Part shown: piece by piece, positions 1 through 64,000 of the stretch
Layout of the letters: each line of letters opens with the position of its first letter
How positions within the stretch are numbered: position 1 is the first letter of the stretch
Assembly: GCA_020628095.1 (NCBI GenBank)
Contig: JAHDFP010000001.1
Location: 186,001-250,000, forward strand
DNA length: 64,000 nucleotides
Reading direction: 5' to 3'
DNA from: Saprospiraceae bacterium
Lineage (GTDB): Bacteria; Bacteroidota; Bacteroidia; Chitinophagales; Saprospiraceae
Made by a program: the position numbers and the translations under genes
The notes under the pieces: generated by a model
The model's input: only the letters and a program-made list of their open reading frames with translations
What the model was told of the DNA's origin: nothing
Databases searched by the model: none

Positions 1-2987
1 AGTGAGGCTTCGTTAGTGACAATTTCTATCGTCTCATCATCCTCATCATCATCAGCTATACCATCTCCCAGATCATCTTCTTCCTGATGCGAATCAGGGT
101 TACTATCTATATCATCTCCATCATCCCTTGTAATCTGTACCAGATTAGTCAGTGATGTGCCTGAGAAGGTCTCGTCTATAGTATAAGTCAATACGATATA
201 CTCTGACGTCATGGATTGTATAAAGGTTATCTCAAAGACGCCATCACTGGTTTCTGTAACATTAGCATTACCGTCGGCATCACTACCTACGTATACAAGA
301 CCGTCTGGTGGCGTATCTACGACCTCTATATTATTAGCATCTAATGAGCCTTCATTAGAGACTTCGATTTCGAATTCTACAGTTGATCCTAAGTTATATG
401 GCCCTGTAGAAATAGCTGATTTATCTATTGCAAGATCATATATCTGACCTACCATAACTATAACGACATCTTCATCATCGTCTGGTATACCATCTCCCAA
501 ATCATCACTATCAATCCCAGATCCAGGATCACTATCTCTATCATTACCATCATCGCTGGTTATCTGTGCCGTATTAGTTAGTGTCATCCCCATAAAATCA
601 TTAGCTATTTGATGAGTGACATTAATTGTTTCGCTTGCTCCTACTGTTAATGAAGCGATGGTGAAATTTCCAGCGCTTGTTTCCGTAACATTCGCATTAG
701 ATGTGGCATCGCTGCTCACATAGTTAAGCCCTGCAGAAGGTACATCAGACACAGTCACATTGCTAGCATCCATCTCTCCCTCATTAGTCACAACGATAGA
801 ATATGTAATGCTACTTCCTTGACTATATGGGCCAGAGCTAGTCATGGTTTTGTCTAGTGCGAGATCATATTGCTCACAATCACCGAACGGACAACCCTTG
901 ACAATATCTACGTCTCCAAATATACTTTTCTGCTGATCTCCAAGACTCCTGCCAATATTGAGCAAAACAGAATTATCTGGATCACTACCAGCAGTCGAGA
1001 AATATTGAAACCCATATATACAACCAAAAGAATTACAGTCTGCGCCTTGCAGTGCATCGGCGGTAGCGATAATAAATTCTTCACTATCGACTGTACACCC
1101 ATCTTGCATACCTGCATTGGCAAAATCTACTCCACCTCTGGAGTTAAGTCCCGCATTAACAGTTCCTATCTCGTATTGCAGATCTGCGTTAGACGCAGGT
1201 ACAGAAGTATTAAGTGTCCAAGAACCAGTCGATCCATTATATTGCATCACTCTGGCATGGTGCGCTTTCCATCTTTGATTTTCGGAATCAAAACCCACCT
1301 CGGCAACTAACATCGTCTTGTCATCCGCACTAAATTCTATGTCACCAACCGGCATACTAAAATTATCACTTTCATTAGGCGAGCCATATTCGTTAGTCCA
1401 TGGCAATTCGAACTCCAGCTTGTCTGATGATGCCACAAAATCACAAGAACCTGCATCTATCTGCACGGACCTTATGGTGTTTTTGTTACCATTTTTGTCA
1501 TAATCAGAATTCCACATAGAATAGTATAACCTGCTCTCAGCATAATTATATGTGACACCTATTATTCTTTCTCCTAAGACTGGATAACCAGCAGCCCCGT
1601 TATCTTGAGCTAATGGATCAAAGGTGCTCAAGGTATTACCTGATACAGGATCAAGTCTGTAAATTTTTCCATCTTCCAGATTAGCGACGAATAGTTGATC
1701 GCAGCCTTCCTGATATTCCACGCCCGATAATCCTTTGTCACCTGGTAGAGTTGCAATTTTTCTTACATCTCCTGTCATACTGCTTATGCATGATACCACG
1801 GCATTGGCAGTTTCTGTTGGTAATATATCATATAGAGATGTGGTCGCTGTATAAATATTGCGATCATCATCTAGAGCCGCGTGGAATACTTCTCCACACA
1901 AGTCTTCCACCGTCCATTCTATAGGGTGTCCAGGTATATATGTCGATATATCATTTCCTATTAGTCCAGTACTATAGAAGGTATTGAAGGCCTGCACCTT
2001 TTCTATAGCTAAGGTTGCTCTATTACCAGGATAAGTCGCACAAGCAACTACAGCATCTCCAGGCTGTATTATTCTCGTATCGGCACTAAGTGTGCAGAAA
2101 AAATTAGCTGTCTGACAGGTACCATCATTGTTCCTGACGGTTATCATATAGTCTCCCTGTGATAAGCCCTGGAATAAGTTACTGGCCTGCCAAGAACCTC
2201 CACCATCTATACTATATTCATAGTTACCCGTACCGCCTGTCGCTGTCAGTTCTATAGAACCATCATCAAAACAGGCATCCGTCTTGGCAGAAGTAACGAC
2301 AATAGGCCCATTGACCGCAGTTGTCGATTCGTAGCAGACGACTATTTCTATGGCATCTATCATAGCCTGTGCAGCACCTGCATTCTCAGGATTCATCGCA
2401 CTGATGACAATTCCAAATCGAGAATCGTTAAGTAAGTCAGCAGTTATAGTTTCTCCCCAGGTGGCGTCAGAATAACTGACAGTCTCCCAAGTCCCTTCAC
2501 TCCACGTGGCAGAAGAAGCCAAATTATCTGTTCCTATGCTTAAGGTAACAGGATTAAATAAGCGCACCTCGGCATCCACGAGATCCACAGAAGCCAAGTT
2601 TCGACGTGTCACCCTAAATGTTATATCTGTTATCACCGCATTACAAGGTATATCCAGATCAAAGTCTTTAGCCAGAAGATATCTGGATGTCTTACCAAAA
2701 AATATGTTGGACATTGCCGCAGAGGCATCTGGTGCTCCTGTGATATTAGAGGCACTGGACCACAGACTATTATTGGGTTCACCAAAAAAGAATCCAGATC
2801 CAGCATAAGCCGAAGCTGTAGTAGCACCTAGTGCCGAAATGACCTTATGGGGGTTGAAACGGGTTTGATGCTCAGCATGAAAATCGGAAAATGTATATCC
2901 TTCGGGCTGATTGGTCTTTTCACCTTTTACTCCAGAAGATAATAGAAGCAAAGCAACAAACAACGAGAATAATCGTGTATTCTTCAT
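1..2987 (-). CDS. Large secreted surface protein with beta-propeller, SprB-like and DUF11 repeats (3' end beyond window)
   Basis: I read this frame by hand from an ATG at 2987; it stays open to the left edge (about 995 residues) with no stop, so the C-terminus is missing. A signal peptide (residues 1-23, hydrophobic run FSLFVALLLLSSG) is followed by a beta-sandwich-like region (about 30-220), an SprB-like repeat (about 230-300, with GGTGNYEYSIDGG), and a region resembling a six-bladed propeller (about 310-690). Two DUF11 repeats then start at about residues 704 and 848 (YDLALDK and YDLAIDK), each ending in an Asp-rich linker such as DSDDLGDGIPDDDED that probably binds Ca2+. The family is typical of T9SS-exported adhesins of Bacteroidota; a C-terminal sorting domain is expected but lies outside the window. 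No gene symbol can be given. The + strand reading frames here are antisense shadows. Confidence 0.85.
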   Translation of the reverse strand, partial: MKNTRLFSLFVALLLLSSGVKGEKTNQPEGYTFSDFHAEHQTRFNPHKVISALGATTASAYAGSGFFFGEPNNSLWSSASNITGAPDASAAMSNIFFGKTSRYLLAKDFDLDIPCNAVITDITFRVTRRNLASVDLVDAEVRLFNPVTLSIGTDNLASSATWSEGTWETVSYSDATWGETITADLLNDSRFGIVISAMNPENAGAAQAMIDAIEIVVCYESTTAVNGPIVVTSAKTDACFDDGSIELTATGGTGNYEYSIDGGGSWQASNLFQGLSQGDYMITVRNNDGTCQTANFFCTLSADTRIIQPGDAVVACATYPGNRATLAIEKVQAFNTFYSTGLIGNDISTYIPGHPIEWTVEDLCGEVFHAALDDDRNIYTATTSLYDILPTETANAVVSCISSMTGDVRKIATLPGDKGLSGVEYQEGCDQLFVANLEDGKIYRLDPVSGNTLSTFDPLAQDNGAAGYPVLGERIIGVTYNYAESRLYYSMWNSDYDKNGNKNTIRSVQIDAGSCDFVASSDKLEFELPWTNEYGSPNESDNFSMPVGDIEFSADDKTMLVAEVGFDSENQRWKAHHARVMQYNGSTGSWTLNTSVPASNADLQYEIGTVNAGLNSRGGVDFANAGMQDGCTVDSEEFIIATADALQGADCNSFGCIYGFQYFSTAGSDPDNSVLLNIGRSLGDQQKSIFGDVDIVKGCPFGDCEQYDLALDKTMTSSGPYSQGSSITYSIVVTNEGEMDASNVTVSDVPSAGLNYVSSDATSNANVTETSAGNFTIASLTVGASETINVTHQIANDFMGMTLTNTAQITSDDGNDRDSDPGSGIDSDDLGDGIPDDDEDVVIVMVGQIYDLAIDKSAISTGPYNLGSTVEFEIEVSNEGSLDANNIEVVDTPPDGLVYVGSDADGNANVTETSDGVFEITFIQSMTSEYIVLTYTIDETFSGTSLTNLVQITRDDGDDIDSNPDSHQEEDDLGDGIADDDEDDETIEIVTNEAS

Positions 2988-3286
2988 TAAATCGGGTTTT
3001 TGAGAGAATGACACTAGTAGAGAAAGCAATCCCCTATGTATTAGTGCTATTCCATAGTATAACTAAACAAAAAATTAATCTTGTTTACTGTAATCGGGAG
3101 GGAAAACTTCACAAACATATTAAATATTTTTATAATGTATAAGTAATTGATAAATAAAATTTTCCGATCTTATTTGACCTATATGATTTATGAATTAGAC
3201 TAAGTGCAGATATTTTTAGAAATAATTCTTGTGGCTTCATATTAATATGTGTTATTTGTTCATATATTGAATTAACTTTAAAATAG
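2988..3286. other. Divergent intergenic region
   Basis: This 299-base AT-rich stretch separates the divergent surface protein and coiled-coil genes and should hold both promoters. The sequence TAACTTTA just before the ATG at 3287 is one base off the Bacteroidota -7 box TAnnTTTG. I see no RNA gene, hairpin or repeat in it. Confidence 0.4.
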
Positions 3287-3841
3287 ATGCAGACGGACTT
3301 ACACGATTTATTTCCTGACACAAAATCACTTGATCAAAAGTCAGTGACTGCTTTACTCAAATCCATTAAGAACAGCTATCATGAGGGGAGTTTTGATTAT
3401 CTTAAGTTTAAACAATCAGTACTCTCACTAGCCAAACTCAACATGGATGAGGCCACGAGCTTTAAGAGCGCTTTTGCGACTGCTCAGACGATGGGCTTAT
3501 CTAAGGAAAGCCTAATTAAGTCTGCCAACAAATACATCTACGCGCTGGAGGGAGAAAGAGAATCATTTGCCGAGGCACTGCTAAAGCAGAAAGAAATCAA
3601 AGTCGATGGTCGAAGGTCGGAGGTAGAAAAATTACATGACAAAATCGCATCTCACAAACAAAAAATAAAAGAACTAGAAAGGGAAATAGAAATATTCCAA
3701 CAGCGCATAGACAATGTCGATCAAGATGTAGATGACGCAAAAGCTAAAATCGAAGGAACAAAACGAAACTTCCTGAGTGTTTATGAGGTGATAAGCAAAG
3801 CGATCAAATCTGACATTGAGTTGATAACTATTTATTTATAA
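3287..3841 (+). CDS. Hypothetical coiled-coil protein
   Basis: This 184-residue protein has no signal peptide or membrane segment. Residues 1-95 are mixed helical, and residues about 100-165 form a strongly charged heptad-like coiled coil (KLHDKIASHKQKIKELERE and on). I do not recognise the family. It sits only eight bases upstream of the membrane-anchored PspA-like gene and was probably transcribed with it. A cytosolic partner of that protein is a reasonable guess, since coiled-coil accessory proteins often accompany PspA-type systems, but nothing in the sequence proves it. Confidence 0.75.
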   Translation: MQTDLHDLFPDTKSLDQKSVTALLKSIKNSYHEGSFDYLKFKQSVLSLAKLNMDEATSFKSAFATAQTMGLSKESLIKSANKYIYALEGERESFAEALLKQKEIKVDGRRSEVEKLHDKIASHKQKIKELEREIEIFQQRIDNVDQDVDDAKAKIEGTKRNFLSVYEVISKAIKSDIELITIYL

Positions 3842-3849
3842 AACATTAT

Positions 3850-4866
3850 ATGGCTAATTACGATAATCCTAATTCTGTAAAACCAAAATCGTTTTGGAGC
3901 AAACCTGAGGGCAAGACAGGAGCTCTTTTTTTACTTGTTATAGCTGGACTGCTTGTTTGGGCTGGCGTATCGTTTTGGAGTGTTCTTGTCCCACTTATGG
4001 GTTCGCTGATGGGTAAGGTGGCTATGTTCGGAGCATTAGGACTTATACTGTATATGGCGCTGGACACTAGGACCCGTAACTTATTCAGCTACATGTACCA
4101 GAGCATCATGAGAAAGATTACGTCCATCTTCGTGACTATAGACCCTATGGGCATACTCAAAAACTACATCTCCGACCTGGAGAGTAATCTCAAAAAAATG
4201 GGTAAGCAGATAGGAAACCTAAAAGGCCAGATGAGAAACCTCAAAAATCAGTTGGCCAACAATAATAAGGACATCGAAAAAAACATGGCCCTTGCCAGAA
4301 AGGCAAAACAGCTCGGCCAACAGCAACAGATGGTCTTATCAAGTAGAAAAGCTGCTAGACTAAAAGAAACAAACGAAAAATATGTCGCTCTACATAATAG
4401 GCTAGCCGTATTATATCGAGTATTAACCAAAATGTACTCTAACTCAGAAATCTTACTAGAGGATACCAAAGATCAGATCCGAGTCAAAGAACAAGAAAGA
4501 AAAGCCATAAGAGCATCTCACTCTGCGATGAAATCTGCTATGAGCATCATCAAGGGAGATCCTGATAAGCGAGCCATGTTTGATCAGGCGATGCAAGGCA
4601 TTGCCGATGATGTAGCTAACAAAGTAGGAGAAATGGAACGATTCATGGAGTTGTCTTCTGATTTTATGAATTCTATAGATCTGCAAGAGGGAATTTTCGA
4701 AGAGAAAGGTCTGAAAATGTTAGAGGAGTACGAAAAGAAAAGCACTATACTTCTACTAGGCGGACAAGAGCAAGCTGACGAAATACTTGACCTCAATGAA
4801 CCACGTAAAGAAGTCCAATATCGATCAGGAAAAGGAGATACAGACTACTCTAACCTATTCGAATAG
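3850..4866 (+). CDS. Membrane-anchored PspA/IM30 (ESCRT-III)-like protein
   Basis: The protein has 338 residues. Two hydrophobic segments (about 25-45 and 52-72) form an N-terminal membrane hairpin. The rest is nearly all helix: DPMGILKNYISDLESNL at about 98 resembles the PspA helix-1 entry (DP...L..YI.DLE..L), followed by a long Gln/Lys/Asn-rich hairpin (LANNNKDIEKNMALARKA), a second helical pair, and a late segment containing KVGEMERFM. The layout and spacing resemble the PspA/Vipp1 fold, but canonical PspA has an amphipathic helix where this has transmembrane helices. The last residues are acidic and aromatic (DTDYSNLFE) and could be a docking tail. Assignment is by visual pattern only; a generic membrane coiled-coil protein remains possible. 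It follows the coiled-coil gene and overlaps apbE. Confidence 0.55.
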   Translation: MANYDNPNSVKPKSFWSKPEGKTGALFLLVIAGLLVWAGVSFWSVLVPLMGSLMGKVAMFGALGLILYMALDTRTRNLFSYMYQSIMRKITSIFVTIDPMGILKNYISDLESNLKKMGKQIGNLKGQMRNLKNQLANNNKDIEKNMALARKAKQLGQQQQMVLSSRKAARLKETNEKYVALHNRLAVLYRVLTKMYSNSEILLEDTKDQIRVKEQERKAIRASHSAMKSAMSIIKGDPDKRAMFDQAMQGIADDVANKVGEMERFMELSSDFMNSIDLQEGIFEEKGLKMLEEYEKKSTILLLGGQEQADEILDLNEPRKEVQYRSGKGDTDYSNLFE

Positions 4867-5992
4867 GGAGACTAATAGGTGGGTTGGCAATAGACTCAGT
4901 AACTTTTTCTTTTTACTTTTTTCTTCGGTTGTATTTCTGGTTAGTTGCAAGCAAGAAAAAAAGGAAGACGCCGTTAAGGATTATTATATAAGTATTTCTG
5001 GTCCAACCATGGGTACGGTCTATAACATTAGCTATATAGATACGCTCTTGCGCAATTATTCCAAGCCCATAGATAGTATCCTGATAGATATAAATGACGC
5101 TGTATCCACATACATCCCCTACTCTATCATCACTCAGATCAATACAGATAGTCTGGGCAACGAAGTAGAAGTATTAAAAAATGGAAAGTTTGCCAATTAC
5201 ATCAAATACAGCTTCCCGATAAATGACCATTTCATAAGCAATTATGAAAATGCGCTAGAAGTCTTTACCAGCACAGGAGGATATTTTGATCCTACGATTA
5301 TGCCCTTAGTTAACTATTGGGGGTTCGGTTATAAAGAAAAAGAGGCTAGAGTCCAGGTAGATAGCCAAGCTGTAAGTATCATGAAGGCTAATACGGGTCT
5401 TGACCTATGGAGTATGAGTCGCAGCCTTGATTCGTTTCATATTATGAAGCCGCCTCAGGCGGAATTGGATTTCAGTGCAATAGCCAAAGGATATGCCGTC
5501 GATGAAATCTCCAAATATCTCAAAAGCCAAAATATCACAAAGCATATTATAGAAATAGGAGGTGAAATATTTTGCTCAGGTCTTAATAAGCAAAACCTAC
5601 CTTGGAAAATAGGTATCAACCGACCAGTCAAAGAAGCCAGTCTCCGAAGCACTAATCTCGTTATCCAGTTATCTGATATGGCATTAGCCTCCTCTGGCAA
5701 CTATCGCAATTTCTACGAAGTCGACGGAGAAACATACGGACACGAAATAAATCCCCATACAGGATATCCAGAGAAAAATGACCTTCTTGGCGTTTCAGTC
5801 ATTGCGCCAGATTGCACTATGGCTGATGCTTTGGCGACGGCTTTCATGGTACTAGGCAGAGCTAAGTCTGTAGAATTAATAGAGCAATTTATAGATATAG
5901 AGGCGGTGTTCTTCTATTCTGATGATGGGAATAAGATTCTTAAGCAATATTCGAGTAGCTTCGCGCCTTTATTAGTGGAGACAGATTCATAA
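4796..5992 (+). CDS. apbE: FAD:protein FMN transferase (lipoprotein)
   Basis: ApbE covalently attaches FMN from FAD to Thr residues of extracytoplasmic flavoproteins such as NqrB/NqrC or RnfG. Family hallmarks are visible: GPTMGTVYNI near the mature start, LDFSAIAKGYAVD, IEIGGEIFCSG, ASSGNYRNFYEVDG, HEINPHTGYP, and the Mg2+-site segment TMADALATAFMVLG. A lipoprotein signal (FFFLLFSSVVFLVSC) precedes the domain, so it should act in the periplasm as a lipoprotein. The start is uncertain: the upstream gene ends at 4866 and there is no ATG, GTG or TTG between that stop and the signal peptide. I use the ATG at 4796, which gives a 71-base overlap and about 33 extra residues before the hydrophobic run; a TTG at 4787 is also in frame. 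A non-canonical start closer to the signal peptide is possible. Confidence 0.93.
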   Translation: MNHVKKSNIDQEKEIQTTLTYSNRETNRWVGNRLSNFFFLLFSSVVFLVSCKQEKKEDAVKDYYISISGPTMGTVYNISYIDTLLRNYSKPIDSILIDINDAVSTYIPYSIITQINTDSLGNEVEVLKNGKFANYIKYSFPINDHFISNYENALEVFTSTGGYFDPTIMPLVNYWGFGYKEKEARVQVDSQAVSIMKANTGLDLWSMSRSLDSFHIMKPPQAELDFSAIAKGYAVDEISKYLKSQNITKHIIEIGGEIFCSGLNKQNLPWKIGINRPVKEASLRSTNLVIQLSDMALASSGNYRNFYEVDGETYGHEINPHTGYPEKNDLLGVSVIAPDCTMADALATAFMVLGRAKSVELIEQFIDIEAVFFYSDDGNKILKQYSSSFAPLLVETDS

Positions 5993-6003
5993 ATTTCTCC
6001 TAA

Positions 6004-6025
6004 AATCCACATGCCCTCGTGGATT
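6004..6025 (+). terminator. Short hairpin after apbE, possible weak terminator
   Basis: AATCCAC at 6004-6010 and GTGGATT at 6019-6025 form a perfect 7-bp stem with an 8-base loop, starting 12 bases past the apbE stop. No T-run follows, so intrinsic termination is doubtful. Confidence 0.3.
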
Positions 6026-6153
6026 ACGGATTAATTATTTGACTTTTGCAGCATTATAAAAACCATGTATAATTAATGGCAATCGAATAGAACAAATCAG
6101 TGCCCTTATACATTTTCATAACACGATATTTTTTCTCAATAGAAATTTAAGAC

Positions 6154-8733
6154 TTGAATCAGATTTTTTCTATTAGCAAAACACTTAGAATAACACTTTT
6201 ATTACTGGGAATTCTATTTGTACAAGAAAGCCTACACGCACAAAAACTTACCGTTATAAGGGGTAAAGTCTTTGATGCCAAAACAAAAGAGCCTTTGCCC
6301 TTCGTGGATCTTATCCTCAAAGGAACTTATGTCGGTGCAAGCACTGATTTGGATGGTCAGTATTTGATCAAAACAAAAAATCCTTCTGATACCATCGTAT
6401 GCAACTTTATAGGTTACAAACCGATGGAACTACCCATCACTAAGGAAGACAAACAAGTCATCAATTTTTACCTAGAAGAAGAGGGCATTCAGATAGATGC
6501 CATTACTGTGGTCGCCAAAAAAGGTAGGTATCGTAAGAAAGGCAATCCTGCTGTAGAGCTGATGCGAAAAGTCATAGACAATCGAGATCGAAATAGAATA
6601 GAATCGAAAGAGCACTACAGATACGACAAGCACGAAAAACTAGAGCTAGATATAAATAATATAACAGAGGAGTTCAAACAAAGAAAATCGCTAAAAAACT
6701 TTGATTTCCTCTGGAATTACTTGGATACTTCCACTGTCAATGGACGGGTATATTTACCTCTATACATAAGGGAGATTTTATCTCAGGTGCATTACAGGAA
6801 AGATCCTGAAAGCAAAAAAGAAGTTCGCTCCGCGATAAGAATGACAGAGTTCGATCAGGCTCTGGACATGGAGAGTATAACCAATATCATAGACCTACTC
6901 TATCAGGATGTCAACCTCTACGAAAACAGCATCAAACTCTTAGACAATGACTTCCTGAGTCCTATGGCTCCTTGGGCACTTAACTATTATAGATTTTATA
7001 TTCTGGATACCACGTATGTCAATAATCAGAGTGCGATACATCTCGCCTTTATACCTAGAAATAAAACCTTTATAGGATTTACAGGAGATGTCTATATCTC
7101 CAATGATGACAGATATACCCTGCTCAAAGCCGTCCTTGGGGTGACCAAGGACATCAGTATGAATTTTGTCAGGGATATAAAAATCGTCCAGGAGTTCAAA
7201 GAAGAGGAAGACGTTTATCTATTGACTAAAGATGATATTACACTGGACGTCTCCATATCTGATGGCGGATTGGGTCTATTCGCAACTAGGAAAAATATAT
7301 TGAAAAATTTCAATTTTGACCCTCCAGAAGATGACTCAGTCTTTGATAATATAGAGGAGGTCGTGACGAAGTCCGACGCCTATGACAAAGGCAATGCGTA
7401 CTGGGCAGACAATCGTATCGAAAAATTAACAGCAAGAGAAGAAGGTATCTATAATATGATAGACACCTTGCATACCGTACCCGCCTATAAGAGATTCGTC
7501 TATTGGACTAAGGTGGTCTCTACGGGTTACTTTCCTGCTGGACCATTAGATATAGGTAAAATAGGTACCATGCTTAGTTTCAATCAGGTAGAAGGAATGA
7601 GACTAAGAGTAGGACCTGAGACAGCCCACAGATTTACTTCTAAAATACAAGCTCGTGGTTATACAGCCTATGGTTTTAAGGATAAGGCTTTTAAATACGG
7701 TGGATCATTACTCTATAGCTTTACAGATGATTATCGTAAGAATCCTAAGAACTTCATCCGTGCATCCTATAGGAATGATGTCTTTATACCGGGACTCAAA
7801 TTAGAATTTTTATCTGCGGATAACTTCTTGACTTCATTCAGAAGGGGGCAAGCTAATCAGATGCTTTTTGCAGAGGAATACAAACTAGAGTATATGGTAG
7901 AGGGCGCGGTTGGATTTGCAAAATTTGGATTTGAAAATAGGAATAGGAAACCTTACGGAACTCTTTTATTCGAGGCATTCCGTGACGACCAACTGGTAAG
8001 TGTCCCAGAAATAAATACCACAGAGCTCAGCGTTGTAGCAGAATTTTCTCCTAATACAGCTTTCATACAAGGAAGAGAGATCAGGACACCTATCAAATCT
8101 GACCATCCAAGATTCCAGTTAGTATATAGAGCAGGTATAAAAGCGTTAGGCGGAACATATAATTATCACAACTTATCACTCCAGGTCAAAAAGCGTATCT
8201 CTATGTCTGTGGCAGGAAGAATGCAATTAGAAGCAGAAATAGGTCGCGTCTGGGGTAAACAACTGCCTTACTTATTACTATATATCCCTGTAGCGAATCA
8301 GTCATACTCATTCATGCCGAGTTCTTTTAATACAATGAACTTTCTAGAATTTGCTACAGACAAGTACGCCAGATTATATGTGCAGCATTTCTTTGATGGA
8401 TACATCTTTAACAGAATTCCACTCTGGCGAAAACTAAAACTCAAGGAAGTCTTTAGTTTCAAAGCAGTCTACGGAGGTCTGGATGATTCTAATAATCCTA
8501 ATCTCGATCCATCGTTGATTCAGTTCAATACATTAGACAACGGAGAGTACTTAACGACGACTATAGAGAAGAACAAACCATTCATGGAGTATGGCATCGG
8601 TTTCTATAATGTCTTTAAGATATTCAGATTTGACCTTGTCAAAAGGATTAACTATCTGGACAGACCTAATGTCGAGCAATTATTTGGTGTCAAAGGTCTA
8701 GGACTAAGAGGAAGGATTAAAGTGGAATTTTAA
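6154..8733 (+). CDS. DUF5686 outer-membrane protein with N-terminal carboxypeptidase-regulatory-like domain
   Basis: This 859-residue protein starts at a TTG and has a signal peptide (ITLLLLGILFVQESLHAQ). Residues about 34-115 are a CarboxypepD_reg-like beta-sandwich (RGKVFDAKTKEPLPFVDLIL, then STDLDGQY and NFIGYKP), the plug-side domain common on Bacteroidota outer-membrane proteins. The remainder matches the DUF5686 family, with alternating beta strands, a predicted C-terminal barrel and a C-terminal strand ending KVEF. The length of about 830-860 is typical for the family. Its function is unknown; the architecture suggests an outer-membrane porin or assembly factor rather than a TonB receptor, since no plug domain is seen. 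It appears monocistronic, convergent with cca. Confidence 0.88.
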   Translation: MNQIFSISKTLRITLLLLGILFVQESLHAQKLTVIRGKVFDAKTKEPLPFVDLILKGTYVGASTDLDGQYLIKTKNPSDTIVCNFIGYKPMELPITKEDKQVINFYLEEEGIQIDAITVVAKKGRYRKKGNPAVELMRKVIDNRDRNRIESKEHYRYDKHEKLELDINNITEEFKQRKSLKNFDFLWNYLDTSTVNGRVYLPLYIREILSQVHYRKDPESKKEVRSAIRMTEFDQALDMESITNIIDLLYQDVNLYENSIKLLDNDFLSPMAPWALNYYRFYILDTTYVNNQSAIHLAFIPRNKTFIGFTGDVYISNDDRYTLLKAVLGVTKDISMNFVRDIKIVQEFKEEEDVYLLTKDDITLDVSISDGGLGLFATRKNILKNFNFDPPEDDSVFDNIEEVVTKSDAYDKGNAYWADNRIEKLTAREEGIYNMIDTLHTVPAYKRFVYWTKVVSTGYFPAGPLDIGKIGTMLSFNQVEGMRLRVGPETAHRFTSKIQARGYTAYGFKDKAFKYGGSLLYSFTDDYRKNPKNFIRASYRNDVFIPGLKLEFLSADNFLTSFRRGQANQMLFAEEYKLEYMVEGAVGFAKFGFENRNRKPYGTLLFEAFRDDQLVSVPEINTTELSVVAEFSPNTAFIQGREIRTPIKSDHPRFQLVYRAGIKALGGTYNYHNLSLQVKKRISMSVAGRMQLEAEIGRVWGKQLPYLLLYIPVANQSYSFMPSSFNTMNFLEFATDKYARLYVQHFFDGYIFNRIPLWRKLKLKEVFSFKAVYGGLDDSNNPNLDPSLIQFNTLDNGEYLTTTIEKNKPFMEYGIGFYNVFKIFRFDLVKRINYLDRPNVEQLFGVKGLGLRGRIKVEF

Positions 8734-8755
8734 TAAGAAGGAATTATTATTAAGA

Positions 8756-10174
8756 TTAGTTATCAACTTTCAATCCCAATGTAAGACCTTCGCTAATCAT
8801 GTAATCGTAAGCGGCTTCGTATTCATTAGGAATATCACCGTCGAGTATGGCTTCTCTTATCTTATCTTTTATATCGCCTACGACTCGAGAAGGCTTAATA
8901 TTGAAAGTCTTCATGATGAGTTCTCCATCTATCGGTGGCTGCCAGTTTCTTATGCGGTCTTTCTCCTCTACTTCTTTGAGCTTTTGTTTGACCAACTCAT
9001 AATTTTCTTTGATGCGCTCTACTTTTCTTCTATTCTTTGAGGTGATGTCTGCTTTACACAGGATCATGAGGTCATCTATATCATCACCAGCATCGAATAA
9101 TAATCGTCGTACTGCACTATCTGTGATATCCTTATTTGTGAGGCTTATGGGTCTTAGGTGGAGACGGACAAGTTTCTGTACATATTTCAGCTTTTGGTCT
9201 AGTGGCATACGGAGTCTTTTGAATACCCGATAAGTTACTTTAGTCCCTACAACCTCATGGCCATGAAATGTCCAGCCGATGTTTTCGTCAAATCGTTTCG
9301 TATTAGGTTTGGCAATGTCGTGCATGATGGCGGCCCAGCGCAACCATAGATTATCCGTCTCGGCACAGATATTATCCAGTACCTCCAAGGTATGCAGGTA
9401 ATTATCTTTGTGCCCTATCCCATTGATTATTTCTACACCTCTCAACTTCTCGAACTCTGGAAAAAACTTATCCAACAAACCATGTTCTGATAAGAGATTG
9501 AAACCCAAAGATGGCTTCTTAGCCAGAATTATTTTATTGAGCTCTTGTACAATACGCTCTTCAGATATAATTTCTAGTCGATAGGCATTATCCTTAATTC
9601 CCTTAGAGGTAACTGCGTCCAAAGTAAAACCCAATTGTGTAGCAAACCTTACCGCTCTCATCATCCGTAGTGGGTCATCAGAAAAGGTCTGATCAGGATC
9701 AAGCGGTGTACGGATTATCTTTTTTTCTATATCGGCGATTCCACCAAAAGGGTCTAACATCTCACCGAAAGATTCCTTATTAAGTGAGATAGCCAATGCA
9801 TTAATCGTAAAGTCTCTTCTATTCTGATCATCTTCTAAGGTCCCTGGAGAAACATGTGGCTTACGAGAATCAAAGTCATAAGATTCCTTCCGCGCACCTA
9901 CGAATTCGATTTCTATATCGCGAAATCTTATCATCGCCGTACCAAATCTCTTAAATACAACCACCTCCTGCTTTATACCCAAATCATCAGATACCGCTTC
10001 TGCCAATCTGATACCATCTCCTATACAGACGACATCTATATCCTTGCATGGGCGTGAAAGAATCTTATCACGGACAAAACCTCCTATGAAATAAGATGGG
10101 GATTCCAGTTGTAAGGAAACTTTAGAGATGGAATCAGCTATTATTTTTTCTGTTTCCGAAAAAGAAAAAACCAT
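8756..10174 (-). CDS. cca: CCA tRNA nucleotidyltransferase with HD domain
   Basis: The enzyme adds or repairs the 3'-CCA end of tRNAs from CTP and ATP. The 472-residue protein shows the class II nucleotidyltransferase head: GGFVRD at about 31-36, the catalytic DIDV at about 45-48, the RRDFTINALA motif, DPFGG, and DPLRMMRAVRFATQLGF. An HD phosphohydrolase domain follows (MHDIAKP and FHGHEVVG at about 285-310). The tRNA-Ala gene in this window lacks an encoded CCA, so this activity is needed. Its ATG overlaps the dusB stop by one base (TAATG), so the two tRNA-modifying genes are translationally coupled. It could be labelled poly(A) polymerase family, but the HD domain and motifs favour CCA addition. 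Confidence 0.95.
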   Translation of the reverse strand: MVFSFSETEKIIADSISKVSLQLESPSYFIGGFVRDKILSRPCKDIDVVCIGDGIRLAEAVSDDLGIKQEVVVFKRFGTAMIRFRDIEIEFVGARKESYDFDSRKPHVSPGTLEDDQNRRDFTINALAISLNKESFGEMLDPFGGIADIEKKIIRTPLDPDQTFSDDPLRMMRAVRFATQLGFTLDAVTSKGIKDNAYRLEIISEERIVQELNKIILAKKPSLGFNLLSEHGLLDKFFPEFEKLRGVEIINGIGHKDNYLHTLEVLDNICAETDNLWLRWAAIMHDIAKPNTKRFDENIGWTFHGHEVVGTKVTYRVFKRLRMPLDQKLKYVQKLVRLHLRPISLTNKDITDSAVRRLLFDAGDDIDDLMILCKADITSKNRRKVERIKENYELVKQKLKEVEEKDRIRNWQPPIDGELIMKTFNIKPSRVVGDIKDKIREAILDGDIPNEYEAAYDYMISEGLTLGLKVDN

Positions 10175-11172
10175 TAAGGCAGGGCTAGTTCTACATTAGA
10201 GTATCTATATTCTACCTCATCCAGTATCTCGAATAATACTTTTGGATCATATTCTGTCACTAATTTGGAGCGGTATGGTTTTATACCGTGATAACCCCTG
10301 AAATAATTAGTGTAATGTCTGCGCATCTCGACGACACCAAGTCGTTCGCCTTTCCACTCTATAGATTTTTGTAAGTGCTCACGAGCGGCCTCTACCCGTT
10401 CGTGTATGGTAGGCTTATCCACTATTTCTCCAGTCTCTAAGAAGGTCTTGATCTCTCTGAACACCCACGGATTGCCGATACTCGCTCTACCTATCATGAT
10501 GCCATCGACACCATAGCGATTTTTATATTCTAATGCTTTCTGAGGGCTGTCTATATCTCCATTACCGAATATTGGAATATGGATACGAGGGTTATTAGCA
10601 ATATTTCCAATCAAAGTCCAATCCGCTTCACCCTTATACATCTGCTTACGGGTCCGACCATGAATGCTTAATGCCTTTATACCCACATCCTGAAGGCGCT
10701 CCGCCACTTCTTCTATATAAAGCGTATTATCATCCCACCCTAATCGCGTCTTAACCGTTACAGGGAGCTTAGTCGACTTCACGATGGCATCGGTCAGCTT
10801 GACCATCTTGTCTATATCCTGCAATATACCCGCACCTGCGCCTTTACATACCACCTTTTTTACAGGACATCCGTAGTTAATATCTAGTACTTCTGGTTGT
10901 GCTTCTTCTACGATCTCAGCGGCTCGTGTCATAGAGTCCAGGTTAGCTCCGAATATCTGGATGCCAACTGGTCTCTCATAATCATAGATATCCAATTTCT
11001 GGACACTCTTATCCGCATCTCTTATCAGACCCTCCACAGAGATGAACTCCGTATACATCATATCACAGCCCTGCTTCTTACATAAAGCACGGAAAGGTGG
11101 GTCACTGACATCCTCCATAGGAGCCAATAATAATGGGAATTCTCCCAAGTCAATATTTCCGATTTTGACCAT
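10174..11172 (-). CDS. dusB: tRNA-dihydrouridine synthase
   Basis: Dus enzymes reduce uridine in the tRNA D-loop using FMN and NADPH. The 332-residue protein has the TIM-barrel signature: APMEDVSDPPFR, the YTEFIS strand, GIQIFG, the catalytic-Cys segment DINYGCPVKKVVCKGAG, KTRLGWD, and FMN-phosphate-binding IHGRTRKQMYKG, NGDI and GIMIGRASIGNPW. I chose the ATG at 11172 over longer in-frame starts up to 11250. The N-terminus MVKIGNIDLGEFPLLLAPM fits the family, a TACCTTTG promoter box lies four bases upstream, and a terminator (11211-11243) lies inside the longer version. It is the first gene of a dusB-cca operon. Confidence 0.95.
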   Translation of the reverse strand: MVKIGNIDLGEFPLLLAPMEDVSDPPFRALCKKQGCDMMYTEFISVEGLIRDADKSVQKLDIYDYERPVGIQIFGANLDSMTRAAEIVEEAQPEVLDINYGCPVKKVVCKGAGAGILQDIDKMVKLTDAIVKSTKLPVTVKTRLGWDDNTLYIEEVAERLQDVGIKALSIHGRTRKQMYKGEADWTLIGNIANNPRIHIPIFGNGDIDSPQKALEYKNRYGVDGIMIGRASIGNPWVFREIKTFLETGEIVDKPTIHERVEAAREHLQKSIEWKGERLGVVEMRRHYTNYFRGYHGIKPYRSKLVTEYDPKVLFEILDEVEYRYSNVELALP

Positions 11173-11176
11173 GACA

Positions 11177-11184
11177 CAAAGGTA
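11177..11184 (-). promoter_or_regulatory. TAnnTTTG -7 box for dusB-cca
   Basis: On the minus strand TACCTTTG matches the Bacteroidota -7 consensus TAnnTTTG exactly and ends four bases before the dusB ATG, implying a very short or absent leader. I did not find a clear -33 TTTG. Confidence 0.5.
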
Positions 11185-11210
11185 ATCCTTTCTCATATAC
11201 ATTCCTTTGT

Positions 11211-11243
11211 AAAAACAAAAAAGGGTACTCTCTACAGTACCCT
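11211..11243 (-). terminator. Rho-independent terminator of the small Cys-rich gene
   Basis: AGGGTACT (11222-11229) and AGTACCCT (11236-11243) form a perfect 8-bp stem with a 6-base loop. Reading on the minus strand the stem is followed by a T-rich tract (complement of the A-run at 11211-11221), which makes a classical intrinsic terminator for the gene at 11376-11786. Confidence 0.8.
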
Positions 11244-11375
11244 CAATCAAATCAGAAAATATGTATTAACTCTCTGCAGCCAGATAATTAATAATATGTC
11301 AACTTTATTTTATCATTACACCTTACTTACAAGATGAAATGCTTACCAACCTAATAATTTTTAAAATAGCGATGA

Positions 11376-11786
11376 CTATTCTGATTTTTTAGTGCAAGGC
11401 TTATTACATTTTTTCTTGGAAGTTGCCACAGCAGCATTTTCTGATGTTATTTCAGAGTTAAGCTCAGCAGATTTGACTTCTGTCGTGGAGTCTGCTTTCT
11501 TTTTGCAACACTTTCCTTTTTTATTTGCGCAATTGCCCTTGCTTTCTTTTGATGATGTCACTTCTGATGATGCCTCTGCACTGAGTACAGAAATTTCCTC
11601 ATCCGTGGATGCCGTTTCGCTTTTGTTTTTGCATTTTGCAATGCACTCTGCGGTTGTCATTCCAGATTTTTTGGCACAAGCCTCTATCTTCTCTTTAGAA
11701 CAAGTTGCTTTCGTATCCGTGCTCTGAGCTTGTACACTAAAACAAAAGAGTAATAAAGAAAAAAATGTCAATGCTATATTTTTCAT
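11376..11786 (-). CDS. Small secreted Cys- and Lys-rich protein
   Basis: This 136-residue protein has a clear signal peptide (MKNIALTFFSLLLFCFSVQAQ). The mature part has nine Cys, mostly in CxxxC, CC or Lys-flanked arrangements (AECIAKC, GKCCKKK, KKCNKPCTKK), separated by two Ser/Thr/Glu-rich linkers (STDEEISVLSAEASSEVTSS and a similar stretch near 100-118). I do not recognise a family. The composition suggests metal binding or a redox-active periplasmic protein, but this is inference. It is divergent from a two-component system whose periplasmic sensor is also Cys-containing. It ends at its own terminator, so it is monocistronic. A + strand frame over the same region is a shadow. Confidence 0.8.
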   Translation of the reverse strand: MKNIALTFFSLLLFCFSVQAQSTDTKATCSKEKIEACAKKSGMTTAECIAKCKNKSETASTDEEISVLSAEASSEVTSSKESKGNCANKKGKCCKKKADSTTEVKSAELNSEITSENAAVATSKKKCNKPCTKKSE

Positions 11787-11877
11787 AATACATATAAATT
11801 AACTTCACTCAGAATCGCTGAGCTACCGAATGGTCATTATCGACATCACAAATCTATAGATGACAACCCCTCTATAG

Positions 11878-11918
11878 CTGTATGTCACTCGCTAAAAAGC
11901 TGTTAAAGACCTGTTAAA
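11878..11918 (+). promoter_or_regulatory. Candidate response-regulator binding repeats (11-bp phased)
   Basis: CTGTTAAA occurs at 11900-11907 and again at 11911-11918, exactly 11 bases apart. A related CTGTATGT lies at 11878, two further periods upstream, and a weaker TCGCTAAA at 11889 falls on the same phase. Direct repeats with 11-bp period are how OmpR/PhoB-type regulators bind. The block lies about 60 bases before the kinase start and about 90 bases before the divergent Cys-rich gene. Confidence 0.45.
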
Positions 11919-11980
11919 CGGAATTCGACTGTGGAATTATAAATTCATCTTTGATTATCAGATTTTCTTATCTCAGATAA

Positions 11981-13252
11981 TTGAAGAAACTTAAAAAGCA
12001 CATCGAACAGTTCCCATTGCTTATTGCAGCCGTGGTGATCTCTCTATCCTTACTCGTTATTATGCAGTACTGTTGGCTTAATAAGTCCAAGGACTTGATA
12101 GCTAGCCAGTTCGAGCAAAAAGTCAATATGGCTCTCGGCAATGCTCTGACACGGATTAATGATAACTATGAGCTTGATCTTGAGGTGGCCGATTTCTCCA
12201 GATGTGGATTGGAGGAAAACTGCAAATATGTAGAAATAGATAAAGGGGAACTTTCTGATTTTCCCTTAAGTGCATTTGACAGAGAGGTCAGTTGCGCAAT
12301 GTCATGTTATGGGATGAGCCAGGATTACTCCATTGATCTATTAGATGATAACATCAATCCCATCGTGACAATGGACAATCTACTATGCAGCCCATACACC
12401 GCATCCAAAGAATCTAAGGACAAAGCACATATTCTTAGTATCTCCCTGACACCCAAAAAGACGTATCTATTTCATAATATGAAATACATGATTGCTTCCA
12501 TGATGGCGGTCTTTTTGATTCTTGCCTTTGTTCTCTTTTGGATATTAAGATCTCTTATCAAACAAAAGAATATAACAGAGAATAACATAGACTTCTTCAA
12601 TAACACAGCGCATGAACTAAAAACACCGTTAACCAATATATCTCTCGCGTCCAAGTTACTGGCTAAAAATAATGATGGCGCTAAACGAGAAAAATATCTC
12701 GACATCATCCAAAGCGAAAACTCAAAACTTACAGATCAAATAGAGCGAGTCCTCTATCTATCCAAAATGGAAAACGGAGAATACACACTAAAAGAAGAAC
12801 GTATCTCCATCAATGATCTCATAACCGATGTCGTAGATAATCTTAAAATGATTATCGAATCAGAACAGGGTCAAGTCAATGTCAAATTATTAGATAACGA
12901 TACACACATCATAGGTGACAAATTTCACCTGGGTAATGTTTTTAAAAATTTGATAGACAACTCGTTAAAATATTGTGATAAAGATCCCGTTATAAATATT
13001 AGTCTAACAGAAGATTCTTACGGCATCAAAATGACTTTTGAAGACAACGGAATCGGAATCAGCAAAAAGGATCAGGAACATATATTTCAAAAATTTCAGA
13101 GAGTAAATACTGGCGATGTCCGCCAAGCCAAGGGATTTGGTATAGGTTTATCCTATGTCAAGACCGTCATCGAAATGCACAAAGGCATCATCAAAGTACT
13201 CAGCGATCTGAATAAAGGAAGCCAATTTGAATTATATATTCCAACAAAATGA
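11981..13252 (+). CDS. Sensor histidine kinase with Cys-containing periplasmic domain
   Basis: This 423-residue membrane kinase starts at a TTG. TM1 spans about 12-31 and TM2 about 166-188, enclosing a 130-residue periplasmic sensor with five Cys (SRC, ENC, VSC, MSC, LLC). The cytoplasmic part has the HisKA H-box (NNTAHELKTPLTN, phospho-acceptor His at about 211), the N-box NLIDNSLKY, and the G-boxes DNGIGI and GFGIGLSYV. There is no HAMP domain of normal length. It overlaps the response regulator by four bases (ATGA), so the two are a cognate pair resembling the RprX/RprY type of Bacteroides. The Cys-rich sensor and the neighbouring secreted Cys-rich protein suggest a metal or thiol/redox signal, which is inference. 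Confidence 0.92.
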   Translation: MKKLKKHIEQFPLLIAAVVISLSLLVIMQYCWLNKSKDLIASQFEQKVNMALGNALTRINDNYELDLEVADFSRCGLEENCKYVEIDKGELSDFPLSAFDREVSCAMSCYGMSQDYSIDLLDDNINPIVTMDNLLCSPYTASKESKDKAHILSISLTPKKTYLFHNMKYMIASMMAVFLILAFVLFWILRSLIKQKNITENNIDFFNNTAHELKTPLTNISLASKLLAKNNDGAKREKYLDIIQSENSKLTDQIERVLYLSKMENGEYTLKEERISINDLITDVVDNLKMIIESEQGQVNVKLLDNDTHIIGDKFHLGNVFKNLIDNSLKYCDKDPVINISLTEDSYGIKMTFEDNGIGISKKDQEHIFQKFQRVNTGDVRQAKGFGIGLSYVKTVIEMHKGIIKVLSDLNKGSQFELYIPTK

Positions 13253-13944
13253 TTAACCTCGATAAAAAAATACTTCTCGTCGAAGACGACCTTAATTTAG
13301 GTTTTCTACTCGTAGACTTTTTACAATCAGAAAACTTTTATGTCAAGTTATGTCGCGATGGCTTATCAGGCATCAGAGCGGCAGAAAAAGAAAAATTTGA
13401 CCTGTGCATCTTTGATGTGATGATGCCCAAACTCGATGGCTTCTCTGCCGCCAAAACACTCAGAAAAAAAGGAATAGAGACTCCTTTCTTTTTTCTTACC
13501 GCCAAGTGTATGAAGGAAGATCGCCTTAACGGATACTCCATAGGCGCAGATGATTATATCTCCAAGCCTTTTGACGAGGAGGAGTTACTTTGCAAGATTA
13601 ATGTGGTGATGCGGAGACAACAATCCTGTCCATTAGCTAATGCACCGACCAAGTTCAAGATTGGATCATTCGACTTTGACTACGAAAGACAGGAACTTAT
13701 ACTGAAGGACCAATCCTTCCGCATGACAGAAAAAGAAAATGAAGTCCTCAGGCTATTATGCATACACAAAAACAAAATACTCCGAAGAGAAGATGCGGTG
13801 ACCCACATCTATGGTCGCAACGACTATTTTCTGGGAAGAAGTTTTGATGTATATATCTCAAGGCTCAGAAAAATATTAAGCAAAGACACGTCTATAGAAA
13901 TCCAAAATGTATTCAAAGTGGGATTTATACTAAACGTGGCCTAA
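13249..13944 (+). CDS. OmpR-family response regulator
   Basis: The 231-residue regulator has an N-terminal receiver domain: acidic pair EDD at about 12-14, phospho-acceptor Asp in FDVMMPKLDGF at about 55, the Thr/Lys switch residues in FFLTAK and SKPFDEEEL. A C-terminal winged helix of the OmpR/PhoB type begins at about 140 (RMTEKENEVLRLLC; recognition helix FDVYISRLRKIL). It is the cognate partner of the upstream kinase (four-base overlap) and most likely binds the 11-bp-phased repeats at 11878-11918. The downstream export operon has its own activator, so control of that operon by this pair is possible but not shown. Confidence 0.93.
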   Translation: MINLDKKILLVEDDLNLGFLLVDFLQSENFYVKLCRDGLSGIRAAEKEKFDLCIFDVMMPKLDGFSAAKTLRKKGIETPFFFLTAKCMKEDRLNGYSIGADDYISKPFDEEELLCKINVVMRRQQSCPLANAPTKFKIGSFDFDYERQELILKDQSFRMTEKENEVLRLLCIHKNKILRREDAVTHIYGRNDYFLGRSFDVYISRLRKILSKDTSIEIQNVFKVGFILNVA

Positions 13945-13976
13945 TCGCAAAATCTCTTAACCGCAATAATTCAAAA

Positions 13977-13995
13977 TCGAACACCACCTGTTCGA
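13977..13995. promoter_or_regulatory. Palindrome TCGAACA-N5-TGTTCGA, candidate NtrC-type enhancer site
   Basis: The arms TCGAACA (13977-13983) and TGTTCGA (13989-13995) are perfectly inverted around CCACC. The centre lies about 95-100 bases upstream of the start site predicted from the -24/-12 box at 14057-14073, the normal placement for an upstream activating sequence of a sigma-54 activator. Such an activator is encoded in the same operon (20094-21446). Confidence 0.5.
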
Positions 13996-14056
13996 TATCG
14001 CACAACATATAATTTATTATAATATATAGACACCTCTTAATCATATAGTTAATCTG

Positions 14057-14073
14057 TGGCATAGCGATTGGCA
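14057..14073 (+). promoter_or_regulatory. Candidate sigma-54 (-24/-12) promoter
   Basis: TGGCAT, five bases, then TTGGCA resembles the sigma-54 consensus TGGCAC-N5-TTGCA. The -24 GG and the -12 TTG are correctly spaced; one position differs, with the following C replaced by G. Transcription would start near 14083-14086, giving a leader of about 15 bases before the ATG at 14098. Confidence 0.5.
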
Positions 14074-14097
14074 TACTTCTGTCAAAGAACAAAAGCT

Positions 14098-15354
14098 ATG
14101 GATCGAGAACTTTCCAAATCAGAACAATCCAAAACGACACTGAAGAAAATAGCCTATGCTTGCCTAATTATTGGCTTGCTTGTAGGAGCATTTTATGGCT
14201 TTCAAAAATTCGTAAAAAAGACTGGCGATGTCTCGGAGTTTTTGATAGTTCCTGTAGAAAGAGGAAATATAAAAAATACACTATCGGCAAGTGGGACTAT
14301 AGTCGCCAGCTCAGAACGCATAATCAATGCACCCATATCCACAGAAATAGAAAGCGTGCATCTCACCACTGGCGCACAAGTCAACAAAGGAGATCTCATA
14401 CTAGAACTAGATAAAGAATATACGAGCTTAGAGTACGAAAGACTAGATGATGAGTTATCACTAAGAAAAAATAGTATAGAAAAACTCAGGCTACAATATG
14501 ACAAAGATCTAAGAGACATTGACTATCAGGACCAAATCAAAGCCTTACAACTAGATGAACTAAATGCTCAAGTACTAGATCAGGAGAGGCTACTGAAAAT
14601 AGGTGGCGCCACAGCAGAGGATGTCGAATCTGCCAAACTAAAACTGAAAATAGCAGAGATAGAAAAAAAGGTACTCGAAAACGAACTCCAATTCAAAAGA
14701 TCAGTAAATACGACTGATAAGAAAAATCTGCAACTAGAATATAACATCCAGACTAAGAGACTGAAAGAGCTGGGTAAGAAATTGCGAGAAACCAAAGTAA
14801 AAGCACCAGCTCAAGGAGTCATCACATGGATCAATGAAGACATAGGTAAGACTGTGGTAGAAGGAGAACCGCTCGTAAGAATAGCCAACCTGGATCGTTA
14901 CGAAGTAGAAGCTGTCACCTCAGACCGCAATGCCAAAACATTGCAAGTCGGATTACAAGTAGAAGTCAGAATCAACAAAGACAAATTATCTGGTACCATA
15001 TCACGAATACTGCCAGCCATAGAAGATAACACGGTCAAATTCTTTATTCAGCTAGATGAGAACGATCACAAACTATTACGTCCAAGCCTGAGAACAGAAG
15101 TGTATGTGATCACAGAAGAAAAAGAAAATGTACTAAGAGCTAAAAGAGGTAGCGCACTCAAAGGAACTAAGAGTCAATACATCTATAAGGTCGAAAACAA
15201 TCAAGCGCGCAAAGTAAGAATAACTAAAGGACTCATCAGTGGTGATTATTTCGAGATAGAAGATGGACTGACCGAGGGTGATCGGATCATAGTGTCAGAG
15301 ACGAAATTATTCGATCACATGGAAGAGTTCGAAATCAAAAAGAAAGAACAATAA
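14098..15354 (+). CDS. HlyD/MacA-type periplasmic adaptor subunit
   Basis: This membrane-fusion protein should link an inner-membrane ABC exporter to a TolC channel. The 418-residue protein has one N-terminal TM (about 22-41). A lipoyl/barrel-sandwich half (TEIESVHLTTGAQVNKGDLILELD) is followed by a long alpha-helical hairpin (about 110-225, very rich in Glu/Lys/Leu), the second lipoyl half (KVKAPAQGVITWINEDIGKTV) and beta-barrel/membrane-proximal domains to the end. I chose the ATG at 14098 rather than the TTG at 14068 because the latter lies inside the predicted -12 promoter box. It is the first gene of the operon that continues to 22722. Confidence 0.93.
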   Translation: MDRELSKSEQSKTTLKKIAYACLIIGLLVGAFYGFQKFVKKTGDVSEFLIVPVERGNIKNTLSASGTIVASSERIINAPISTEIESVHLTTGAQVNKGDLILELDKEYTSLEYERLDDELSLRKNSIEKLRLQYDKDLRDIDYQDQIKALQLDELNAQVLDQERLLKIGGATAEDVESAKLKLKIAEIEKKVLENELQFKRSVNTTDKKNLQLEYNIQTKRLKELGKKLRETKVKAPAQGVITWINEDIGKTVVEGEPLVRIANLDRYEVEAVTSDRNAKTLQVGLQVEVRINKDKLSGTISRILPAIEDNTVKFFIQLDENDHKLLRPSLRTEVYVITEEKENVLRAKRGSALKGTKSQYIYKVENNQARKVRITKGLISGDYFEIEDGLTEGDRIIVSETKLFDHMEEFEIKKKEQ

Positions 15355-15393
15355 CAGTGCATAAATATCATCAGCACTAAAAAGGTAAAACTC

Positions 15394-16851
15394 ATGAAAA
15401 CAAATTATATAAAAGTATTTCTGATCATATCTATGATCTCCTTACAGTATCATTGTGAGTCCCAGAATGCCATCTCTCTGGATTACATATTACAATCAGT
15501 ACTGGACAATAGTTATAACATCAAGACATCTTCATACAAGAAGAAAGACGCAGAGCTATCTTATAAATTATTCAAAAGTCAATTAAAGCCAGTAGTCGGT
15601 TTGTTCGGAGACATACCCGCTTATCGAAAGACTTCCACACCTGTTGTGCAACCAGATGGTACAATCAATTTTCAGTCAATACGACAGGCTAATAGCTCTC
15701 TTGCCATTAATGCTTCTCAAATATTACATCAGACTGGCGGACAACTATACTTACTGAGTAATCTCAATAGATTCGACGACTTGTCTCTTGACTCTAAACA
15801 GTATAATGGCATTCCTATAAGATTAGGTATCGTACAACCCATTCTGGGATTCAATCCCTGGAAGTACCAAAAGAACATTCAATCTGCACTACTGGAGGAG
15901 GCTAAGCACACTTATAATGTAGAGATAGAGCAGTCCTTAGGTACTGCCGTAAGTCTCTACTTTGATATATTGATTGCGAAACAAAATCTTGAAATCTCAA
16001 AAACAAATCAAGAAGTCAACGAAAAGTTATTAGCCATAACGGAAGAAAGACTCCTACTCGGAAAAGTAAGCCGCGATGAAAAGTTACAATTGGAAATAGA
16101 ACTCAACACCTCCAAACTAGCTGTATCACAAGCCATCTCAGAAGTAGAACAAAGTATAGCACGACTATCCACTTTCTCTGGTTTGAAAATAGCTGGGGAT
16201 GGTAATCAATTCGAGATTCCAGAATCTATAACTACAGATAATATCAACATCGCTGCCCTACTCTCTTACTACAAAACTCATAGGCCAGAGATGATACAGT
16301 TCCACAGGGAGCTATCTGAAAATAAAATGAATCTGGCACAGACCAAAACGGATTATGGCGTACGCGCTGATCTCGAGGCTTCTATCGGATTCGCAAGGGG
16401 AGCAGATAATATTGGTGATATCTATAGAGATCCTTTTGACGAACAATTTCTTAACATGTCATTCGCTTTACCTCTTATAGATTGGGGACAAAGAAAGTCT
16501 GCTATCGGTCGTATCAAACTCGAAAAAGAAAATATAGAAAACACCTTTGCACAGACAGTCATAGAACTAGAAAACACCATAGAGCAAAATGCCCTCCGCA
16601 TGATGAGAATGCAAAACGAAATAGAATTGCTAAAGGAAATTATGGACAAAGCAGAAGAAAGATTCCAAATATCTAACGACAGATATGTACTAGGTGACAT
16701 AGACATCACTAATCTGACGATTGCCCAAAGAGAAAAAGATCAAACCAAAAGAAACTACCTCAATGCACTCAAATTATACTGGATATTATACTATGAGTTA
16801 AGGGCATTGACGGGTTTTGATATTATAAATAACAAAGAAATCATTTACTAA
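15394..16851 (+). CDS. TolC-family outer-membrane channel
   Basis: The 485-residue protein has a signal peptide (KVFLIISMISLQYHCESQ). It shows the duplicated outer membrane efflux protein architecture, with two long helical pairs (about 165-260 and 350-460) and short strands between, including LPLIDWGQRKSAIGRIK typical of the family's second repeat. It should form the trimeric outer-membrane exit duct for the upstream adaptor. The signal region contains a Cys (QYHCES) that could be a weak lipobox; many TolC homologues are lipidated, but the residues before the Cys are not a good match. It lies 39 bases after the adaptor gene. Confidence 0.92.
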   Translation: MKTNYIKVFLIISMISLQYHCESQNAISLDYILQSVLDNSYNIKTSSYKKKDAELSYKLFKSQLKPVVGLFGDIPAYRKTSTPVVQPDGTINFQSIRQANSSLAINASQILHQTGGQLYLLSNLNRFDDLSLDSKQYNGIPIRLGIVQPILGFNPWKYQKNIQSALLEEAKHTYNVEIEQSLGTAVSLYFDILIAKQNLEISKTNQEVNEKLLAITEERLLLGKVSRDEKLQLEIELNTSKLAVSQAISEVEQSIARLSTFSGLKIAGDGNQFEIPESITTDNINIAALLSYYKTHRPEMIQFHRELSENKMNLAQTKTDYGVRADLEASIGFARGADNIGDIYRDPFDEQFLNMSFALPLIDWGQRKSAIGRIKLEKENIENTFAQTVIELENTIEQNALRMMRMQNEIELLKEIMDKAEERFQISNDRYVLGDIDITNLTIAQREKDQTKRNYLNALKLYWILYYELRALTGFDIINNKEIIY

Positions 16852-16869
16852 AAAAGAAACACAAAAGTC

Positions 16870-17535
16870 ATGATAAAATTAGATAACGTATCAAAAGTAT
16901 ACAGAACCAAAACCATCGAAACGACGGCATTACATAACATCAATCTGCACGTACCCAATGGAGAATTCCTCAGTATCATGGGACCATCTGGATGCGGAAA
17001 AAGTACTTTACTCAATATTATGGGTCTTATAGACGAACCCAGCTCAGGACAAGTACAAGTGGACGGCCAATCCGTAAGCAATTACCTCAGTAAAGCCACA
17101 TCGAGATTCAGGAATGAGAAACTGGGATTCATTTTTCAGAGCTTTCATTTGATACCAGATCTGAGTGTGATAGACAATGTCGAGTTGCCCCTCCTCTACA
17201 GAAACATCTCGGGATCTCAGCGACGCTCTATGGCTGCGGATGCCCTCGATGCTGTAGGATTAGCTAATAGAAAAGGTCATTTCCCTAATCAGCTATCTGG
17301 TGGTCAAAAACAAAGAGTCGCCATAGCCAGAGCCATCGTAGGAAAACCTAATATCATCTTAGCTGATGAGCCCACAGGTAATCTAGATAGTGTCATGGGT
17401 GATGAGATCATGGATATATTGACCAAGCTCAATCAAGACAACGGAACAACTATAGTCATGGTAACACACGACGAGCGCATGGCTAAAAAAACCCACAGAC
17501 TCATCAGATTATATGACGGAACTCAAGTTGCATAA
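16870..17535 (+). CDS. MacB/LolD-type ABC transporter ATP-binding protein
   Basis: This 221-residue ATPase has Walker A GPSGCGKSTLLN (about 37-48), Q-loop FIFQSFHLIPDLSV, signature LSGGQKQRVAIARA, Walker B IILADEPTGNLDS and the H-loop VTHDE. The length and the LSGGQKQR-containing sequence fit the MacB/LolD/FtsE group that energises mechanotransmission-type transporters. It lies 18 bases after the TolC gene and 21 bases before two separate FtsX-type permease genes, so ATPase and permeases are split polypeptides rather than a fused MacB. Confidence 0.95.
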   Translation: MIKLDNVSKVYRTKTIETTALHNINLHVPNGEFLSIMGPSGCGKSTLLNIMGLIDEPSSGQVQVDGQSVSNYLSKATSRFRNEKLGFIFQSFHLIPDLSVIDNVELPLLYRNISGSQRRSMAADALDAVGLANRKGHFPNQLSGGQKQRVAIARAIVGKPNIILADEPTGNLDSVMGDEIMDILTKLNQDNGTTIVMVTHDERMAKKTHRLIRLYDGTQVA

Positions 17536-17556
17536 CACTCCCAAAGCATTTTAACT

Positions 17557-18897
17557 ATGATTAAAAATTACATATTACTCGCATGGCGTGTATTAGGAAG
17601 ACGTAAGTTCTTTACTTTCATCAGTCTCTTCGGTATTAGCTTCACATTAGGCATACTGATGGTTATTCTTTCTTTCCTCCAAAGTGAATTGGGCTCTAAC
17701 GCACCACTGACCAAGAAAGAGGACCTAGCACTGATGCACCATTTCGGTCTGAAAAAACCATTCTATGATACGATAACTATTATAGATACAGTATACGAAA
17801 ATAATATCGCTGTCTATGATACCACCTTTGAGCTAAAAGAAGGCGGCAGCAGTATGTCCAACAGTGGATTTAGTCCTGACCTGATACAATCGTACTTTGC
17901 TGATATTCCATCTGCAGATAATTTCACCATGTTCAACCCTAATAGCTCACATGACCTTTATGTCAATGGTGTCAAACTGACTGTAATGACGATGTTCGCC
18001 GATCACAAATACTTTGAAGTGCTGGACCACAACATATTAGAAGGCAGAGTTTTCACTAAAGAAGATGTGGATAATGTCAGTAAAGTCATCGTCATATCAT
18101 CTAAGACAGCGCAGGAGTATTTTGGTAGGCAAAAAGATGTCGTGGGCGAGGAAATGGAAATAAACGAAAAACTCTATAAGGTTATCGGACTTTTTGAGCA
18201 TCATGGCAAATTCGTCCCCTGGGTTTCTCCTGATGCTCTTATTCCCTACACTAATGAAGAAGCCTCCGCATACAGAACATTTTACTTCGGTACGTATAGA
18301 GCCTTATATGTCAAAAGTCCATCCGCGACAATGGATAGACTGAGAGATGATTTGCTCAAAGCGGCAGAAACTGTTCCTCTAGACCATCCCGATAACGAAT
18401 ATGGATACGAAGAGCAAGTCGTCAAACCAATGACATTCAATGAGGGTTTTGCCAGGAATATATATTACGATCAGGACGCAGAAAAAGGATATAAAATCGT
18501 CAAATGGATAATACTAGGATTATTGACTTTTTTCATAGTACTGCCTACCCTTAATCTTATCAATCTCAATGTGAGTCGCATTATGGAAAGGTCATCAGAA
18601 ATAGGTGTGAGGAAGGCATTCGGTGCAAGTAGAGGAAATATTATATTCCAGTTTATTACAGAAAATGTGATTCAGACATTTATAGGTGGTATCCTAGGAT
18701 TGGGATTGGCTCTACTTATCATTAAGATACTCAACCAAGGTGGCTATCTAGGAGAAGCCAGACTTACCCTATATCCTAAGTTCTTCATTTACAGCTTTAT
18801 TGCGACGCTCATATTTGGTATTATTTCAGGTCTGATTCCTGCACTTAAGATGTCCTCCTTACATATTGTAAATGCACTAAAAGATAGAAAGCTATGA
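17557..18897 (+). CDS. ABC transporter permease, FtsX/MacB type (first)
   Basis: The 446-residue permease has the four-TM MacB layout. TM1 (about 18-40, FISLFGISFTLGILMVILSFL) is followed by a large periplasmic MacB core domain (about 50-310), then three C-terminal TMs (about 315-335, 365-390, 405-430). The motif SSEIGVRKAFGASRGNI between TM2 and TM3 is the family's coupling loop, and the C-terminal GLIPALKMSSLHIVNAL is also characteristic. The product probably pairs with the next permease as a heterodimer. The substrate cannot be deduced; MacB-type pumps export peptides, lipoproteins, siderophores or antibiotics. Confidence 0.93.
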   Translation: MIKNYILLAWRVLGRRKFFTFISLFGISFTLGILMVILSFLQSELGSNAPLTKKEDLALMHHFGLKKPFYDTITIIDTVYENNIAVYDTTFELKEGGSSMSNSGFSPDLIQSYFADIPSADNFTMFNPNSSHDLYVNGVKLTVMTMFADHKYFEVLDHNILEGRVFTKEDVDNVSKVIVISSKTAQEYFGRQKDVVGEEMEINEKLYKVIGLFEHHGKFVPWVSPDALIPYTNEEASAYRTFYFGTYRALYVKSPSATMDRLRDDLLKAAETVPLDHPDNEYGYEEQVVKPMTFNEGFARNIYYDQDAEKGYKIVKWIILGLLTFFIVLPTLNLINLNVSRIMERSSEIGVRKAFGASRGNIIFQFITENVIQTFIGGILGLGLALLIIKILNQGGYLGEARLTLYPKFFIYSFIATLIFGIISGLIPALKMSSLHIVNALKDRKL

Positions 18898-20057
18898 TTA
18901 AACATATCCTCAAACTTATATGGAATAAAAAAGGAAGTAACGCATTGATGATACTCGAAATACTTCTTTCCTTTCTTGTATTATTCGCGGGCTTATCCTA
19001 CATGTTATACAACTATGACAAACTCAAAGAACCACTAGGATTCGAAACTAAAAATAGATGGATCGTTGCGCTAGATGACCTACATAGTTTAGATTCCTTA
19101 GAGTCTGTTAATACCATTAATAATCTAAAAAGAACCTTGCTAGATCAGGAAGAAATAGAGGCCCTTAGCTTTACCAGTTACATGGCTCCATTTTCTAATT
19201 CTATGTCAAGTAATAGTTCTGATGACATGGGTTTCGAAATCTATGCCTATCAGGTCTATGTAGAACCTGACCTCAAAGAAGCACTTAATCTCAATATAAC
19301 AGATGGCCGATGGTTTCAGGAAGATGACTATCTATCCAGCGTGGAAAAAATTATAGTCAATCAAAAATTCATAGACGAATTCTTTGAAGGTAAAAGTATG
19401 ATAGACAGTACGATTACTTTCAGTGGAGAACTAAAAATTATCGGTGTTATAGATTCTTATAAATACTTAGGACAATTCGAAGATATGGAGCCGACCATTA
19501 TGTATCTCAAAGACATCATAGAGTGCAAGGACTTCTTAGTCCTAAAAATGAAAGAAGGAACGCCAAAATCTTATGAAGAAAAATTATCCCTGATAGTCAG
19601 TAATACTACCAATAGGTCAGGATCTATTATAGAACAACTAGACAAAAAGCGTATAGAAAATGGAAGATCGCAATGGCTGATGCTGGGATCTATGATCTTC
19701 GTGTGTACTTTTCTGTGTATCAATGTGGCACTAGGCTTATTCGGTGTCCTATGGTTTAATATAAATAAACGGAAATCGGAAATCGGATTACGTCAAGCCT
19801 TAGGCGCACACCGATCTAATATCACCAAACAATTTATTATTGAAATATTGATACTGTCTGGTTTCGCGTTGATCATAGGTATATTTTTCGCCATTCAGAT
19901 TCCTTTGCTCAAGGTGACAGAATTCGAAAGTCAATTATTTTATAGGGCAATAGGCTACGCCAGTGTGATAATTATTGTACTTGTGACTATTTGTGCCATG
20001 TTCCCTAGCTTTCAGGCGGCTAAAATTACACCAGCACAATCATTACATGAAGACTAA
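18894..20057 (+). CDS. ABC transporter permease, FtsX/MacB type (second)
   Basis: This is a 387-residue paralogue of the preceding permease, overlapping it by four bases (ATGA). TM1 (about 18-38) is followed by a periplasmic core domain (about 45-255), then three C-terminal TMs with the loop KSEIGLRQALGAHRSNI and the closing AAKITPAQSLHED. It is shorter than the first permease in the periplasmic domain, which supports an asymmetric pair. Translational coupling suggests fixed stoichiometry with the first permease. Confidence 0.93.
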   Translation: MIKHILKLIWNKKGSNALMILEILLSFLVLFAGLSYMLYNYDKLKEPLGFETKNRWIVALDDLHSLDSLESVNTINNLKRTLLDQEEIEALSFTSYMAPFSNSMSSNSSDDMGFEIYAYQVYVEPDLKEALNLNITDGRWFQEDDYLSSVEKIIVNQKFIDEFFEGKSMIDSTITFSGELKIIGVIDSYKYLGQFEDMEPTIMYLKDIIECKDFLVLKMKEGTPKSYEEKLSLIVSNTTNRSGSIIEQLDKKRIENGRSQWLMLGSMIFVCTFLCINVALGLFGVLWFNINKRKSEIGLRQALGAHRSNITKQFIIEILILSGFALIIGIFFAIQIPLLKVTEFESQLFYRAIGYASVIIIVLVTICAMFPSFQAAKITPAQSLHED

Positions 20058-20079
20058 GGATATTTATTTATTGGTGACC

Positions 20080-20087
20080 TATCTTTG
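20080..20087 (+). promoter_or_regulatory. TAnnTTTG -7 box for the NtrC-type gene
   Basis: TATCTTTG matches the Bacteroidota -7 consensus and ends six bases before the ATG at 20094. It would allow the regulator pair to be made independently of the sigma-54 promoter, with a nearly leaderless mRNA. No clear -33 box was found. Confidence 0.45.
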
Positions 20088-20093
20088 CAGAAG

Positions 20094-21446
20094 ATGATGA
20101 AAATACTGATCATAGATGATGATAGAGCCGTGTGCTCTAGTCTGGACTTACTTCTACGCCGCAAGGGGTATGAGACATCGATGATACATCATCCCAGTGA
20201 TGCCGCAGAAGCATTCCATGACTTTGAACCAGAGTTAGTCTTATTAGATATGAATTTTACCATAGACACCTCTGGCAAACAAGGTTTAAAATTACTAGAA
20301 CGCATAAGAGAAGATTACCCCAAGGTCTCCGTAATACTCATGACAGGCTGGGCAACTGTGCAGCTTGCCGTTAAAGGCATGAAACTCGGAGCGAAAGATT
20401 TCGTCGCGAAACCCTGGGATAATAAAGATCTATTGCAATCCATTGTCAACGTCAAAGAAATACATCACAGACATACGGATAAAGACAACCTGCCCTCAGA
20501 TAATGCAGGCATCATTATCGGAGAAAGCGATGTGATGCAAGACATCAAGTCTATCATAGACAAGGTTGCACCGACGGATGCATCAATATTAATATCTGGC
20601 GAAAGTGGGACTGGCAAAGAACTAGTCGCAGAGTCCATCCACCTCAAAAGCAAAAGACAGGATTCTCCCTTTATAAAAGTTAACTTAGGAAGTATTCCCC
20701 ATAATCTTTTTGAGAGCGAAATGTTCGGGCATGTAAAAGGGTCTTTTACAGGAGCACATAATGACAGAGAGGGAAGATTTAGTGTAGCTGACGAGGGTAC
20801 AATATTCCTTGACGAAATCGGAGAGCTTGCTCTGGACAGTCAGGTAAAGCTACTTCGTGTATTACAAGAAAAGACCTTCGAAAAAATAGGGTCTAGTAAA
20901 ACTCAGAAAGTCAATGTCCGAGTAATAAGCGCGACCAATAGAGACCTCTTGCAATCCATAGATGAAGAAGTATTCCGAGAGGATCTATATTATAGGATTA
21001 ACTTACTTAATATACATCTGCCTGCGTTACGAGAGAGACGTGGTGACATTCCATTACTTATTAAGCACTTTCTCAAAAACATATCATCCGTCTATAATGC
21101 GGATAGGCCCTATGTAGATGATAGTACTCTGGAGTGGTTGTCTATGCAACCTTATAAAGGAAATATAAGGCAACTAAAAAATATAGTCGAAAGAACCTAC
21201 CTGCTGAACGATCATAAAAAAGATCTAAACAAAAAAGACTTCGAATCAGCATTCCAAGCCATGAGCAGTGGTAGAACAATAAAGAATGATCTAAATTTAC
21301 AACGCTTAGAAATAGAAACTATTAAGAAAGCCTTACAAAAGCATACGTACTCTATCAGTGCTTCCGCGAGAGCGCTAGGAATTACTCGTAGTGCCCTATA
21401 TAGAAGATTAGAAAAATATGGCATTTCCCATGACCCTCAGGTTTAG
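20094..21446 (+). CDS. NtrC-family sigma-54-dependent response regulator
   Basis: This 450-residue activator has three domains. The receiver (1-125) has DDD near the start, a phospho-acceptor Asp in LLDMNF and Lys in VAKPW. The AAA+ sigma-54 interaction domain (about 145-370) has Walker A GESGTGKE, a GAFTGA loop in the variant form GSFTGA, Walker B GTIFLDEIGEL and the arginine-finger segment REDLYYRINLL. A Fis-type helix-turn-helix closes the protein (SISASARALGITRSALYRRLEKYG). GSFTGA is a tolerated variant in natural family members. The ATG at 20094 (or 20097) is preferred over the TTG at 20085, which lies inside the promoter box. It probably activates the sigma-54 promoter upstream of its own operon. 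Confidence 0.95.
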   Translation: MMKILIIDDDRAVCSSLDLLLRRKGYETSMIHHPSDAAEAFHDFEPELVLLDMNFTIDTSGKQGLKLLERIREDYPKVSVILMTGWATVQLAVKGMKLGAKDFVAKPWDNKDLLQSIVNVKEIHHRHTDKDNLPSDNAGIIIGESDVMQDIKSIIDKVAPTDASILISGESGTGKELVAESIHLKSKRQDSPFIKVNLGSIPHNLFESEMFGHVKGSFTGAHNDREGRFSVADEGTIFLDEIGELALDSQVKLLRVLQEKTFEKIGSSKTQKVNVRVISATNRDLLQSIDEEVFREDLYYRINLLNIHLPALRERRGDIPLLIKHFLKNISSVYNADRPYVDDSTLEWLSMQPYKGNIRQLKNIVERTYLLNDHKKDLNKKDFESAFQAMSSGRTIKNDLNLQRLEIETIKKALQKHTYSISASARALGITRSALYRRLEKYGISHDPQV

Positions 21447-22722
21447 ATACTTCCTCTTTATAGGGGTAATCCATATTGCACTCATTGTACTCTGCTATTA
21501 TTTGTTTAAAGAAAATATCAGGTGGTTTTTCTTATCAGAGGTTGCTGTTCTTATAAGTATTGTATTGAGCATACTATTGTATCAATCCTTTATGAAACCG
21601 ATTCAGCTTATGCACTCCGGCACGGACGCTATAAAAGACGCTGACTTTAGCCTCAAATATGTCAATACAGGGTCGCAGGAGATAGACAAGCTAATCAGCG
21701 TATTCAACGAAATGACGGATCGCCTGCGTGCGGAACGCATACTCATGTCAGAACAAAGTTATTTTGTCCAGAAACTAATAGAGATGACTCCTATAGGCAT
21801 TATTATTATGGACTACGATGGTGCAATATCCAACATTAACCCCTCAGCCAAAAAAATCTTAGCCCTAAAAGGAAACCCCATAGGTCAAAATCTAAAAGAC
21901 TTCCATTCTGCCTTAATAGACGGAATATCTAGCCTCCCTATCGGCGACTCAGATATGATTTCCATTAACGGTGCCAATAAGTACAAATGCCAGGTACAAG
22001 AAGTTATACATCAAGGATTCAAAAGAAAATTCGTGCTGATAGACGACCTATCCACAGAGCTAATGGAATCAGAAAAACGCGCCTATGGTCGGATAATCAG
22101 AATGATGGCACATGAGGTCAATAATAGTATTGGCGCCATAAACTCTATCCTAGATTCTGTTATAGAATTTGGATTTCCTGATGAGAAAGATGCCGATCTA
22201 AAATCTTCATTGGCACTTGCCAAAAAGAGAAACATAAGTCTCAACAAGTTTATGGCTAACTACGCTTCTATATTGAGATTACCCGCGCCAGTAAAACAAA
22301 AGGTGAATCTCTGCGAACTTCTGAAGAAGACAGGACAACTTTACATACCCCTCACAAAAGAGAAAGGCATTAGACTTTACTTTGATCTACCCGATGTTTT
22401 TGTCAAGATAGATGCCGATCCTATATTGTTAGAACAAGCCATTTCGAATATTATAAAAAATGCAATCGAGGCAATAACTGATAATGGTATTATTAAAATA
22501 AGCTGCAAACAAAACCCACCTAGCATATTGATATCAGATAATGGATCGGGTATCACACCATCTAATGCCAAGAAATTGTTTACTCCCTTTTTCAGCACTA
22601 AACCACAAGGTCAAGGTGTAGGCCTTATGCTCATCCGCGAAATCTTGCAATATCATGATGCCAAGTTTTCTCTCTCCACCGACTCTGATACTAGTCTGAC
22701 CACTTTCGAGATTGTATTTTAA
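21418..22722 (+). CDS. NtrY-like membrane sensor histidine kinase
   Basis: This 434-residue kinase overlaps the activator gene by 29 bases (an internal ATG at 21430 would reduce this to 17). It has two close N-terminal TMs (about 10-27 and 34-55) with almost no periplasmic loop, so it senses within or near the membrane. A HAMP domain (about 56-110), a PAS domain (about 120-205, ending near the transmitter), an H-box RMMAHEVNNSIGAIN (His at about 230), N-box NIIKNAIEAI and G-boxes DNGSGI and GVGLMLI follow. It is the cognate partner of the NtrC-type regulator and closes the export operon, so the pump and its signalling proteins are co-transcribed. Confidence 0.93.
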   Translation: MAFPMTLRFRYFLFIGVIHIALIVLCYYLFKENIRWFFLSEVAVLISIVLSILLYQSFMKPIQLMHSGTDAIKDADFSLKYVNTGSQEIDKLISVFNEMTDRLRAERILMSEQSYFVQKLIEMTPIGIIIMDYDGAISNINPSAKKILALKGNPIGQNLKDFHSALIDGISSLPIGDSDMISINGANKYKCQVQEVIHQGFKRKFVLIDDLSTELMESEKRAYGRIIRMMAHEVNNSIGAINSILDSVIEFGFPDEKDADLKSSLALAKKRNISLNKFMANYASILRLPAPVKQKVNLCELLKKTGQLYIPLTKEKGIRLYFDLPDVFVKIDADPILLEQAISNIIKNAIEAITDNGIIKISCKQNPPSILISDNGSGITPSNAKKLFTPFFSTKPQGQGVGLMLIREILQYHDAKFSLSTDSDTSLTTFEIVF

Positions 22723-22756
22723 TATTGGAAATTGACATCGATAAAACAATTTACTG

Positions 22757-23140
22757 CTAAAACCACAACTCATACCCCTCCTCTTTAGAAGCAATGTAGT
22801 CCATCGTAATTTCTTCGCCAGCGTCTATCTGACTTATGGCATGTATATAGATCGACCTATCAGATTTGTGTATAGAAAATTCAGCATTGGGAGTGTCACT
22901 ATGGTTATACAAAGAGCCATACCCTAGAGCTATTGCGGATGTCTTTTCCGCGATATCCCAAATAAAATAATAATCATGAAGCAGCGTTTTGTGAATAGCG
23001 AGGGTATCTTGATTATTAAGTATAATGACGGGACATATTTCTATTAAGCTGCCTTCTAATATGGTAGAGGCGGTATGAATACATCGGCTTTTGATGGGGT
23101 CATTGACTATGTATAAATCAGGAGCTTGTGTCGTGAGCAT
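22757..23140 (-). CDS. Stand-alone SET domain protein (putative lysine methyltransferase)
   Basis: This 127-residue protein is almost only a SET domain. It has an N-terminal strand leading into a short acidic region, the core GYGSLYNHSDTPNAEF (the NHS box that binds S-adenosylmethionine and forms the pseudoknot) and the closing AGEEITMDY (catalytic Tyr region). No pre-SET or post-SET Cys cluster is present. Family members methylate protein lysines; the bacterial target is unknown. It is convergent with the kinase and divergent from the PorP/SprF gene. Confidence 0.85.
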   Translation of the reverse strand: MLTTQAPDLYIVNDPIKSRCIHTASTILEGSLIEICPVIILNNQDTLAIHKTLLHDYYFIWDIAEKTSAIALGYGSLYNHSDTPNAEFSIHKSDRSIYIHAISQIDAGEEITMDYIASKEEGYELWF

Positions 23141-23169
23141 TATTATGGAATGATTTATTGTAATATTAA

Positions 23170-23258
23170 ATAACTAACTTACGAATGTCAGAACAAATAA
23201 ATATGACGTAGCCAACTTACAATGATCGGGCTACCGTCTTTATTTATATAACTAACTT
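23170..23258. repeat. Repeated ATAACTAACTT motif between divergent genes
   Basis: ATAACTAACTT occurs at 23170-23180 and 23248-23258, and AACTTAC-like words recur between them. An inverted pair GTAGCC/GGCTAC (23208-23213 and 23228-23233) lies in between. These may be operator elements for the surface-protein island, but the words are short and AT-rich. Confidence 0.3.
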
Positions 23259-23270
23259 GACTTACAAGCA

Positions 23271-24251
23271 ATGCGAAGAATTATACCAACTTTCATATTA
23301 TGCTTTTTAGCCATATCTATACAATCACAAGATCTTCATTTCACTAACTACCAATTTTCACCACTTTACTTATCCCCTGCCAAGACGGGGTCCTATTTAG
23401 GGTCCTATCGCGTCGGTGGATCAGCAAGACAACAGTTTAATAGCTTCATACAAAACCCCTATCAGACCCTTACCCTGTATGCAGATAGTCCCGTTACAAA
23501 TGGCTTCTCAAAAAATCACTGGATTGGAGTTGGTATTTCCCTATACAACGATCGCGCTGGAGATACAGAAAGAGTAATTAACGGATTACTTTCTAGTATA
23601 TCGTACCATATTGGTCTTGACAAAAACTACAACAATGTTGTATCAGTTGGTCTACAATATGGAAGAAGTGCTATGACTTTTGGAACTGGTATTTGGCCTG
23701 AAGAGGATGAAAACGAAAAGTTTCAAAATTTGGATATCAATTTAAGCGATATCAATGTAGGAGTCAGCTTTAAATCTAAAACTTCTAAAACTGCTTTCTT
23801 CGAAATTGGTATGGCCGTTTATCATTTGAATAAACCCAAATATAGATTTTCAAAAGGCAACACAGACAACACCATCGATAGAAGGTATAATTTCTATGGA
23901 GAATATCATATACAATCTAGTGACAGACTCTATATCAGACCATCTATTATTTATTCCAGAACATATAATTTCAGAGAGTTTTTAGGGCAATTCAACCTAG
24001 AATATGCCCCTAACAAAAAATCTTCTACCAAGATTACTGGAGGACTTGGCTACAGGTTTGGCGATGCATTACAGTTTATGGCTGGAGTAGTATATAAGGA
24101 TTGGCAGGTCGGTTTGTCTTATGACTTGACCGTTTCTTCGGCGGCGTCTTACAATAATAATTTTGGAGGTATAGAGCTCGGCGTGTTCAGAATATTTACA
24201 GTCAATAAAAAACCAAAATTAAATCCAAAGGCTCTATGTCCTAGACTTTAA
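23271..24251 (+). CDS. PorP/SprF-family type IX secretion membrane protein
   Basis: The 326-residue outer-membrane barrel has a signal peptide (IIPTFILCFLAISIQSQ) and the family's N-terminal signature HFTNYQFSPLYLSPAKTG, then the SYRVGGSARQQF region. SprF of Flavobacterium johnsoniae is needed to secrete the giant adhesin SprB, and PorP/SprF genes usually lie beside adhesins carrying type B C-terminal domains. Here it is the first gene of an operon with a metzincin-like protein (19 bases downstream) and a PKD-repeat adhesin, so it is probably the dedicated outer-membrane partner of that adhesin. A second adhesin module at 32010 lacks its own copy and may share it. Confidence 0.93.
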   Translation: MRRIIPTFILCFLAISIQSQDLHFTNYQFSPLYLSPAKTGSYLGSYRVGGSARQQFNSFIQNPYQTLTLYADSPVTNGFSKNHWIGVGISLYNDRAGDTERVINGLLSSISYHIGLDKNYNNVVSVGLQYGRSAMTFGTGIWPEEDENEKFQNLDINLSDINVGVSFKSKTSKTAFFEIGMAVYHLNKPKYRFSKGNTDNTIDRRYNFYGEYHIQSSDRLYIRPSIIYSRTYNFREFLGQFNLEYAPNKKSSTKITGGLGYRFGDALQFMAGVVYKDWQVGLSYDLTVSSAASYNNNFGGIELGVFRIFTVNKKPKLNPKALCPRL

Positions 24252-24270
24252 TCAATCATAATGTCTCAAC

Positions 24271-25128
24271 ATGAATCATTCGTACAAAAGAGTTTCCACA
24301 TTAATAATATTGTTTGCTGTTCTGTCATGCTTTTATGCCAATAGCCAAACACTACATCTGAAAAATGTCAGCTTGCCATGCCTTAATAAAAACTATAATA
24401 TTATTGCGCATGTAGCGGTTGATTCTTTGAACAGACCACTTTTCACGAGGAGGCAAGTAGAAAATGCTTTGCAAAAAGTGTCAGAGTTCTTTGAGCCAAT
24501 ATGTATATCATTTGAAAACTGTGAGTACCAGGTTATGCAAGAAGACTGGTCTCTGGGCATACTTAAAAACAAACCCCTATTAAAAGACCAGCGGATACTG
24601 GAGTTACGTAATCGTTACTCCAAGCGTCGAAGAATCAATATTTTCTTTCTTGATGAAATAGATTTGGAATATTGCGGTCAGAGTACCTTTGACGGACTAC
24701 AAACTCTGAAGGATGCTAACATTTTCGTCGAGAGGCAATGTGACTGGTCTATATCTGGCCAGATTGCTCATCATCTTGGGCATATTTTTGGCCTAAGAAA
24801 TACGTATGACCTTTTCTCTATAGAATTAGTGGACGGCAGCAATTGTCTAACGACTGGTGATCTCTTATGTGACACTCCCGCAGATCCTTATGGTCAAAAC
24901 TATATATACCCTGCCGACCAAGAGGCTTATGACAATAACGAATTATACACCGGCTATGTAGACGAAAAATGTGAATTTGTATACGAGCTAAAAGATCCTA
25001 ATGGCGAATACTACCAACCCGATGTAGGTAACGCTATGTCTGCTTACCCCTGCAAATGTGGGTTCACCGTGGAACAGTACCTACTCATGGCGGAGAATTA
25101 TAGAAAATCAATTATTAAACACTTCTAA
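24271..25128 (+). CDS. M43-like metzincin homologue with degenerate active site (copy 1)
   Basis: This 285-residue secreted protein (signal ending FYANSQ) matches the pappalysin-like M43 family: FFEPICISFENC, INIFFLDEID, the zinc region, ELVDGSNC, TGDLLCDTPADP and the Met-turn segment NAMSAYPCKC. The expected HExxHxxGxxH reads HHLGHIFGLRN (residues 167-177). The catalytic Glu is replaced by His and the third ligand His by Asn, so ordinary zinc proteolysis should be lost. At least ten Cys match the paralogue at 32010. It sits 12 bases before the PKD adhesin gene and was probably co-transcribed. It may be a non-catalytic binding or chaperone-like partner. Confidence 0.85.
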   Translation: MNHSYKRVSTLIILFAVLSCFYANSQTLHLKNVSLPCLNKNYNIIAHVAVDSLNRPLFTRRQVENALQKVSEFFEPICISFENCEYQVMQEDWSLGILKNKPLLKDQRILELRNRYSKRRRINIFFLDEIDLEYCGQSTFDGLQTLKDANIFVERQCDWSISGQIAHHLGHIFGLRNTYDLFSIELVDGSNCLTTGDLLCDTPADPYGQNYIYPADQEAYDNNELYTGYVDEKCEFVYELKDPNGEYYQPDVGNAMSAYPCKCGFTVEQYLLMAENYRKSIIKHF

Positions 25129-25140
25129 AAGTCGCCAGTC

Positions 25141-28100
25141 ATGAGAATAATATCACTTATAACAATACTTTTTCTTTATTCTTCTATCTCTGAGGTTACT
25201 GCACAATCTGCTGACGTGACATCAGGATGTGCAGAACTTAATGTACAATTTTCCGCACCTCAGTCCGCGAGTTACTTTTGGGACTTTGGTAATGGTGCAA
25301 CATCAGAACTACAAAATCCTGAATATAGCTATGTGCAACCAGGAGATTATACTGTGCGTCTATATGACCGTCAGGGTGGTCTGAAAGTAGGCAATGATCT
25401 GGTCATTACAGTTTATCCAGAAATTGATTTTGTAATCGAGGCGGATGTCAGATCAGGTTGCGCACCCTTGACCGTTAATTTCACCAGTCAGATTAATGTA
25501 CATCCCGATATCATTGTCAAAGATATCGTTTGGACCTTTGGTGATGGGGCCAGTGCATCTGGACAAAATGTCTCCTATACCTATAATAGAGCTAATCTCT
25601 ATGATGTCTCACTTAAGGTTATCACAGAAAATAATATAAAATGTGAAGACCCTATTTTGTTTGAAGAATACATCAGTGTGGAAGGAGCAAGAACAGCTTT
25701 TAGCCTAGACAAAAAATCATCGTGTGATGTTCCAGCAGAATTTATTCTGACCAATCGGACGACTGGGGATACTAATGCCAGTTATCGTTGGGACTTTGGC
25801 AATGGAAATAGTTCCACAGAAAGAGGTCCCTTAAGAGTCAACTATGAAGAAGCGGGATTATACGAAATAACCTTGACCACAACTACGCCTTCTGGATGTG
25901 TCACATCATTTGCCAGGTCTGTTAATGTCGGCGCACCAGTCATCAATATGACTATACCCGATACAGTTTGTTTCGCATCAGAAACCATTTTAGGTAACGA
26001 AACGATTGCTGACTCTTTTGTATGGAATTTTGACGGGGCAAATGTATCGCTGGAAGACGAAAATGACACAATACTCGCAGCGCCTGTAGTCTTGTTTAAT
26101 CAGGTAGGAAATCAGACGATAGAGCTGACCGCATTATCAGAAAATGGTTGTCAGACAACAGAGTCCATTTCTGTTTTCGTCTATAGACCCAATGCAGATT
26201 TCAGTGTCGGACCAGAAGTCAATTGCGCGCCAGAATTCGATATGCAACTGGAGGCCGCAGATGGCAATATGGCAACCTATATATGGGAACCTGTCATAAT
26301 CAATGGCACACCAGCAAGTAGGATACAATCAGATAATTCTAAATTAGATTTCACCTATACACAACCAGCTAGAGATCAATGGTATGTAAATATAGAGGAC
26401 ACCATTATCTCTCGTCTAACAGTTATAAGCGCTAATGGATGTAGCAATATATCACAGACTCCACTCTTTGTGCAAAGACCAGAAGCCTTTTTCGTTCCTG
26501 ATTTTGTGGCGGGCTGTGTTCCATTCGAAGTGAATTTTTCTGATTTCAGTACCTCGGACGAGCCCATCGTAGAAAGAGCATGGAACTTTGGTGATGGTAA
26601 TGGCATGCAAGTAGGTGAAAAAGATACTGTTGTAACCCATACCTATAATACACCAGGCATTCATACGGCTCAATTAATAATCAAGAATGATGCAGATTGT
26701 ATCGATTATTCGCGAGAAGTAGAAATACTAGTCATCACTAAAGACACCATTCCCGCAGAAGGTGGCGGCATGTGCAACCCGAGTACTACAGGTCCGATCT
26801 GTGTCGGTGATTCTATCTTCTTTGAGATAACAACCAATGCCCGAAATATAGACACCCATATAGAAAACGACGAAGGAAGGCTAAGCCATTGCTGGAAAGA
26901 CCAAAGCGTCTACCACCCGTATTACTATCCAGGTAATTATCCTCTTGCCCTGATTATAGAATATTATGGCATTATGATCGATTCTATTCCAATTGCAGAC
27001 ATAGAAGTTGTTGGATCTAAACCAAATATATCTTATGAATTTGCAGATTGTCGTAGCGATGGTGGCTCCAATAATATTGTAGAATTCGATGCAGGAAGTA
27101 GCATCAATGCAGATCGCTATAGATGGACTATAGACAATGGGTACTCATCAGAAGAAAAATCATTTTCTTATACATTCTCAGAGGTCGGTGATTATATGGT
27201 ATATCTAGAGACTGAAGATTCTTCCACACCGCAATGTATTCCTATCAAGGATAGTGTTATGATACATATTAGAGACGTACAAGCCGATTTCGCCATACCT
27301 GACAAAGTCTGTGCTAATCAGATGATTCCTTTGGATGCTTCGCCATCAGTGGATGTAGACAAAAAATGTTACTCTGGTTTCTTATGGAATTTTGACACCC
27401 ATCGTCCAAGAGAAGTGGGTACTGATACTTTATTCCATAGTTTCCCTCCTGGACCGCAGACAGTAACACTGACGGTAGAAGACATTAACGGATGCACAAG
27501 CTCTATTACTAAGTCTATAACCGCCTACGGAATGGCATCAGATTTTGACTTGGTCGAGAGAACCTGTCTACCTTCAGAACAAAATTTGACCGATCTGTCT
27601 ATAGCTGATACCACATTAGTAAGTTGGATGTGGGATTTTGGAAGTGAAGAATCTGTAGAACGAAATCCTTTGCACACATTTACTGAGGCAGACTTGGATA
27701 CTCTTTATATGGATGACACCATCACAGTAAAACTTATTGTAGAAGATGCCTTAGGTTGCCAAGATTCGTTGAGTAAACTTGTTACTCTATACGATATAGA
27801 ATCAGAAATATTTATGGATCAAGGGGCTATAATATGTCAGGATGAGATTATCACATTCGACGCACAGGACTTTACTCAGGAGGGTTCTTACTTAGATTAT
27901 TTTTGGGAATTCGAAGGAATCGGAACAAGCACTGATAAAATGCCCGCCATACAATTTCCTAATCCTGATTCAGTAGCAGTTACACTGACATTTACAGAAG
28001 TGGCTACGGGATGTATAGGTCAGTTAGATACACTAATAGATGTCGTCGCTACACCCATAGCAAATTTCGAAACCCCTTATGACAATGAGCCTTATATATG

Positions 28101-29085
28101 TTTTCCAGAACAAATTCCATTTACTAACACCACTGTAGAAGATAGACGTGTAATATACAGCTGGGACTTTGGTAATGGTTCTACCTCTACCCTACGCGAT
28201 CCAGTAATCCCATTTGACAAGGGCACTTACGAAGTGCAGCTTGTTGCCACATCCATCTATGGGTGCAGGGATACAATAAATCAATCTTTCACGCTATTAG
28301 GGCCAGAAGGAAGCCTAGAGGTGGATAAGACCGATGTCTGTCCTGGCGAAGAGATTCAGTTTACCATGATAGACCCAATCGATGTATCGAGTTGGACTTG
28401 GGATTTTGGTGATGGTAATCAGGTGGATAATCAGAACCCAGTCAACCATAGCTATTCGCCATCCTCAAGCGTTACCGTATTTACACCGACATTGATTATC
28501 AGATCAGACGAGACTGGTTGTGAGTCAGTGGTTAATATTCCAATCAACCTATCATCTATTACTGCCGACTTTATAGACTCCACTGGAGTCTGTCCAGGAG
28601 AGATATCATTTTTCTCAGGATTCGAAAATCCGCAATCACTCCGATGGATAATAGATGGACAAGAAATAGATGACACACCTAATCCATCTGTTAGTGTGGA
28701 TAAGGAAACCATCGAAGTTTCGCTAGTCGTGACGGACAGTCGTGGGTGCGAGGTGGAAAGAAAAAGAACAATAGATATTCCTGATTTGGATAAAGGGAAT
28801 ATTATATATCCTAACGTCTTTTCTCCTAATGGTGATCAGAAAAATGATTTCTTCAATGTAAAGTTTGACGATACAGCATTTCCCTCGGCTCCAATTATAT
28901 CAGTGTTCCGAGTGTACAACAGATGGGGACAACTTATCTATGACAACGAGGACCCCGACAATGGCTGGAATGGCCAATACAATGGCGAAGAAGCTCCGTC
29001 AGATGTCTATGCTTATTACATAGAATTGGATATAGAAGGATGTGCTTCTAAGTCTAAAAAAGGTAATGTAACAATAGTCAGATAA
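25141..29085 (+). CDS. PKD-repeat surface adhesin with T9SS type B sorting domain (copy 1)
   Basis: The 1314-residue protein has a signal peptide (ISLITILFLYSSISEVTAQ) and about thirteen PKD-like beta-sandwich repeats of roughly 85-95 residues. The repeats are marked by WDFGNG or WDFGDG at the strand turn, the F.Y/H..Y..PG.Y.V.L run, and regular Cys near each repeat boundary. The last 95 residues form the gliding-motility-associated C-terminal (type B) domain: NVFSPNGDQKNDFF, VYNRWGQLIYDN, GWNGQYNGEEAPSDVYAYYI, ending KKGNVTIVR. It is presumably exported by T9SS with help of the PorP/SprF protein two genes upstream and displayed or released at the cell surface. Its ligand is unknown. A close paralogue of equal length is at 32858. 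Confidence 0.93.
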   Translation: MRIISLITILFLYSSISEVTAQSADVTSGCAELNVQFSAPQSASYFWDFGNGATSELQNPEYSYVQPGDYTVRLYDRQGGLKVGNDLVITVYPEIDFVIEADVRSGCAPLTVNFTSQINVHPDIIVKDIVWTFGDGASASGQNVSYTYNRANLYDVSLKVITENNIKCEDPILFEEYISVEGARTAFSLDKKSSCDVPAEFILTNRTTGDTNASYRWDFGNGNSSTERGPLRVNYEEAGLYEITLTTTTPSGCVTSFARSVNVGAPVINMTIPDTVCFASETILGNETIADSFVWNFDGANVSLEDENDTILAAPVVLFNQVGNQTIELTALSENGCQTTESISVFVYRPNADFSVGPEVNCAPEFDMQLEAADGNMATYIWEPVIINGTPASRIQSDNSKLDFTYTQPARDQWYVNIEDTIISRLTVISANGCSNISQTPLFVQRPEAFFVPDFVAGCVPFEVNFSDFSTSDEPIVERAWNFGDGNGMQVGEKDTVVTHTYNTPGIHTAQLIIKNDADCIDYSREVEILVITKDTIPAEGGGMCNPSTTGPICVGDSIFFEITTNARNIDTHIENDEGRLSHCWKDQSVYHPYYYPGNYPLALIIEYYGIMIDSIPIADIEVVGSKPNISYEFADCRSDGGSNNIVEFDAGSSINADRYRWTIDNGYSSEEKSFSYTFSEVGDYMVYLETEDSSTPQCIPIKDSVMIHIRDVQADFAIPDKVCANQMIPLDASPSVDVDKKCYSGFLWNFDTHRPREVGTDTLFHSFPPGPQTVTLTVEDINGCTSSITKSITAYGMASDFDLVERTCLPSEQNLTDLSIADTTLVSWMWDFGSEESVERNPLHTFTEADLDTLYMDDTITVKLIVEDALGCQDSLSKLVTLYDIESEIFMDQGAIICQDEIITFDAQDFTQEGSYLDYFWEFEGIGTSTDKMPAIQFPNPDSVAVTLTFTEVATGCIGQLDTLIDVVATPIANFETPYDNEPYICFPEQIPFTNTTVEDRRVIYSWDFGNGSTSTLRDPVIPFDKGTYEVQLVATSIYGCRDTINQSFTLLGPEGSLEVDKTDVCPGEEIQFTMIDPIDVSSWTWDFGDGNQVDNQNPVNHSYSPSSSVTVFTPTLIIRSDETGCESVVNIPINLSSITADFIDSTGVCPGEISFFSGFENPQSLRWIIDGQEIDDTPNPSVSVDKETIEVSLVVTDSRGCEVERKRTIDIPDLDKGNIIYPNVFSPNGDQKNDFFNVKFDDTAFPSAPIISVFRVYNRWGQLIYDNEDPDNGWNGQYNGEEAPSDVYAYYIELDIEGCASKSKKGNVTIVR

Positions 29086-29156
29086 TAGATTTAGTATATT
29101 GCGAGGCATTCCATTTTATTAATGCCCTTGAGACTAAATACTAAAGAAAGGCTATT

Positions 29157-29612
29157 ATGCAAAACAAGGAAATCATAGAAGCATTCTATTCTGCATTCTC
29201 CAGAGGTGACTGGCAAGAAATGGGTTCTTACTATCATAACGAGGTTACTTTTAGTGATCCTGTATTTGGAGAATTAAGAAGCACGGAAGCATCTAAAATG
29301 TGGAAGATGTTACTATCCAGAAAAGACGCCTCTCCAAAAATCACTTTTGCTAATGTCAAGGCTAACGACCAGGAAGGTTCTGCGGATTGGCAGGCAGAGT
29401 ATTTTTATGGTCCCAAAAAGAGAAAAGTCATAAATAAGATAAATGCAGAGTTTACCTTCGAAGGCGGAAAAATCATCAAGCATAAGGACAGCTTCGACCT
29501 TTGGACATGGTCTAAACAAGCACTCGGGCCTATGGGGTATTTGCTTGGTTGGTCTCCTTTCATGAAGGGTAAAATAAGAAAGATGGCACGGGGCAGACTA
29601 GATAATTTTTAA
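29157..29612 (+). CDS. NTF2-like/SnoaL-type protein
   Basis: This 151-residue protein has no signal peptide. The N-terminal segment EIIEAFYSAFSRGDWQEMGSYYH and the following FSDPVFGELRS, then KMWKMLL, fit the cone-shaped NTF2-like fold seen in SnoaL and DUF4440-type proteins (helix, then curved sheet). Such proteins are polyketide-cyclase-like or merely ligand-binding; no function can be named. A basic C-terminus (KGKIRKMARGRLDNF) ends the protein. It is flanked by two unrelated surface-protein genes and is probably its own unit. Confidence 0.8.
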   Translation: MQNKEIIEAFYSAFSRGDWQEMGSYYHNEVTFSDPVFGELRSTEASKMWKMLLSRKDASPKITFANVKANDQEGSADWQAEYFYGPKKRKVINKINAEFTFEGGKIIKHKDSFDLWTWSKQALGPMGYLLGWSPFMKGKIRKMARGRLDNF

Positions 29613-29791
29613 GTTGTTCTATACTAGCACATTATAATATAAAGAGTTACAAATCAATTTGTCCTTCAACCAAGAATCATCTTACACGCTCATACTCAAG
29701 ACCGAGTTTACCTTTTTATTCATAACGCGACAATTAGAAAGCAAGAAGTAGTACTTAAGAATCTATAATAAGACTATCATTGCTCAAACTT

Positions 29792-30616
29792 ATGATGCGT
29801 ATAAACTTTAAGATTTGCCTGATTCTCTTCTTGGGAATATTCATGGCTTGCCATAATCAAAATAAAACACCCGACTCCAAGAAAATAACAACAGAATCCT
29901 TCCAAAATAAAGGTCACGAACTTTTATATAATATGGTGCAGAAAGTAGGAAACCATAGTATACTCTCTCAGAAAAAGGATGTCGTCTATACTTACACCTA
30001 TCTGACCTCAGATGGCAAAAAAGATGTTTCTACCGAGAAATACATATTCGACGGAGAGCTATCTTATGGCCTATATAATCCGCACGAAAGAACCTTACCC
30101 AATCTTACAGGCCCAATAGAGCAAGGATATGACGGAGAAGAATATTGGTTTAAGCACAATGGCACTATAATCAATGATTCGACCATACTAAAAAGAGTCG
30201 CATTCAATAGACCCACTAATTATTATTGGTTTGCCATGTTCCAAAAACTATTAGATCCAGGGTTGATCTATGAGTACAAGGGAGAGAAAGAAATAGAAGG
30301 AAACTTATACGATATAGTCAGCGTGTCATTTACACCAGTGGATAACAAACCCACTGACATTTACCAAGTCTACATCAATAGGCAAACCTCATTAGTAGAT
30401 CAGTTTTTATTTACTGTGGCGGATTTTGGCGTGATGGACGAGCCACTACTAATGAAGGTAGAATACGAAGAAGTCGAAAATATATTAGTTCCAAGTCAGC
30501 GCAAATACCAAAAATCGACTTGGAATGCCGATATAAGTGAAGGCCCCTGGACAGAGGTGATCTGGTCTGATATAAAATTTGACAACGGTCTTACTATAGC
30601 AGATTTCAAAAAGTAG
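29792..30616 (+). CDS. DUF6503-like secreted lipoprotein
   Basis: This protein of about 274 residues has a signal peptide with a lipobox (LFLGIFMACHNQ, Cys at about 20), so it is probably a lipoprotein. The mature part is mostly beta strand: DVVYTYTYLTSDGKKDVSTEKYIFDGE, GYDGEEYWFKHNG, YEYKGEKEIEGNLYD, and a closing half rich in paired strands. The layout resembles the DUF6503/LolA-like clan of Bacteroidota proteins, which suggests lipid or lipoprotein binding, but I am not certain of the family. I start at the ATG at 29792; a TTG at 29780 is in frame. Confidence 0.75.
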   Translation: MMRINFKICLILFLGIFMACHNQNKTPDSKKITTESFQNKGHELLYNMVQKVGNHSILSQKKDVVYTYTYLTSDGKKDVSTEKYIFDGELSYGLYNPHERTLPNLTGPIEQGYDGEEYWFKHNGTIINDSTILKRVAFNRPTNYYWFAMFQKLLDPGLIYEYKGEKEIEGNLYDIVSVSFTPVDNKPTDIYQVYINRQTSLVDQFLFTVADFGVMDEPLLMKVEYEEVENILVPSQRKYQKSTWNADISEGPWTEVIWSDIKFDNGLTIADFKK

Positions 30617-30749
30617 TCGGCCCATAAAAACATGTTAACATAAACTTAGTCCCCAAATTTTATGGCAAATCAAAATGGTTAATGTCAGTACTAATCGTCC
30701 CAATAAATGATGATTATTACATATATTTAAGAAAAACTTATACAATAAG

Positions 30750-31964
30750 ATGAGATTTACAATTAGCGCAATTTGTCTTTTATTTTCTATCACTGTTTTT
30801 GGGCAACATCCGACATGTGATGGAGATAGATTTAAGAATGATATATTCGATGACGTGACGCATACGGCAGCTATTAAGTATGGCGAGAACGAAACCTTCT
30901 CTGGCGTTAACCAAGAATTATTTTTTGATCTATACGAACCGACTGATGATACGGCCGAGAAAAGACCGACAATCGTATTAGCTTTCGGAGGTAGCTTTAT
31001 ACAAGGACAAAGAGAAGACCTCGCAGACTTGTGCATGTCTTTTGCAAGGAAAGGATTTGTGGCGGTAACGATAGATTATAGACTATATGATGGCGCACTT
31101 TTCCCAGTACCGGAAGCAGACAAGATGAGAGATGTGGTAGTCAGAACGATCGGTGACATGAAAGCCGTCATAAGGCACCTCAAGCAAGATGCAGCAACGG
31201 ATAATTTATATAGAATAGATCCAGATTTCATCATATCAGGTGGTGTATCAGCGGGAGCGATTACAGCAGCTCATACCGCCGTGCTTGATGAAAGTGATGA
31301 CATACCAGAAGAATTATTAGAGCTTATAGAAAAGCATGGTGGTCTGGAAGGAAATACAACGGATAACTACGAATATGATTCATCTGTCATCGCATACGTC
31401 AATTACTCTGGTGCACTAAACAATGCATCACTTATGACAGCTGATGATCCGCCATTTATAAGTTATCATGATGATGGCGACGGAGTTGTACCATATAGTG
31501 ATGGATGGGCTACTATTGCTAATTTTCCTATAGCCCCATTACAAGGTAGTGCGGTCATGCACTATTATGCAGATAGTCTTAATATCAAAAACGAACTTAA
31601 CACAATAGAAAATAGCAGTGGACATGTAAGTTACTTTGGAGAAATTAGCTCTACTGTAGACGTCATTAATAACACCTCTGCATTTCTAGAAGGTATCGTC
31701 TGCGAAGCCGGTGTGTCAAGCGTACAAGATCAAATAATATCTCAATGGAAGGCATTCCCTAATCCAAGCAGTAGCCTAGTACAATTTGAGAATGATAATG
31801 CGAGTGTAGAAAAATTAGTAGTCTATGATATGCTTGGAAATCTAAGAGACATCATAAATTATCAGAATCGTCTGGACATCGGGAACTACGAAAATGGTAT
31901 ATACCTTGTAGAAATCCATGATGGAGCAGAAAGACCTGTTACAATCAAAATAATCAAGAACTAA
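30750..31964 (+). CDS. Secreted alpha/beta-hydrolase (carboxylesterase-like) with T9SS type A domain
   Basis: This 404-residue protein has a signal peptide (ISAICLLFSITVFGQ). An alpha/beta-hydrolase fold follows: IVLAFGGSF (oxyanion region, in place of the usual HGG), the nucleophile elbow GGVSAGAITAAH (Ser at about 167), an Asp-containing HDDGDGVVPYSDG and the catalytic-His candidate GHVSYFG. The last 75 residues match the T9SS type A C-terminal domain: FPNPSSSLVQF, VYDMLGNL, DIGNYENGIYLVEI, ending VTIKIIKN. It should therefore be exported and anchored or released at the surface. The substrate is unknown. A strong terminator follows at 31975-31998. Confidence 0.9.
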   Translation: MRFTISAICLLFSITVFGQHPTCDGDRFKNDIFDDVTHTAAIKYGENETFSGVNQELFFDLYEPTDDTAEKRPTIVLAFGGSFIQGQREDLADLCMSFARKGFVAVTIDYRLYDGALFPVPEADKMRDVVVRTIGDMKAVIRHLKQDAATDNLYRIDPDFIISGGVSAGAITAAHTAVLDESDDIPEELLELIEKHGGLEGNTTDNYEYDSSVIAYVNYSGALNNASLMTADDPPFISYHDDGDGVVPYSDGWATIANFPIAPLQGSAVMHYYADSLNIKNELNTIENSSGHVSYFGEISSTVDVINNTSAFLEGIVCEAGVSSVQDQIISQWKAFPNPSSSLVQFENDNASVEKLVVYDMLGNLRDIINYQNRLDIGNYENGIYLVEIHDGAERPVTIKIIKN

Positions 31965-31974
31965 AATAAAAACT

Positions 31975-31998
31975 AGGAAGCCCTCATAAGGGCTTCCT
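31975..31998 (+). terminator. Perfect 10-bp hairpin terminator
   Basis: AGGAAGCCCT (31975-31984) and AGGGCTTCCT (31989-31998) form a perfect 10-bp stem with a 4-base loop, just after the esterase gene. Only a short T stretch follows, so it may act with a factor; the A-run before it also permits use on the other strand. It separates the esterase from the second pseudo-protease/adhesin module. Confidence 0.65.
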
Positions 31999-32009
31999 CT
32001 AAACAATCA

Positions 32010-32858
32010 ATGCTCAGGCCAACAATCATTTCAGTCACTTCTTTATTCATTATTCTCTTTAGTGGAATCCAATCTGCCGTTGGACAATTCACGGAAAGTT
32101 TACCTTGTCTTTATAAAAATTATAATATCTCAGCGATCATCGCTGTAGATTCTATGAGTAGAGATTCTATCATCTCTTATGACCAGATAGATTCTATATT
32201 ATTTCAGACCTCGGCATTTTTCGAGCCTATCTGTATGTCCTTTTCCCTGTGCGAAACAACCATCATGGAAAAAGACTACACGCTTGGTATTCTCCTAGAC
32301 AAACCCATCCCTATGGAAAAGAGAATGGAGGAACTTACTAATAGATTTGCGAAGCGTAAGCGCATCAATATTTTCTTTCTTAAATCAATAGATACAGAAA
32401 CCTGTGGCAACAGCATATTTAATGGTATCGAAACGCTACATAATGCTAACGTATATGTAGACCTCAGTTGCGAAGAAGGTCCTGCAGAGCAAATTGCACA
32501 TCACCTTGGACACTTATTTGGATTGCGAGACACCTATGACGAAGACACCATAGAGCTAGTCGATGGATCTAATTGCGCAACAACAGGAGACAGAATATGC
32601 GATACGCCCGCCGACCCTTTTGGACAAACCTACATTAATCCGCAAGATATTATCAGATTGCAAGAAGAAGAACTTATAGATGATTTCATCAGTGATGATT
32701 GCATATTTATATATGAATATCGAGACCCTAATGACGAGTTCTATTCCCCATTAGTCAATAATGTCATGTCGGCCTACCCCTGCAAATGCACCTTTACCAG
32801 AGAGCAATTACTTTTCATTGTAGACAAGTACAACCAATCACCAATAAAGCAATTCTGA
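32010..32858 (+). CDS. M43-like metzincin homologue with degenerate active site (copy 2)
   Basis: This 282-residue protein is a paralogue of the gene at 24271, with a signal peptide (ISVTSLFIILFSGIQSAVGQ) and the same order of motifs: FFEPICMSFSLC, INIFFLKSID, ELVDGSNC, TGDRICDTPADPFGQ and the Met-turn NVMSAYPCKC. The zinc region reads HHLGHLFGLRD (residues 164-174), again lacking the catalytic Glu and with Asp in place of the third His. That both copies keep the same Glu-to-His change suggests an inherited, selected, non-proteolytic role. Its TGA overlaps the ATG of the following adhesin by one base, which couples their translation. Confidence 0.85.
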   Translation: MLRPTIISVTSLFIILFSGIQSAVGQFTESLPCLYKNYNISAIIAVDSMSRDSIISYDQIDSILFQTSAFFEPICMSFSLCETTIMEKDYTLGILLDKPIPMEKRMEELTNRFAKRKRINIFFLKSIDTETCGNSIFNGIETLHNANVYVDLSCEEGPAEQIAHHLGHLFGLRDTYDEDTIELVDGSNCATTGDRICDTPADPFGQTYINPQDIIRLQEEELIDDFISDDCIFIYEYRDPNDEFYSPLVNNVMSAYPCKCTFTREQLLFIVDKYNQSPIKQF

Positions 32859-35800
32859 TGAGTCGTTTGTTGTACATATACATAATAGTTCTCTCCTCTA
32901 TAGGAGTCTTTGCACAGACTGCCGATATTACTTCAGGTTGCGCTGAGCTGACTGTACAATTTTCTGCTCCAGAGGCTGAATCGTATTTCTGGTCATTTGG
33001 AGATAACACTTTTTCTGATCTCCAAAATCCAGAACATAGTTACATACAACCAGGAGATTATATCGTCCAATTATTCGATAATAACGGCGGCAATCAGATA
33101 GGTGCAGATATACGTATCACAGTATATCCCGAAGTCGAATTTTCTATAACCGCTGACACTATTAACGGTTGCTCACCGCTCACAGTAAATTTTTCTGCCA
33201 GCGTCAATGCGCATCCCGATATTGACATTGAGGAAATTGTATGGACCTTTGGTGATGGTGGGTCAGCAATGGGATCAGACGTAACATATACCTATATGCG
33301 ACCAAATATATACGACGTCTCGCTCAAGGTAATTACAAGAAATGATATAAAATGCGATGAGCCCAAAATCTTCGCAGACTTTATAGAAGCGCAAGGGGCC
33401 AATACTGGATTCTCTACTGATGAAGATGTTATCTGCGATGTGCCGGCAGAATTTAGAATCACGAATACGACTTTCAACGATGAAGGCGCGACATACCTCT
33501 GGGAATTTGGAGATGGAGAAACATCCACAGAAAAGTTTGTAGGTAGACATAGTTATAACCAAGCGGGTTCTTATCAACTCAGACTGACTACCACCACCCC
33601 ACTAGGCTGTGTAACTAGTTGGGGAAAAGAACTTATAGTAGGCTCGCCGATTATTAGTATAGAAAATGATACCATCTGTCCTTTGATCGAAAACCAACTT
33701 GTCAATCTTACTGTGGCAGACGAATTTGATTGGAATTTTAGACTTAGCGATTTAGTTCTGTCACCCGACTCTGAGAGGGACGATCGATCACCCATTGTAA
33801 TACCTCAGAGCACAGGAAACAAACTTATTATTCTGACGGCCACCTCGGACGCAGGATGTGAGACCACAGATACTATCAATATCCACGTAGAAAAACCCAA
33901 CTCTGACTTTCAATATGATCAGCCTATCAATAGTTGTCTCCCATCTTTTGATTTTTCTATGACCGCCGAAGACAAAAATCTGGCTCAATACAAATGGATC
34001 AATAGCATCACAGGTACTAACGGTACTATTACGGATGCTTCTACTATTCAGCTTAGTTACGAAGCCATTGTAAGAGATCCATACTATTTTAATGGACCTG
34101 ATTCTTTGAGTACATTATTGGCCGTTACTTCTAGATACGGATGCGTGGATACGACAGAAGTTCTTTTGCCTATAGATAAACCTGAGGCATTTTTTATACC
34201 TGATGTCGTCAAAGGATGCGAACCAATGGTTGTAGAATTTGAAGACTTAAGTTTTTCTCCTAGAAATATAATTAATCGGTCATGGGATTTTGGTGACGGT
34301 AACTCTCGATCTCTCGGAAGAAATGATACCATAACTAATCATACATATCACGAAGCAGGAATATACATAGCTACTCTTGTTATTACTAACGAAGTCGGTT
34401 GCATAGACACTTCCAGACAAGTCGAAATAGAAGTCATATCAAAGGAACAAACAGATACACTACTTATAGGAATACCCACAGATGGTAGTCCTGAAAGTGG
34501 AGAAGGCCCAATGGAATCTCCAGTGCTATGCGTGGGAGATATTGTAAGATTTCCTACGGCACAGGACCCCTATTCCGTCAAGATCGAAACTAACGAAGGC
34601 CGATTCGGTCATTGTATTATCGACACGTTTATAGCTGATAGGTCTTATTTTCCCGGCAAATTTCCAGTGGATTATCTGATAGAAGCAGATGGTATATTCA
34701 TTGACTCCATTAGAGGTTTAGATTCTATTGAGATTTTAGGCTCACATTCCATTTTAGATTACAATATAGACTGCCAGAATCCCTTTACGATTAACTTAGA
34801 TGCCTCCGAAAGTATCAATGCCGATATATATCGGTGGTATATAGATGGCAATTTAGTAAGTGAGGAAACAGAATACAGTCACACCTTCAACGATCGGGGC
34901 GACTATGTTGTAAGTTTAGAAACAGAAAATTCTATAGATCCATGTCGTGCTCATTTAGTGGAAAAGAGAATAGCGATAAGAGACGTGAAAGCCAATTTTG
35001 AAATAGCCGATGTCCTATGCGATAACATATCTTATACTTTGGATGCTAGTCCTTCTGTGGATGTGTTAGATGGATGTCGAGCTGGCATTAAGTGGATTTT
35101 TGAGTATCAAGCACCTAAATCGGTAGGTTCGTTTGAGTACCAACATCAATTCGTAAGTGGTGCGCAAAACCTTACTTTAGTTGCATCGGATATAAATGGT
35201 TGTAGCGACACTCTGACAAAACCAATTAACGTATACGGCATAGACGAAGATATTAATATTGATTCTACAATCTGTATAAATTCTGAGATCCAGTTAATCG
35301 ATCTAAGCCAGGCAGATACCGACTTAGTCAACTGGGAATGGCAAATAGGTGAGACAACACTCAACGAACAAAATCCTACGTACAAATTCTCCATGTCAGA
35401 TATAGACAGAAATTATCAACCTGATACAATATCCGTCAAATTGATATTAACGGACGCAGTAGGCTGTCAAGACACAGTGACAAGACTCTTGGAACCATAT
35501 ATCATAGATACAGAAATGCTCATAGATAACGGTCCACGTATATGTGTAGGTGATATTATTAACTTTGAGGTAACAGATTATAACGATCAAGGTAGCTACT
35601 TAAACTTCGAATGGGATTTTCAACAATATGGCACATCAGATGACAACATGGAAACCATCGTATTCACTGATTCTGGTGATTACAATATTTCTGTACGATA
35701 TACCGAAAATGCAACGGGTTGTACGTCTACATTAGATACGCTAATCGAAGTTTTCGAAGCACCTATCGCGGACTTCTCTTCACCTTTTGATGATGAAGAC

Positions 35801-36799
35801 TTCATCTGCTTTCCTGAGCAAATACCTTTTACTAATAACTCCATAGAAGACGGCCCCGTCATATACCAATGGTCCTTCTCTAATGGGGAAAGATCGACCT
35901 TAGAAAATCCAACCGTACCTTTTGACAAAGGTGAATGGTTTGCCACTCTGGTAGTCAGTTCCTTTTACGGTTGCAGTGACACTTTGACTAAGTCTTACGA
36001 ATTAGTCGGACCAGAAGGAAGTTTCGAAATAGACAAAGCAGTAATATGCCCTGGTGAGCCTGTGACATTTAGGCTCGTTGATCCACAAGATGTGGTGTCT
36101 TACACTTGGGATATGGGTAACGGTACGCAAATAGATGACACTAATCCATTGACTTATACTTACGAGCCCTTAGTCGGTGTTACCACCTTTCTTCCACGTC
36201 TGATTATAAGATCAGATAACGAAGGTTGCGAAAAAACATTCGAATTACCTCTCGATCTCTCTTTTGTCAATGCCGATTTTAAAGATTCGCTTTCTTTTTG
36301 TCAGACAGAATTATATCTGGACAAAACCTTTGACGGTGCTTCTTCGCAGTCCTGGATAATAAATGGTGAATCTGTTTCTACTGCCGATAATCTTGTGTAC
36401 GATATCCCAAATGGTACAACCGATATAGTAGTTAATCTCTCGGTGATAGATGATCGTAATTGTCAGGTCAATCAAGAATTACTCATCGAATTAGAAGAAC
36501 TCGAAGAGACTAAATCTTTTATGCCGAATGTCTTCTCTCCTAATAACGATAACAAAAATGATTTCTTCAACTATGTCATAGAAGACAAACCCGATAATGT
36601 GGATATAACCATCGATGTATTTAGAATTTATAATCGCTGGGGTCAATTACTCTATGACAATTATAATCCTAAAGCAGGTTGGGATGGCAACTATCTGGGT
36701 CAGCCTGTACCTTCTGACGTATATGCCTATTATATAGAGTACCGAATCAACGACTGCGACATCACAGCACAAAAAGGTAATATTACTGTCATAAGATAA
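32858..36799 (+). CDS. PKD-repeat surface adhesin with T9SS type B sorting domain (copy 2)
   Basis: The protein has 1313 residues when started at the ATG at 32858, which overlaps the upstream stop (TGATG) and begins a good signal peptide (YIYIIVLSSIGVFAQ); a longer version from 32786 lies inside the upstream gene and is rejected. It aligns along its full length with the adhesin at 25141, with the same N-terminus (TADITSGCAELTVQFSAP), the same number and spacing of PKD-like repeats, and the same C-terminal type B domain (NVFSPNNDNKNDFF, IYNRWGQLLYDN, PSDVYAYYI, ending KGNITVIR). The two are ancient tandem paralogues that have diverged throughout. There is no PorP/SprF gene of its own next to it. 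Confidence 0.93.
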   Translation: MSRLLYIYIIVLSSIGVFAQTADITSGCAELTVQFSAPEAESYFWSFGDNTFSDLQNPEHSYIQPGDYIVQLFDNNGGNQIGADIRITVYPEVEFSITADTINGCSPLTVNFSASVNAHPDIDIEEIVWTFGDGGSAMGSDVTYTYMRPNIYDVSLKVITRNDIKCDEPKIFADFIEAQGANTGFSTDEDVICDVPAEFRITNTTFNDEGATYLWEFGDGETSTEKFVGRHSYNQAGSYQLRLTTTTPLGCVTSWGKELIVGSPIISIENDTICPLIENQLVNLTVADEFDWNFRLSDLVLSPDSERDDRSPIVIPQSTGNKLIILTATSDAGCETTDTINIHVEKPNSDFQYDQPINSCLPSFDFSMTAEDKNLAQYKWINSITGTNGTITDASTIQLSYEAIVRDPYYFNGPDSLSTLLAVTSRYGCVDTTEVLLPIDKPEAFFIPDVVKGCEPMVVEFEDLSFSPRNIINRSWDFGDGNSRSLGRNDTITNHTYHEAGIYIATLVITNEVGCIDTSRQVEIEVISKEQTDTLLIGIPTDGSPESGEGPMESPVLCVGDIVRFPTAQDPYSVKIETNEGRFGHCIIDTFIADRSYFPGKFPVDYLIEADGIFIDSIRGLDSIEILGSHSILDYNIDCQNPFTINLDASESINADIYRWYIDGNLVSEETEYSHTFNDRGDYVVSLETENSIDPCRAHLVEKRIAIRDVKANFEIADVLCDNISYTLDASPSVDVLDGCRAGIKWIFEYQAPKSVGSFEYQHQFVSGAQNLTLVASDINGCSDTLTKPINVYGIDEDINIDSTICINSEIQLIDLSQADTDLVNWEWQIGETTLNEQNPTYKFSMSDIDRNYQPDTISVKLILTDAVGCQDTVTRLLEPYIIDTEMLIDNGPRICVGDIINFEVTDYNDQGSYLNFEWDFQQYGTSDDNMETIVFTDSGDYNISVRYTENATGCTSTLDTLIEVFEAPIADFSSPFDDEDFICFPEQIPFTNNSIEDGPVIYQWSFSNGERSTLENPTVPFDKGEWFATLVVSSFYGCSDTLTKSYELVGPEGSFEIDKAVICPGEPVTFRLVDPQDVVSYTWDMGNGTQIDDTNPLTYTYEPLVGVTTFLPRLIIRSDNEGCEKTFELPLDLSFVNADFKDSLSFCQTELYLDKTFDGASSQSWIINGESVSTADNLVYDIPNGTTDIVVNLSVIDDRNCQVNQELLIELEELEETKSFMPNVFSPNNDNKNDFFNYVIEDKPDNVDITIDVFRIYNRWGQLLYDNYNPKAGWDGNYLGQPVPSDVYAYYIEYRINDCDITAQKGNITVIR

Positions 36800-36802
36800 T
36801 AA

Positions 36803-36825
36803 GGAATATTTTATCTTCATATTCC
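36803..36825 (+). repeat. Inverted repeat GGAATAT-N9-ATATTCC
   Basis: Two perfect 7-base arms (36803-36809 and 36819-36825) lie in the 36-base gap between the second adhesin and the next surface gene. It could be a weak terminator or an operator; no T-run follows. Confidence 0.35.
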
Positions 36826-36835
36826 AACTTGATAG

Positions 36836-39127
36836 ATGAAGTATATTCTGTCTTTCTTCTTTATAATGCTTTCTATAGTACTTTCTGCCCAAAGCAATGA
36901 AGGCACTGAATTTTGGTTTGCCTTTATGGAACACATAGATGGAAGAGACGCAGATCACGTCATCATGATAACATCCAGGACTAATACGACAGGCACTATT
37001 AACATAGAGGGTCTGGAATATTCGCGGAGCTTTACTGTTACCGCTAATCAGGTAGAGATCATTAATATACCGAGTTCCGCACAGTTTATTGGATCAGAAG
37101 ATATTAGAAATTTAGGGATTCAAATTACAACCGCGCTACCTGTTTCTGTCTATATACACCAGTATCATAATTTCAGATCAGAAGCGGCACTTGTGCTTCC
37201 CATATCATCCTTATCTGACCAATATTATGTCATGTCTAATTTTGGAATAAGCGGAGATTTTGGAGAAGGGTTATCACAATTTTGTATAGTGGCCTATGAG
37301 GATGAAACTGAGGTCGATATACTCTTATCCGCGACGACTAAGAAAGGTGTACCTCGGAATACCACCATATCCCAATCACTCAATAAAGGAGAGGTCTATC
37401 AAGTGCAAGCCACGAACTCATTAGCAGATATTACGGGTACATTTGTCTCGGGTAATAAAAACTTTGCAATACTGGCAGGTTGCTCATGGAGCCAGGTTCC
37501 TCTAGGATGTCGTTACTACGATAACCTTCTGGAAATGATGACACCGATGGACACTTGGGGAAAGGAGTTTGTTGCTGTGCCTACACTCGAAGGTAGAGAA
37601 AGTGATATATTCAGAATTCTATCCAGTCAGGATAATAATCAGGTAGAAATAATAAATTCTCAAGGCAACTTAATATCATCATTCGCACTACATAGAGGAG
37701 AGTATCAGGAACTAGAAAGTACTAATGCCTTGTATATCAAAGGCAGCCACCCTGTGATTATCGCACAGTATATGAAAGGATCTCAATGTCAAAGTCATAT
37801 CAATGGAGACCCATCTATGCTCATATTAAATTCGCTAGAGCAGATTAGAGACACCGTTATTATATTCAATTCCAATCTTCAAAATATAACAGAAAACTAC
37901 ATCTCCATAATATCCAAGAATTCTGATAAGGAAAGCGTACAACTCGATGGCAACATTATCACTAATTGGAAAACGATAGGCGAATTCTCTTATAGTATCT
38001 CCGAGGTGCGTAGTGGGACGCATACCATCACCAATGCAGGTTGTGGTGTAATTGCCAGCGCCTATGGTATGGGTGACAAAGAAAGCTACGCCTATGGAGG
38101 AGGTGCCAGTTTCTCTAAGATCAATGCCTCTCCACTACCAGAAGGTCAATGCGTCAATATTCCAGTTACATTTGACTCTGAACTTCCAGAAACTCGATAT
38201 GATATCACATGGGATTTAGGACCAGACATAGGAGTATTCCAAGATCATACTTTCGAATATACCTATGACGAAATTGGCATCTATCCAGCAGTAGCCACCA
38301 TCTATGACAAATGTTTTGATCAGACAGAGATTATAGAAAGTGATATAATAATAAGTCTCAGGCAAAATGTAGATGTATCCGATAACAGCGCTTATTGCCT
38401 TGGGGATAGTATCTATTTGCAAGCTATTGATTCAGGAATAGACATACCTGCAGGCGGAGCATTGACTTATCATTGGACAGGACCTGATAATTTTTCTATA
38501 TCTCAAGTAGATCCAGATGTAGAGATTGCCAATTCTACAATAAGTATGTCCGGTCAATATAAAGTCATTGCAGAAGTATCGGGATGCGAAACCGAGCCTG
38601 CTTATACGGATGTAGACATAAGAGATTTTCCTAAACCCAACCTCGGAGCAGATACGATCTTATGTTCCAAAATAGAAGAGATCAATATACAAATAGATCC
38701 AGGAGAATATGACACCTATCTTTGGCAAGACAATAGCTCTAGCAGGATCTTGACGATTACAGAAGAGGGAGAGTATAATGTCGTTGTGACGGACGATATA
38801 GGTTGCGAGGGTGGAGATGCGATAGTGGTCAATGACAGATGTCCTACGAGATTTTACCTACCCAATATTTTTACACCGAATTCCTATAATAATAACTCCT
38901 TTGGCATATATGCAGATGATATTATAGATGCAACGATGAGCATCTATGATAAATGGGGTAACCTAGTTTTTGTCACATCAGACAGCTCTAATGCTTGGCA
39001 GGGTAATTACAATAATCAGGATGCCATACAAGGAATTTATACCTATCTAATAGACTTCCAAGGATACGACGACGAAGGAAATATTATAATAGGTCGGCAT
39101 CATGGTACTGTGTTGTTAGTCCGGTAA
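36836..39127 (+). CDS. IgGFc-binding-like surface protein with T9SS type B domain
   Basis: This 763-residue protein has a signal peptide (LSFFFIMLSIVLSAQ). The N-terminal 400 residues fit the IgGFc-binding domain found in many Bacteroidota surface proteins: GTEFWFAFMEH, ITSRTNTTGTI, VSVYIHQYHNFRSEAALVLP, YYVMSNFGISGDFG, FAILAGCSWSQVP. A PKD-like segment (about 455-520, with YTYDEIGIYPAVATIYD) and an Ig-like segment (about 530-600) follow. The last 95 residues are a type B sorting domain (NIFTPNSYNNNSFG, IYDKWGNLVFV, AWQGNYNNQDAIQGIYTYLI). It may bind host or environmental glycoproteins. It lies close behind the second adhesin and may share its transcript. Confidence 0.9.
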   Translation: MKYILSFFFIMLSIVLSAQSNEGTEFWFAFMEHIDGRDADHVIMITSRTNTTGTINIEGLEYSRSFTVTANQVEIINIPSSAQFIGSEDIRNLGIQITTALPVSVYIHQYHNFRSEAALVLPISSLSDQYYVMSNFGISGDFGEGLSQFCIVAYEDETEVDILLSATTKKGVPRNTTISQSLNKGEVYQVQATNSLADITGTFVSGNKNFAILAGCSWSQVPLGCRYYDNLLEMMTPMDTWGKEFVAVPTLEGRESDIFRILSSQDNNQVEIINSQGNLISSFALHRGEYQELESTNALYIKGSHPVIIAQYMKGSQCQSHINGDPSMLILNSLEQIRDTVIIFNSNLQNITENYISIISKNSDKESVQLDGNIITNWKTIGEFSYSISEVRSGTHTITNAGCGVIASAYGMGDKESYAYGGGASFSKINASPLPEGQCVNIPVTFDSELPETRYDITWDLGPDIGVFQDHTFEYTYDEIGIYPAVATIYDKCFDQTEIIESDIIISLRQNVDVSDNSAYCLGDSIYLQAIDSGIDIPAGGALTYHWTGPDNFSISQVDPDVEIANSTISMSGQYKVIAEVSGCETEPAYTDVDIRDFPKPNLGADTILCSKIEEINIQIDPGEYDTYLWQDNSSSRILTITEEGEYNVVVTDDIGCEGGDAIVVNDRCPTRFYLPNIFTPNSYNNNSFGIYADDIIDATMSIYDKWGNLVFVTSDSSNAWQGNYNNQDAIQGIYTYLIDFQGYDDEGNIIIGRHHGTVLLVR

Positions 39128-39435
39128 TCTCTACTATATCTCTCCTTTCTGAGCTTTATCATTTCTTAAAAAGTTTATTTGCGAATTACCACGCAGACCA
39201 TAGAAACGTATAAAATAAAGTTGTAATATATAATGATTTATTAATCAATTTTATAATTGCTCAATCAATAGCTTATTAGGTTTCGCTTGTCAATGTCAGA
39301 ATATAATTCTTACATATTAAGTTCAAATAAATTTCATTTCTGAATACTTACTTGTTGTTGAAATATTTATATTTACTCAAAATGGTATAGTACAGTATAG
39401 TACAGTTGTATCGTAAAACCTAATCAATTACCGAC
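39128..39435. other. Intergenic region with tandem operator-like repeat
   Basis: This 308-base AT-rich stretch lies between the surface island and the catabolic locus. It contains a perfect direct repeat of GTATAGTACA at 39385-39394 and 39395-39404, and otherwise nothing I can name. It must hold the promoter of the regulator gene; no RNA gene is seen. Confidence 0.5.
39385..39404. promoter_or_regulatory. Tandem GTATAGTACA repeat, candidate regulator operator
   Basis: Two exact copies of GTATAGTACA stand head to tail, followed by GTTGTA, ending about 30 bases before the regulator's start. A site here is well placed for autorepression by the GntR-type protein encoded immediately downstream; the assignment is positional. 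Confidence 0.45.
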
Positions 39436-40452
39436 TTGAGCGAGCTATTACATGAAATAAACATCGTAGGGAACTCTACCTTGATTACTAAACAAGAGAG
39501 AATCGTAGGTGGCATACTCAACTGTATAGAAGATGGACGTTTTGCACTCGGTGATCCCCTACCCTCTGTCAATGAATTGTCTAGACAATTAGGTTACGCC
39601 AGAGAGACCATCGTCAAGTCTTATAAAGAGCTAAAAGAGCGCGGAATAATAAAATCGAAACAAGGAGTAGGTTATTTCGTCGCCAGTAATAATCCTGATC
39701 TACGTCAGAGTGTGGCGATGGTACTTTACGGATTCCAGACGTTCCAGCAAGACTTCTATAATACCTTCCGAAAAAGTTTAGGTAAAGACTACCAAATAGA
39801 CATATTCTTCCATCATAATAATTTCAAAATTTACGAGTCCATAATTGATTCCATCCTAGCGAGTTATGGCATGTATGTTATTGCTCCTATTCAGAATCAA
39901 TCATCAGAAAATCTACTAAGCCGATTTAACCCTGAGAGACTAATAATAGTCGATAGATACCAATACGTCGATAAAAAAGTAAGCAAAGTGACTCAAGAAT
40001 TTGAGCAATCTCTGCTCAATGTTTTTGAAGAACTACAAGATAAGATCCAACAGTACGACGAGATAATATTATACTATAGAGAAGGCTCTGACTATCCCAA
40101 AGGCATACTAGAGGCCACCCAAAAATATTGTGCAGAAGAGAATATCAAGTTATCAGTCCGAGAAGAGTTTGAAGAATCAGATTTGGCATCAGGCATATTG
40201 TTCTTCACGATTGGTGACAGTGATCTATGGACCATCTTAAAAACAGCCAAAATCAAAGGTCTAAAAATAGGAAAGGACATAGGTATACTATCTCATAATG
40301 ATTCTCCTGTCAAAGAAATTATAGAAGGTGGAATCACAACCTTTTCGACAGACTTTAACCTGATGGCTAAACATGCAGCAAAATTTATTTCTAACAAAAA
40401 ATACATAAACAAAATTATTCCGAGCAAACTGATTATAAGAAAATCACTATGA
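39436..40452 (+). CDS. GntR-type transcriptional regulator with sugar-binding (LacI-like) effector domain
   Basis: This 338-residue regulator starts at a TTG. The N-terminal winged helix (about 18-85) has the GntR signature GDPLPSVNELSRQLGYARETIVKSYKELKERGIIKSK in part, with GVGYFVA closing the wing. From about 95 a periplasmic-binding-protein-like domain of the LacI type follows (VAMVLYGFQTFQQDFYNTFRKSL, ILFFTIGDSDLWTILKTAKIKGLKIGKDIGILSHNDSPVKEII). It should sense a sugar or glycoside and control the locus that follows. The susC gene begins only 33 bases after its stop, so the two may share a transcript. Confidence 0.88.
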   Translation: MSELLHEINIVGNSTLITKQERIVGGILNCIEDGRFALGDPLPSVNELSRQLGYARETIVKSYKELKERGIIKSKQGVGYFVASNNPDLRQSVAMVLYGFQTFQQDFYNTFRKSLGKDYQIDIFFHHNNFKIYESIIDSILASYGMYVIAPIQNQSSENLLSRFNPERLIIVDRYQYVDKKVSKVTQEFEQSLLNVFEELQDKIQQYDEIILYYREGSDYPKGILEATQKYCAEENIKLSVREEFEESDLASGILFFTIGDSDLWTILKTAKIKGLKIGKDIGILSHNDSPVKEIIEGGITTFSTDFNLMAKHAAKFISNKKYINKIIPSKLIIRKSL

Positions 40453-40485
40453 AAATTTGCTTACGCACTAATCAAAACTACTTAA

Positions 40486-43400
40486 ATGTTAATTATGAAT
40501 AAAAACACAGATGGCAGAGGGCTGCTACGTAAAACACTCTGGGCATTTAGCTTTATGTTTTGCTTTGCTCAATTGTCATTAGCTCAATCCACAGTAACAG
40601 GTATCGTAAAAGATGCCGGTGGAGTAGAAATCATAGGAGCCAACATATTGGCTACTGGAACCGACTCTGGTACAGTATCTGACATAGATGGCACATTCTC
40701 ACTGGATGTACCCTCTGGCGCAGAAAGCCTGACGGTATCCTACCTCGGCTACCAAACTCAAACAATTTCTATAGATGGAAGATCATATATAGAAATCATG
40801 ATGAATGACAATGCCGAACTCTTAGACGAAATTGTCGTCGTCGGTTACGGGGTACAAAAGAAAAGTGACCTTGTAGGCTCTGTCGCATCTATAGATGGGT
40901 CGGAGTTGACGGCAATTACTGTAGGTAACCCGACGGCAGCCTTACAAGGCAAACTATCAGGTATACAGGTAGAAAATAATGGAGGTGCTCCAGGTGGTGC
41001 TTCTAACGTTTTTGTGCGAGGTGTCGGTTCTTTAACCAATTCCTTCCCTCAATACGTAGTAGATGGAACATTTGTCAATGACATGCGCTTTCTTAATCCA
41101 AAAGACATAGAGTCCATAGAGGTTCTTAAAGATGCTTCTTCTGCTGCTATTTATGGATCGAGAGCTGCTAATGGTGTCGTTCTTATTACAACTAAAAAAG
41201 GAGATAATGATGGAGGTACAAGAGTCAGCTTGGACTTACGGACAGGGACAGAAGCTCCTTCTAAGCTACTTGATCTTATGAACGGCGAGCAATTTGCTAC
41301 TTACCGTCGTCAGATCGAGGAAAATGATAATACGGGCTTTACAGTCCCATCTAATCTGCCAAGCACAGACTGGCAAGACCTTTCTCTTAACCCAGGTAGT
41401 ATACATGATTACGGAGTGTCTATATCAGGAGGAGGAGAAAATTCTAGAATTTATTCTTCGATTAACTTTTTTAATCAAGACGGAGTTCTTGTCGGTTCTG
41501 ATTATGATCGTATCAATGCGAGAATAAACGCTGAATTCAAATTAGGTAAACTAACAGTTAATCCTTCGTTAGGATTAGCGACCACGAATACTCAAGAAAA
41601 TAATTGGTTTGGCTTTGATGGCTCTACGGCGCCTATTCTACCAGGTCCGGATGCAGGTCCTTTTGAAGCACCTAGAGCTGAGTTTCATGGTTTTGGCGGA
41701 ATCAACAAATACGGATTAGCTTCTTTAGAAGAAAACAATTTAAATCAAAAGAATGTCCTCGGTAATATAAACTTTACATACGCCTTTACTGAAAACCTAT
41801 CCTTTAAGTTAAACTTTGGCGCCGATTACGTTAATGACTTTAGTAGAACATGGGTACCTACTTTCAATATGAGTAGTACGGATGCCGTATTTAATGTAAA
41901 TCTTCAAAATGATCTTACCGAAGTAAGAGGTGAAACTCTTTTCACCATGTGGGAACCTACATTATCCTACAACAGACCTATGAATAATAATGGCAACTTA
42001 AATGTTGTACTAGGATTCGGAGAATACAGGACGGATTTTGAAAACACGGCCATCTATGGTCAAGGAACACCTAACGACAATATCCAAGTACTCAATGCTG
42101 TCAGCACTTTATCTCAAGCTGGTGGTGTTTCCATAACTAGTGGATTAAGATCCTTATTTGGAAGGGTAAATTACAATCACGCTGACAAATATTTATTCCA
42201 AGCTACCGTACGTAGAGATGGTTCTTCGCGTTTTAGAGAAGAAAATAGATTCGGAATATTCCCATCCTTTTCTGTAGGCTGGAAAATACATAACGAAGAT
42301 TTTTTCAGTTCTTCTGCTATCACAAGATTGAAACTAAGAGCAGGGTATGGAACTTTGGGATCTCAGAATATTCCTGATTTTGCTTATCAGTCAACTTTAG
42401 GATTGACATCTGGCGTCTCATTTGGAGGACAATTAGTTCCAGGATTCGCTCAGACACAATTTGTAGTTGAAAATTTAAAATGGGAAGAAGCGACGACGAC
42501 TAACGTAGGTATAGATGTAGGATTAAATAATGATAAGTTCATTTTCTCCGCAGAATATTATGTGAAGAATATTACAGATGTACTTGCCGCGACAAATTTA
42601 CCAGGTGCTGCGGGCACTTCTCTTCCTGTAATAGATAATGTAGCCGATATCAAAAACTCTGGATTCGAATTTGAAGGACTCTACAGAGGAGGTAATAGTT
42701 CTAATTTTAAGTGGGACTTAGGAATTAACTTCGCAACACTTAATAGTGAAATAACAAAAATTCCTAATCCAATAATTGGTCCATCCATAGATGAAGATAT
42801 AAGAAGAGTGAATAGATTTATCGAGGGTGAATCTCCAGGTGTATATTACGGATATATAATAGATGGCGTATTTGCAAGTCAACAAGAAATAGATAACTAC
42901 TCTGGATTTGCTAATATGGAAGAGGCTAACGAACCTATTCTTCAGCAACCAGGTGATTTCATCAGAAGAGATATTAATGGAGATGGTCTAATTAATGGTG
43001 ATGACCAAACCATCATAGGTGATCCTACGCCTGATTTTATCTATGGAATTAATTTTGGAGGTCAAGTAGGTGCTTTCGATTTCAGTTTATTTTTCAACGG
43101 TGTTCAAGGCAATGAAATCTATAACGTCAATAAATACTTTCATACGGTCTGGGGTGCTGATGATAATAAGTTAGCAGAAGTTACTAATGCATGGACTCCG
43201 ACTAATACTGACACCAATATTCCAAGAGCAACAGCATCTGATCCTGGTAATAATCGTGACCCGAGTTCTTATTTTGTAGAGGATGGATCCTATTTCAGAT
43301 TAAGGACATTAGAGCTTGGTTATACCTTCAAAGAAGGAACTGTGTTATCTGCTTTACGTGACCTAAGAGTATTTGTTACAGGACAAAATCTTTTGACTCT

Positions 43401-43578
43401 AACAGGTTACTCTGGATATGACCCAGACATAGCCTCTACTAATGGTGGTAGAGCTAACCGCGACACTGGATTCCAAGGATTCAGAACTGCAGTAAATCCT
43501 ATCTTAGGTAGAGGGTTAGATGCTAGGGCTTATCCTAACACAAGATCTTTTGTCTTCGGTGTTCAGGCTAATTTTTAA
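40486..43578 (+). CDS. susC: SusC/RagA-family TonB-dependent outer-membrane receptor
   Basis: This 1030-residue receptor should take up the locus substrate across the outer membrane. A signal peptide (WAFSFMFCFAQLSLAQ) is followed by a carboxypeptidase-regulatory-like domain (VTGIVKDAGGVEIIGANI, VSYLGYQ), the conserved plug lead-in DEIVVVGYGVQKKSDLVGSVASI, the plug (IRGVGSLTNSFPQYVVDG-like stretch, with IYGSRAANGVVLITTKKG), and a 22-strand barrel ending FVFGVQANF. It precedes susD by 21 bases, as usual. Being a SusC/D pair, it handles an oligosaccharide or glycoside rather than free glycerol. Confidence 0.95.
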   Translation: MLIMNKNTDGRGLLRKTLWAFSFMFCFAQLSLAQSTVTGIVKDAGGVEIIGANILATGTDSGTVSDIDGTFSLDVPSGAESLTVSYLGYQTQTISIDGRSYIEIMMNDNAELLDEIVVVGYGVQKKSDLVGSVASIDGSELTAITVGNPTAALQGKLSGIQVENNGGAPGGASNVFVRGVGSLTNSFPQYVVDGTFVNDMRFLNPKDIESIEVLKDASSAAIYGSRAANGVVLITTKKGDNDGGTRVSLDLRTGTEAPSKLLDLMNGEQFATYRRQIEENDNTGFTVPSNLPSTDWQDLSLNPGSIHDYGVSISGGGENSRIYSSINFFNQDGVLVGSDYDRINARINAEFKLGKLTVNPSLGLATTNTQENNWFGFDGSTAPILPGPDAGPFEAPRAEFHGFGGINKYGLASLEENNLNQKNVLGNINFTYAFTENLSFKLNFGADYVNDFSRTWVPTFNMSSTDAVFNVNLQNDLTEVRGETLFTMWEPTLSYNRPMNNNGNLNVVLGFGEYRTDFENTAIYGQGTPNDNIQVLNAVSTLSQAGGVSITSGLRSLFGRVNYNHADKYLFQATVRRDGSSRFREENRFGIFPSFSVGWKIHNEDFFSSSAITRLKLRAGYGTLGSQNIPDFAYQSTLGLTSGVSFGGQLVPGFAQTQFVVENLKWEEATTTNVGIDVGLNNDKFIFSAEYYVKNITDVLAATNLPGAAGTSLPVIDNVADIKNSGFEFEGLYRGGNSSNFKWDLGINFATLNSEITKIPNPIIGPSIDEDIRRVNRFIEGESPGVYYGYIIDGVFASQQEIDNYSGFANMEEANEPILQQPGDFIRRDINGDGLINGDDQTIIGDPTPDFIYGINFGGQVGAFDFSLFFNGVQGNEIYNVNKYFHTVWGADDNKLAEVTNAWTPTNTDTNIPRATASDPGNNRDPSSYFVEDGSYFRLRTLELGYTFKEGTVLSALRDLRVFVTGQNLLTLTGYSGYDPDIASTNGGRANRDTGFQGFRTAVNPILGRGLDARAYPNTRSFVFGVQANF

Positions 43579-43599
43579 AAAATTCTTCAATCAAGAAAA

Positions 43600-45150
43600 A
43601 TGAATAAAAACAAAATATTTTCGATTGCCTTGATACTTTTTACAATTGCCTTCTTCACGCAAAGTTGTAATGATGGCTTTTTAGATCAGGTAAATACTAA
43701 TACTGTATCTTCTGGTACATTCTGGGAAACGGAATCTGATGCACAAAATGCAGTCAACGGAATGTATCACCCTATCACTAATACCTTCTTTTGGGGTAGA
43801 ATTATACACACAGGCGCACTGCTTAGATCTGATGTATTTAATATAAGACCATTTGCACCTAACACCTCCTTGTCTACATTACAAGGTGGTCCTGGTACGG
43901 CAAGATGGGCTACAGAAATATGGAATGAGCCTTTTAAGACAATCTATAGAGCTAATGCGATTTTAGAGAATGTCAGTAGTGATATTCCTAATTCAGATTT
44001 ATATCTAGGACAGGCTTATTTTATGCGAGCTTTCGCTAATTGGTATTTGGTTAACTTATTTGGAAATATTCCTTTAGTAACTGAAACACCAAAAGTACAG
44101 GAAGACTTTTTCCAGTCTCAGGTGTCTTCAGATGCGGTTTGGGAACAGATTATCTCAGATTTGGAACAAGCAGAGAGTCGTCTACCAAACTCATGGGGCT
44201 CAGAGGACGCAGGAAGACCGACCTCTGGTTCTGCTACAGCGCTCAAAGGTAAGTCAGAACTATATAGGGGCAATTGGGCAGCTGCAGAAGCTGCTTTTAA
44301 TAACGTAATTAATAGTGGAAATTACAGCCTGTTACCTGCCGCTAGCTATGGTGACAATTTTGGACAGGTAAATGAAAATAATTCTGAGTCTGTATTCGAA
44401 TTGCAATATTTAGGCTTAGAGGCCTTTTCGTGGGGTGTGGATATACCTGGCGTAGGAACAATGGGTAACTTTCACATAGATTACGCTCCACCAACAAAGT
44501 CTCCTGACCAATCGCATTATGTTAACTCATGGGTAAAAGACTTATTCGAAGCAAACGGTGATGTTGTCAGAAGAAACGAAACCTTAGCTTATGATTATCC
44601 TGGCTCCACAGGGTATGGTGGGACCGATTACCTTACCGACTTTGCAGGTGATATAGATCAAGCTAACGCTGACGGTATGGAGCCTATTTTTTCGAGAAAA
44701 TACGCTGGTCTCGATATAGGCACAAGAGACCAAGTAGACTTTCTCGGCACCAACGTCGGTAACAACTGGAGAATTATAAGATACTCTGATGTCCTGCTTA
44801 TGATGGCAGAAGCTCTCAATAATCAAGGAAAAACGTCAGAAGCAGAAGCCTACATCAACCAAGTAAGAGAGCGCGCAGAAATAACTCCTCTAAGTGGATT
44901 ATCTCAGTCAGAAATGACACAGGCGATAATAGACGAAAGAGTGATGGAGCTCACGGGCGAAGGTCATAGATTTTTTGACCTTGTAAGATGGGGTCTTGCT
45001 GATGACTACCTTGGGGAGAACTCTTTACATGGCTCTCATCCTAAATCCCTCAGTGGTGGTACATTTACCACTGGAAGAGATGAATATGTATGGATACCTG
45101 TATCTGAGTTATCATCTAATGATAAACTGCAACAAAACCCAGGTTATTAA
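43600..45150 (+). CDS. susD: SusD/RagB-family surface glycan-binding lipoprotein
   Basis: The 516-residue lipoprotein (lipobox FTQSCNDGF, Cys at about 23) lids the SusC barrel. The TPR-rich N-terminal half (AYFMRAFANWYLVNLFGNIPLVT, a SusD hallmark) binds SusC. The C-terminal region carries the conserved RYSDVLLMMAEALNNQG, YINQVRERAEI, ERVMELTGEGHRFFDLVRWG motifs. No direct specificity residues can be read from sequence. It is followed by a strong terminator, so downstream genes depend on read-through or their own promoter. Confidence 0.95.
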   Translation: MNKNKIFSIALILFTIAFFTQSCNDGFLDQVNTNTVSSGTFWETESDAQNAVNGMYHPITNTFFWGRIIHTGALLRSDVFNIRPFAPNTSLSTLQGGPGTARWATEIWNEPFKTIYRANAILENVSSDIPNSDLYLGQAYFMRAFANWYLVNLFGNIPLVTETPKVQEDFFQSQVSSDAVWEQIISDLEQAESRLPNSWGSEDAGRPTSGSATALKGKSELYRGNWAAAEAAFNNVINSGNYSLLPAASYGDNFGQVNENNSESVFELQYLGLEAFSWGVDIPGVGTMGNFHIDYAPPTKSPDQSHYVNSWVKDLFEANGDVVRRNETLAYDYPGSTGYGGTDYLTDFAGDIDQANADGMEPIFSRKYAGLDIGTRDQVDFLGTNVGNNWRIIRYSDVLLMMAEALNNQGKTSEAEAYINQVRERAEITPLSGLSQSEMTQAIIDERVMELTGEGHRFFDLVRWGLADDYLGENSLHGSHPKSLSGGTFTTGRDEYVWIPVSELSSNDKLQQNPGY

Positions 45151-45174
45151 GAAATAGTTTTTTCATACTTTTGA

Positions 45175-45209
45175 ATGGTCGTCCCTTCGTCGGGATGATC
45201 ATTTTTTTT
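45175..45209 (+). terminator. Rho-independent terminator after susD
   Basis: ATGGTCGTCCC (45175-45185) pairs with GGGATGATCAT (45192-45202) across a 6-base loop (two G-U pairs), followed by a run of eight T. It would stop most transcripts from susCD before the downstream catabolic genes. Confidence 0.85.
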
Positions 45210-45253
45210 ACTTAACCGCTAATACATTTTCCATAAGTCGCTTCATTTTCATC

Positions 45254-48200
45254 TTGTGCATCTGCTCTATCATAAGCTGTGAGCCCGATTCCAATAACCA
45301 CGATTCGGCTTCGCATCTATTCTCAGAAAGCATAGAATTAGACTTTGAAAATGTCATAGATGATTCAGAGCTGAGTGTATTCGACTATCACTATCTATAT
45401 AATGGAGGTGGTGTAGGTGTCGCAGATTTTGATAACGATGGTTATCTAGATATTTTTCTTTCTGGCAACATGGTTTCTTGCGCTTTATTAAAAGGATCTA
45501 ACAATTTAGCATATAACAACGTGACAGAAAGCGCAGGCATCAAGACCAGTCAATGGGTCAATGGCGTCTCAATAGTGGATATCAACCATGATGGCAAATC
45601 GGATATATATCTATCCGTAGGTGGTCCTAACTGCGACAATGGGCTTTGCAGAAATTTGCTTTTTATAAATAGATCAGAAAACGGTCAAATTTTGTTCGAA
45701 GAAAAGTCAGAAACATATAATCTTAATATAGACTTATATAGTCAACAAGGAATCTTCTTTGATGCCGATCTGGATGGAGATTTGGATTTGTATCAATTAC
45801 AAAATTATGTAGACCCGACAACTAAGAATTATCCCAAACCAAAGCAGTATTTTTCCAAGAAAAGTTTTGATAAATTCTACATAAACCTAGAAGTAGAAAC
45901 TGGACAAATCAAATATGAAGATGCCTCAGAAAAATGGAATGTCGATCTGCCTGGTTTTGGTCTAGGTGTTATATGCAATGACATCAATAATGACGGCTAC
46001 CCTGACCTCTACGTTGCTAACGACTTCATATCTGATGACATACTTTATATTAATATCGATGGCGAACGGTTTGAGGATAGATCCAAGACTTGGCTTAAGC
46101 ATACAACTTATAATAGTATGGGTGTCGATTTTGGTGATATAAATGAAGACCAGCAAGATGATATACTTGTGGTAGATATGCTTCCTCAAGATAATTATAG
46201 GCAAAAGACCATGCTGGGTTCTATGAACTATGATAAATATTTGCTTTCTCTCATAGAAGGATATAACAAACAATTCATCAGAAATACGTTACAATTACAT
46301 CCTGGTAATAATACAGATAACACTAATCCATTTACGGACATCGCGCCATTCTTAGATATTCACCAGACTGATTGGAGTTGGTCGCCAATAATAACAGACT
46401 TTGATAATGATGGCTATAATGATATCTACATTAGTAATGGTTATGGCAAAAATATAACCGACCTTGATTTCGTCAATTACAATTCCAACTTAGTAGGGTT
46501 CGGTGAAAAAGAGGATATGATCAATAAGATAAAATCCGATGTCAAGAATCTTCCAGATGTTAAGTTACCAAACCAACTCTATATAAATGATAGAACAGGG
46601 AAGTTCTTCAATTTCAGCTTCAGCAAGAAATCAATCACTAACGGTGTCGCGTATGCAGACATAGACAATGACGGAGATCTGGACCTTATCGAAAATAATC
46701 TCAACGAAAAATCACGAATATTAATCAACAACAGTCAAGGAAATAATTATATAAAAATAAAACTAAGAGGATTTGAAAAAAACATAAATGCCATAGGAAC
46801 GAAAGTCACTTGCACGCTGACCAACGGTAAAAAAATAACAAGAACCATGTCACCGACACGGTCTTATCTCTCGACTATGGACTTTGTGCTGACTTTCGGA
46901 TTAGGAAAAGAAAGTGTAGAACACTTAGACATAAAGTGGATGGACAATAAGAGGTCCATCATCAAAAATCCAGCAAATAATCAAACTCTTCTTATCGAAT
47001 ACAGCAATTCTAAGTTTGTCGATAAAATTGACACCACCACATCAACACTATTAAATCGCACAAGTACTCTGATTACTAAAGACAAGAAAATTGGCAACAA
47101 GCATGACTTTAGTCTACAGCGGCTCTTGTTTAAATCGTGCTTGAATGAGAATATCAGAATGTGCAAGTCTAAAATAGACAACAGCCTAATCATCGCAAAT
47201 CAAAGCGAAGCATTAAGAGAATTAGATTTATCTACATCGGTAGCAACGATTATCCATGATTTCAATAATGAGATTGTAACCGATCTGATAATAACTGACA
47301 ATGACAGATCAGAGAATCTTTATGTCACCACCAATTCCAACGAAAAAGGTAATAAGGCTAAATTATATGTATTCGAAAAAATAAGTAATCGTTGGAAACT
47401 TTTACAGACTAAAAAACTGAATGAGGCCATCTATAATTTTGCATCCTCAGATGATAACGTATTTATATACGCAAGATCTGATGCCAACAACTATCCGCAA
47501 TTATCTAAGAATGAATTAATGAAAATTAGTTTAGCAAATAATAGTATCATACTTAACTCCATTGAATTAGAAAATTACGGTGACATATCTGATCTATCCC
47601 TAGTGGATCTTGACGGTGATGACAAGAATGAGCTTATAGTTGTGGGAGAATGGCAAAGTCCAAAAATTTATAGTTCACAAGAAGGCTATTATAGAGAAAG
47701 AGAATATCCACCATTCGATTCTTTGCTAGGCTACTGGCAATGTTGCAAAGTTGATGATTTAGATAGAGATGGTGACTTAGATATCTTGCTTGGTAATCTG
47801 GGGCATAATACGAGACTCAGAGCGGACATAGATAAGCCCATAAGAATAGTAAAAAATGATCTCAATGGTGATGGTAAAAATGATCCCATTATGTCTCATC
47901 GCAACGGTAAAAATCAAGAACAATATACTTATGCATCCAGAGATGATATTGCCATCAATCTTCCAAAACTTAAAAAATCCTATATAGACTATAATACATT
48001 TGCGAAATCGGAATACGACGAGATTATCAATAACCTTAACTCTGAAGCAGAGTATGCCATTATTAATAACCTAAGCAGTGTAATTTTAGAAAATAAAGGA
48101 GGATTAGAATTTGCAATAAGAACATTGCCACGATCGGCTCAGTTGAGCATTATTAATGATGTTGAAATTGTTGATATTAACAATGATAACCTCAAGGATA

Positions 48201-48427
48201 TAATTGTAGCAACCAATTATGAAGATGTAGAAACCCATAACGGTTCTATCAACGGACTGAATGGACTCGTTCTTCTTAATAAAGGTAATATGCAGTACGA
48301 AGCGCTATCCACAACAGACTCTGGATTGAGCATAGCGGAATCCATGGAAGATATAATAACCTTAGATTTGTCCTCTTTTATAATATCGACGTCTAAAGGC
48401 GTATATACATACTCAAGAAATAACTAA
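45254..48427 (+). CDS. FG-GAP/VCBS repeat and ASPIC/UnbV lipoprotein
   Basis: This 1057-residue secreted protein carries repeated Ca2+-binding FG-GAP motifs (VADFDNDGYLDIFLSGN, DIDNDGDLDLIENN, VDLDGDDKNELIVVG, DLDRDGDLDILLGN) on a propeller scaffold, and an ASPIC/UnbV segment (about 495-580, INAIGTKVTCTLTNGKK, TMDFVLTFGLGKE). Such proteins often follow SusCD. The lipobox ISCEPD is obvious, but a TTG at 45254 leaves only eight residues before the Cys. No ATG is in frame; an ATA at 45233 would give a normal signal peptide (MSRFIFILCICSIISC), so the true start is unclear. Its TAA overlaps the glpD ATG by one base. A role in presenting or binding the substrate at the surface is inferred from position only. 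Confidence 0.88.
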   Translation: MCICSIISCEPDSNNHDSASHLFSESIELDFENVIDDSELSVFDYHYLYNGGGVGVADFDNDGYLDIFLSGNMVSCALLKGSNNLAYNNVTESAGIKTSQWVNGVSIVDINHDGKSDIYLSVGGPNCDNGLCRNLLFINRSENGQILFEEKSETYNLNIDLYSQQGIFFDADLDGDLDLYQLQNYVDPTTKNYPKPKQYFSKKSFDKFYINLEVETGQIKYEDASEKWNVDLPGFGLGVICNDINNDGYPDLYVANDFISDDILYINIDGERFEDRSKTWLKHTTYNSMGVDFGDINEDQQDDILVVDMLPQDNYRQKTMLGSMNYDKYLLSLIEGYNKQFIRNTLQLHPGNNTDNTNPFTDIAPFLDIHQTDWSWSPIITDFDNDGYNDIYISNGYGKNITDLDFVNYNSNLVGFGEKEDMINKIKSDVKNLPDVKLPNQLYINDRTGKFFNFSFSKKSITNGVAYADIDNDGDLDLIENNLNEKSRILINNSQGNNYIKIKLRGFEKNINAIGTKVTCTLTNGKKITRTMSPTRSYLSTMDFVLTFGLGKESVEHLDIKWMDNKRSIIKNPANNQTLLIEYSNSKFVDKIDTTTSTLLNRTSTLITKDKKIGNKHDFSLQRLLFKSCLNENIRMCKSKIDNSLIIANQSEALRELDLSTSVATIIHDFNNEIVTDLIITDNDRSENLYVTTNSNEKGNKAKLYVFEKISNRWKLLQTKKLNEAIYNFASSDDNVFIYARSDANNYPQLSKNELMKISLANNSIILNSIELENYGDISDLSLVDLDGDDKNELIVVGEWQSPKIYSSQEGYYREREYPPFDSLLGYWQCCKVDDLDRDGDLDILLGNLGHNTRLRADIDKPIRIVKNDLNGDGKNDPIMSHRNGKNQEQYTYASRDDIAINLPKLKKSYIDYNTFAKSEYDEIINNLNSEAEYAIINNLSSVILENKGGLEFAIRTLPRSAQLSIINDVEIVDINNDNLKDIIVATNYEDVETHNGSINGLNGLVLLNKGNMQYEALSTTDSGLSIAESMEDIITLDLSSFIISTSKGVYTYSRNN

Positions 48428-50076
48428 TGATTCCTGACCTTCATAGTTTTACAAATAAAGAGCGCACACAACGAATAGATCAAGCTGTAAGCACACATTA
48501 TGATCTTATCATTATAGGTGGCGGTATCACTGGAGCTGGCATCATACTTGATGCCACATTACGAGGTCTCAAAGTATTGCTTTTAGAAAAAGAAGACTTT
48601 GCGTCTGGGACTAGCAGCAAATCAACTAAACTCATACATGGAGGCCTCAGATATCTAAAGCAGCTAGAATTTGGTTTAGTCAAAGAGTCTGGTGTAGAAA
48701 GAGCCATCGTACATAATATGGCATGCCATCTTGTGCATCCGCGCAATATGGTCTTACCTATAGTCCATGATGGAACCTTCTCTAAACTCTCAGCTAGCAT
48801 AGCTATTTCTGTCTATGACAGATTGGCCAAGGTACAAGGTGATCAAAGAAGAAAGAATGTATCCAAACGAAAACTTCTTAGCATAGAACCATCACTCAGA
48901 AAAGAAAGAGTCAAATCTGGAATTATCTACTCAGAATATAGAACTGATGATGCAAGGCTAACTATGGAACTAATTAAGGCATCCATTAGAAATGGTGCAG
49001 AAGCGTTTAACTATGCAGAGGTGACAGGGTTTGAGTATGAAAACGGAAAGACTGCTGGAGTCATCGCTCATGATCACATCAGTAATAAGGAAATAAAATT
49101 AAGTTCTGCTATTGTAGTAAGTGCAGCAGGTCCCTGGGTAGACTTTGTAAGGACAAAAGACGACGCTCAGACAGAAACCAATCTACATCTATCTAAAGGA
49201 GTACATATAGTCTTAGAGAAGTCTCTGCTTCCTATCAAAAATCCCATTTACTTTGACGCCTTCGATGGCAGAATGATTTTCGCGATACCTAGAGGTCAGG
49301 TTGTGTATGTAGGAACAACAGACACTACATACAAGGGCCATCCTGACGCACAACATTGTACGCTGCAAGATGCGGAATACCTCATCAATGCGACTAATAA
49401 CTTTTTTGATATACATCCAATAACAGTTCAGGACATCAAATCAACTTGGTCTGGACTAAGGCCACTTATCCAACAAAAAGGAAAACCACCGACAGAGCTA
49501 TCCAGAAAAGATGAAATATTCGTCTCTGATTCGGGATTAATTTCTATTGCTGGTGGAAAGTTGACTGGATTTAGAAAAATGGCTCAGAGAATTGTGGATT
49601 TAGTATTCGAAAAAAATGATAAAGAATGGGCCAATTGCAAAACCAAAAACTACAAACTGCATCATGCACCATTTAAAAATTATAGCGCCTATAGATCATG
49701 GACCCAGAACCTAATCGCAGAGAACGATCATCTGAATAGAAATGAGATTATTAGCCTTGTGAATAATTATGGGAAAGATGCCGAGAAAATTATTAAGTAT
49801 GCGCAAGACAATAATGGGAATATATTGGAGTCAGAACTAGAATACACCATAGAGCATGAATCCGTCTTTCATCCGCTCGACTTTTTCGAACGCAGAACAG
49901 GTTATCTCTATTTTGACATAGACAAAATGAGATCTCATTATGAAAATATCAATTCCAAATTGGGGAATATATTTAGTCATAGCTCCAAACTAATTGATCA
50001 GCAAAAAGAAGATTGTCAAGAAGCACTTGATGCCAATAGTTTAAAGTTAATGCTTGCCAATGCAGATTATAAATAG
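48427..50076 (+). CDS. glpD: Glycerol-3-phosphate dehydrogenase (FAD-dependent)
   Basis: This membrane-associated flavoenzyme oxidises glycerol-3-phosphate to dihydroxyacetone phosphate and passes electrons to quinone. The 549-residue protein has the FAD dinucleotide-binding motif IIGGGITGAGIILDATLRGLKVLLLEKEDFASGTSSKSTKL in part (res 26-65), then LIHGGLRYLKQ, VGTTDTTYKG, and the DUF/Dao-clan lid with IQQKGKPPTELSRKDEIF and IAGGKLTGFRKMA. The start overlaps the upstream stop (TAATG), which couples it to the FG-GAP gene. Its presence in a locus with glycerol kinase and alpha-galactosidase points to glycerol released from a galactosyl-glycerol. Confidence 0.95.
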   Translation: MIPDLHSFTNKERTQRIDQAVSTHYDLIIIGGGITGAGIILDATLRGLKVLLLEKEDFASGTSSKSTKLIHGGLRYLKQLEFGLVKESGVERAIVHNMACHLVHPRNMVLPIVHDGTFSKLSASIAISVYDRLAKVQGDQRRKNVSKRKLLSIEPSLRKERVKSGIIYSEYRTDDARLTMELIKASIRNGAEAFNYAEVTGFEYENGKTAGVIAHDHISNKEIKLSSAIVVSAAGPWVDFVRTKDDAQTETNLHLSKGVHIVLEKSLLPIKNPIYFDAFDGRMIFAIPRGQVVYVGTTDTTYKGHPDAQHCTLQDAEYLINATNNFFDIHPITVQDIKSTWSGLRPLIQQKGKPPTELSRKDEIFVSDSGLISIAGGKLTGFRKMAQRIVDLVFEKNDKEWANCKTKNYKLHHAPFKNYSAYRSWTQNLIAENDHLNRNEIISLVNNYGKDAEKIIKYAQDNNGNILESELEYTIEHESVFHPLDFFERRTGYLYFDIDKMRSHYENINSKLGNIFSHSSKLIDQQKEDCQEALDANSLKLMLANADYK

Positions 50077-51817
50077 AAAAAATACCGTAGGATATAAACC
50101 CGAAGTCTATGGTAAGCAGGCAGAGCAAGCACAGCTTACACAGATAGAAAGCGAAGATAATAGAGAGGTATATGAGTTAACAATAAGTGAAGCATTCACA
50201 AGATCTCCGTTATACATAAAGTGGAAACAAAAGGCCATTAATGTCAAAGGATGTTGGACGACCAACAATATTCTTGACAAAAGATTTAGAACCGACTGGG
50301 AGATGCCCAAGCTCAATGCTTCTATATCCGTAGATGCACCCATACTTTCTCTATTTGGTCATAATGATGAGAATATCTGTACTTGTGCTATATCAGAAAT
50401 AGTTGACTACATTCCCATAGAATGTTCTCTACGGGAAGAAGACAATCACTTTTATTTCCATTTTCACTTGTTTACTGAGCAAGGACGATCTGGAGATCAG
50501 TCTATCAAAATCATAATAGATCGCTCCGAAAATCATTATAGCCATGTGGTACAGAATATAAGTAGATGGATGGTATCTGCTGCAGGCATTCCTACCAGAA
50601 ATACTCCGCCTTTATCACAATCTCCACTATACAGCACATGGTACTCCTTCCACCAAAACTTAGAAGAAAATAAATTACTGGAAGAGTGTAAAATCTCAAA
50701 AGGGCTGGGTTGTGATTTAGTCATAATAGACGACGGCTGGCAAACCGTAGATGATAATCGTGGCTATGACTACACAGGAGACTGGAATAACGAACGGTTT
50801 GCCGATATGTCCACCTTAGTTAATAGTATACATGATATAGGTATGGGTATCATGCTATGGTACTCTGTCCCATTCTGTGGTAAAAAGTCAAAGGCATATC
50901 AAAAATTTCAAGGCAAATTTCTTACAGAAAATCATCACTGGGCACCTGTTTTTGATCCTAGATTTCCAGAAGTCAGAAAGTATCTCGTTGACATCTATTC
51001 TATGGCTCTCATAGATTGGAAAATAGATGGATTCAAGCTAGATTTTATTGATGACTTCAAGGTATACCCAGAGACAGAAACCACTGAACTTAATGGTCGC
51101 GATACCTTGTCTATAACTCAAGGAGTATCAAGACTTATCTCAGAAATAACCCAAGCACTTACTCAAATAAATCCCGATGTCCTTATAGAATTCAGACAGC
51201 AATATATCAATCCTGCACTGAGGCAGTTAGGAAATATGTTCAGAGCATTTGACTGTCCTAATGATAGTCTTATGAATCGTGTAAGGATCACGGATGTAAA
51301 ACTAATCTGCGGCGAAAGCATCGTACATTCTGACATGATCACATGGCACAAAGATGATCCTATAGAATATGCCGCACTGCAATTATCTAATCTTCTATTT
51401 GCCGTTCCTCAGATTTCTGTCATGCTATCAGAGAGAACAAAAGAAGAGCAAAAAATGGTATCGTTCTTTAATCAGTACTGGACCGATAACAGAGACATAT
51501 TATTGCATGGAAAATTTTCCGCATACAAACCATTAGCCAATTACCCAATACTCAAATCAGAAAAGGAACATAAATCGATATATGGTCTATATGATGACGT
51601 GCACATTACTTTAGCTAATAGTAATGAGATAGACATAATTAATGGAAAGATGACAGAGGACATATTACTGGACATAAAGAATGTATCAGGTAAGTGGAAA
51701 ATAAAAGTTGTCAATTGTATGGGAGAGGTGCAATCTGAGAGTTCAATTACACTAGATGAAAACTTGATCAAATTGCAATGCCCATGTAATGGAATAATTA
51801 TGCTTAATAAAAATTAA
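50060..51817 (+). CDS. Cytoplasmic alpha-galactosidase (clan GH-D, GH36/27-like)
   Basis: This 585-residue glycosidase has no signal peptide, so the substrate must enter the cytoplasm intact. The clan GH-D core is visible: STWYSFHQN, LVIIDDGWQ with DDGWQTVDDN, GIMLWYSVPF, and the nucleophile strand IDGFKLDFIDDF (Asp in KLDF). The acid/base candidate lies in the RAFDCPNDS segment (about residue 400), and AVPQISVML closes the barrel. A short beta domain follows. Clan enzymes release terminal alpha-galactose. Its start overlaps glpD by 17 bases, the next gene is galactokinase, so galactosides yielding galactose plus glycerol are the expected substrates. I start at the ATG at 50060 rather than the TTG at 50054. 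Confidence 0.88.
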   Translation: MQIINRKNTVGYKPEVYGKQAEQAQLTQIESEDNREVYELTISEAFTRSPLYIKWKQKAINVKGCWTTNNILDKRFRTDWEMPKLNASISVDAPILSLFGHNDENICTCAISEIVDYIPIECSLREEDNHFYFHFHLFTEQGRSGDQSIKIIIDRSENHYSHVVQNISRWMVSAAGIPTRNTPPLSQSPLYSTWYSFHQNLEENKLLEECKISKGLGCDLVIIDDGWQTVDDNRGYDYTGDWNNERFADMSTLVNSIHDIGMGIMLWYSVPFCGKKSKAYQKFQGKFLTENHHWAPVFDPRFPEVRKYLVDIYSMALIDWKIDGFKLDFIDDFKVYPETETTELNGRDTLSITQGVSRLISEITQALTQINPDVLIEFRQQYINPALRQLGNMFRAFDCPNDSLMNRVRITDVKLICGESIVHSDMITWHKDDPIEYAALQLSNLLFAVPQISVMLSERTKEEQKMVSFFNQYWTDNRDILLHGKFSAYKPLANYPILKSEKEHKSIYGLYDDVHITLANSNEIDIINGKMTEDILLDIKNVSGKWKIKVVNCMGEVQSESSITLDENLIKLQCPCNGIIMLNKN

Positions 51818-51832
51818 ACCTTTCTACCAAAA

Positions 51833-52993
51833 TTGAATCATCAAGTTGTAAAAGAGAAAATAGCTAATCATCTAACAATTAATGATGATACTATCGTCGC
51901 TCTTGCCCCAGGTCGGATAAATCTTATCGGTGGTCATACTGATTATAACAAAGGCCTAGTCCTCCCGGGAGCTATAGATAAGTACTTTTATTTTGCACTT
52001 AATCCTAGGACAGACGATCAGATTAATATCACAGCAATAGATCTGGACAAGAAATATTCTTTTACTACTGATCAATTGCAAAAGCATGGAGAACTATGGG
52101 TCGACTTTCTTATTGGACTTCTTATAGAATTTAAAAAGTCTGGTGTCGAGCTAAAAGGATTCGATTGTGCCCTGACTAGTGATGTACCCATTGGGTCCGG
52201 CATGAGTTCTTCCAGCGCATTAGAATGCTCTATATTGACAGCATTAAATGAGTATTTTGATTGTCATTGCGATCCTTGGAAGCTGATAGAAATGTCCCAA
52301 TCTTCAAATCATAAGTTCATAGGAGTACAAGGAGGTATACTCGATCAGTTCTCTTCCCTTTTTGGAAAAGAGAATCATGTCATGTACCTGGATTGTGATA
52401 CATTAAAATACAACTACATAGACTATCCTACTAGCCAGTACACCTGGTTAGTTATAAATTCTTGCGTCAAACATGATAATCTTACTTCAGGATATAATGA
52501 TAGAGTAAGCGAATGTAATAATGCAGTAAATAGTATCAAGAGAGTTTACCCTGACATAAGACATCTGAGTGATATAAAAGATACTGATGCCCTAAAAGAA
52601 ATTACTTTCGAAAATGAGACTGTAAGAAAAAGAGCGCAATTCATAGTAGAAGAAAATAACAGGGTAACTTCTTACGTCTCTGCTCTCAAGCTGAATGACT
52701 TTAAGACTTGCGGAGAACTATTATATGCTTGTCACGAAGGATTATCTAATCAGTACGAGGTGAGCTGTGCCGAGTTAGATTTTCTTGTAGATATACTGAG
52801 AGATGAAGACGCAGTCCTTGGATCACGTATGATGGGTGGTGGCTTTGGTGGATGTACGCTCAATCTTGTGGATAAAAGTCATACGGCAAGCATCAAAGAC
52901 AAAGTAAAAAATCTATACTTTCAAAAATGGAATATTGAGCCTGAGCTTTATCTTGTTAACATTAGTGATGGCGCAAGAATAATTAACTCGTAA
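51833..52993 (+). CDS. galK: Galactokinase (GHMP family) with an altered sugar-site residue
   Basis: The 386-residue enzyme should phosphorylate galactose at C1. The TTG start gives the family N-terminus APGRINLIGGHTDYNKG (res 24-40), the GHMP nucleotide loop PIGSGMSSSSALE, the catalytic-Asp segment GILDQFSSLFG, SGYNDRVSEC and the C-terminal SRMMGGGFGGCTLNLV. Most galactokinases read GEHTDY here; this has GGHTDY (Gly at residue 34), losing a Glu reported to contact the sugar's O6 in Lactococcus GalK. Specificity could therefore differ from plain galactose. It follows the alpha-galactosidase by 15 bases and precedes glycerol kinase, so it completes the galactose half of the pathway. No galT or galM is in the window. 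Confidence 0.92.
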   Translation: MNHQVVKEKIANHLTINDDTIVALAPGRINLIGGHTDYNKGLVLPGAIDKYFYFALNPRTDDQINITAIDLDKKYSFTTDQLQKHGELWVDFLIGLLIEFKKSGVELKGFDCALTSDVPIGSGMSSSSALECSILTALNEYFDCHCDPWKLIEMSQSSNHKFIGVQGGILDQFSSLFGKENHVMYLDCDTLKYNYIDYPTSQYTWLVINSCVKHDNLTSGYNDRVSECNNAVNSIKRVYPDIRHLSDIKDTDALKEITFENETVRKRAQFIVEENNRVTSYVSALKLNDFKTCGELLYACHEGLSNQYEVSCAELDFLVDILRDEDAVLGSRMMGGGFGGCTLNLVDKSHTASIKDKVKNLYFQKWNIEPELYLVNISDGARIINS

Positions 52994-53005
52994 ATCCTCT
53001 TCGAC

Positions 53006-54481
53006 ATGGAAAAATATATTGTTGCTATAGATCAAGGCACTAGTAGCTGCAGAGCTATTCTTGTGGATATGAAAGGCCAGATAAGTGGCATTGCACAACA
53101 AGAATTTACGCAGCATTTTCCCTCTGCGGATTGGGTGGAGCATAATCCTATGGAGATATGGGAAGTGCAAATGAAGATGCTCGACAGGGTCATCACTGAT
53201 AATACCGAAGATCCAAGTCAAATCATCGGTATAGGCATTACTAATCAACGCGAAACAACCGTCGTCTGGAACAAGAATACAGGACAACCAGTGGCTAATG
53301 CCATCGTATGGCAAGACAAGAGAACGAGCCAGTACTGCAAGTCACTGAAAGAAGAGGGGTTTGAAGAATATGTATATCGTAATACAGGTCTGCCTATCGA
53401 CCCCTATTTTTCTGGTACAAAAATCAGGTGGATTTTAGAAAATTTAGATGATAACATTGATCGATCAGAATTAATATTTGGGACAATAGATACATGGCTT
53501 ATATGGAACATGACCCAAGGCCAGATGCATGTTACAGATCATACCAATGCATCGCGTACTTTGCTGTATAATATTCAAACCAAAAATTGGGATCAAAAAA
53601 TCTTAGACAAACTAAAAATCCCCAATAGCGTACTACCCAATATTCAAAATTCCGCTTCGAATTTTGGGACCTATAAATACAAGAATACAGAGATACCTAT
53701 AACAGGAGTCGCAGGCGATCAACAAGCGGCACTCTTTGGGCAAGCGTGCTTCGATCATGGCAGTGCTAAGAATACCTATGGCACGGGTTGTTTTATGCTG
53801 ATGAATGTCGGAGATAAAATTATCAACTCTGATAATGGATTGTTGACAACAATCTGTTGTAACGAAAAAGGAGAACCCATATACGCCTTAGAGGGTAGTA
53901 TTTTTGTGGCAGGTGCTATGATACAATGGCTCAGGGACGGACTTAAGATTATTGATAACTCTGGAGATACAGAGTCCATGGCCATGAATGTCAAAGAAGA
54001 CGAACACAACTTGGTATTCGTGCCTTCTCTATCTGGTTTGGGTGCGCCTTACTGGAATATGGATAGTAGAGGTACAATCATTGGATTAACGAGGTCTACC
54101 ACTCAAGAGCACATTGCTAAAGCAGCACTGGATGCCATTGCCTATCGTACTAAAGATGTCTTGGAAGCTATGGAACAGGACAGTGGAATACAACTCAAAT
54201 CTCTACGTGTCGATGGCGGTGCATGTAACAATAATTATCTCATGCAGTTTCAGTCTGACGTATTAGGTGCTGAAGTACAACGTCCTGAGATAGTAGAATC
54301 CACAGCAATGGGCGCAGCTTATCTTGCAGGGATACAACTAGGCGTCTGGGATGCGGACTTCATTAAGAAAAACAGAATCATAGACCGAACATTCCAACCT
54401 GAAATGGATGCTGAAAAAGTAACTAAACTATATGCACGATGGCGTAAAGCGGTAGAGCGGAGCTTGGATTGGGCGGTATAG
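53006..54481 (+). CDS. glpK: Glycerol kinase
   Basis: The 491-residue FGGY-family kinase phosphorylates glycerol to glycerol-3-phosphate for GlpD. Hallmarks: DQGTSSCRAILVD at 8-20, HNPMEIWEVQ, GIGITNQRETTVVWNKNTGQPVANAIVWQDKRT in two runs, GTIDTWLIWNMT, TDHTNASRTLLYN, GVAGDQQAALFGQ, KNTYGTGCFMLMN, and the C-terminal VDGGACNNNYLMQFQSD. Length is standard (about 500). It closes the locus that begins with the GntR-type regulator; glpF is absent, consistent with glycerol being made inside the cell. Confidence 0.96.
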   Translation: MEKYIVAIDQGTSSCRAILVDMKGQISGIAQQEFTQHFPSADWVEHNPMEIWEVQMKMLDRVITDNTEDPSQIIGIGITNQRETTVVWNKNTGQPVANAIVWQDKRTSQYCKSLKEEGFEEYVYRNTGLPIDPYFSGTKIRWILENLDDNIDRSELIFGTIDTWLIWNMTQGQMHVTDHTNASRTLLYNIQTKNWDQKILDKLKIPNSVLPNIQNSASNFGTYKYKNTEIPITGVAGDQQAALFGQACFDHGSAKNTYGTGCFMLMNVGDKIINSDNGLLTTICCNEKGEPIYALEGSIFVAGAMIQWLRDGLKIIDNSGDTESMAMNVKEDEHNLVFVPSLSGLGAPYWNMDSRGTIIGLTRSTTQEHIAKAALDAIAYRTKDVLEAMEQDSGIQLKSLRVDGGACNNNYLMQFQSDVLGAEVQRPEIVESTAMGAAYLAGIQLGVWDADFIKKNRIIDRTFQPEMDAEKVTKLYARWRKAVERSLDWAV

Positions 54482-54528
54482 AAGGTAGTGAGAGACATCT
54501 GTTAACAACCCCATCAATCAGTCTGCCC

Positions 54529-55890
54529 TTACTTTTCTTCTGATTCTGAAGAAGTTTCTCTTCGCAATAAATTACCACACCCATCGATAAATGCTTGAAA
54601 CACCCTTCCGGTATACACCTCAAATCCCTGCAGTAAATCTATATGAGTCGCTGAATCGTAGTCCACATTTGCATCTATTTTCTGGGTAGACTGAATTACT
54701 CCATTAGTTTCGAAATCCGCATTCGTTGATTGAGTTCCAGTAAGCATATTAGGTCCAGAATAATCTGGAGGACAACTGATACCAACAGTAAAATCTCGAG
54801 TAACAATATCACCATCTAGTTCAGCCTCAAAAGTATACCTACCATTAGGTGCTGCTGAAGGAATAGTAAAAGGCCACCACCAATAAGCCGCTCTAAAGTT
54901 AGAACTCGGCGTAACTGTCCATGTCCATAAGTTAGCGCCATTGGGATAGGTTATTTTCAAATTGGTCGTCTTCGTAGACACCTGATCATGGAAATAAGCA
55001 GCAAGATACATCGTTTGTCCCTGATTAAAACTGGTAGAAATATTAGTTATATCCATATTGGGACAAGCTTGTAAGCTAGGGGGTGCACTATGGGTCAATA
55101 TGGTATTAATTGTAGGCTCCCAATAAGGTTTTTGATTGTTCCAAAAGGAAGCAGAATTCATACTATTACAATTACCTGCATAAGGGTCTATAAGATTTCC
55201 ATTACTGTCAAAACACTCAAAGTGTAAATGCGGACCCGTTGAATTACCCGAACTTGCAACGACACCGAGATATTCGCCTACAACGACACTAGCACCAATG
55301 GCTTTAGTCGTGACAGAACCATTTTTGAGATGCCAATACCAGCTTTCGCTGCCATCAGAATGTTCCACGATCACAAAATTTGCCGGCATGGAATTGAAAC
55401 TACAGTTATTATCAATATTGCCATCAGCCTTATTAAGAATAACTCCAGGTGCCGCTGCAACCGCATAAGTCTGATCAGCTGCTACTTGGTTATGATCGAA
55501 TGGCCATAGAAAAATATCTATTCCCTGATGATTATAACCACTATTGGTATCATAAGTATGATTACCACAGTCGTAATCCAGCAAGTTATTAGGGAATGAT
55601 GGGTCATGGTCTACATAATTAGAAATAGCAAAAGTCGAGTTATAATCAAAAGCAGGATTCTGCGCTACAGGCCAATCAAACAAAACCATTGCACTTTTAT
55701 TCTTGGTTTGGTCTCCTATCAATTTTCGATTCTTCGCATTTTGTAATTTCACCGATTCTCTTTCTTCGGAGGTTATACATTGCGTATGATGATCCAAATT
55801 GTGCTCATGCATTCCAGGTTCTAAATTTTGAGCTGATCCCACAAGCGTAATTATTTGAAAAGCAAATGAAAACAAAATTGAATATCTCAT
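54529..55890 (-). CDS. Secreted M23 (LytM-type) metallopeptidase with a C-terminal coathanger-like domain
   Basis: This 453-residue protein has a signal peptide (ILFSFAFQIITLVGSAQ). The M23 core (about 110-245) carries the zinc ligands in YNHQGIDIFLWP and the closing GPHLHFECF, with YWHLKNGSV and GVVASSGNSTGPH between, so it is probably an active peptidoglycan or Gly-rich-protein endopeptidase. A beta domain (about 285-370) follows. The last 85 residues match those of the neighbouring serine protease almost word for word (ADFETNGVIQST, VDYDSATHIDLL, FIDGCGNL), a domain I believe NCBI calls a 3-coathanger stack. It may be a surface-retention or T9SS-linked module. The gene is convergent with glpK. 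Confidence 0.9.
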   Translation of the reverse strand: MRYSILFSFAFQIITLVGSAQNLEPGMHEHNLDHHTQCITSEERESVKLQNAKNRKLIGDQTKNKSAMVLFDWPVAQNPAFDYNSTFAISNYVDHDPSFPNNLLDYDCGNHTYDTNSGYNHQGIDIFLWPFDHNQVAADQTYAVAAAPGVILNKADGNIDNNCSFNSMPANFVIVEHSDGSESWYWHLKNGSVTTKAIGASVVVGEYLGVVASSGNSTGPHLHFECFDSNGNLIDPYAGNCNSMNSASFWNNQKPYWEPTINTILTHSAPPSLQACPNMDITNISTSFNQGQTMYLAAYFHDQVSTKTTNLKITYPNGANLWTWTVTPSSNFRAAYWWWPFTIPSAAPNGRYTFEAELDGDIVTRDFTVGISCPPDYSGPNMLTGTQSTNADFETNGVIQSTQKIDANVDYDSATHIDLLQGFEVYTGRVFQAFIDGCGNLLRRETSSESEEK

Positions 55891-55951
55891 AACCGATAAA
55901 TTTATTGATATAAAGACATATTTCTAAATTCTCAAAACTATAAGAGAGCAT

Positions 55952-57583
55952 TTATTTTCTCTTCTCTCTAATTACCTCATCTTGCTGTATTCTAAGATTA
56001 CCGCACCCATCTATAAAAGCCTCAAATATATTTCCTGACGAAACTTCAAAGCCTGGCAATAAATCAATATGTGTACCAGAATCATAATCCACATCGGCAT
56101 TGATAAGTTGAGTAGACTGTAGAATACCGTCTGTTTCGAAATCTGCGGACGTATTTTGATTTCCCGTTAATGTATTAGGTCCAGCATAATCGGGTGGACA
56201 GGCACTGGAGCAATTAGTTCCGTCCACGAACATTACATTAGAATTAGTCGGATCTAACCAGGGTCTTAATCTAGCGTTATTAGCACTTCCATTCTGATCC
56301 CAAGAATACCATATTTTTCCATAGACATCAGGACCATTGGGGTTACTACATGACGCGGTTCCTCCACTTAGGTCTCCTATTATCCTCTTATTCTGATCAA
56401 AAATAGGAGAACCAGAAGATCCACCTTCGGTGGTCCCTTGCTCCCATACAACTCTCCAATGTGAGCCTATGGGAGATCCTCTAAAATTGTCATTACCCGC
56501 AGGCGGATCATTATCTACAGAAAATTTCTTCACATCTCCAGCAGGATGATGTATAGCTCTAGTATCTGTTACACCAGAGTTAGCCCTATTCCATCCAGCA
56601 TAATACACATCATAAAAATCAAGTGGATTGGTCGTGAGTTGTAATAAAAAGAAATCAGAATCAAAACCTTCCGCCACAACAGTCGCTCCCTGCACGGTCT
56701 GAGTGGTCGGACCATCCATTACAGGTGTTCCTGGACAAGCTGGTGTCGGACTGTCATAATTGAACATAAAAATATTATTCAAAACATCTCCTGGATTTCT
56801 ATTAGAAAAACAATGTTCGGCGGTCAAAAAGTAAGGTTGGCAGTTCTGACTCGTATTATTGATCAAGGCGCCTGTACAAATTCTATTATTATTTCCAGTC
56901 AATATAAGAGCCACCGATTTGATCTGATCACTCCATCCGTTAGCTATTCCGCATCCCACATCATAATTGCAAGATCCCGAATCCTGAAAGGCCTTGAGCA
57001 AAGAATTGACCTTTCCTCTTACAGAACGATACCCATGGACAATACCATTTATTACCACACGGTTTTTCTTGCTATGGTTAATAGGTTCTATGATTTCCAC
57101 ATAACAAATAGAATCCTTAATAAGGCCAGTCGCGAACTCTTTATTCTCTTTAATATTTTTATAAGTAAACGGTCCAATAAAATCTTCCTTGGACTGTCCG
57201 TAGACATATAGTCGAGTCTTTGTATTAATATCAAAAGCAGAATAGTTAAGGTTAATGGTTGTCGCAGACGGCGCACTTATTTTCACTCTCCCCACCCTCA
57301 TATCATTACTCAACGTATCCCATAGGAAATCCTCTTGCATGTCAATGTTCACATCATGCACATAACCAAACCTATAAGGAAGGCCTTCTTTCTTTTCTTT
57401 TTCATCTTGCGCTATTAGTTTTTGGTAGTTGAGTGCAGGCAGATTTATCTGAGGAAGCATTTCGTCCGTCATCTGATTTTCGATAGATGTAGGTGCTTCT
57501 GTAATATAGACAGCCTGAGTTATGGACACGTTTATTATTATAAAAAAAGCAAATAATAACGAACAGATTAATTTGTTACACAT
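55952..57583 (-). CDS. Secreted S1 (lysyl-endopeptidase-like) serine protease with the same C-terminal domain
   Basis: The 543-residue protein has a signal peptide (LICSLLFAFFIIINVSIT). A pro-region and beta domain (about 45-200) precede a trypsin-fold core with catalytic His in YFLTAEHCF, Asp in GFDSDFFLLQL and Ser in EGGSSGSPIF, and paired Cys throughout, like the Achromobacter lysyl endopeptidase group. The last 85 residues (CPPDYAGPN, ADFETDGILQST, VDYDSGTHIDLLPGFEV, FIDGCGNL) match the M23 protein next to it. The two genes lie head to tail on the minus strand 61 bases apart and may act together on surface or environmental protein. Confidence 0.92.
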   Translation of the reverse strand: MCNKLICSLLFAFFIIINVSITQAVYITEAPTSIENQMTDEMLPQINLPALNYQKLIAQDEKEKKEGLPYRFGYVHDVNIDMQEDFLWDTLSNDMRVGRVKISAPSATTINLNYSAFDINTKTRLYVYGQSKEDFIGPFTYKNIKENKEFATGLIKDSICYVEIIEPINHSKKNRVVINGIVHGYRSVRGKVNSLLKAFQDSGSCNYDVGCGIANGWSDQIKSVALILTGNNNRICTGALINNTSQNCQPYFLTAEHCFSNRNPGDVLNNIFMFNYDSPTPACPGTPVMDGPTTQTVQGATVVAEGFDSDFFLLQLTTNPLDFYDVYYAGWNRANSGVTDTRAIHHPAGDVKKFSVDNDPPAGNDNFRGSPIGSHWRVVWEQGTTEGGSSGSPIFDQNKRIIGDLSGGTASCSNPNGPDVYGKIWYSWDQNGSANNARLRPWLDPTNSNVMFVDGTNCSSACPPDYAGPNTLTGNQNTSADFETDGILQSTQLINADVDYDSGTHIDLLPGFEVSSGNIFEAFIDGCGNLRIQQDEVIREKRK

Positions 57584-57726
57584 AATTTGAACGCTTACAA
57601 GAGTTTCTGACTTTAATATAAATAAATCAATAATTGGAAAAATCTAGTACTAACGGCAGCTTATATAATAATCGTACTCATTGGGGTGTAGGATACAATA
57701 CTAATGCGAGAGACTATAGATAAGTG

Positions 57727-57800
57727 TGGAGCATATCGGACTCGAACCGATGGCCTCCACGCTGCCAGCGTGGCGCTCTAGCCAACTGAGCTAATGCCCC
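57727..57800 (-). tRNA. tRNA-Ala(GGC)
   Basis: On the minus strand the acceptor GGGGCAT pairs with ATGCTCC and shows the G3-U70 identity pair of tRNA-Ala. The D-arm (GCTCAGTTGGCTAGAGC), anticodon stem CCACG/CGTGG with loop CTGGCAG (anticodon GGC), and T-arm with GGTTCGAGTCC are all normal. The CCA end is not encoded (ACA follows), so cca activity is required. Confidence 0.97.
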
Positions 57801-57827
57801 ATTAATCAATCAGACCACGACATAAAT

Positions 57828-58766
57828 TTAAGCATTAGATTGTTTTTTAATCAATTCCAATGCTCTCAATTCTAACCTTTTCTCTATTTCTTGACTATCG
57901 CGGTTGTTTGCTAAGGAATCAACGATAAATAATAGGGAATTAATATGTTTTGACATCCCTTCTATGAATTTCTTATCATACAATGAGGTGGATAAGGAGA
58001 TATTAGGTTGATCTAAGAAATCCATTCCTGACTCCATCATTAAGAGCATTTCGTCCCCTTGCGTGCTTATCCTGATATCACCCTGTCTATCCATAAGATG
58101 TCTAATAAAAGGAAATAAACTTTTTAGACTTTGATGAAAAGCGTTATCATCATTTGTATCATAATAAAATCCGTAATCAGGGTGTCTGACATAACTACCG
58201 AAAAGTTGAGCCAGTAAGCCAGGTTCACTTTGGATACGACTATTGGCAAAACGACGTCCTGGTATTTTGATATGCAAAAGCATACCATCAAAAACTGTCC
58301 TTCTTGATTTATCATTCTTTTTGGCAAGTTCTATCTCAGATATATAGAATATGGCCTTATCCATTACTCCTTTGATGACATCTTCCTCCTCATAAGAATT
58401 AGCTGAAATAAGCCTCGCACTTTTTATCAATGACTTGCCATTTTGATAGTCAGCATGGTATGAATATTTGACCTCAGGATGAAAGTTTTGCATAATCTCT
58501 GCTAAAGTAGCGGCCTTCGCATTTTTCTTAATTTCATTGAAAGGAAAATGGATTCTTATCAGGTATGTGATAAATGAGATAATCGCAGTTACCCCTCCGG
58601 CTACCAGCCCGACAGGAGTCGCAGAAAACATCATAAGCAACAGCAAAGCGAAGATTATGGGTAATAATAGATGCCATTTTAAGGTACTTTTTTTGACCTC
58701 CAATAAAGAGATACGCTTCTGCTCCAGTGTATATATAAGGCTTTTAGTCTCTTCTGTATTATACAT
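57828..58766 (-). CDS. DUF3137-family membrane protein
   Basis: This 312-residue protein has two adjacent TMs (about 30-47 and 51-70) and a long cytosolic C-terminal domain, which fits the DUF3137 family of unknown function. Family-like features include YSYHADYQNGKSLIKSARL, the acidic SYEEEDVIKG, ISEIELAKKN and a conserved LLHIKIPGRRF. No enzyme motif is visible. It is divergent from the DUF547 gene across about 150 bases. Confidence 0.8.
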   Translation of the reverse strand: MYNTEETKSLIYTLEQKRISLLEVKKSTLKWHLLLPIIFALLLLMMFSATPVGLVAGGVTAIISFITYLIRIHFPFNEIKKNAKAATLAEIMQNFHPEVKYSYHADYQNGKSLIKSARLISANSYEEEDVIKGVMDKAIFYISEIELAKKNDKSRRTVFDGMLLHIKIPGRRFANSRIQSEPGLLAQLFGSYVRHPDYGFYYDTNDDNAFHQSLKSLFPFIRHLMDRQGDIRISTQGDEMLLMMESGMDFLDQPNISLSTSLYDKKFIEGMSKHINSLLFIVDSLANNRDSQEIEKRLELRALELIKKQSNA

Positions 58767-58901
58767 ATTAAGTAATCTACAAACATTTAGTATAAGATCG
58801 ACAGGAGTTATATATCTAATTATGGTAAGTTTTCTTCTACAGGAGTCAAATTAAATCCACCTAATGTCAAAATGTTACAGTTCTATAATCATGAGCTAAA
58901 C

Positions 58902-58909
58902 TATCTTTG
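58902..58909 (+). promoter_or_regulatory. TAnnTTTG -7 box for the DUF547 fusion gene
   Basis: TATCTTTG matches the Bacteroidota -7 consensus and ends seven bases before the ATG at 58917. This decides the start, because the longer in-frame ATG at 58872 lies upstream of the promoter. Confidence 0.55.
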
Positions 58910-58916
58910 TGCTATA

Positions 58917-60416
58917 ATGAGCAGAATCATAGGAATCATATTCATACTTGGCTTATTCGCTATTAATCTGAATGGCCAATCAGACTTCTTAGACAACTAC
59001 AAAACCTTACTCGATCAATATTACATTAATGACAGAATCGATTATGAAAACATTAGACCTGATCTCATCGACAACACCTCGAAAGCTATAGAGGACACTG
59101 AGCTTTCATCTCTCCCCAGTTCCGAGCAAGTGGCTTACCTTATCAATATTTACAATTTCCTTGTAATAAAAAAGATAAAGGAGCGCTACCCTATTACAAG
59201 CGTTGCCGCTATTCCAGATTTCTTTACAAAAGAAATTTTCCAAGGATTAAGTCTTAATCAATTAGAAAAACGAATTTGTACAGAATACGGAAACCCATAT
59301 TTGCACTTTTTGCTGAATTGCGGAGCCAAAGGTTGTCCACCCCTACCCTTTGTAACATCTCAAAACATGGATGAATTAATAGGAGACGCTCTACAAAAAG
59401 ATCATATCGTCCAAATAAAAAAATCAAAGCAAGAGGTCCTATTGTCCAAAATATTTTATTGGAATGCTAAAGATTTTGGACCAGATCAAGAAATAAAAAA
59501 ACATCTGAGTGAAATTCTACTAATCTCTGATCTCGCAGATTATAATATAGATTACCTCGACTATGATTGGTCCATCAACGGATTAACGGGTGATGACATA
59601 TTACTATTTTATCCGACTAAGTTGTACGGGAAAGGTGGCGGCGAAGTCAAGATATTCAACAATTATTACACGCAATCAGATAATGGACTAAGATCTAATT
59701 TCTTTTCTAGTTTTATCCAAGTACTCATAGGAACAGATAAAAATTTGAATTTTGGATTTGATCTGAAATTAAGAAGTGTAGATCAAGGAAAAGATGGATT
59801 ATTCAGTGCCTTATCCTTCAGCACCGATTCTTTCTCGGAGAATGATGGTGTTCAATCCTTTGCAAGAGCAGGTATATCAGCGTTAGGACCACGTATAAGA
59901 TACGAGCCTTTTAAAGACAAGCCCAATATTAATTTCCTACATGCCATATATTTTGTTCCGATGTCAGATGCTCAAGGAAACGATGATTACGGCTACGCTG
60001 ATTTTGGACATTTACAAATATTCAATAATGCCTTTATAGAAAAAGAACTTTCGCTCAAGCGTCGCTTATTTTTTGATATAGGAGCGCATATAGAAAATGT
60101 CCGATTCGGTATTCCTTCTGGAGAAAATCACTTCATGCAGTTACAGTTTCCAGTTACTATGATCTATAGCTACATTCCATCGACGCAATGGACATATTAT
60201 GGATTAGCTAACGCGGCATTAAAACCTGTATTCAATTATAACGGAAATGCCATTACAAATACGGACATATCAGGCTATGCGCAGCTTGGTGCAGGTGTCA
60301 AATATTATGTATTCGATTTTCTTGAGTTAGAGGCAGTGTACACTTACTTTTTCGATACGACGCCTGGTCGACAAGCACATACATTTAACCTTGGGATGAG
60401 GTTATTTAGGTTTTAG
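58917..60416 (+). CDS. DUF547 domain fused to a beta-barrel-like C-terminal half
   Basis: This 499-residue secreted protein has a signal peptide (IIGIIFILGLFAINLNGQ). Residues about 20-225 are a DUF547 domain (DYENIRPDL, AYLINIYNFLVIKKIKERYP, LHFLLNCGAKGCPPLPF, FYWNAKDFG, LDYDWSINGL). The rest (about 235-499) is a string of amphipathic strands with aromatic girdles, ending LFRF, typical of an outer-membrane barrel. DUF547 proteins normally stand alone at about 250 residues, so the fusion is unusual; a lost stop cannot be excluded. The promoter box at 58902-58909 supports this start. Function is unknown. Confidence 0.85.
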   Translation: MSRIIGIIFILGLFAINLNGQSDFLDNYKTLLDQYYINDRIDYENIRPDLIDNTSKAIEDTELSSLPSSEQVAYLINIYNFLVIKKIKERYPITSVAAIPDFFTKEIFQGLSLNQLEKRICTEYGNPYLHFLLNCGAKGCPPLPFVTSQNMDELIGDALQKDHIVQIKKSKQEVLLSKIFYWNAKDFGPDQEIKKHLSEILLISDLADYNIDYLDYDWSINGLTGDDILLFYPTKLYGKGGGEVKIFNNYYTQSDNGLRSNFFSSFIQVLIGTDKNLNFGFDLKLRSVDQGKDGLFSALSFSTDSFSENDGVQSFARAGISALGPRIRYEPFKDKPNINFLHAIYFVPMSDAQGNDDYGYADFGHLQIFNNAFIEKELSLKRRLFFDIGAHIENVRFGIPSGENHFMQLQFPVTMIYSYIPSTQWTYYGLANAALKPVFNYNGNAITNTDISGYAQLGAGVKYYVFDFLELEAVYTYFFDTTPGRQAHTFNLGMRLFRF

Positions 60417-60502
60417 GGACAGCTATAAACTGTTAGTATAATATCTAAGACATATATTTACAAGAGTAAGAGGCACGCATATTGCAGTTTACTTTAAAGA
60501 TT

Positions 60503-61909
60503 ATGAGGATTATATGCTTCATCTGTATTACACTATCTAGTTCGTCATTGGCCTTCGGTCAAGTAGATGCGCACTATTGGACACACCAGTTTGGTGCTAA
60601 GGGTCTATTACTTAATGGGGCAGTTATATCTTCTGCCCATGACGAAACCTCAATATTCTATAATCCAGGCGCCATTGCGATGGACGAAGACATCGGATTG
60701 GCCTTCTCTTTCTTGACTCCGACCTATTCTATATTACGCACTAACAATTTTCTCGGTAATGAGACTAACATATCGGATACAGATCTTGGTTTTTCACCAG
60801 GATTCTTAGCAGCGCGTATTGCCCCGTTTGGGGATAATAATGTCGTCATTGGTTTCTCTTCATTTACCCGTTACAAATCAGACATTAACTTCCAAGATCG
60901 TGTCATAAACGAAATCCCTAATTCTCCCTTTGCTATTTTCAGAGGAGAACTGGAATTCAATAGAAAAATTTCCGAAGACTGGTTTGGAATATCACTGGGA
61001 TTCAGACTAAATGAAAATTTAGGATTTGGTATTTCTCAATTTTCTGTTTGGCATGACCAGCGATTGGACATTGACTTTAAAAAAGAAGTGCTTACAAGCG
61101 ACACTCCTCAAAATGTCTTTCTATCATGGCGTTCTGCTTTAGACTATTCGATTGATATCTATGGAGGATGGATAAGCAAGTTTGGATTATCTTATGATAC
61201 AGAATCTATTTCGCTGGGACTGACCGTGACATCACCGTTATATGGTATAATAAGAAAGTCTGCCGACTATGCCATAGATGACCAACGGGTAAGTATACCT
61301 GACGAATTTGTTACGACGAGATCTAATAGAAATGAAGTTAGCGATGTAGATTACAAATCTCCTTTGTCCATCGGACTCGGTATTGATTTTAAGGTCGAAA
61401 AGTATAGACTTTATTTATCATCGGAATATTTTAATGCAGTAAAGCAGTATACGGTTTTTTCTGAGACTGATGATTCTTTTGATGGTATCGCAAGTGGAGA
61501 TGCAGATATATTAATAGATATAAAAACCTCCAATCAAGCAGTCCTCAATATTGCCATTGGATTTGAGTATCAGAAAAATGAAAATGTCACTTTTCTGGGA
61601 GGCTTAAGAACAGATTTCAACGAAAGTAACAGTCTATTGCTCAATGATGAGGCCGAATATCTCGGCAGCACACCAGACGTATATCATCTTAGCGGTGGAG
61701 GGATGTTTAATTTTGGAAAGAATACATTTTCTTTTGGATTAGACCTAGGCTATGGACGTCGATCAGGCGGTAGACAATTAGTCGATCTATCTAATATCAA
61801 TGCGGAGAACATATTTACATTCACTGGTAATAACAATGTCAATAATCACTTTTTCTCTGCTATGCTATTCATTACTTATGACTTTATTTTTGATCATATC
61901 GGAGATTAG
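60503..61909 (+). CDS. FadL/OmpP1-like outer-membrane transport protein
   Basis: This protein of about 468 residues has a signal peptide (IICFICITLSSSSLAFGQ). The N-terminal region has the family's FGAKGLLLNGAVISSAHDETSIFYNPGAIA, corresponding to the hatch segment of FadL-type hydrophobic-compound channels, followed by a beta-barrel. FadL-like proteins import fatty acids or aromatics across the outer membrane. The substrate here is unknown. I use the ATG at 60503; a TTG at 60482 is in frame. It precedes holA by 32 bases. Confidence 0.85.
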   Translation: MRIICFICITLSSSSLAFGQVDAHYWTHQFGAKGLLLNGAVISSAHDETSIFYNPGAIAMDEDIGLAFSFLTPTYSILRTNNFLGNETNISDTDLGFSPGFLAARIAPFGDNNVVIGFSSFTRYKSDINFQDRVINEIPNSPFAIFRGELEFNRKISEDWFGISLGFRLNENLGFGISQFSVWHDQRLDIDFKKEVLTSDTPQNVFLSWRSALDYSIDIYGGWISKFGLSYDTESISLGLTVTSPLYGIIRKSADYAIDDQRVSIPDEFVTTRSNRNEVSDVDYKSPLSIGLGIDFKVEKYRLYLSSEYFNAVKQYTVFSETDDSFDGIASGDADILIDIKTSNQAVLNIAIGFEYQKNENVTFLGGLRTDFNESNSLLLNDEAEYLGSTPDVYHLSGGGMFNFGKNTFSFGLDLGYGRRSGGRQLVDLSNINAENIFTFTGNNNVNNHFFSAMLFITYDFIFDHIGD

Positions 61910-61941
61910 GTTTACTTTGCTTTGAGTAAAGAAAACTTAGG

Positions 61942-62940
61942 TTGGAACATCAGAAAATAATAGACGCTCTCAAGAAAAAAGACTTCTCACCTATCTACTT
62001 GCTACAGGGAGAAGAGCCATATTACATTGACGAAGTCATACAATATGCGGAAGCCAATCTATTAGATGAGGGAGAAAAGTCCTTTAACCAAGTCGTGCTC
62101 TATGGAAAAGAAACCAATGCCAAACAGGTCATAGATCAGGCCATGCAATATCCCATGATGTCTTCGCATAGAGTCGTCATACTCAAAGAAGCACAATATA
62201 TGAGTAGCTTCGAGGATTTATCCTCATATTTCAAAAATCCATCCCCTCAGAGTCTTTTGTTTATTTCTTATAAAAACAAGTCATTAGACAAAAGAAAAGC
62301 CGCATGGAAAGCCTTAAAGGACAAGGCCATTGTGATGACCACCAAAAAATTATACGACAATCAAGTACCTGGATTCATAACTCAGGTGGTCAAACACAAT
62401 AAACTAAAAATAGAAAACCAAACAACCAGAGTCATAGCAGAACATCTCGGCGCAGACCTATCCAAAATATCCAACGAGATAGAAAAAATAGCTCTTAATC
62501 TGCAAGAGGGAAACACCATCACCTTAGACCATGTGCAAGAATACGTGGGCATCAGCAAAGATTATAACATATTCGAATTGCAAAAGGCAATAGGACAAAA
62601 GGATAAAATCAAATGCTATAAGATTATCAAATACTTCTCTCAAAATAAAAAGGCCCACCCTATCCAGATGAATGTAGGCGCTTTATTCTCTTACTTTACT
62701 AAGCTCTTTTTGACAAAAAAATATGAGAGATCGGATAGTGGCACGCTGGCCTCTAAACTAAGAATAAGTCCTTACTTCACATCGGAGTATAAAAGTGCCG
62801 CTAAAAATTATTCTGTAGCGGATATCAAAAAAGCCTTCGGACTGTTACACATTATGGACAAACACTCCAAGGGAGTCGATAGTCGATACCCCAACGAATT
62901 ATCCCTATATCAAGAATTTCTATTTAAACTTTTCGCTTAA
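61942..62940 (+). CDS. holA: DNA polymerase III delta subunit
   Basis: The delta subunit opens the beta sliding clamp in the replication clamp loader. The 332-residue protein starts at a TTG and shows the usual order: N-terminal AAA-like fold with PIYLLQGEEPYYIDEVI, then AMQYPMMSSHRVVILKEAQ, the helical middle (ISNEIEKIALNLQEG, ISKDYNIFELQKAIGQKDK) and the C-terminal collar helices ending YQEFLFKLFA. It is convergent with the next gene, overlapping it by 17 bases. Confidence 0.93.
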   Translation: MEHQKIIDALKKKDFSPIYLLQGEEPYYIDEVIQYAEANLLDEGEKSFNQVVLYGKETNAKQVIDQAMQYPMMSSHRVVILKEAQYMSSFEDLSSYFKNPSPQSLLFISYKNKSLDKRKAAWKALKDKAIVMTTKKLYDNQVPGFITQVVKHNKLKIENQTTRVIAEHLGADLSKISNEIEKIALNLQEGNTITLDHVQEYVGISKDYNIFELQKAIGQKDKIKCYKIIKYFSQNKKAHPIQMNVGALFSYFTKLFLTKKYERSDSGTLASKLRISPYFTSEYKSAAKNYSVADIKKAFGLLHIMDKHSKGVDSRYPNELSLYQEFLFKLFA

Positions 62941-63328
62941 GTCGAAATCCTAGGTTCTCTGCTAATATGGCTGTTATGATTATTGCTAGTATACTGGTTA
63001 TGACAAACCATAGCGGATGTGGGATATACAAAAATCCAAATAGCACGGCAATAAGAGTAAAGATTGACGGAATGTAATTAATCAATCGGCTATGGGATAG
63101 TCTACTAGCAATCAATGTTCCTAAGAATACGGCAAGAACATAAGACACCAACAAAAAAGCAAAAGCACCAAAAGGTAATTGGGATAAATGATCCACCATG
63201 CCCTTCACATTATCTGGTGTCAAATTCTCTTTTGGTGGATAGTAGCGATGACTTAATCGCTGAACACTTCCAACTGTCACAACCACTGTAATTATCCCTA
63301 AAAAGACACCTAGCAGACTTCTTAACAT
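62924..63328 (-). CDS. Small four-helix membrane protein, unknown
   Basis: This 134-residue hydrophobic protein has about four TMs (5-22, 52-72, 85-102, 106-122) and a polar loop with RYYPPKENLTPDNVKGMVDHL after TM1. I do not recognise the family. It overlaps the end of holA by 17 bases on the other strand and is divergent from the PorV/PorQ-family gene. Confidence 0.75.
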   Translation of the reverse strand: MLRSLLGVFLGIITVVVTVGSVQRLSHRYYPPKENLTPDNVKGMVDHLSQLPFGAFAFLLVSYVLAVFLGTLIASRLSHSRLINYIPSIFTLIAVLFGFLYIPHPLWFVITSILAIIITAILAENLGFRLKRKV

Positions 63329-63466
63329 GCGTATCGATAGTTTTCTGCTTGAAAATTAATAATAATTGCAAGAAATTTATTCTTCGTCACAAATGTCGGC
63401 GCACATCCATATTATCATTACAACCTTTCTAATAACCAAGCTATAACATATTAAAAATTTATTTAA

Positions 63467-63474
63467 TATATTTG
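63467..63474 (+). promoter_or_regulatory. TAnnTTTG -7 box for the PorV/PorQ-family gene
   Basis: TATATTTG matches the Bacteroidota -7 consensus and ends three bases before the ATG at 63478, so any leader would be absent or very short. The region is AT-rich, so a chance match is possible. Confidence 0.35.
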
Positions 63475-63477
63475 AAT

Positions 63478-64000
63478 ATGGATTTATTAATGCAATGGCC
63501 CAAATATGTCGCATATCTGGTCATATTCTCTGTGAGCAACATTATGTATGGACAGGCGGATACTAAATTCGTCAACGAATTCCTCAACATAGGCGTGGGT
63601 GCACGAGCACATGGTATGTCAGGAAGCGTCACAGCATCGACCAATGATCTTACTTCTGCCTACTGGAATCCTGCGGGATTGGCTCTGATGGAAAGCGAAA
63701 TGCAAGTATCCGCAATGCATGCCGAGTGGTTTGGTGGCATTGCTAACTATGATTATATAGGTTACGGAAAAGTATTCAACGAACGAACACAAAGTTTCGG
63801 GTCGGCTACCGTCATAAGGATGGGAATCGATAACATACCTAATACTATAAATCTTATCGGCGCAGATGGCAGCATCAACTATGACAATGTCTTAGAGTTT
63901 TCTGCTGCGGATTACGCCTTTTTGCTATCATACGGTCAGAGAATAGGATCAAGAAGAAGTGGACTATATGTGGGAGGCTCTGCCAAAATTATTTTTAGAA
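63478..64000 (+). CDS. PorV/PorQ-family outer-membrane protein, 3' end beyond window
   Basis: I read 174 codons by hand from the ATG at 63478 to the right edge with no stop. A signal peptide (YVAYLVIFSVSNIMYGQ) is followed by the PorV/PorQ N-terminal signature NEFLNIGVGARAHGMSGS, ASTNDLTSAYWNPAGLALM and AEWFGGIANYDYIGYGK. PorV shuttles T9SS cargo from the translocon to the sortase, and PorQ and other paralogues have related roles; which one this is cannot be decided from the fragment. It fits the many T9SS cargo genes in the window. Confidence 0.88.
   Translation, partial: MDLLMQWPKYVAYLVIFSVSNIMYGQADTKFVNEFLNIGVGARAHGMSGSVTASTNDLTSAYWNPAGLALMESEMQVSAMHAEWFGGIANYDYIGYGKVFNERTQSFGSATVIRMGIDNIPNTINLIGADGSINYDNVLEFSAADYAFLLSYGQRIGSRRSGLYVGGSAKIIFR

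Follow-up and report, generated by a model that had tools for sequence, protein, structure and literature searches.

PspA and Vipp1 are bacterial relatives of the ESCRT-III membrane-shaping machinery, and both bind the membrane reversibly via an amphipathic helix. Relatives that carry transmembrane (TM) segments have also been described. In the passages of PMC11237479 considered here, TM-bearing PspA/Snf7 homologues are mentioned in operons with ABC transporter and PBPB-OmpA genes, and the authors infer for them a link to solute transport. According to the same passages, how assembly is regulated in PspA homologues that lack an associated AAA ATPase is unknown (PMC11237479). A second example is the PPR protein of chloroplasts and cyanobacteria, which, according to the part of PMC13051332 consulted, is TM-anchored and has an ESCRT-III-like alpha1/2 hairpin. 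Since both of these have been described, membrane-anchored ESCRT-III relatives are already known as a type.

The gene pair described here lies in the window, by which we mean the whole stretch of 64,000 nucleotides of Saprospiraceae DNA that was analysed. Gene B (positions 3287–3841, plus strand) encodes a protein of 184 amino acids and gene A (3850–4866, plus strand) one of 338 amino acids. Both open reading frames (ORFs) were found where the first-pass annotation of this DNA had placed them, and so was the gap of eight bases (3842–3849) between the stop codon of B and the ATG of A. An ApbE-family gene (PF02424; 4787–5992, plus strand), a mechanical ORF of uncertain start, lies downstream and overlaps the end of A. 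Neither yidC nor gpsA adjoins the pair.

The first-pass annotation regarded A as a permanently membrane-bound variant of the ESCRT-III superfamily. The anchoring is supported, and the type itself is already in print in the passages of PMC11237479. As described there, those proteins resemble A in having a TM segment and a PspA/Snf7-like domain, and their operon, which encodes an ABC ATPase, a permease and a solute-binding protein with an OmpA domain, resembles that of A2, the paralogue of A discussed below. However, the systems in those passages are paired with an AAA+ ATPase, in whose place B is found here, and no transporter genes stand beside the window copy; their example, OGG56892.1, is likened to A by description (PMC11237479). 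PPR, likewise compared by description, shares with A the TM anchor and the alpha1/2 hairpin but is Vipp1-associated and belongs to photosynthetic organisms (part of PMC13051332). New here are B as the constant partner of an anchored PspA-like protein and the transporter-less duplicated pair. Neither B as a universal partner nor such a pair was found in the open-access literature passages searched, and one open-access library yielded no open-access paper on Saprospiraceae and PspA together.

We propose that an N-terminal hairpin of two TM helices anchors A permanently in the inner membrane, with both ends of the protein in the cytoplasm. The alpha0-like helix of A would lie at the cytoplasmic surface and its five-helix ESCRT-III-type region in the cytoplasm. 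By analogy with PspA and Vipp1, neighbouring copies of A would most likely polymerise along the inner leaflet, forming a scaffold that stabilises or bends the membrane. Soluble B would most likely bind A and control where or when A assembles, thereby taking the role held elsewhere by an AAA+ ATPase or an adaptor. The ancestral setting would be an operon that also encodes an ABC importer, the binding protein of which bears an OmpA domain of the peptidoglycan-binding type; in Saprospiraceae the B-A pair would have been duplicated, the window's copy now being free of the transporter. This statement as a whole, with anchored scaffold, B-controlled assembly and duplication from an importer operon, is held with moderate confidence. 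A bolder version is doubtful. In it B, a soluble coiled-coil adaptor always paired with an anchored PspA homologue, would found a new class of ESCRT-III regulators that nucleate or disassemble anchored PspA filaments without AAA+, and Saprospiraceae would possess a self-sufficient two-protein machine for membrane remodelling. A PspA-like protein that never detaches would split recruitment from assembly, and because A would never leave the membrane, the effect of polymerisation alone would be directly testable. B would be a concrete candidate regulator for PspA homologues without AAA ATPase, the gap named in the passages of PMC11237479, and a two-gene system is small enough for reconstitution.

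Transporter operon, duplication and neighbouring genes

The genome from which the window derives also encodes A2, which is 59% identical to A. Downstream of A2 at its locus (L108) come genes for a binding protein that combines NMT1/THI5-like and OmpA domains, for an ABC permease and for an ABC ATPase. B2 lies approximately 4.5 kb upstream of A2 with other genes between them; the counterparts of B2 and A2 are adjacent in most relatives, and here the operon seems to have been interrupted by an insertion. Further families of the order, as well as one more distant family of the class, show the gene order B-A-SBP/OmpA-permease(-ATPase) (loci L156, L166-L169 and, judged from gene order alone, L196), and B-A-SBP/OmpA-permease-ABC ATPase is the older arrangement. 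ABC ATPase, permease and PBP-OmpA protein thus occur in the operon both at L108 and in distant relatives, and none of the three was found beside the window copy. The genes separating B2 from A2 (L108:9352-13842) lie on both strands, and few or no relatives examined share them.

The pair in the window is a duplicated copy without transporter genes beside it, and at many other Saprospiraceae loci, too, B-A stands without transporter genes in the vicinity. In a quick tree of 109 A proteins, for which sampling began from the window copy and five long-branched rows were left aside, the window type and the A2 type comprise 82 and 22 rows, with support of 85 and 90. Such a split fits a duplication and is consistent with the window copy having later lost the transporter, or never having had one. 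Among the 21 wide loci clustered by gene family, no AAA+ family recurs, nor does any additional family recur widely.

A different explanation is that A belongs to the ABC importer, as a membrane scaffold that links the transporter with the cell wall and with the binding protein that bears OmpA, and that it performs no remodelling; the transporter-less pair of the window would then be a retained spare or serve a regulatory use. We regard this as unlikely, despite the recurrence of the operon order in distant members and the similar conclusion drawn in the passages of PMC11237479, since the transporter-free loci are many, their branch of the tree is the larger one (in a sample begun from the window copy) and the cytoplasmic domain of A is PspA-like.

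In many relatives the transporter-free copies lie near yidC and gpsA, in what would be an envelope-making context. Among 70 neighbourhoods of window-type loci, YidC was counted in 28, GpsA in 27, ApbE in 20 and DUF2130 in 12, all of these being lower bounds as the flanks are often incomplete. Proximity to yidC and gpsA points to a possible link with membrane-protein insertion and phospholipid synthesis. The ApbE gene, with its 20 of 70 neighbourhoods, is therefore an occasional neighbour of A and not a core part. An example of an A-type gene near yidC and gpsA, as often seen at window-type loci, is L040:1383-4341; where B is absent, a gpsA-like gene often stands immediately upstream of A.

Protein B and its association with A

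B is a conserved soluble coiled-coil protein. Its AlphaFold2 (AF2) model (mean pLDDT 85) consists of a helical N-domain (residues approximately 17–68) and one long helix (73–183). Profile, Pfam and fold searches with B returned nothing beyond generic coiled coils and weak matches attributable to chance, and no recognisable fold relative appeared (best Foldseek E 2.0, best VIA Z 5.8). The transporter-linked copies of B are extended at the N-terminus by a stretch that includes a linker and is absent from window-type B. In these copies (L108:13843-14520 and others) the protein starts with a short basic, hydrophobic peptide followed by a low-complexity linker, and the start peptide is perhaps a membrane-touching tip.

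The coiled-coil partner claimed in the first-pass annotation proved to be real and constant. A single-sequence search found A in 36 of the 149 genomes of the order, and all 36 also have B, whereas a profile search with B found it in 38. In the two genomes that seemed to have B only (G120 and G148), a protein of 371 or 369 amino acids follows directly after B, with two TM peaks and matches to the broad A profile (E 1.8e-10 and 5.7e-11). A and B therefore occur together in 38/38 genomes of the order having either. The formal p-value for the 36 shared genomes is 1.5e-32, a figure inflated by shared ancestry. Homologues with the same two-gene order, which the first-pass annotation had suggested looking for, are common: at the loci examined, B lies upstream of A on the same strand for 90 of the 121 A ORFs, with gaps of -4 to 562. 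The cultured relatives Portibacter lacus and P. marinus also have the B-A pair. Two of the 121 are too close to an end for the upstream neighbour to be judged, and the other 29 have a different one, often gpsA-like, its identity as GpsA having been confirmed by Pfam for one example.

A and B are proposed to bind each other, and B may be the assembly regulator of A, an assignment we make tentatively, at slightly less than even confidence. That B is instead a passenger, or a structural subunit that polymerises along with A, we consider improbable. That B has no recognisable domain and is missing from its adjacent position in the 29 A ORFs would agree with either; yet its presence in every one of the 36 genomes with A, and an A-like protein following B in two more, count against the passenger, though only against it and not against the structural subunit.

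A very divergent B-A pair was observed in genome G017 (L170:7657-9164), its A-like protein being approximately 24% identical to A2. The same genome carries a second A gene beyond this pair, which suggests a further duplication or a replacement.

Membrane part of protein A

A is a real, conserved protein, and its conservation goes well beyond chance. Its closest named matches are in metagenome-assembled genomes of Saprospiraceae, with identities of up to 83%, and it was found at 69 loci in the search of genome contigs.

The two N-terminal TM helices reported in the first-pass annotation are supported by hydropathy and by the AF2 model. With a Kyte-Doolittle threshold of 1.6 across 19 residues, two hydrophobic segments were detected in 35 of 39 members of the A family and one in the other four, while none of 40 canonical PspAs has a TM peak. 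In the model, helices were predicted at residues 21–41, 43–51, 53–71 and 73–97, of which 21–41 and 53–71 are assigned as TM helix 1 (3910–3972, plus strand) and TM helix 2 (4006–4062, plus strand). Both segments precede the motif DP...L..YI.DLE..L, which was indeed present, as DPMGILKNYISDLESNL, from residue 98.

Net charge amounts to +1.6 in the N-tail, approximately 0 in the loop between TM1 and TM2 and +3.2 beyond TM2. In all 46 A proteins the stretch that follows TM2 exceeds this loop in positive charge, as does the N-tail in 35 of them. Charge is related to TM topology by the positive-inside rule, and on this basis both ends of A are predicted to be cytoplasmic (N-in, C-in).

The two helices had been taken to stand in place of the amphipathic helix of PspA, and this part of the claim did not hold. 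Residues 76–97 (4075–4140, plus strand), a juxtamembrane alpha0-like helix, align with the first helix of PspA/Vipp1, and the TM hairpin is therefore an addition in front of this helix, not a substitute for it. The helix is only weakly amphipathic: its hydrophobic moment has a family mean of 0.37 against 0.22 for shuffled sequences, and it is individually amphipathic (p < 0.05) in just 10 of 46 A proteins.

Relation of protein A to PspA and Vipp1

The PspA-like helices of A occupy residues 98–292 (4141–4725, plus strand), with alpha1 at 99–155, alpha2/3 at 158–234 and alpha4/5 from 238, the last at low model confidence. The Pfam family PspA_IM30 (PF04012) matches residues 98–274 on profile positions 23–189 with 19.8 bits (E 6e-4), below the gathering cut-off of 33.9 bits; the two strongest relatives tested also stay under it, with 29.0 and 30.7 bits, and four of six divergent A proteins tested have no Pfam match at 0.01. 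PF04012 is nonetheless the commonest Pfam match among the members of the family (29 of 39 at E <= 0.1, best 6e-6), followed by TACC_C (14 of 39). A search of NCBIfam gave no meaningful family and one of PADLOC only weak coiled-coil matches, and an hmmsearch of the A profile against the PDB sequences did not find PspA or Vipp1.

As a control, an HMM was built on 40 canonical PspAs from the phylum, and 1,131 sequences (1,085 mechanical ORFs from the loci and 46 reversed A sequences) were searched with it. The HMM matches 107 of 111 A-like ORFs, 87 of which outscore the best remaining ORF, a B protein with 13.5 bits; the canonical PspA at L148 (281 bits) was set apart from these other ORFs. Reversed A sequences peak at 7.6 bits. 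Among the 106 hits in which the register could be read, 101 place the Asp-Pro of A on that of PspA. In the opposite direction, the A profile retrieves a canonical PspA that is over the Pfam cut-off (genome G202, E 6.4e-7).

The HMM-HMM comparison proposed in the first-pass annotation succeeded with broad profiles and failed with narrow ones. With 39 A and 20 PspA sequences, hhalign returned 20% in the wrong register, and global mode brought no improvement. After this first failure the alignments, which were built in this analysis, were widened by 7 divergent A proteins and 20 PspAs to 46 A and 40 PspA sequences, and the match rose to 95.3% (E 2.3e-8), with residues 77–292 of A on 1–207 of PspA. 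The outcome hinges on alignment breadth.

Structure prediction, also suggested there, agrees with a PspA fold. The AF2 model of A, made from a 39-sequence alignment, has a mean pLDDT of 71 and a pTM of 0.42, and its core helices (99–155, 158–234 and 238–302) agree with PspA in order and length. The alpha1-alpha2/3 hairpin is followed by alpha4 and alpha5, although from about residue 221 on, both of these included, block pLDDT is 49–66 or lower. In Foldseek against the PDB, ranks 1–12 are all Vipp1/PspA entries (best E 1.2e-3), rank 13 is an SMC coiled coil, and the ESCRT-III structures (Asgard ESCRT-IIIB and CHMP1B) come lower. VIA-align places residues 98–290 on Vipp1 24–215 (8qhx; Z 12.7, rmsd 28.4, 192 aligned), 100–232 on 26–158 (6zvs; Z 12.7, rmsd 2.6, 133 aligned) and 76–294 on 2–215 (7o3w; Z 13.2, rmsd 18.2, 211 aligned). 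Arms that are bent differently are the probable cause of the large rmsd values. Unrelated coiled coils also attain Z 11–12, so the VIA score alone does not discriminate, and homology is better argued from the register that Pfam, HMM, hhalign and structure have in common.

Like PspA/Vipp1 (IM30), A has the same helix order and lengths, an Asp-Pro opening alpha1, an alpha0-like helix and a common register over nearly the whole length. In contrast to them it has two TM helices in front, where PspA_IM30 proteins have a free N-terminus made of the amphipathic alpha0, and a C-terminal tail of approximately 45 residues beyond the PspA-like region. The resemblance proposed in the first-pass annotation thus stands at the level of the superfamily, as in-register homology over the helical core, and fails for the PspA family proper: being under the Pfam PspA_IM30 cut-off, A is a remote anchored relative. 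Homology of A to the PspA/ESCRT-III superfamily, together with its anchoring, is highly probable on the profile, fold and register evidence. That A is an ordinary TM-tethered coiled coil, PspA-like only in composition and helix lengths, is very improbable, for the failed narrow hhalign and the VIA scores of unrelated coiled coils would suit it, but the steady Asp-Pro register, the lower scores of reversed sequences and other ORFs (coiled-coil B included), the 95% broad profile match and the reciprocal hit to canonical PspA would not.

Replacement of canonical PspA by A was considered but is not proposed. Canonical PspA, counted as proteins over the Pfam cut-off, occurs in 6 of the 149 genomes of the order against 36 for A, with zero overlap, for which the chance probability is 0.18; genome G303 has a canonical PspA alongside a distant A.

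Follow-up and report, generated by a model that had tools for sequence, protein, structure and literature searches.

Organization of the two modules

The stretch of DNA analyzed here (64,000 nucleotides, hereafter the window) belongs to contig C3 of a 4.2-Mb Saprospiraceae genome and harbors, on its forward strand, two related gene pairs located at 24271-29085 and 32010-36799. In each pair, a gene encoding a secreted M43 (pappalysin)-like protein of 282 to 285 amino acids is followed by a gene encoding an adhesin of 1313 to 1314 amino acids, which carries many PKD domains together with a CHU_C/type IX secretion system (T9SS) type B domain. The positions and lengths originally given for these genes, as well as the spacing within each pair, were all correct when the sequence was read again.

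The first gene of module 1 (23271..24251) encodes an outer-membrane shuttle of the PorP/SprF family (PF11751, E 5e-36; TIGR03519 above cut-off). Since it ends 19 bases upstream of the start of M43-like copy 1, module 1 consists of three genes, whereas the original prediction described a two-gene module and missed the shuttle. M43-like copy 1 (24271..25128; 285 amino acids) has a Sec-type N-terminus, as judged by inspection, and full-length relatives. After a gap of 12 bases it is followed by adhesin 1 (25141..29085; 1314 amino acids; PKD_4, E 2e-84; CHU_C, E 3e-17; TIGR04131 over cut-off), whose type B sorting domain is encoded at 28804-29076. Module 2 has no adjoining PorP/SprF gene. It is composed of M43-like copy 2 (32010..32858; 282 amino acids) and adhesin 2 (32858..36799; 1313 amino acids; PKD_4, E 8e-73; CHU_C, E 3e-13; TIGR04131 over cut-off; type B domain at 36521-36790), the two genes overlapping by one base within the sequence TGATG at 32856-32860. 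The domain profile scan found no T9SS domain in the M43-like proteins of the window.

Both M43-like proteins display HHLGH in place of HELGH and lack the third histidine, while retaining the Met-turn, the cysteine pattern (ten cysteines) and the CDTPADP segment, in agreement with the original reading. In copy 1, the degenerate zinc motif HHLGHIFGLRN (residues 167-177) is encoded at 24769..24801, CDTPADP (residues 200-206) at 24868..24888, and the Met-turn NAMSAY at 25030..25047. The corresponding elements of copy 2 are HHLGHLFGLRD (residues 164-174; 32499..32531), CDTPADP (residues 197-203; 32598..32618) and NVMSAY (32760..32777). By analogy with mirolysin, CDTPADP corresponds to the calcium-loop region of pappalysins (PMC6949598). 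The last sense codons of the two genes, at 25123-25125 and 32853-32855, both specify an aromatic residue.

Other genes lie nearby. Between the modules, positions 30750-31964 encode an esterase of the BD-FAE type, whose sorting tail is T9SS type A, at the place held in module 1 by the PorP/SprF gene. Directly after module 2, positions 36836-39127 encode a protein of 763 residues, in which an IgGFc-binding domain (PF17517, E 4e-64) is combined with a CHU_C type IX sorting domain, and further along, after genes resembling those of outer-membrane receptors, positions 45254-48427 encode a 1057-residue FG-GAP/UnbV_ASPIC repeat protein.

Assignment of the M43-like proteins to family M43

The two M43-like proteins share 53% identity and lie on either side of the Pfam M43 cut-off of 23 bits, copy 2 being just above it (PF05572, 23.5 bits) and copy 1 below it (13.1 bits, E 0.09). 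Their relatives with an intact catalytic site score between 27.9 and 46 bits against the same profile, and profile comparison with known structures matched the M43-like proteins to PAPP-A2 (E 6e-5) and PAPP-A (E 7e-4). The family name is therefore based on copy 2, on the intact relatives and on the match to PAPP-A2 and PAPP-A. Standard annotation barely recognizes these proteins as members of M43. An AlphaFold model, built from three sequences only, reached a pLDDT of 34.

With the pappalysins of peptidase family M43 (mirolysin, ulilysin, PAPP-A, PAPP-A2 and cytophagalysin), the M43-like proteins have in common the metzincin-type motif region, the Met-turn, the calcium-loop residues and the positions of the C-terminal disulfides. 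Residues N254, M256, D197, D201, D205, C234 and C263 (copy 1 numbering) are found in 18/18 members of the clade to which the window copies belong. In contrast to pappalysins, proteins of the window type are short and consist of a single domain, and they are tied to a separate adhesin gene. Moreover, neither window copy holds the signature HExxHxxGxxH/D with its catalytic glutamate, a signature which includes known metzincins with Asp as the third ligand (PMC6949598), and both have alanine at Met+2, the position of the tyrosine-switch residue in mirolysin (PMC6949598). About 16 residues separate the expected signal cleavage site from the first strand, which is too short for a pro-segment like that of mirolysin, of 34 residues (PMC6949598).

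Pairing of the M43-like protein with the adhesin in relatives

We searched 298 Saprospiraceae genomes, mostly fragmented, with M43-like copy 2 and with adhesin 1. With copy 2, matches to the short M43-like gene were obtained at 103 places, of which a few are partial; 86 of the 103 lie within 2.5 kb of an adhesin matched by the adhesin 1 search. As for the remaining 17, three do adjoin an adhesin missing from that search, and most of the others end at contig edges. Counted by genome (uncorrected for relatedness), the short M43-like gene occurs in 95, the adhesin in 96 and both in 93. In two of the three genomes with the adhesin only, the contig ends just upstream of it, and the adhesin match of the third starts at a contig end.

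Among 82 loci ranked by similarity to copy 2 and read in detail, 77 have an adhesin adjacent to the M43-like gene, in two arrangements: directly downstream on the same strand (37 loci) or head to head (40 loci). In the operon-type loci, PorP/SprF is found upstream of the M43-like gene in 31 of the 37. The five loci with no adhesin in reach comprise two contig ends, one short contig (L085) and two loci of genus g40, which has kept both genes although they are unlinked, the adhesin being on another contig. A standalone class of M43-like proteins, suggested by same-strand neighbors, was dropped once the head-to-head adhesins had been found. Two loci vary in other ways: L056 (G205:C113:2000-15000) has one M43-like gene followed by two adhesins in tandem, and the adhesin of G220:C121 is preceded by a gene other than the M43-like one.

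In other families of the order, 13 of 14 short forms abut an adhesin, and the remaining one is placed at a contig start. Several of these short forms are encoded together with PorP and an approximately 700-codon frame (L133, L134, L137, L138, L140, L141 and L142, the last without PorP in the stretch read); the two such frames that were scanned, L133 and L140, are PorE-like, with OmpA plus PD40. Outside the family, matches across the phylum are longer M43 proteins, except for one 312-codon frame, and viral contigs yielded no relatives. The short M43-like proteins thus form a subfamily largely confined to the order and linked to one adhesin family, and the pairing with the adhesin is a property of the whole subfamily, whether its members look active or not. 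Homologues of the HHxGx type, for which co-occurrence with adhesins was originally predicted, abut a type B PKD adhesin in 14 of 15 cases, and the 15th ends at a contig edge.

Intact and degenerate catalytic sites

HExxHxxGxxH is complete in 31 of the 82 loci, a proportion which reflects the ranking by similarity to copy 2 and is not a population estimate. All 31 intact members have tyrosine at Met+2, as opposed to 9 of the 51 degenerate ones. The intact site occurs in 13 of the 37 operon-type loci (24 without) and in 17 of the 40 head-to-head loci (23 without), that is, in 30 of 77 together. The idea that HHLGH is tied to an adhesin position excluding active enzymes is accordingly rejected, since intact members occupy the same gene positions, and the adhesin locus does not require inactivity. 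With regard to orientation and catalytic state, the tree offered two independent contrasts only, and no link was concluded; likewise, the independent pairs supporting a correlated loss of the glutamate with the third histidine or the tyrosine were too few for a decision.

On the tree, the intact site changed state at least eight times and the glutamate at least six times; if loss is irreversible, there are 14 all-lost clades for the intact site and 11 for the glutamate. The window copies fall in a degenerate clade of 18 members, which is spread over several genera and has kept the adhesin alongside. In this clade, the glutamate position is occupied by histidine in 14 members and by glutamine in 4. 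Glutamine is encoded by CAA and histidine by CAT or CAC; these codons fit a possible path from Glu through Gln to His by single steps. Chance or sequencing error as the origin of the histidine is excluded by its presence in 14 clade members from several genera.

The remainder of the protein is well conserved. In all 82 proteins, residues N254, M256, D197, T202, D205 and Q269 (copy 1 numbering) do not vary, and in the degenerate members eight of the ten cysteines are kept in at least 94% and the other two in about 80%. For two HH pairs, dN/dS was 0.03 (L056/L057) and 0.17 (L048/L043), and for close pairs with a full site 0.04 to 0.08; these values are rough, synonymous sites being near saturation in most pairs. 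The original view that the genes are unlikely to be decaying is borne out by these two HH pairs and by the retained cysteines and calcium-loop residues, and decaying pseudogenes are rejected in view of the low dN/dS and the conserved structural residues. The window's group combines catalytic loss with purifying selection, as expected of pseudopeptidases, with dN/dS taken from two inactive pairs and rough. Like the pseudopeptidases among metallopeptidases, in which the fold is kept, catalytic residues are lost and binding roles are likely (PMC11266112), the window's group retains its structural residues; what differs here is that the loss recurs many times in one bacterial subfamily with a constant partner. 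M43 does not appear in the text of that review of metallopeptidase pseudopeptidases (PMC11266112).

Another conserved feature of the short M43-like proteins is their last residue, which is aromatic in 81 of 82 (Trp in 62, Phe in 10, Tyr in 9), the exception being cut by a contig end. All 31 intact members end in Trp, and the window's clade has Phe or Tyr there. This aromatic C-terminus might serve as a docking or recognition end.

Type IX secretion setting

The genome encodes SprA, 12 PorP/SprF proteins and 42 CHU_C matches. Type B substrates are collected and anchored by the cognate PorP/SprF proteins to which they bind (PMC9143113, PMC12618676). In SprB-SprF of Flavobacterium johnsoniae and PG1035-PorP of Porphyromonas gingivalis, too, the surface protein is large, has a type B domain and is linked to a PorP/SprF gene (PMC9143113, PMC12618676). 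In other families of the order, a linked PorE-like OmpA/PD40 protein is present too. Two differences are apparent: the shuttle gene lies upstream of its cargo here, whereas in F. johnsoniae it is usually directly downstream, and, compared with systems of the SprB-SprF type, an M43-like gene is inserted between shuttle gene and cargo.

A related arrangement occurs elsewhere in the same genome. Locus L149 (G000:C10:32800-42500) contains on its minus strand, at 587-8709, a 2399-codon frame which joins a reprolysin-like metzincin domain, with the intact motif HEFGHMFNATH, to Ig domains and CHU_C, and which adjoins a PorP/SprF gene. This frame is a fused counterpart of the protease-adhesin pairing.

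A candidate adhesin-binding subunit

On the basis of the near-perfect co-occurrence of the two genes, the survival of the pair through rearrangements and the repeated catalytic loss with the rest of the protein kept, we propose with middling confidence that the type B PKD adhesin has the neighboring M43-like protein as a dedicated partner subunit, for which proteolysis would be optional and, in the lineage of the window, lost. Somewhat more tentatively, we suggest that type IX adhesin modules across the order have turned a protease fold into a dedicated binding subunit, with the site lost many times (at least eight state changes) and the partnership with one adhesin family kept. The complete site in 31 of 82 relatives counts against a binding-only view, so proteolysis matters in many lineages. 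The selected non-proteolytic role originally put forward is in keeping with the conservation and with the co-occurrence of HHxGx proteins and adhesins, but one of the two observations originally named as refuting it, intact homologues in the same gene position, was made in part, and the adhesin locus does not select for inactivity. We instead regard inactivity as a recurrent state, tolerated or favored, within a general M43-like/adhesin partnership.

As to how such a partnership might work, the contact with the adhesin, its compartment and a holding or subunit role are what we infer from the gene sequences. Sec would take both proteins across the inner membrane. The adhesin would leave through the SprA translocon and be collected and held at the surface by the PorP/SprF shuttle, of which module 1 has its own, while module 2 would have to use a shared one, like known orphan type B proteins. 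Since the M43-like protein has no T9SS domain, it must either meet the adhesin in the periplasm, which is most likely, or travel with it. Its former substrate cleft, assumed to persist in degenerate members, would bind a stretch of the adhesin, and the M43-like protein may thereby keep the adhesin fit for export or cap it, or it may ride out and stay as a surface subunit. In many lineages, where the metzincin active site in the cleft is still complete, it may also trim the adhesin; in the window's lineage, the general base, the third zinc ligand and the tyrosine switch are gone, and binding only would be left.

Four other explanations were weighed against a binding subunit. The M43-like protein could be a maturation protease whose ancestral job was to cut the adhesin and whose activity became dispensable, with degenerate members persisting where the adhesin needs no cutting. 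The 31 proteins which keep HExxHxxGxxH and the tyrosine switch, and whose genes are placed like those of the degenerate members, speak for it, but the degenerate members are not decaying, as their low dN/dS and invariant structural residues indicate, and the 18-member degenerate clade is still found beside the adhesin in several genera; we consider this explanation unlikely. The roles might also be reversed, the adhesin being the carrier on which the M43-like protein is exported and displayed, as an external protease or an external binding protein depending on the lineage. That the type B domain is on the adhesin, the M43-like protein having no T9SS domain of its own, is consistent with this, as is the 2399-codon metzincin-like/Ig/CHU_C fusion with PorP/SprF next door. 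However, the metzincin domain of the fusion resembles reprolysins and not M43, and sequences do not separate a carrier from a holding role; on balance, we find a carrier adhesin quite unlikely.

An altered metal site, in which HHxxH with Asp or Asn in the third position binds a metal for a different chemistry, is an improbable explanation. It would agree with the HH/HQ clade, in which the first motif histidine is kept in 18/18 members and the fifth in 17/18, while the third histidine is replaced by Asp or Asn in 17/18, and with the precedent of an Asp third ligand in metzincins (PMC6949598), but the tyrosine switch is lost too and other degenerate clades have lost the first or the fifth histidine. 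Most improbable of all is a linkage without contact, in which both genes are expressed together to serve one habit (surface growth) and the proteins act independently. The operon or shared divergent promoter region seen in most relatives would suit it, but the presence and absence of the two genes match in 93 genomes, including where they are unlinked, and the pair has outlasted changes in arrangement.

Known partners of type B T9SS adhesins are a PorP/SprF shuttle and, in some cases, a PorE anchor. Should the M43-like protein prove to be another such partner, it would be an additional component of type B T9SS surface machines, and a partner reading gives a testable role to proteins of this subfamily. 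The subfamily would then also offer, for one and the same partner protein, a naturally occurring set of active proteases matched by dead ones, and with it a direct way to ask how and why an enzyme turns into a binding subunit. We found no earlier account of the M43-like/adhesin pair in open-access papers.

Age of the duplication

The modules of the window are paralogous, as the original description of a duplicated module implied, but the duplication is probably old rather than recent. M43-like copy 1 groups with orthologues from other genera (support 97/93), and copy 2 branches outside them; a tree with the window copies held as sisters gave a p-AU of 0.041. Adhesin 1 shares 49-50% identity with its four best relatives from other genera, as compared with 47% with adhesin 2. 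On these grounds, the duplication probably predates these genera, or else copy 2 was acquired. A recent tandem duplication is rejected, moderately, the p-AU of the sister constraint being only 0.041. A third paralogous module is located on contig C33 of the same genome, where an M43-like protein with the motif HHLGHLLGLST is encoded beside a large PKD/CHU_C protein.
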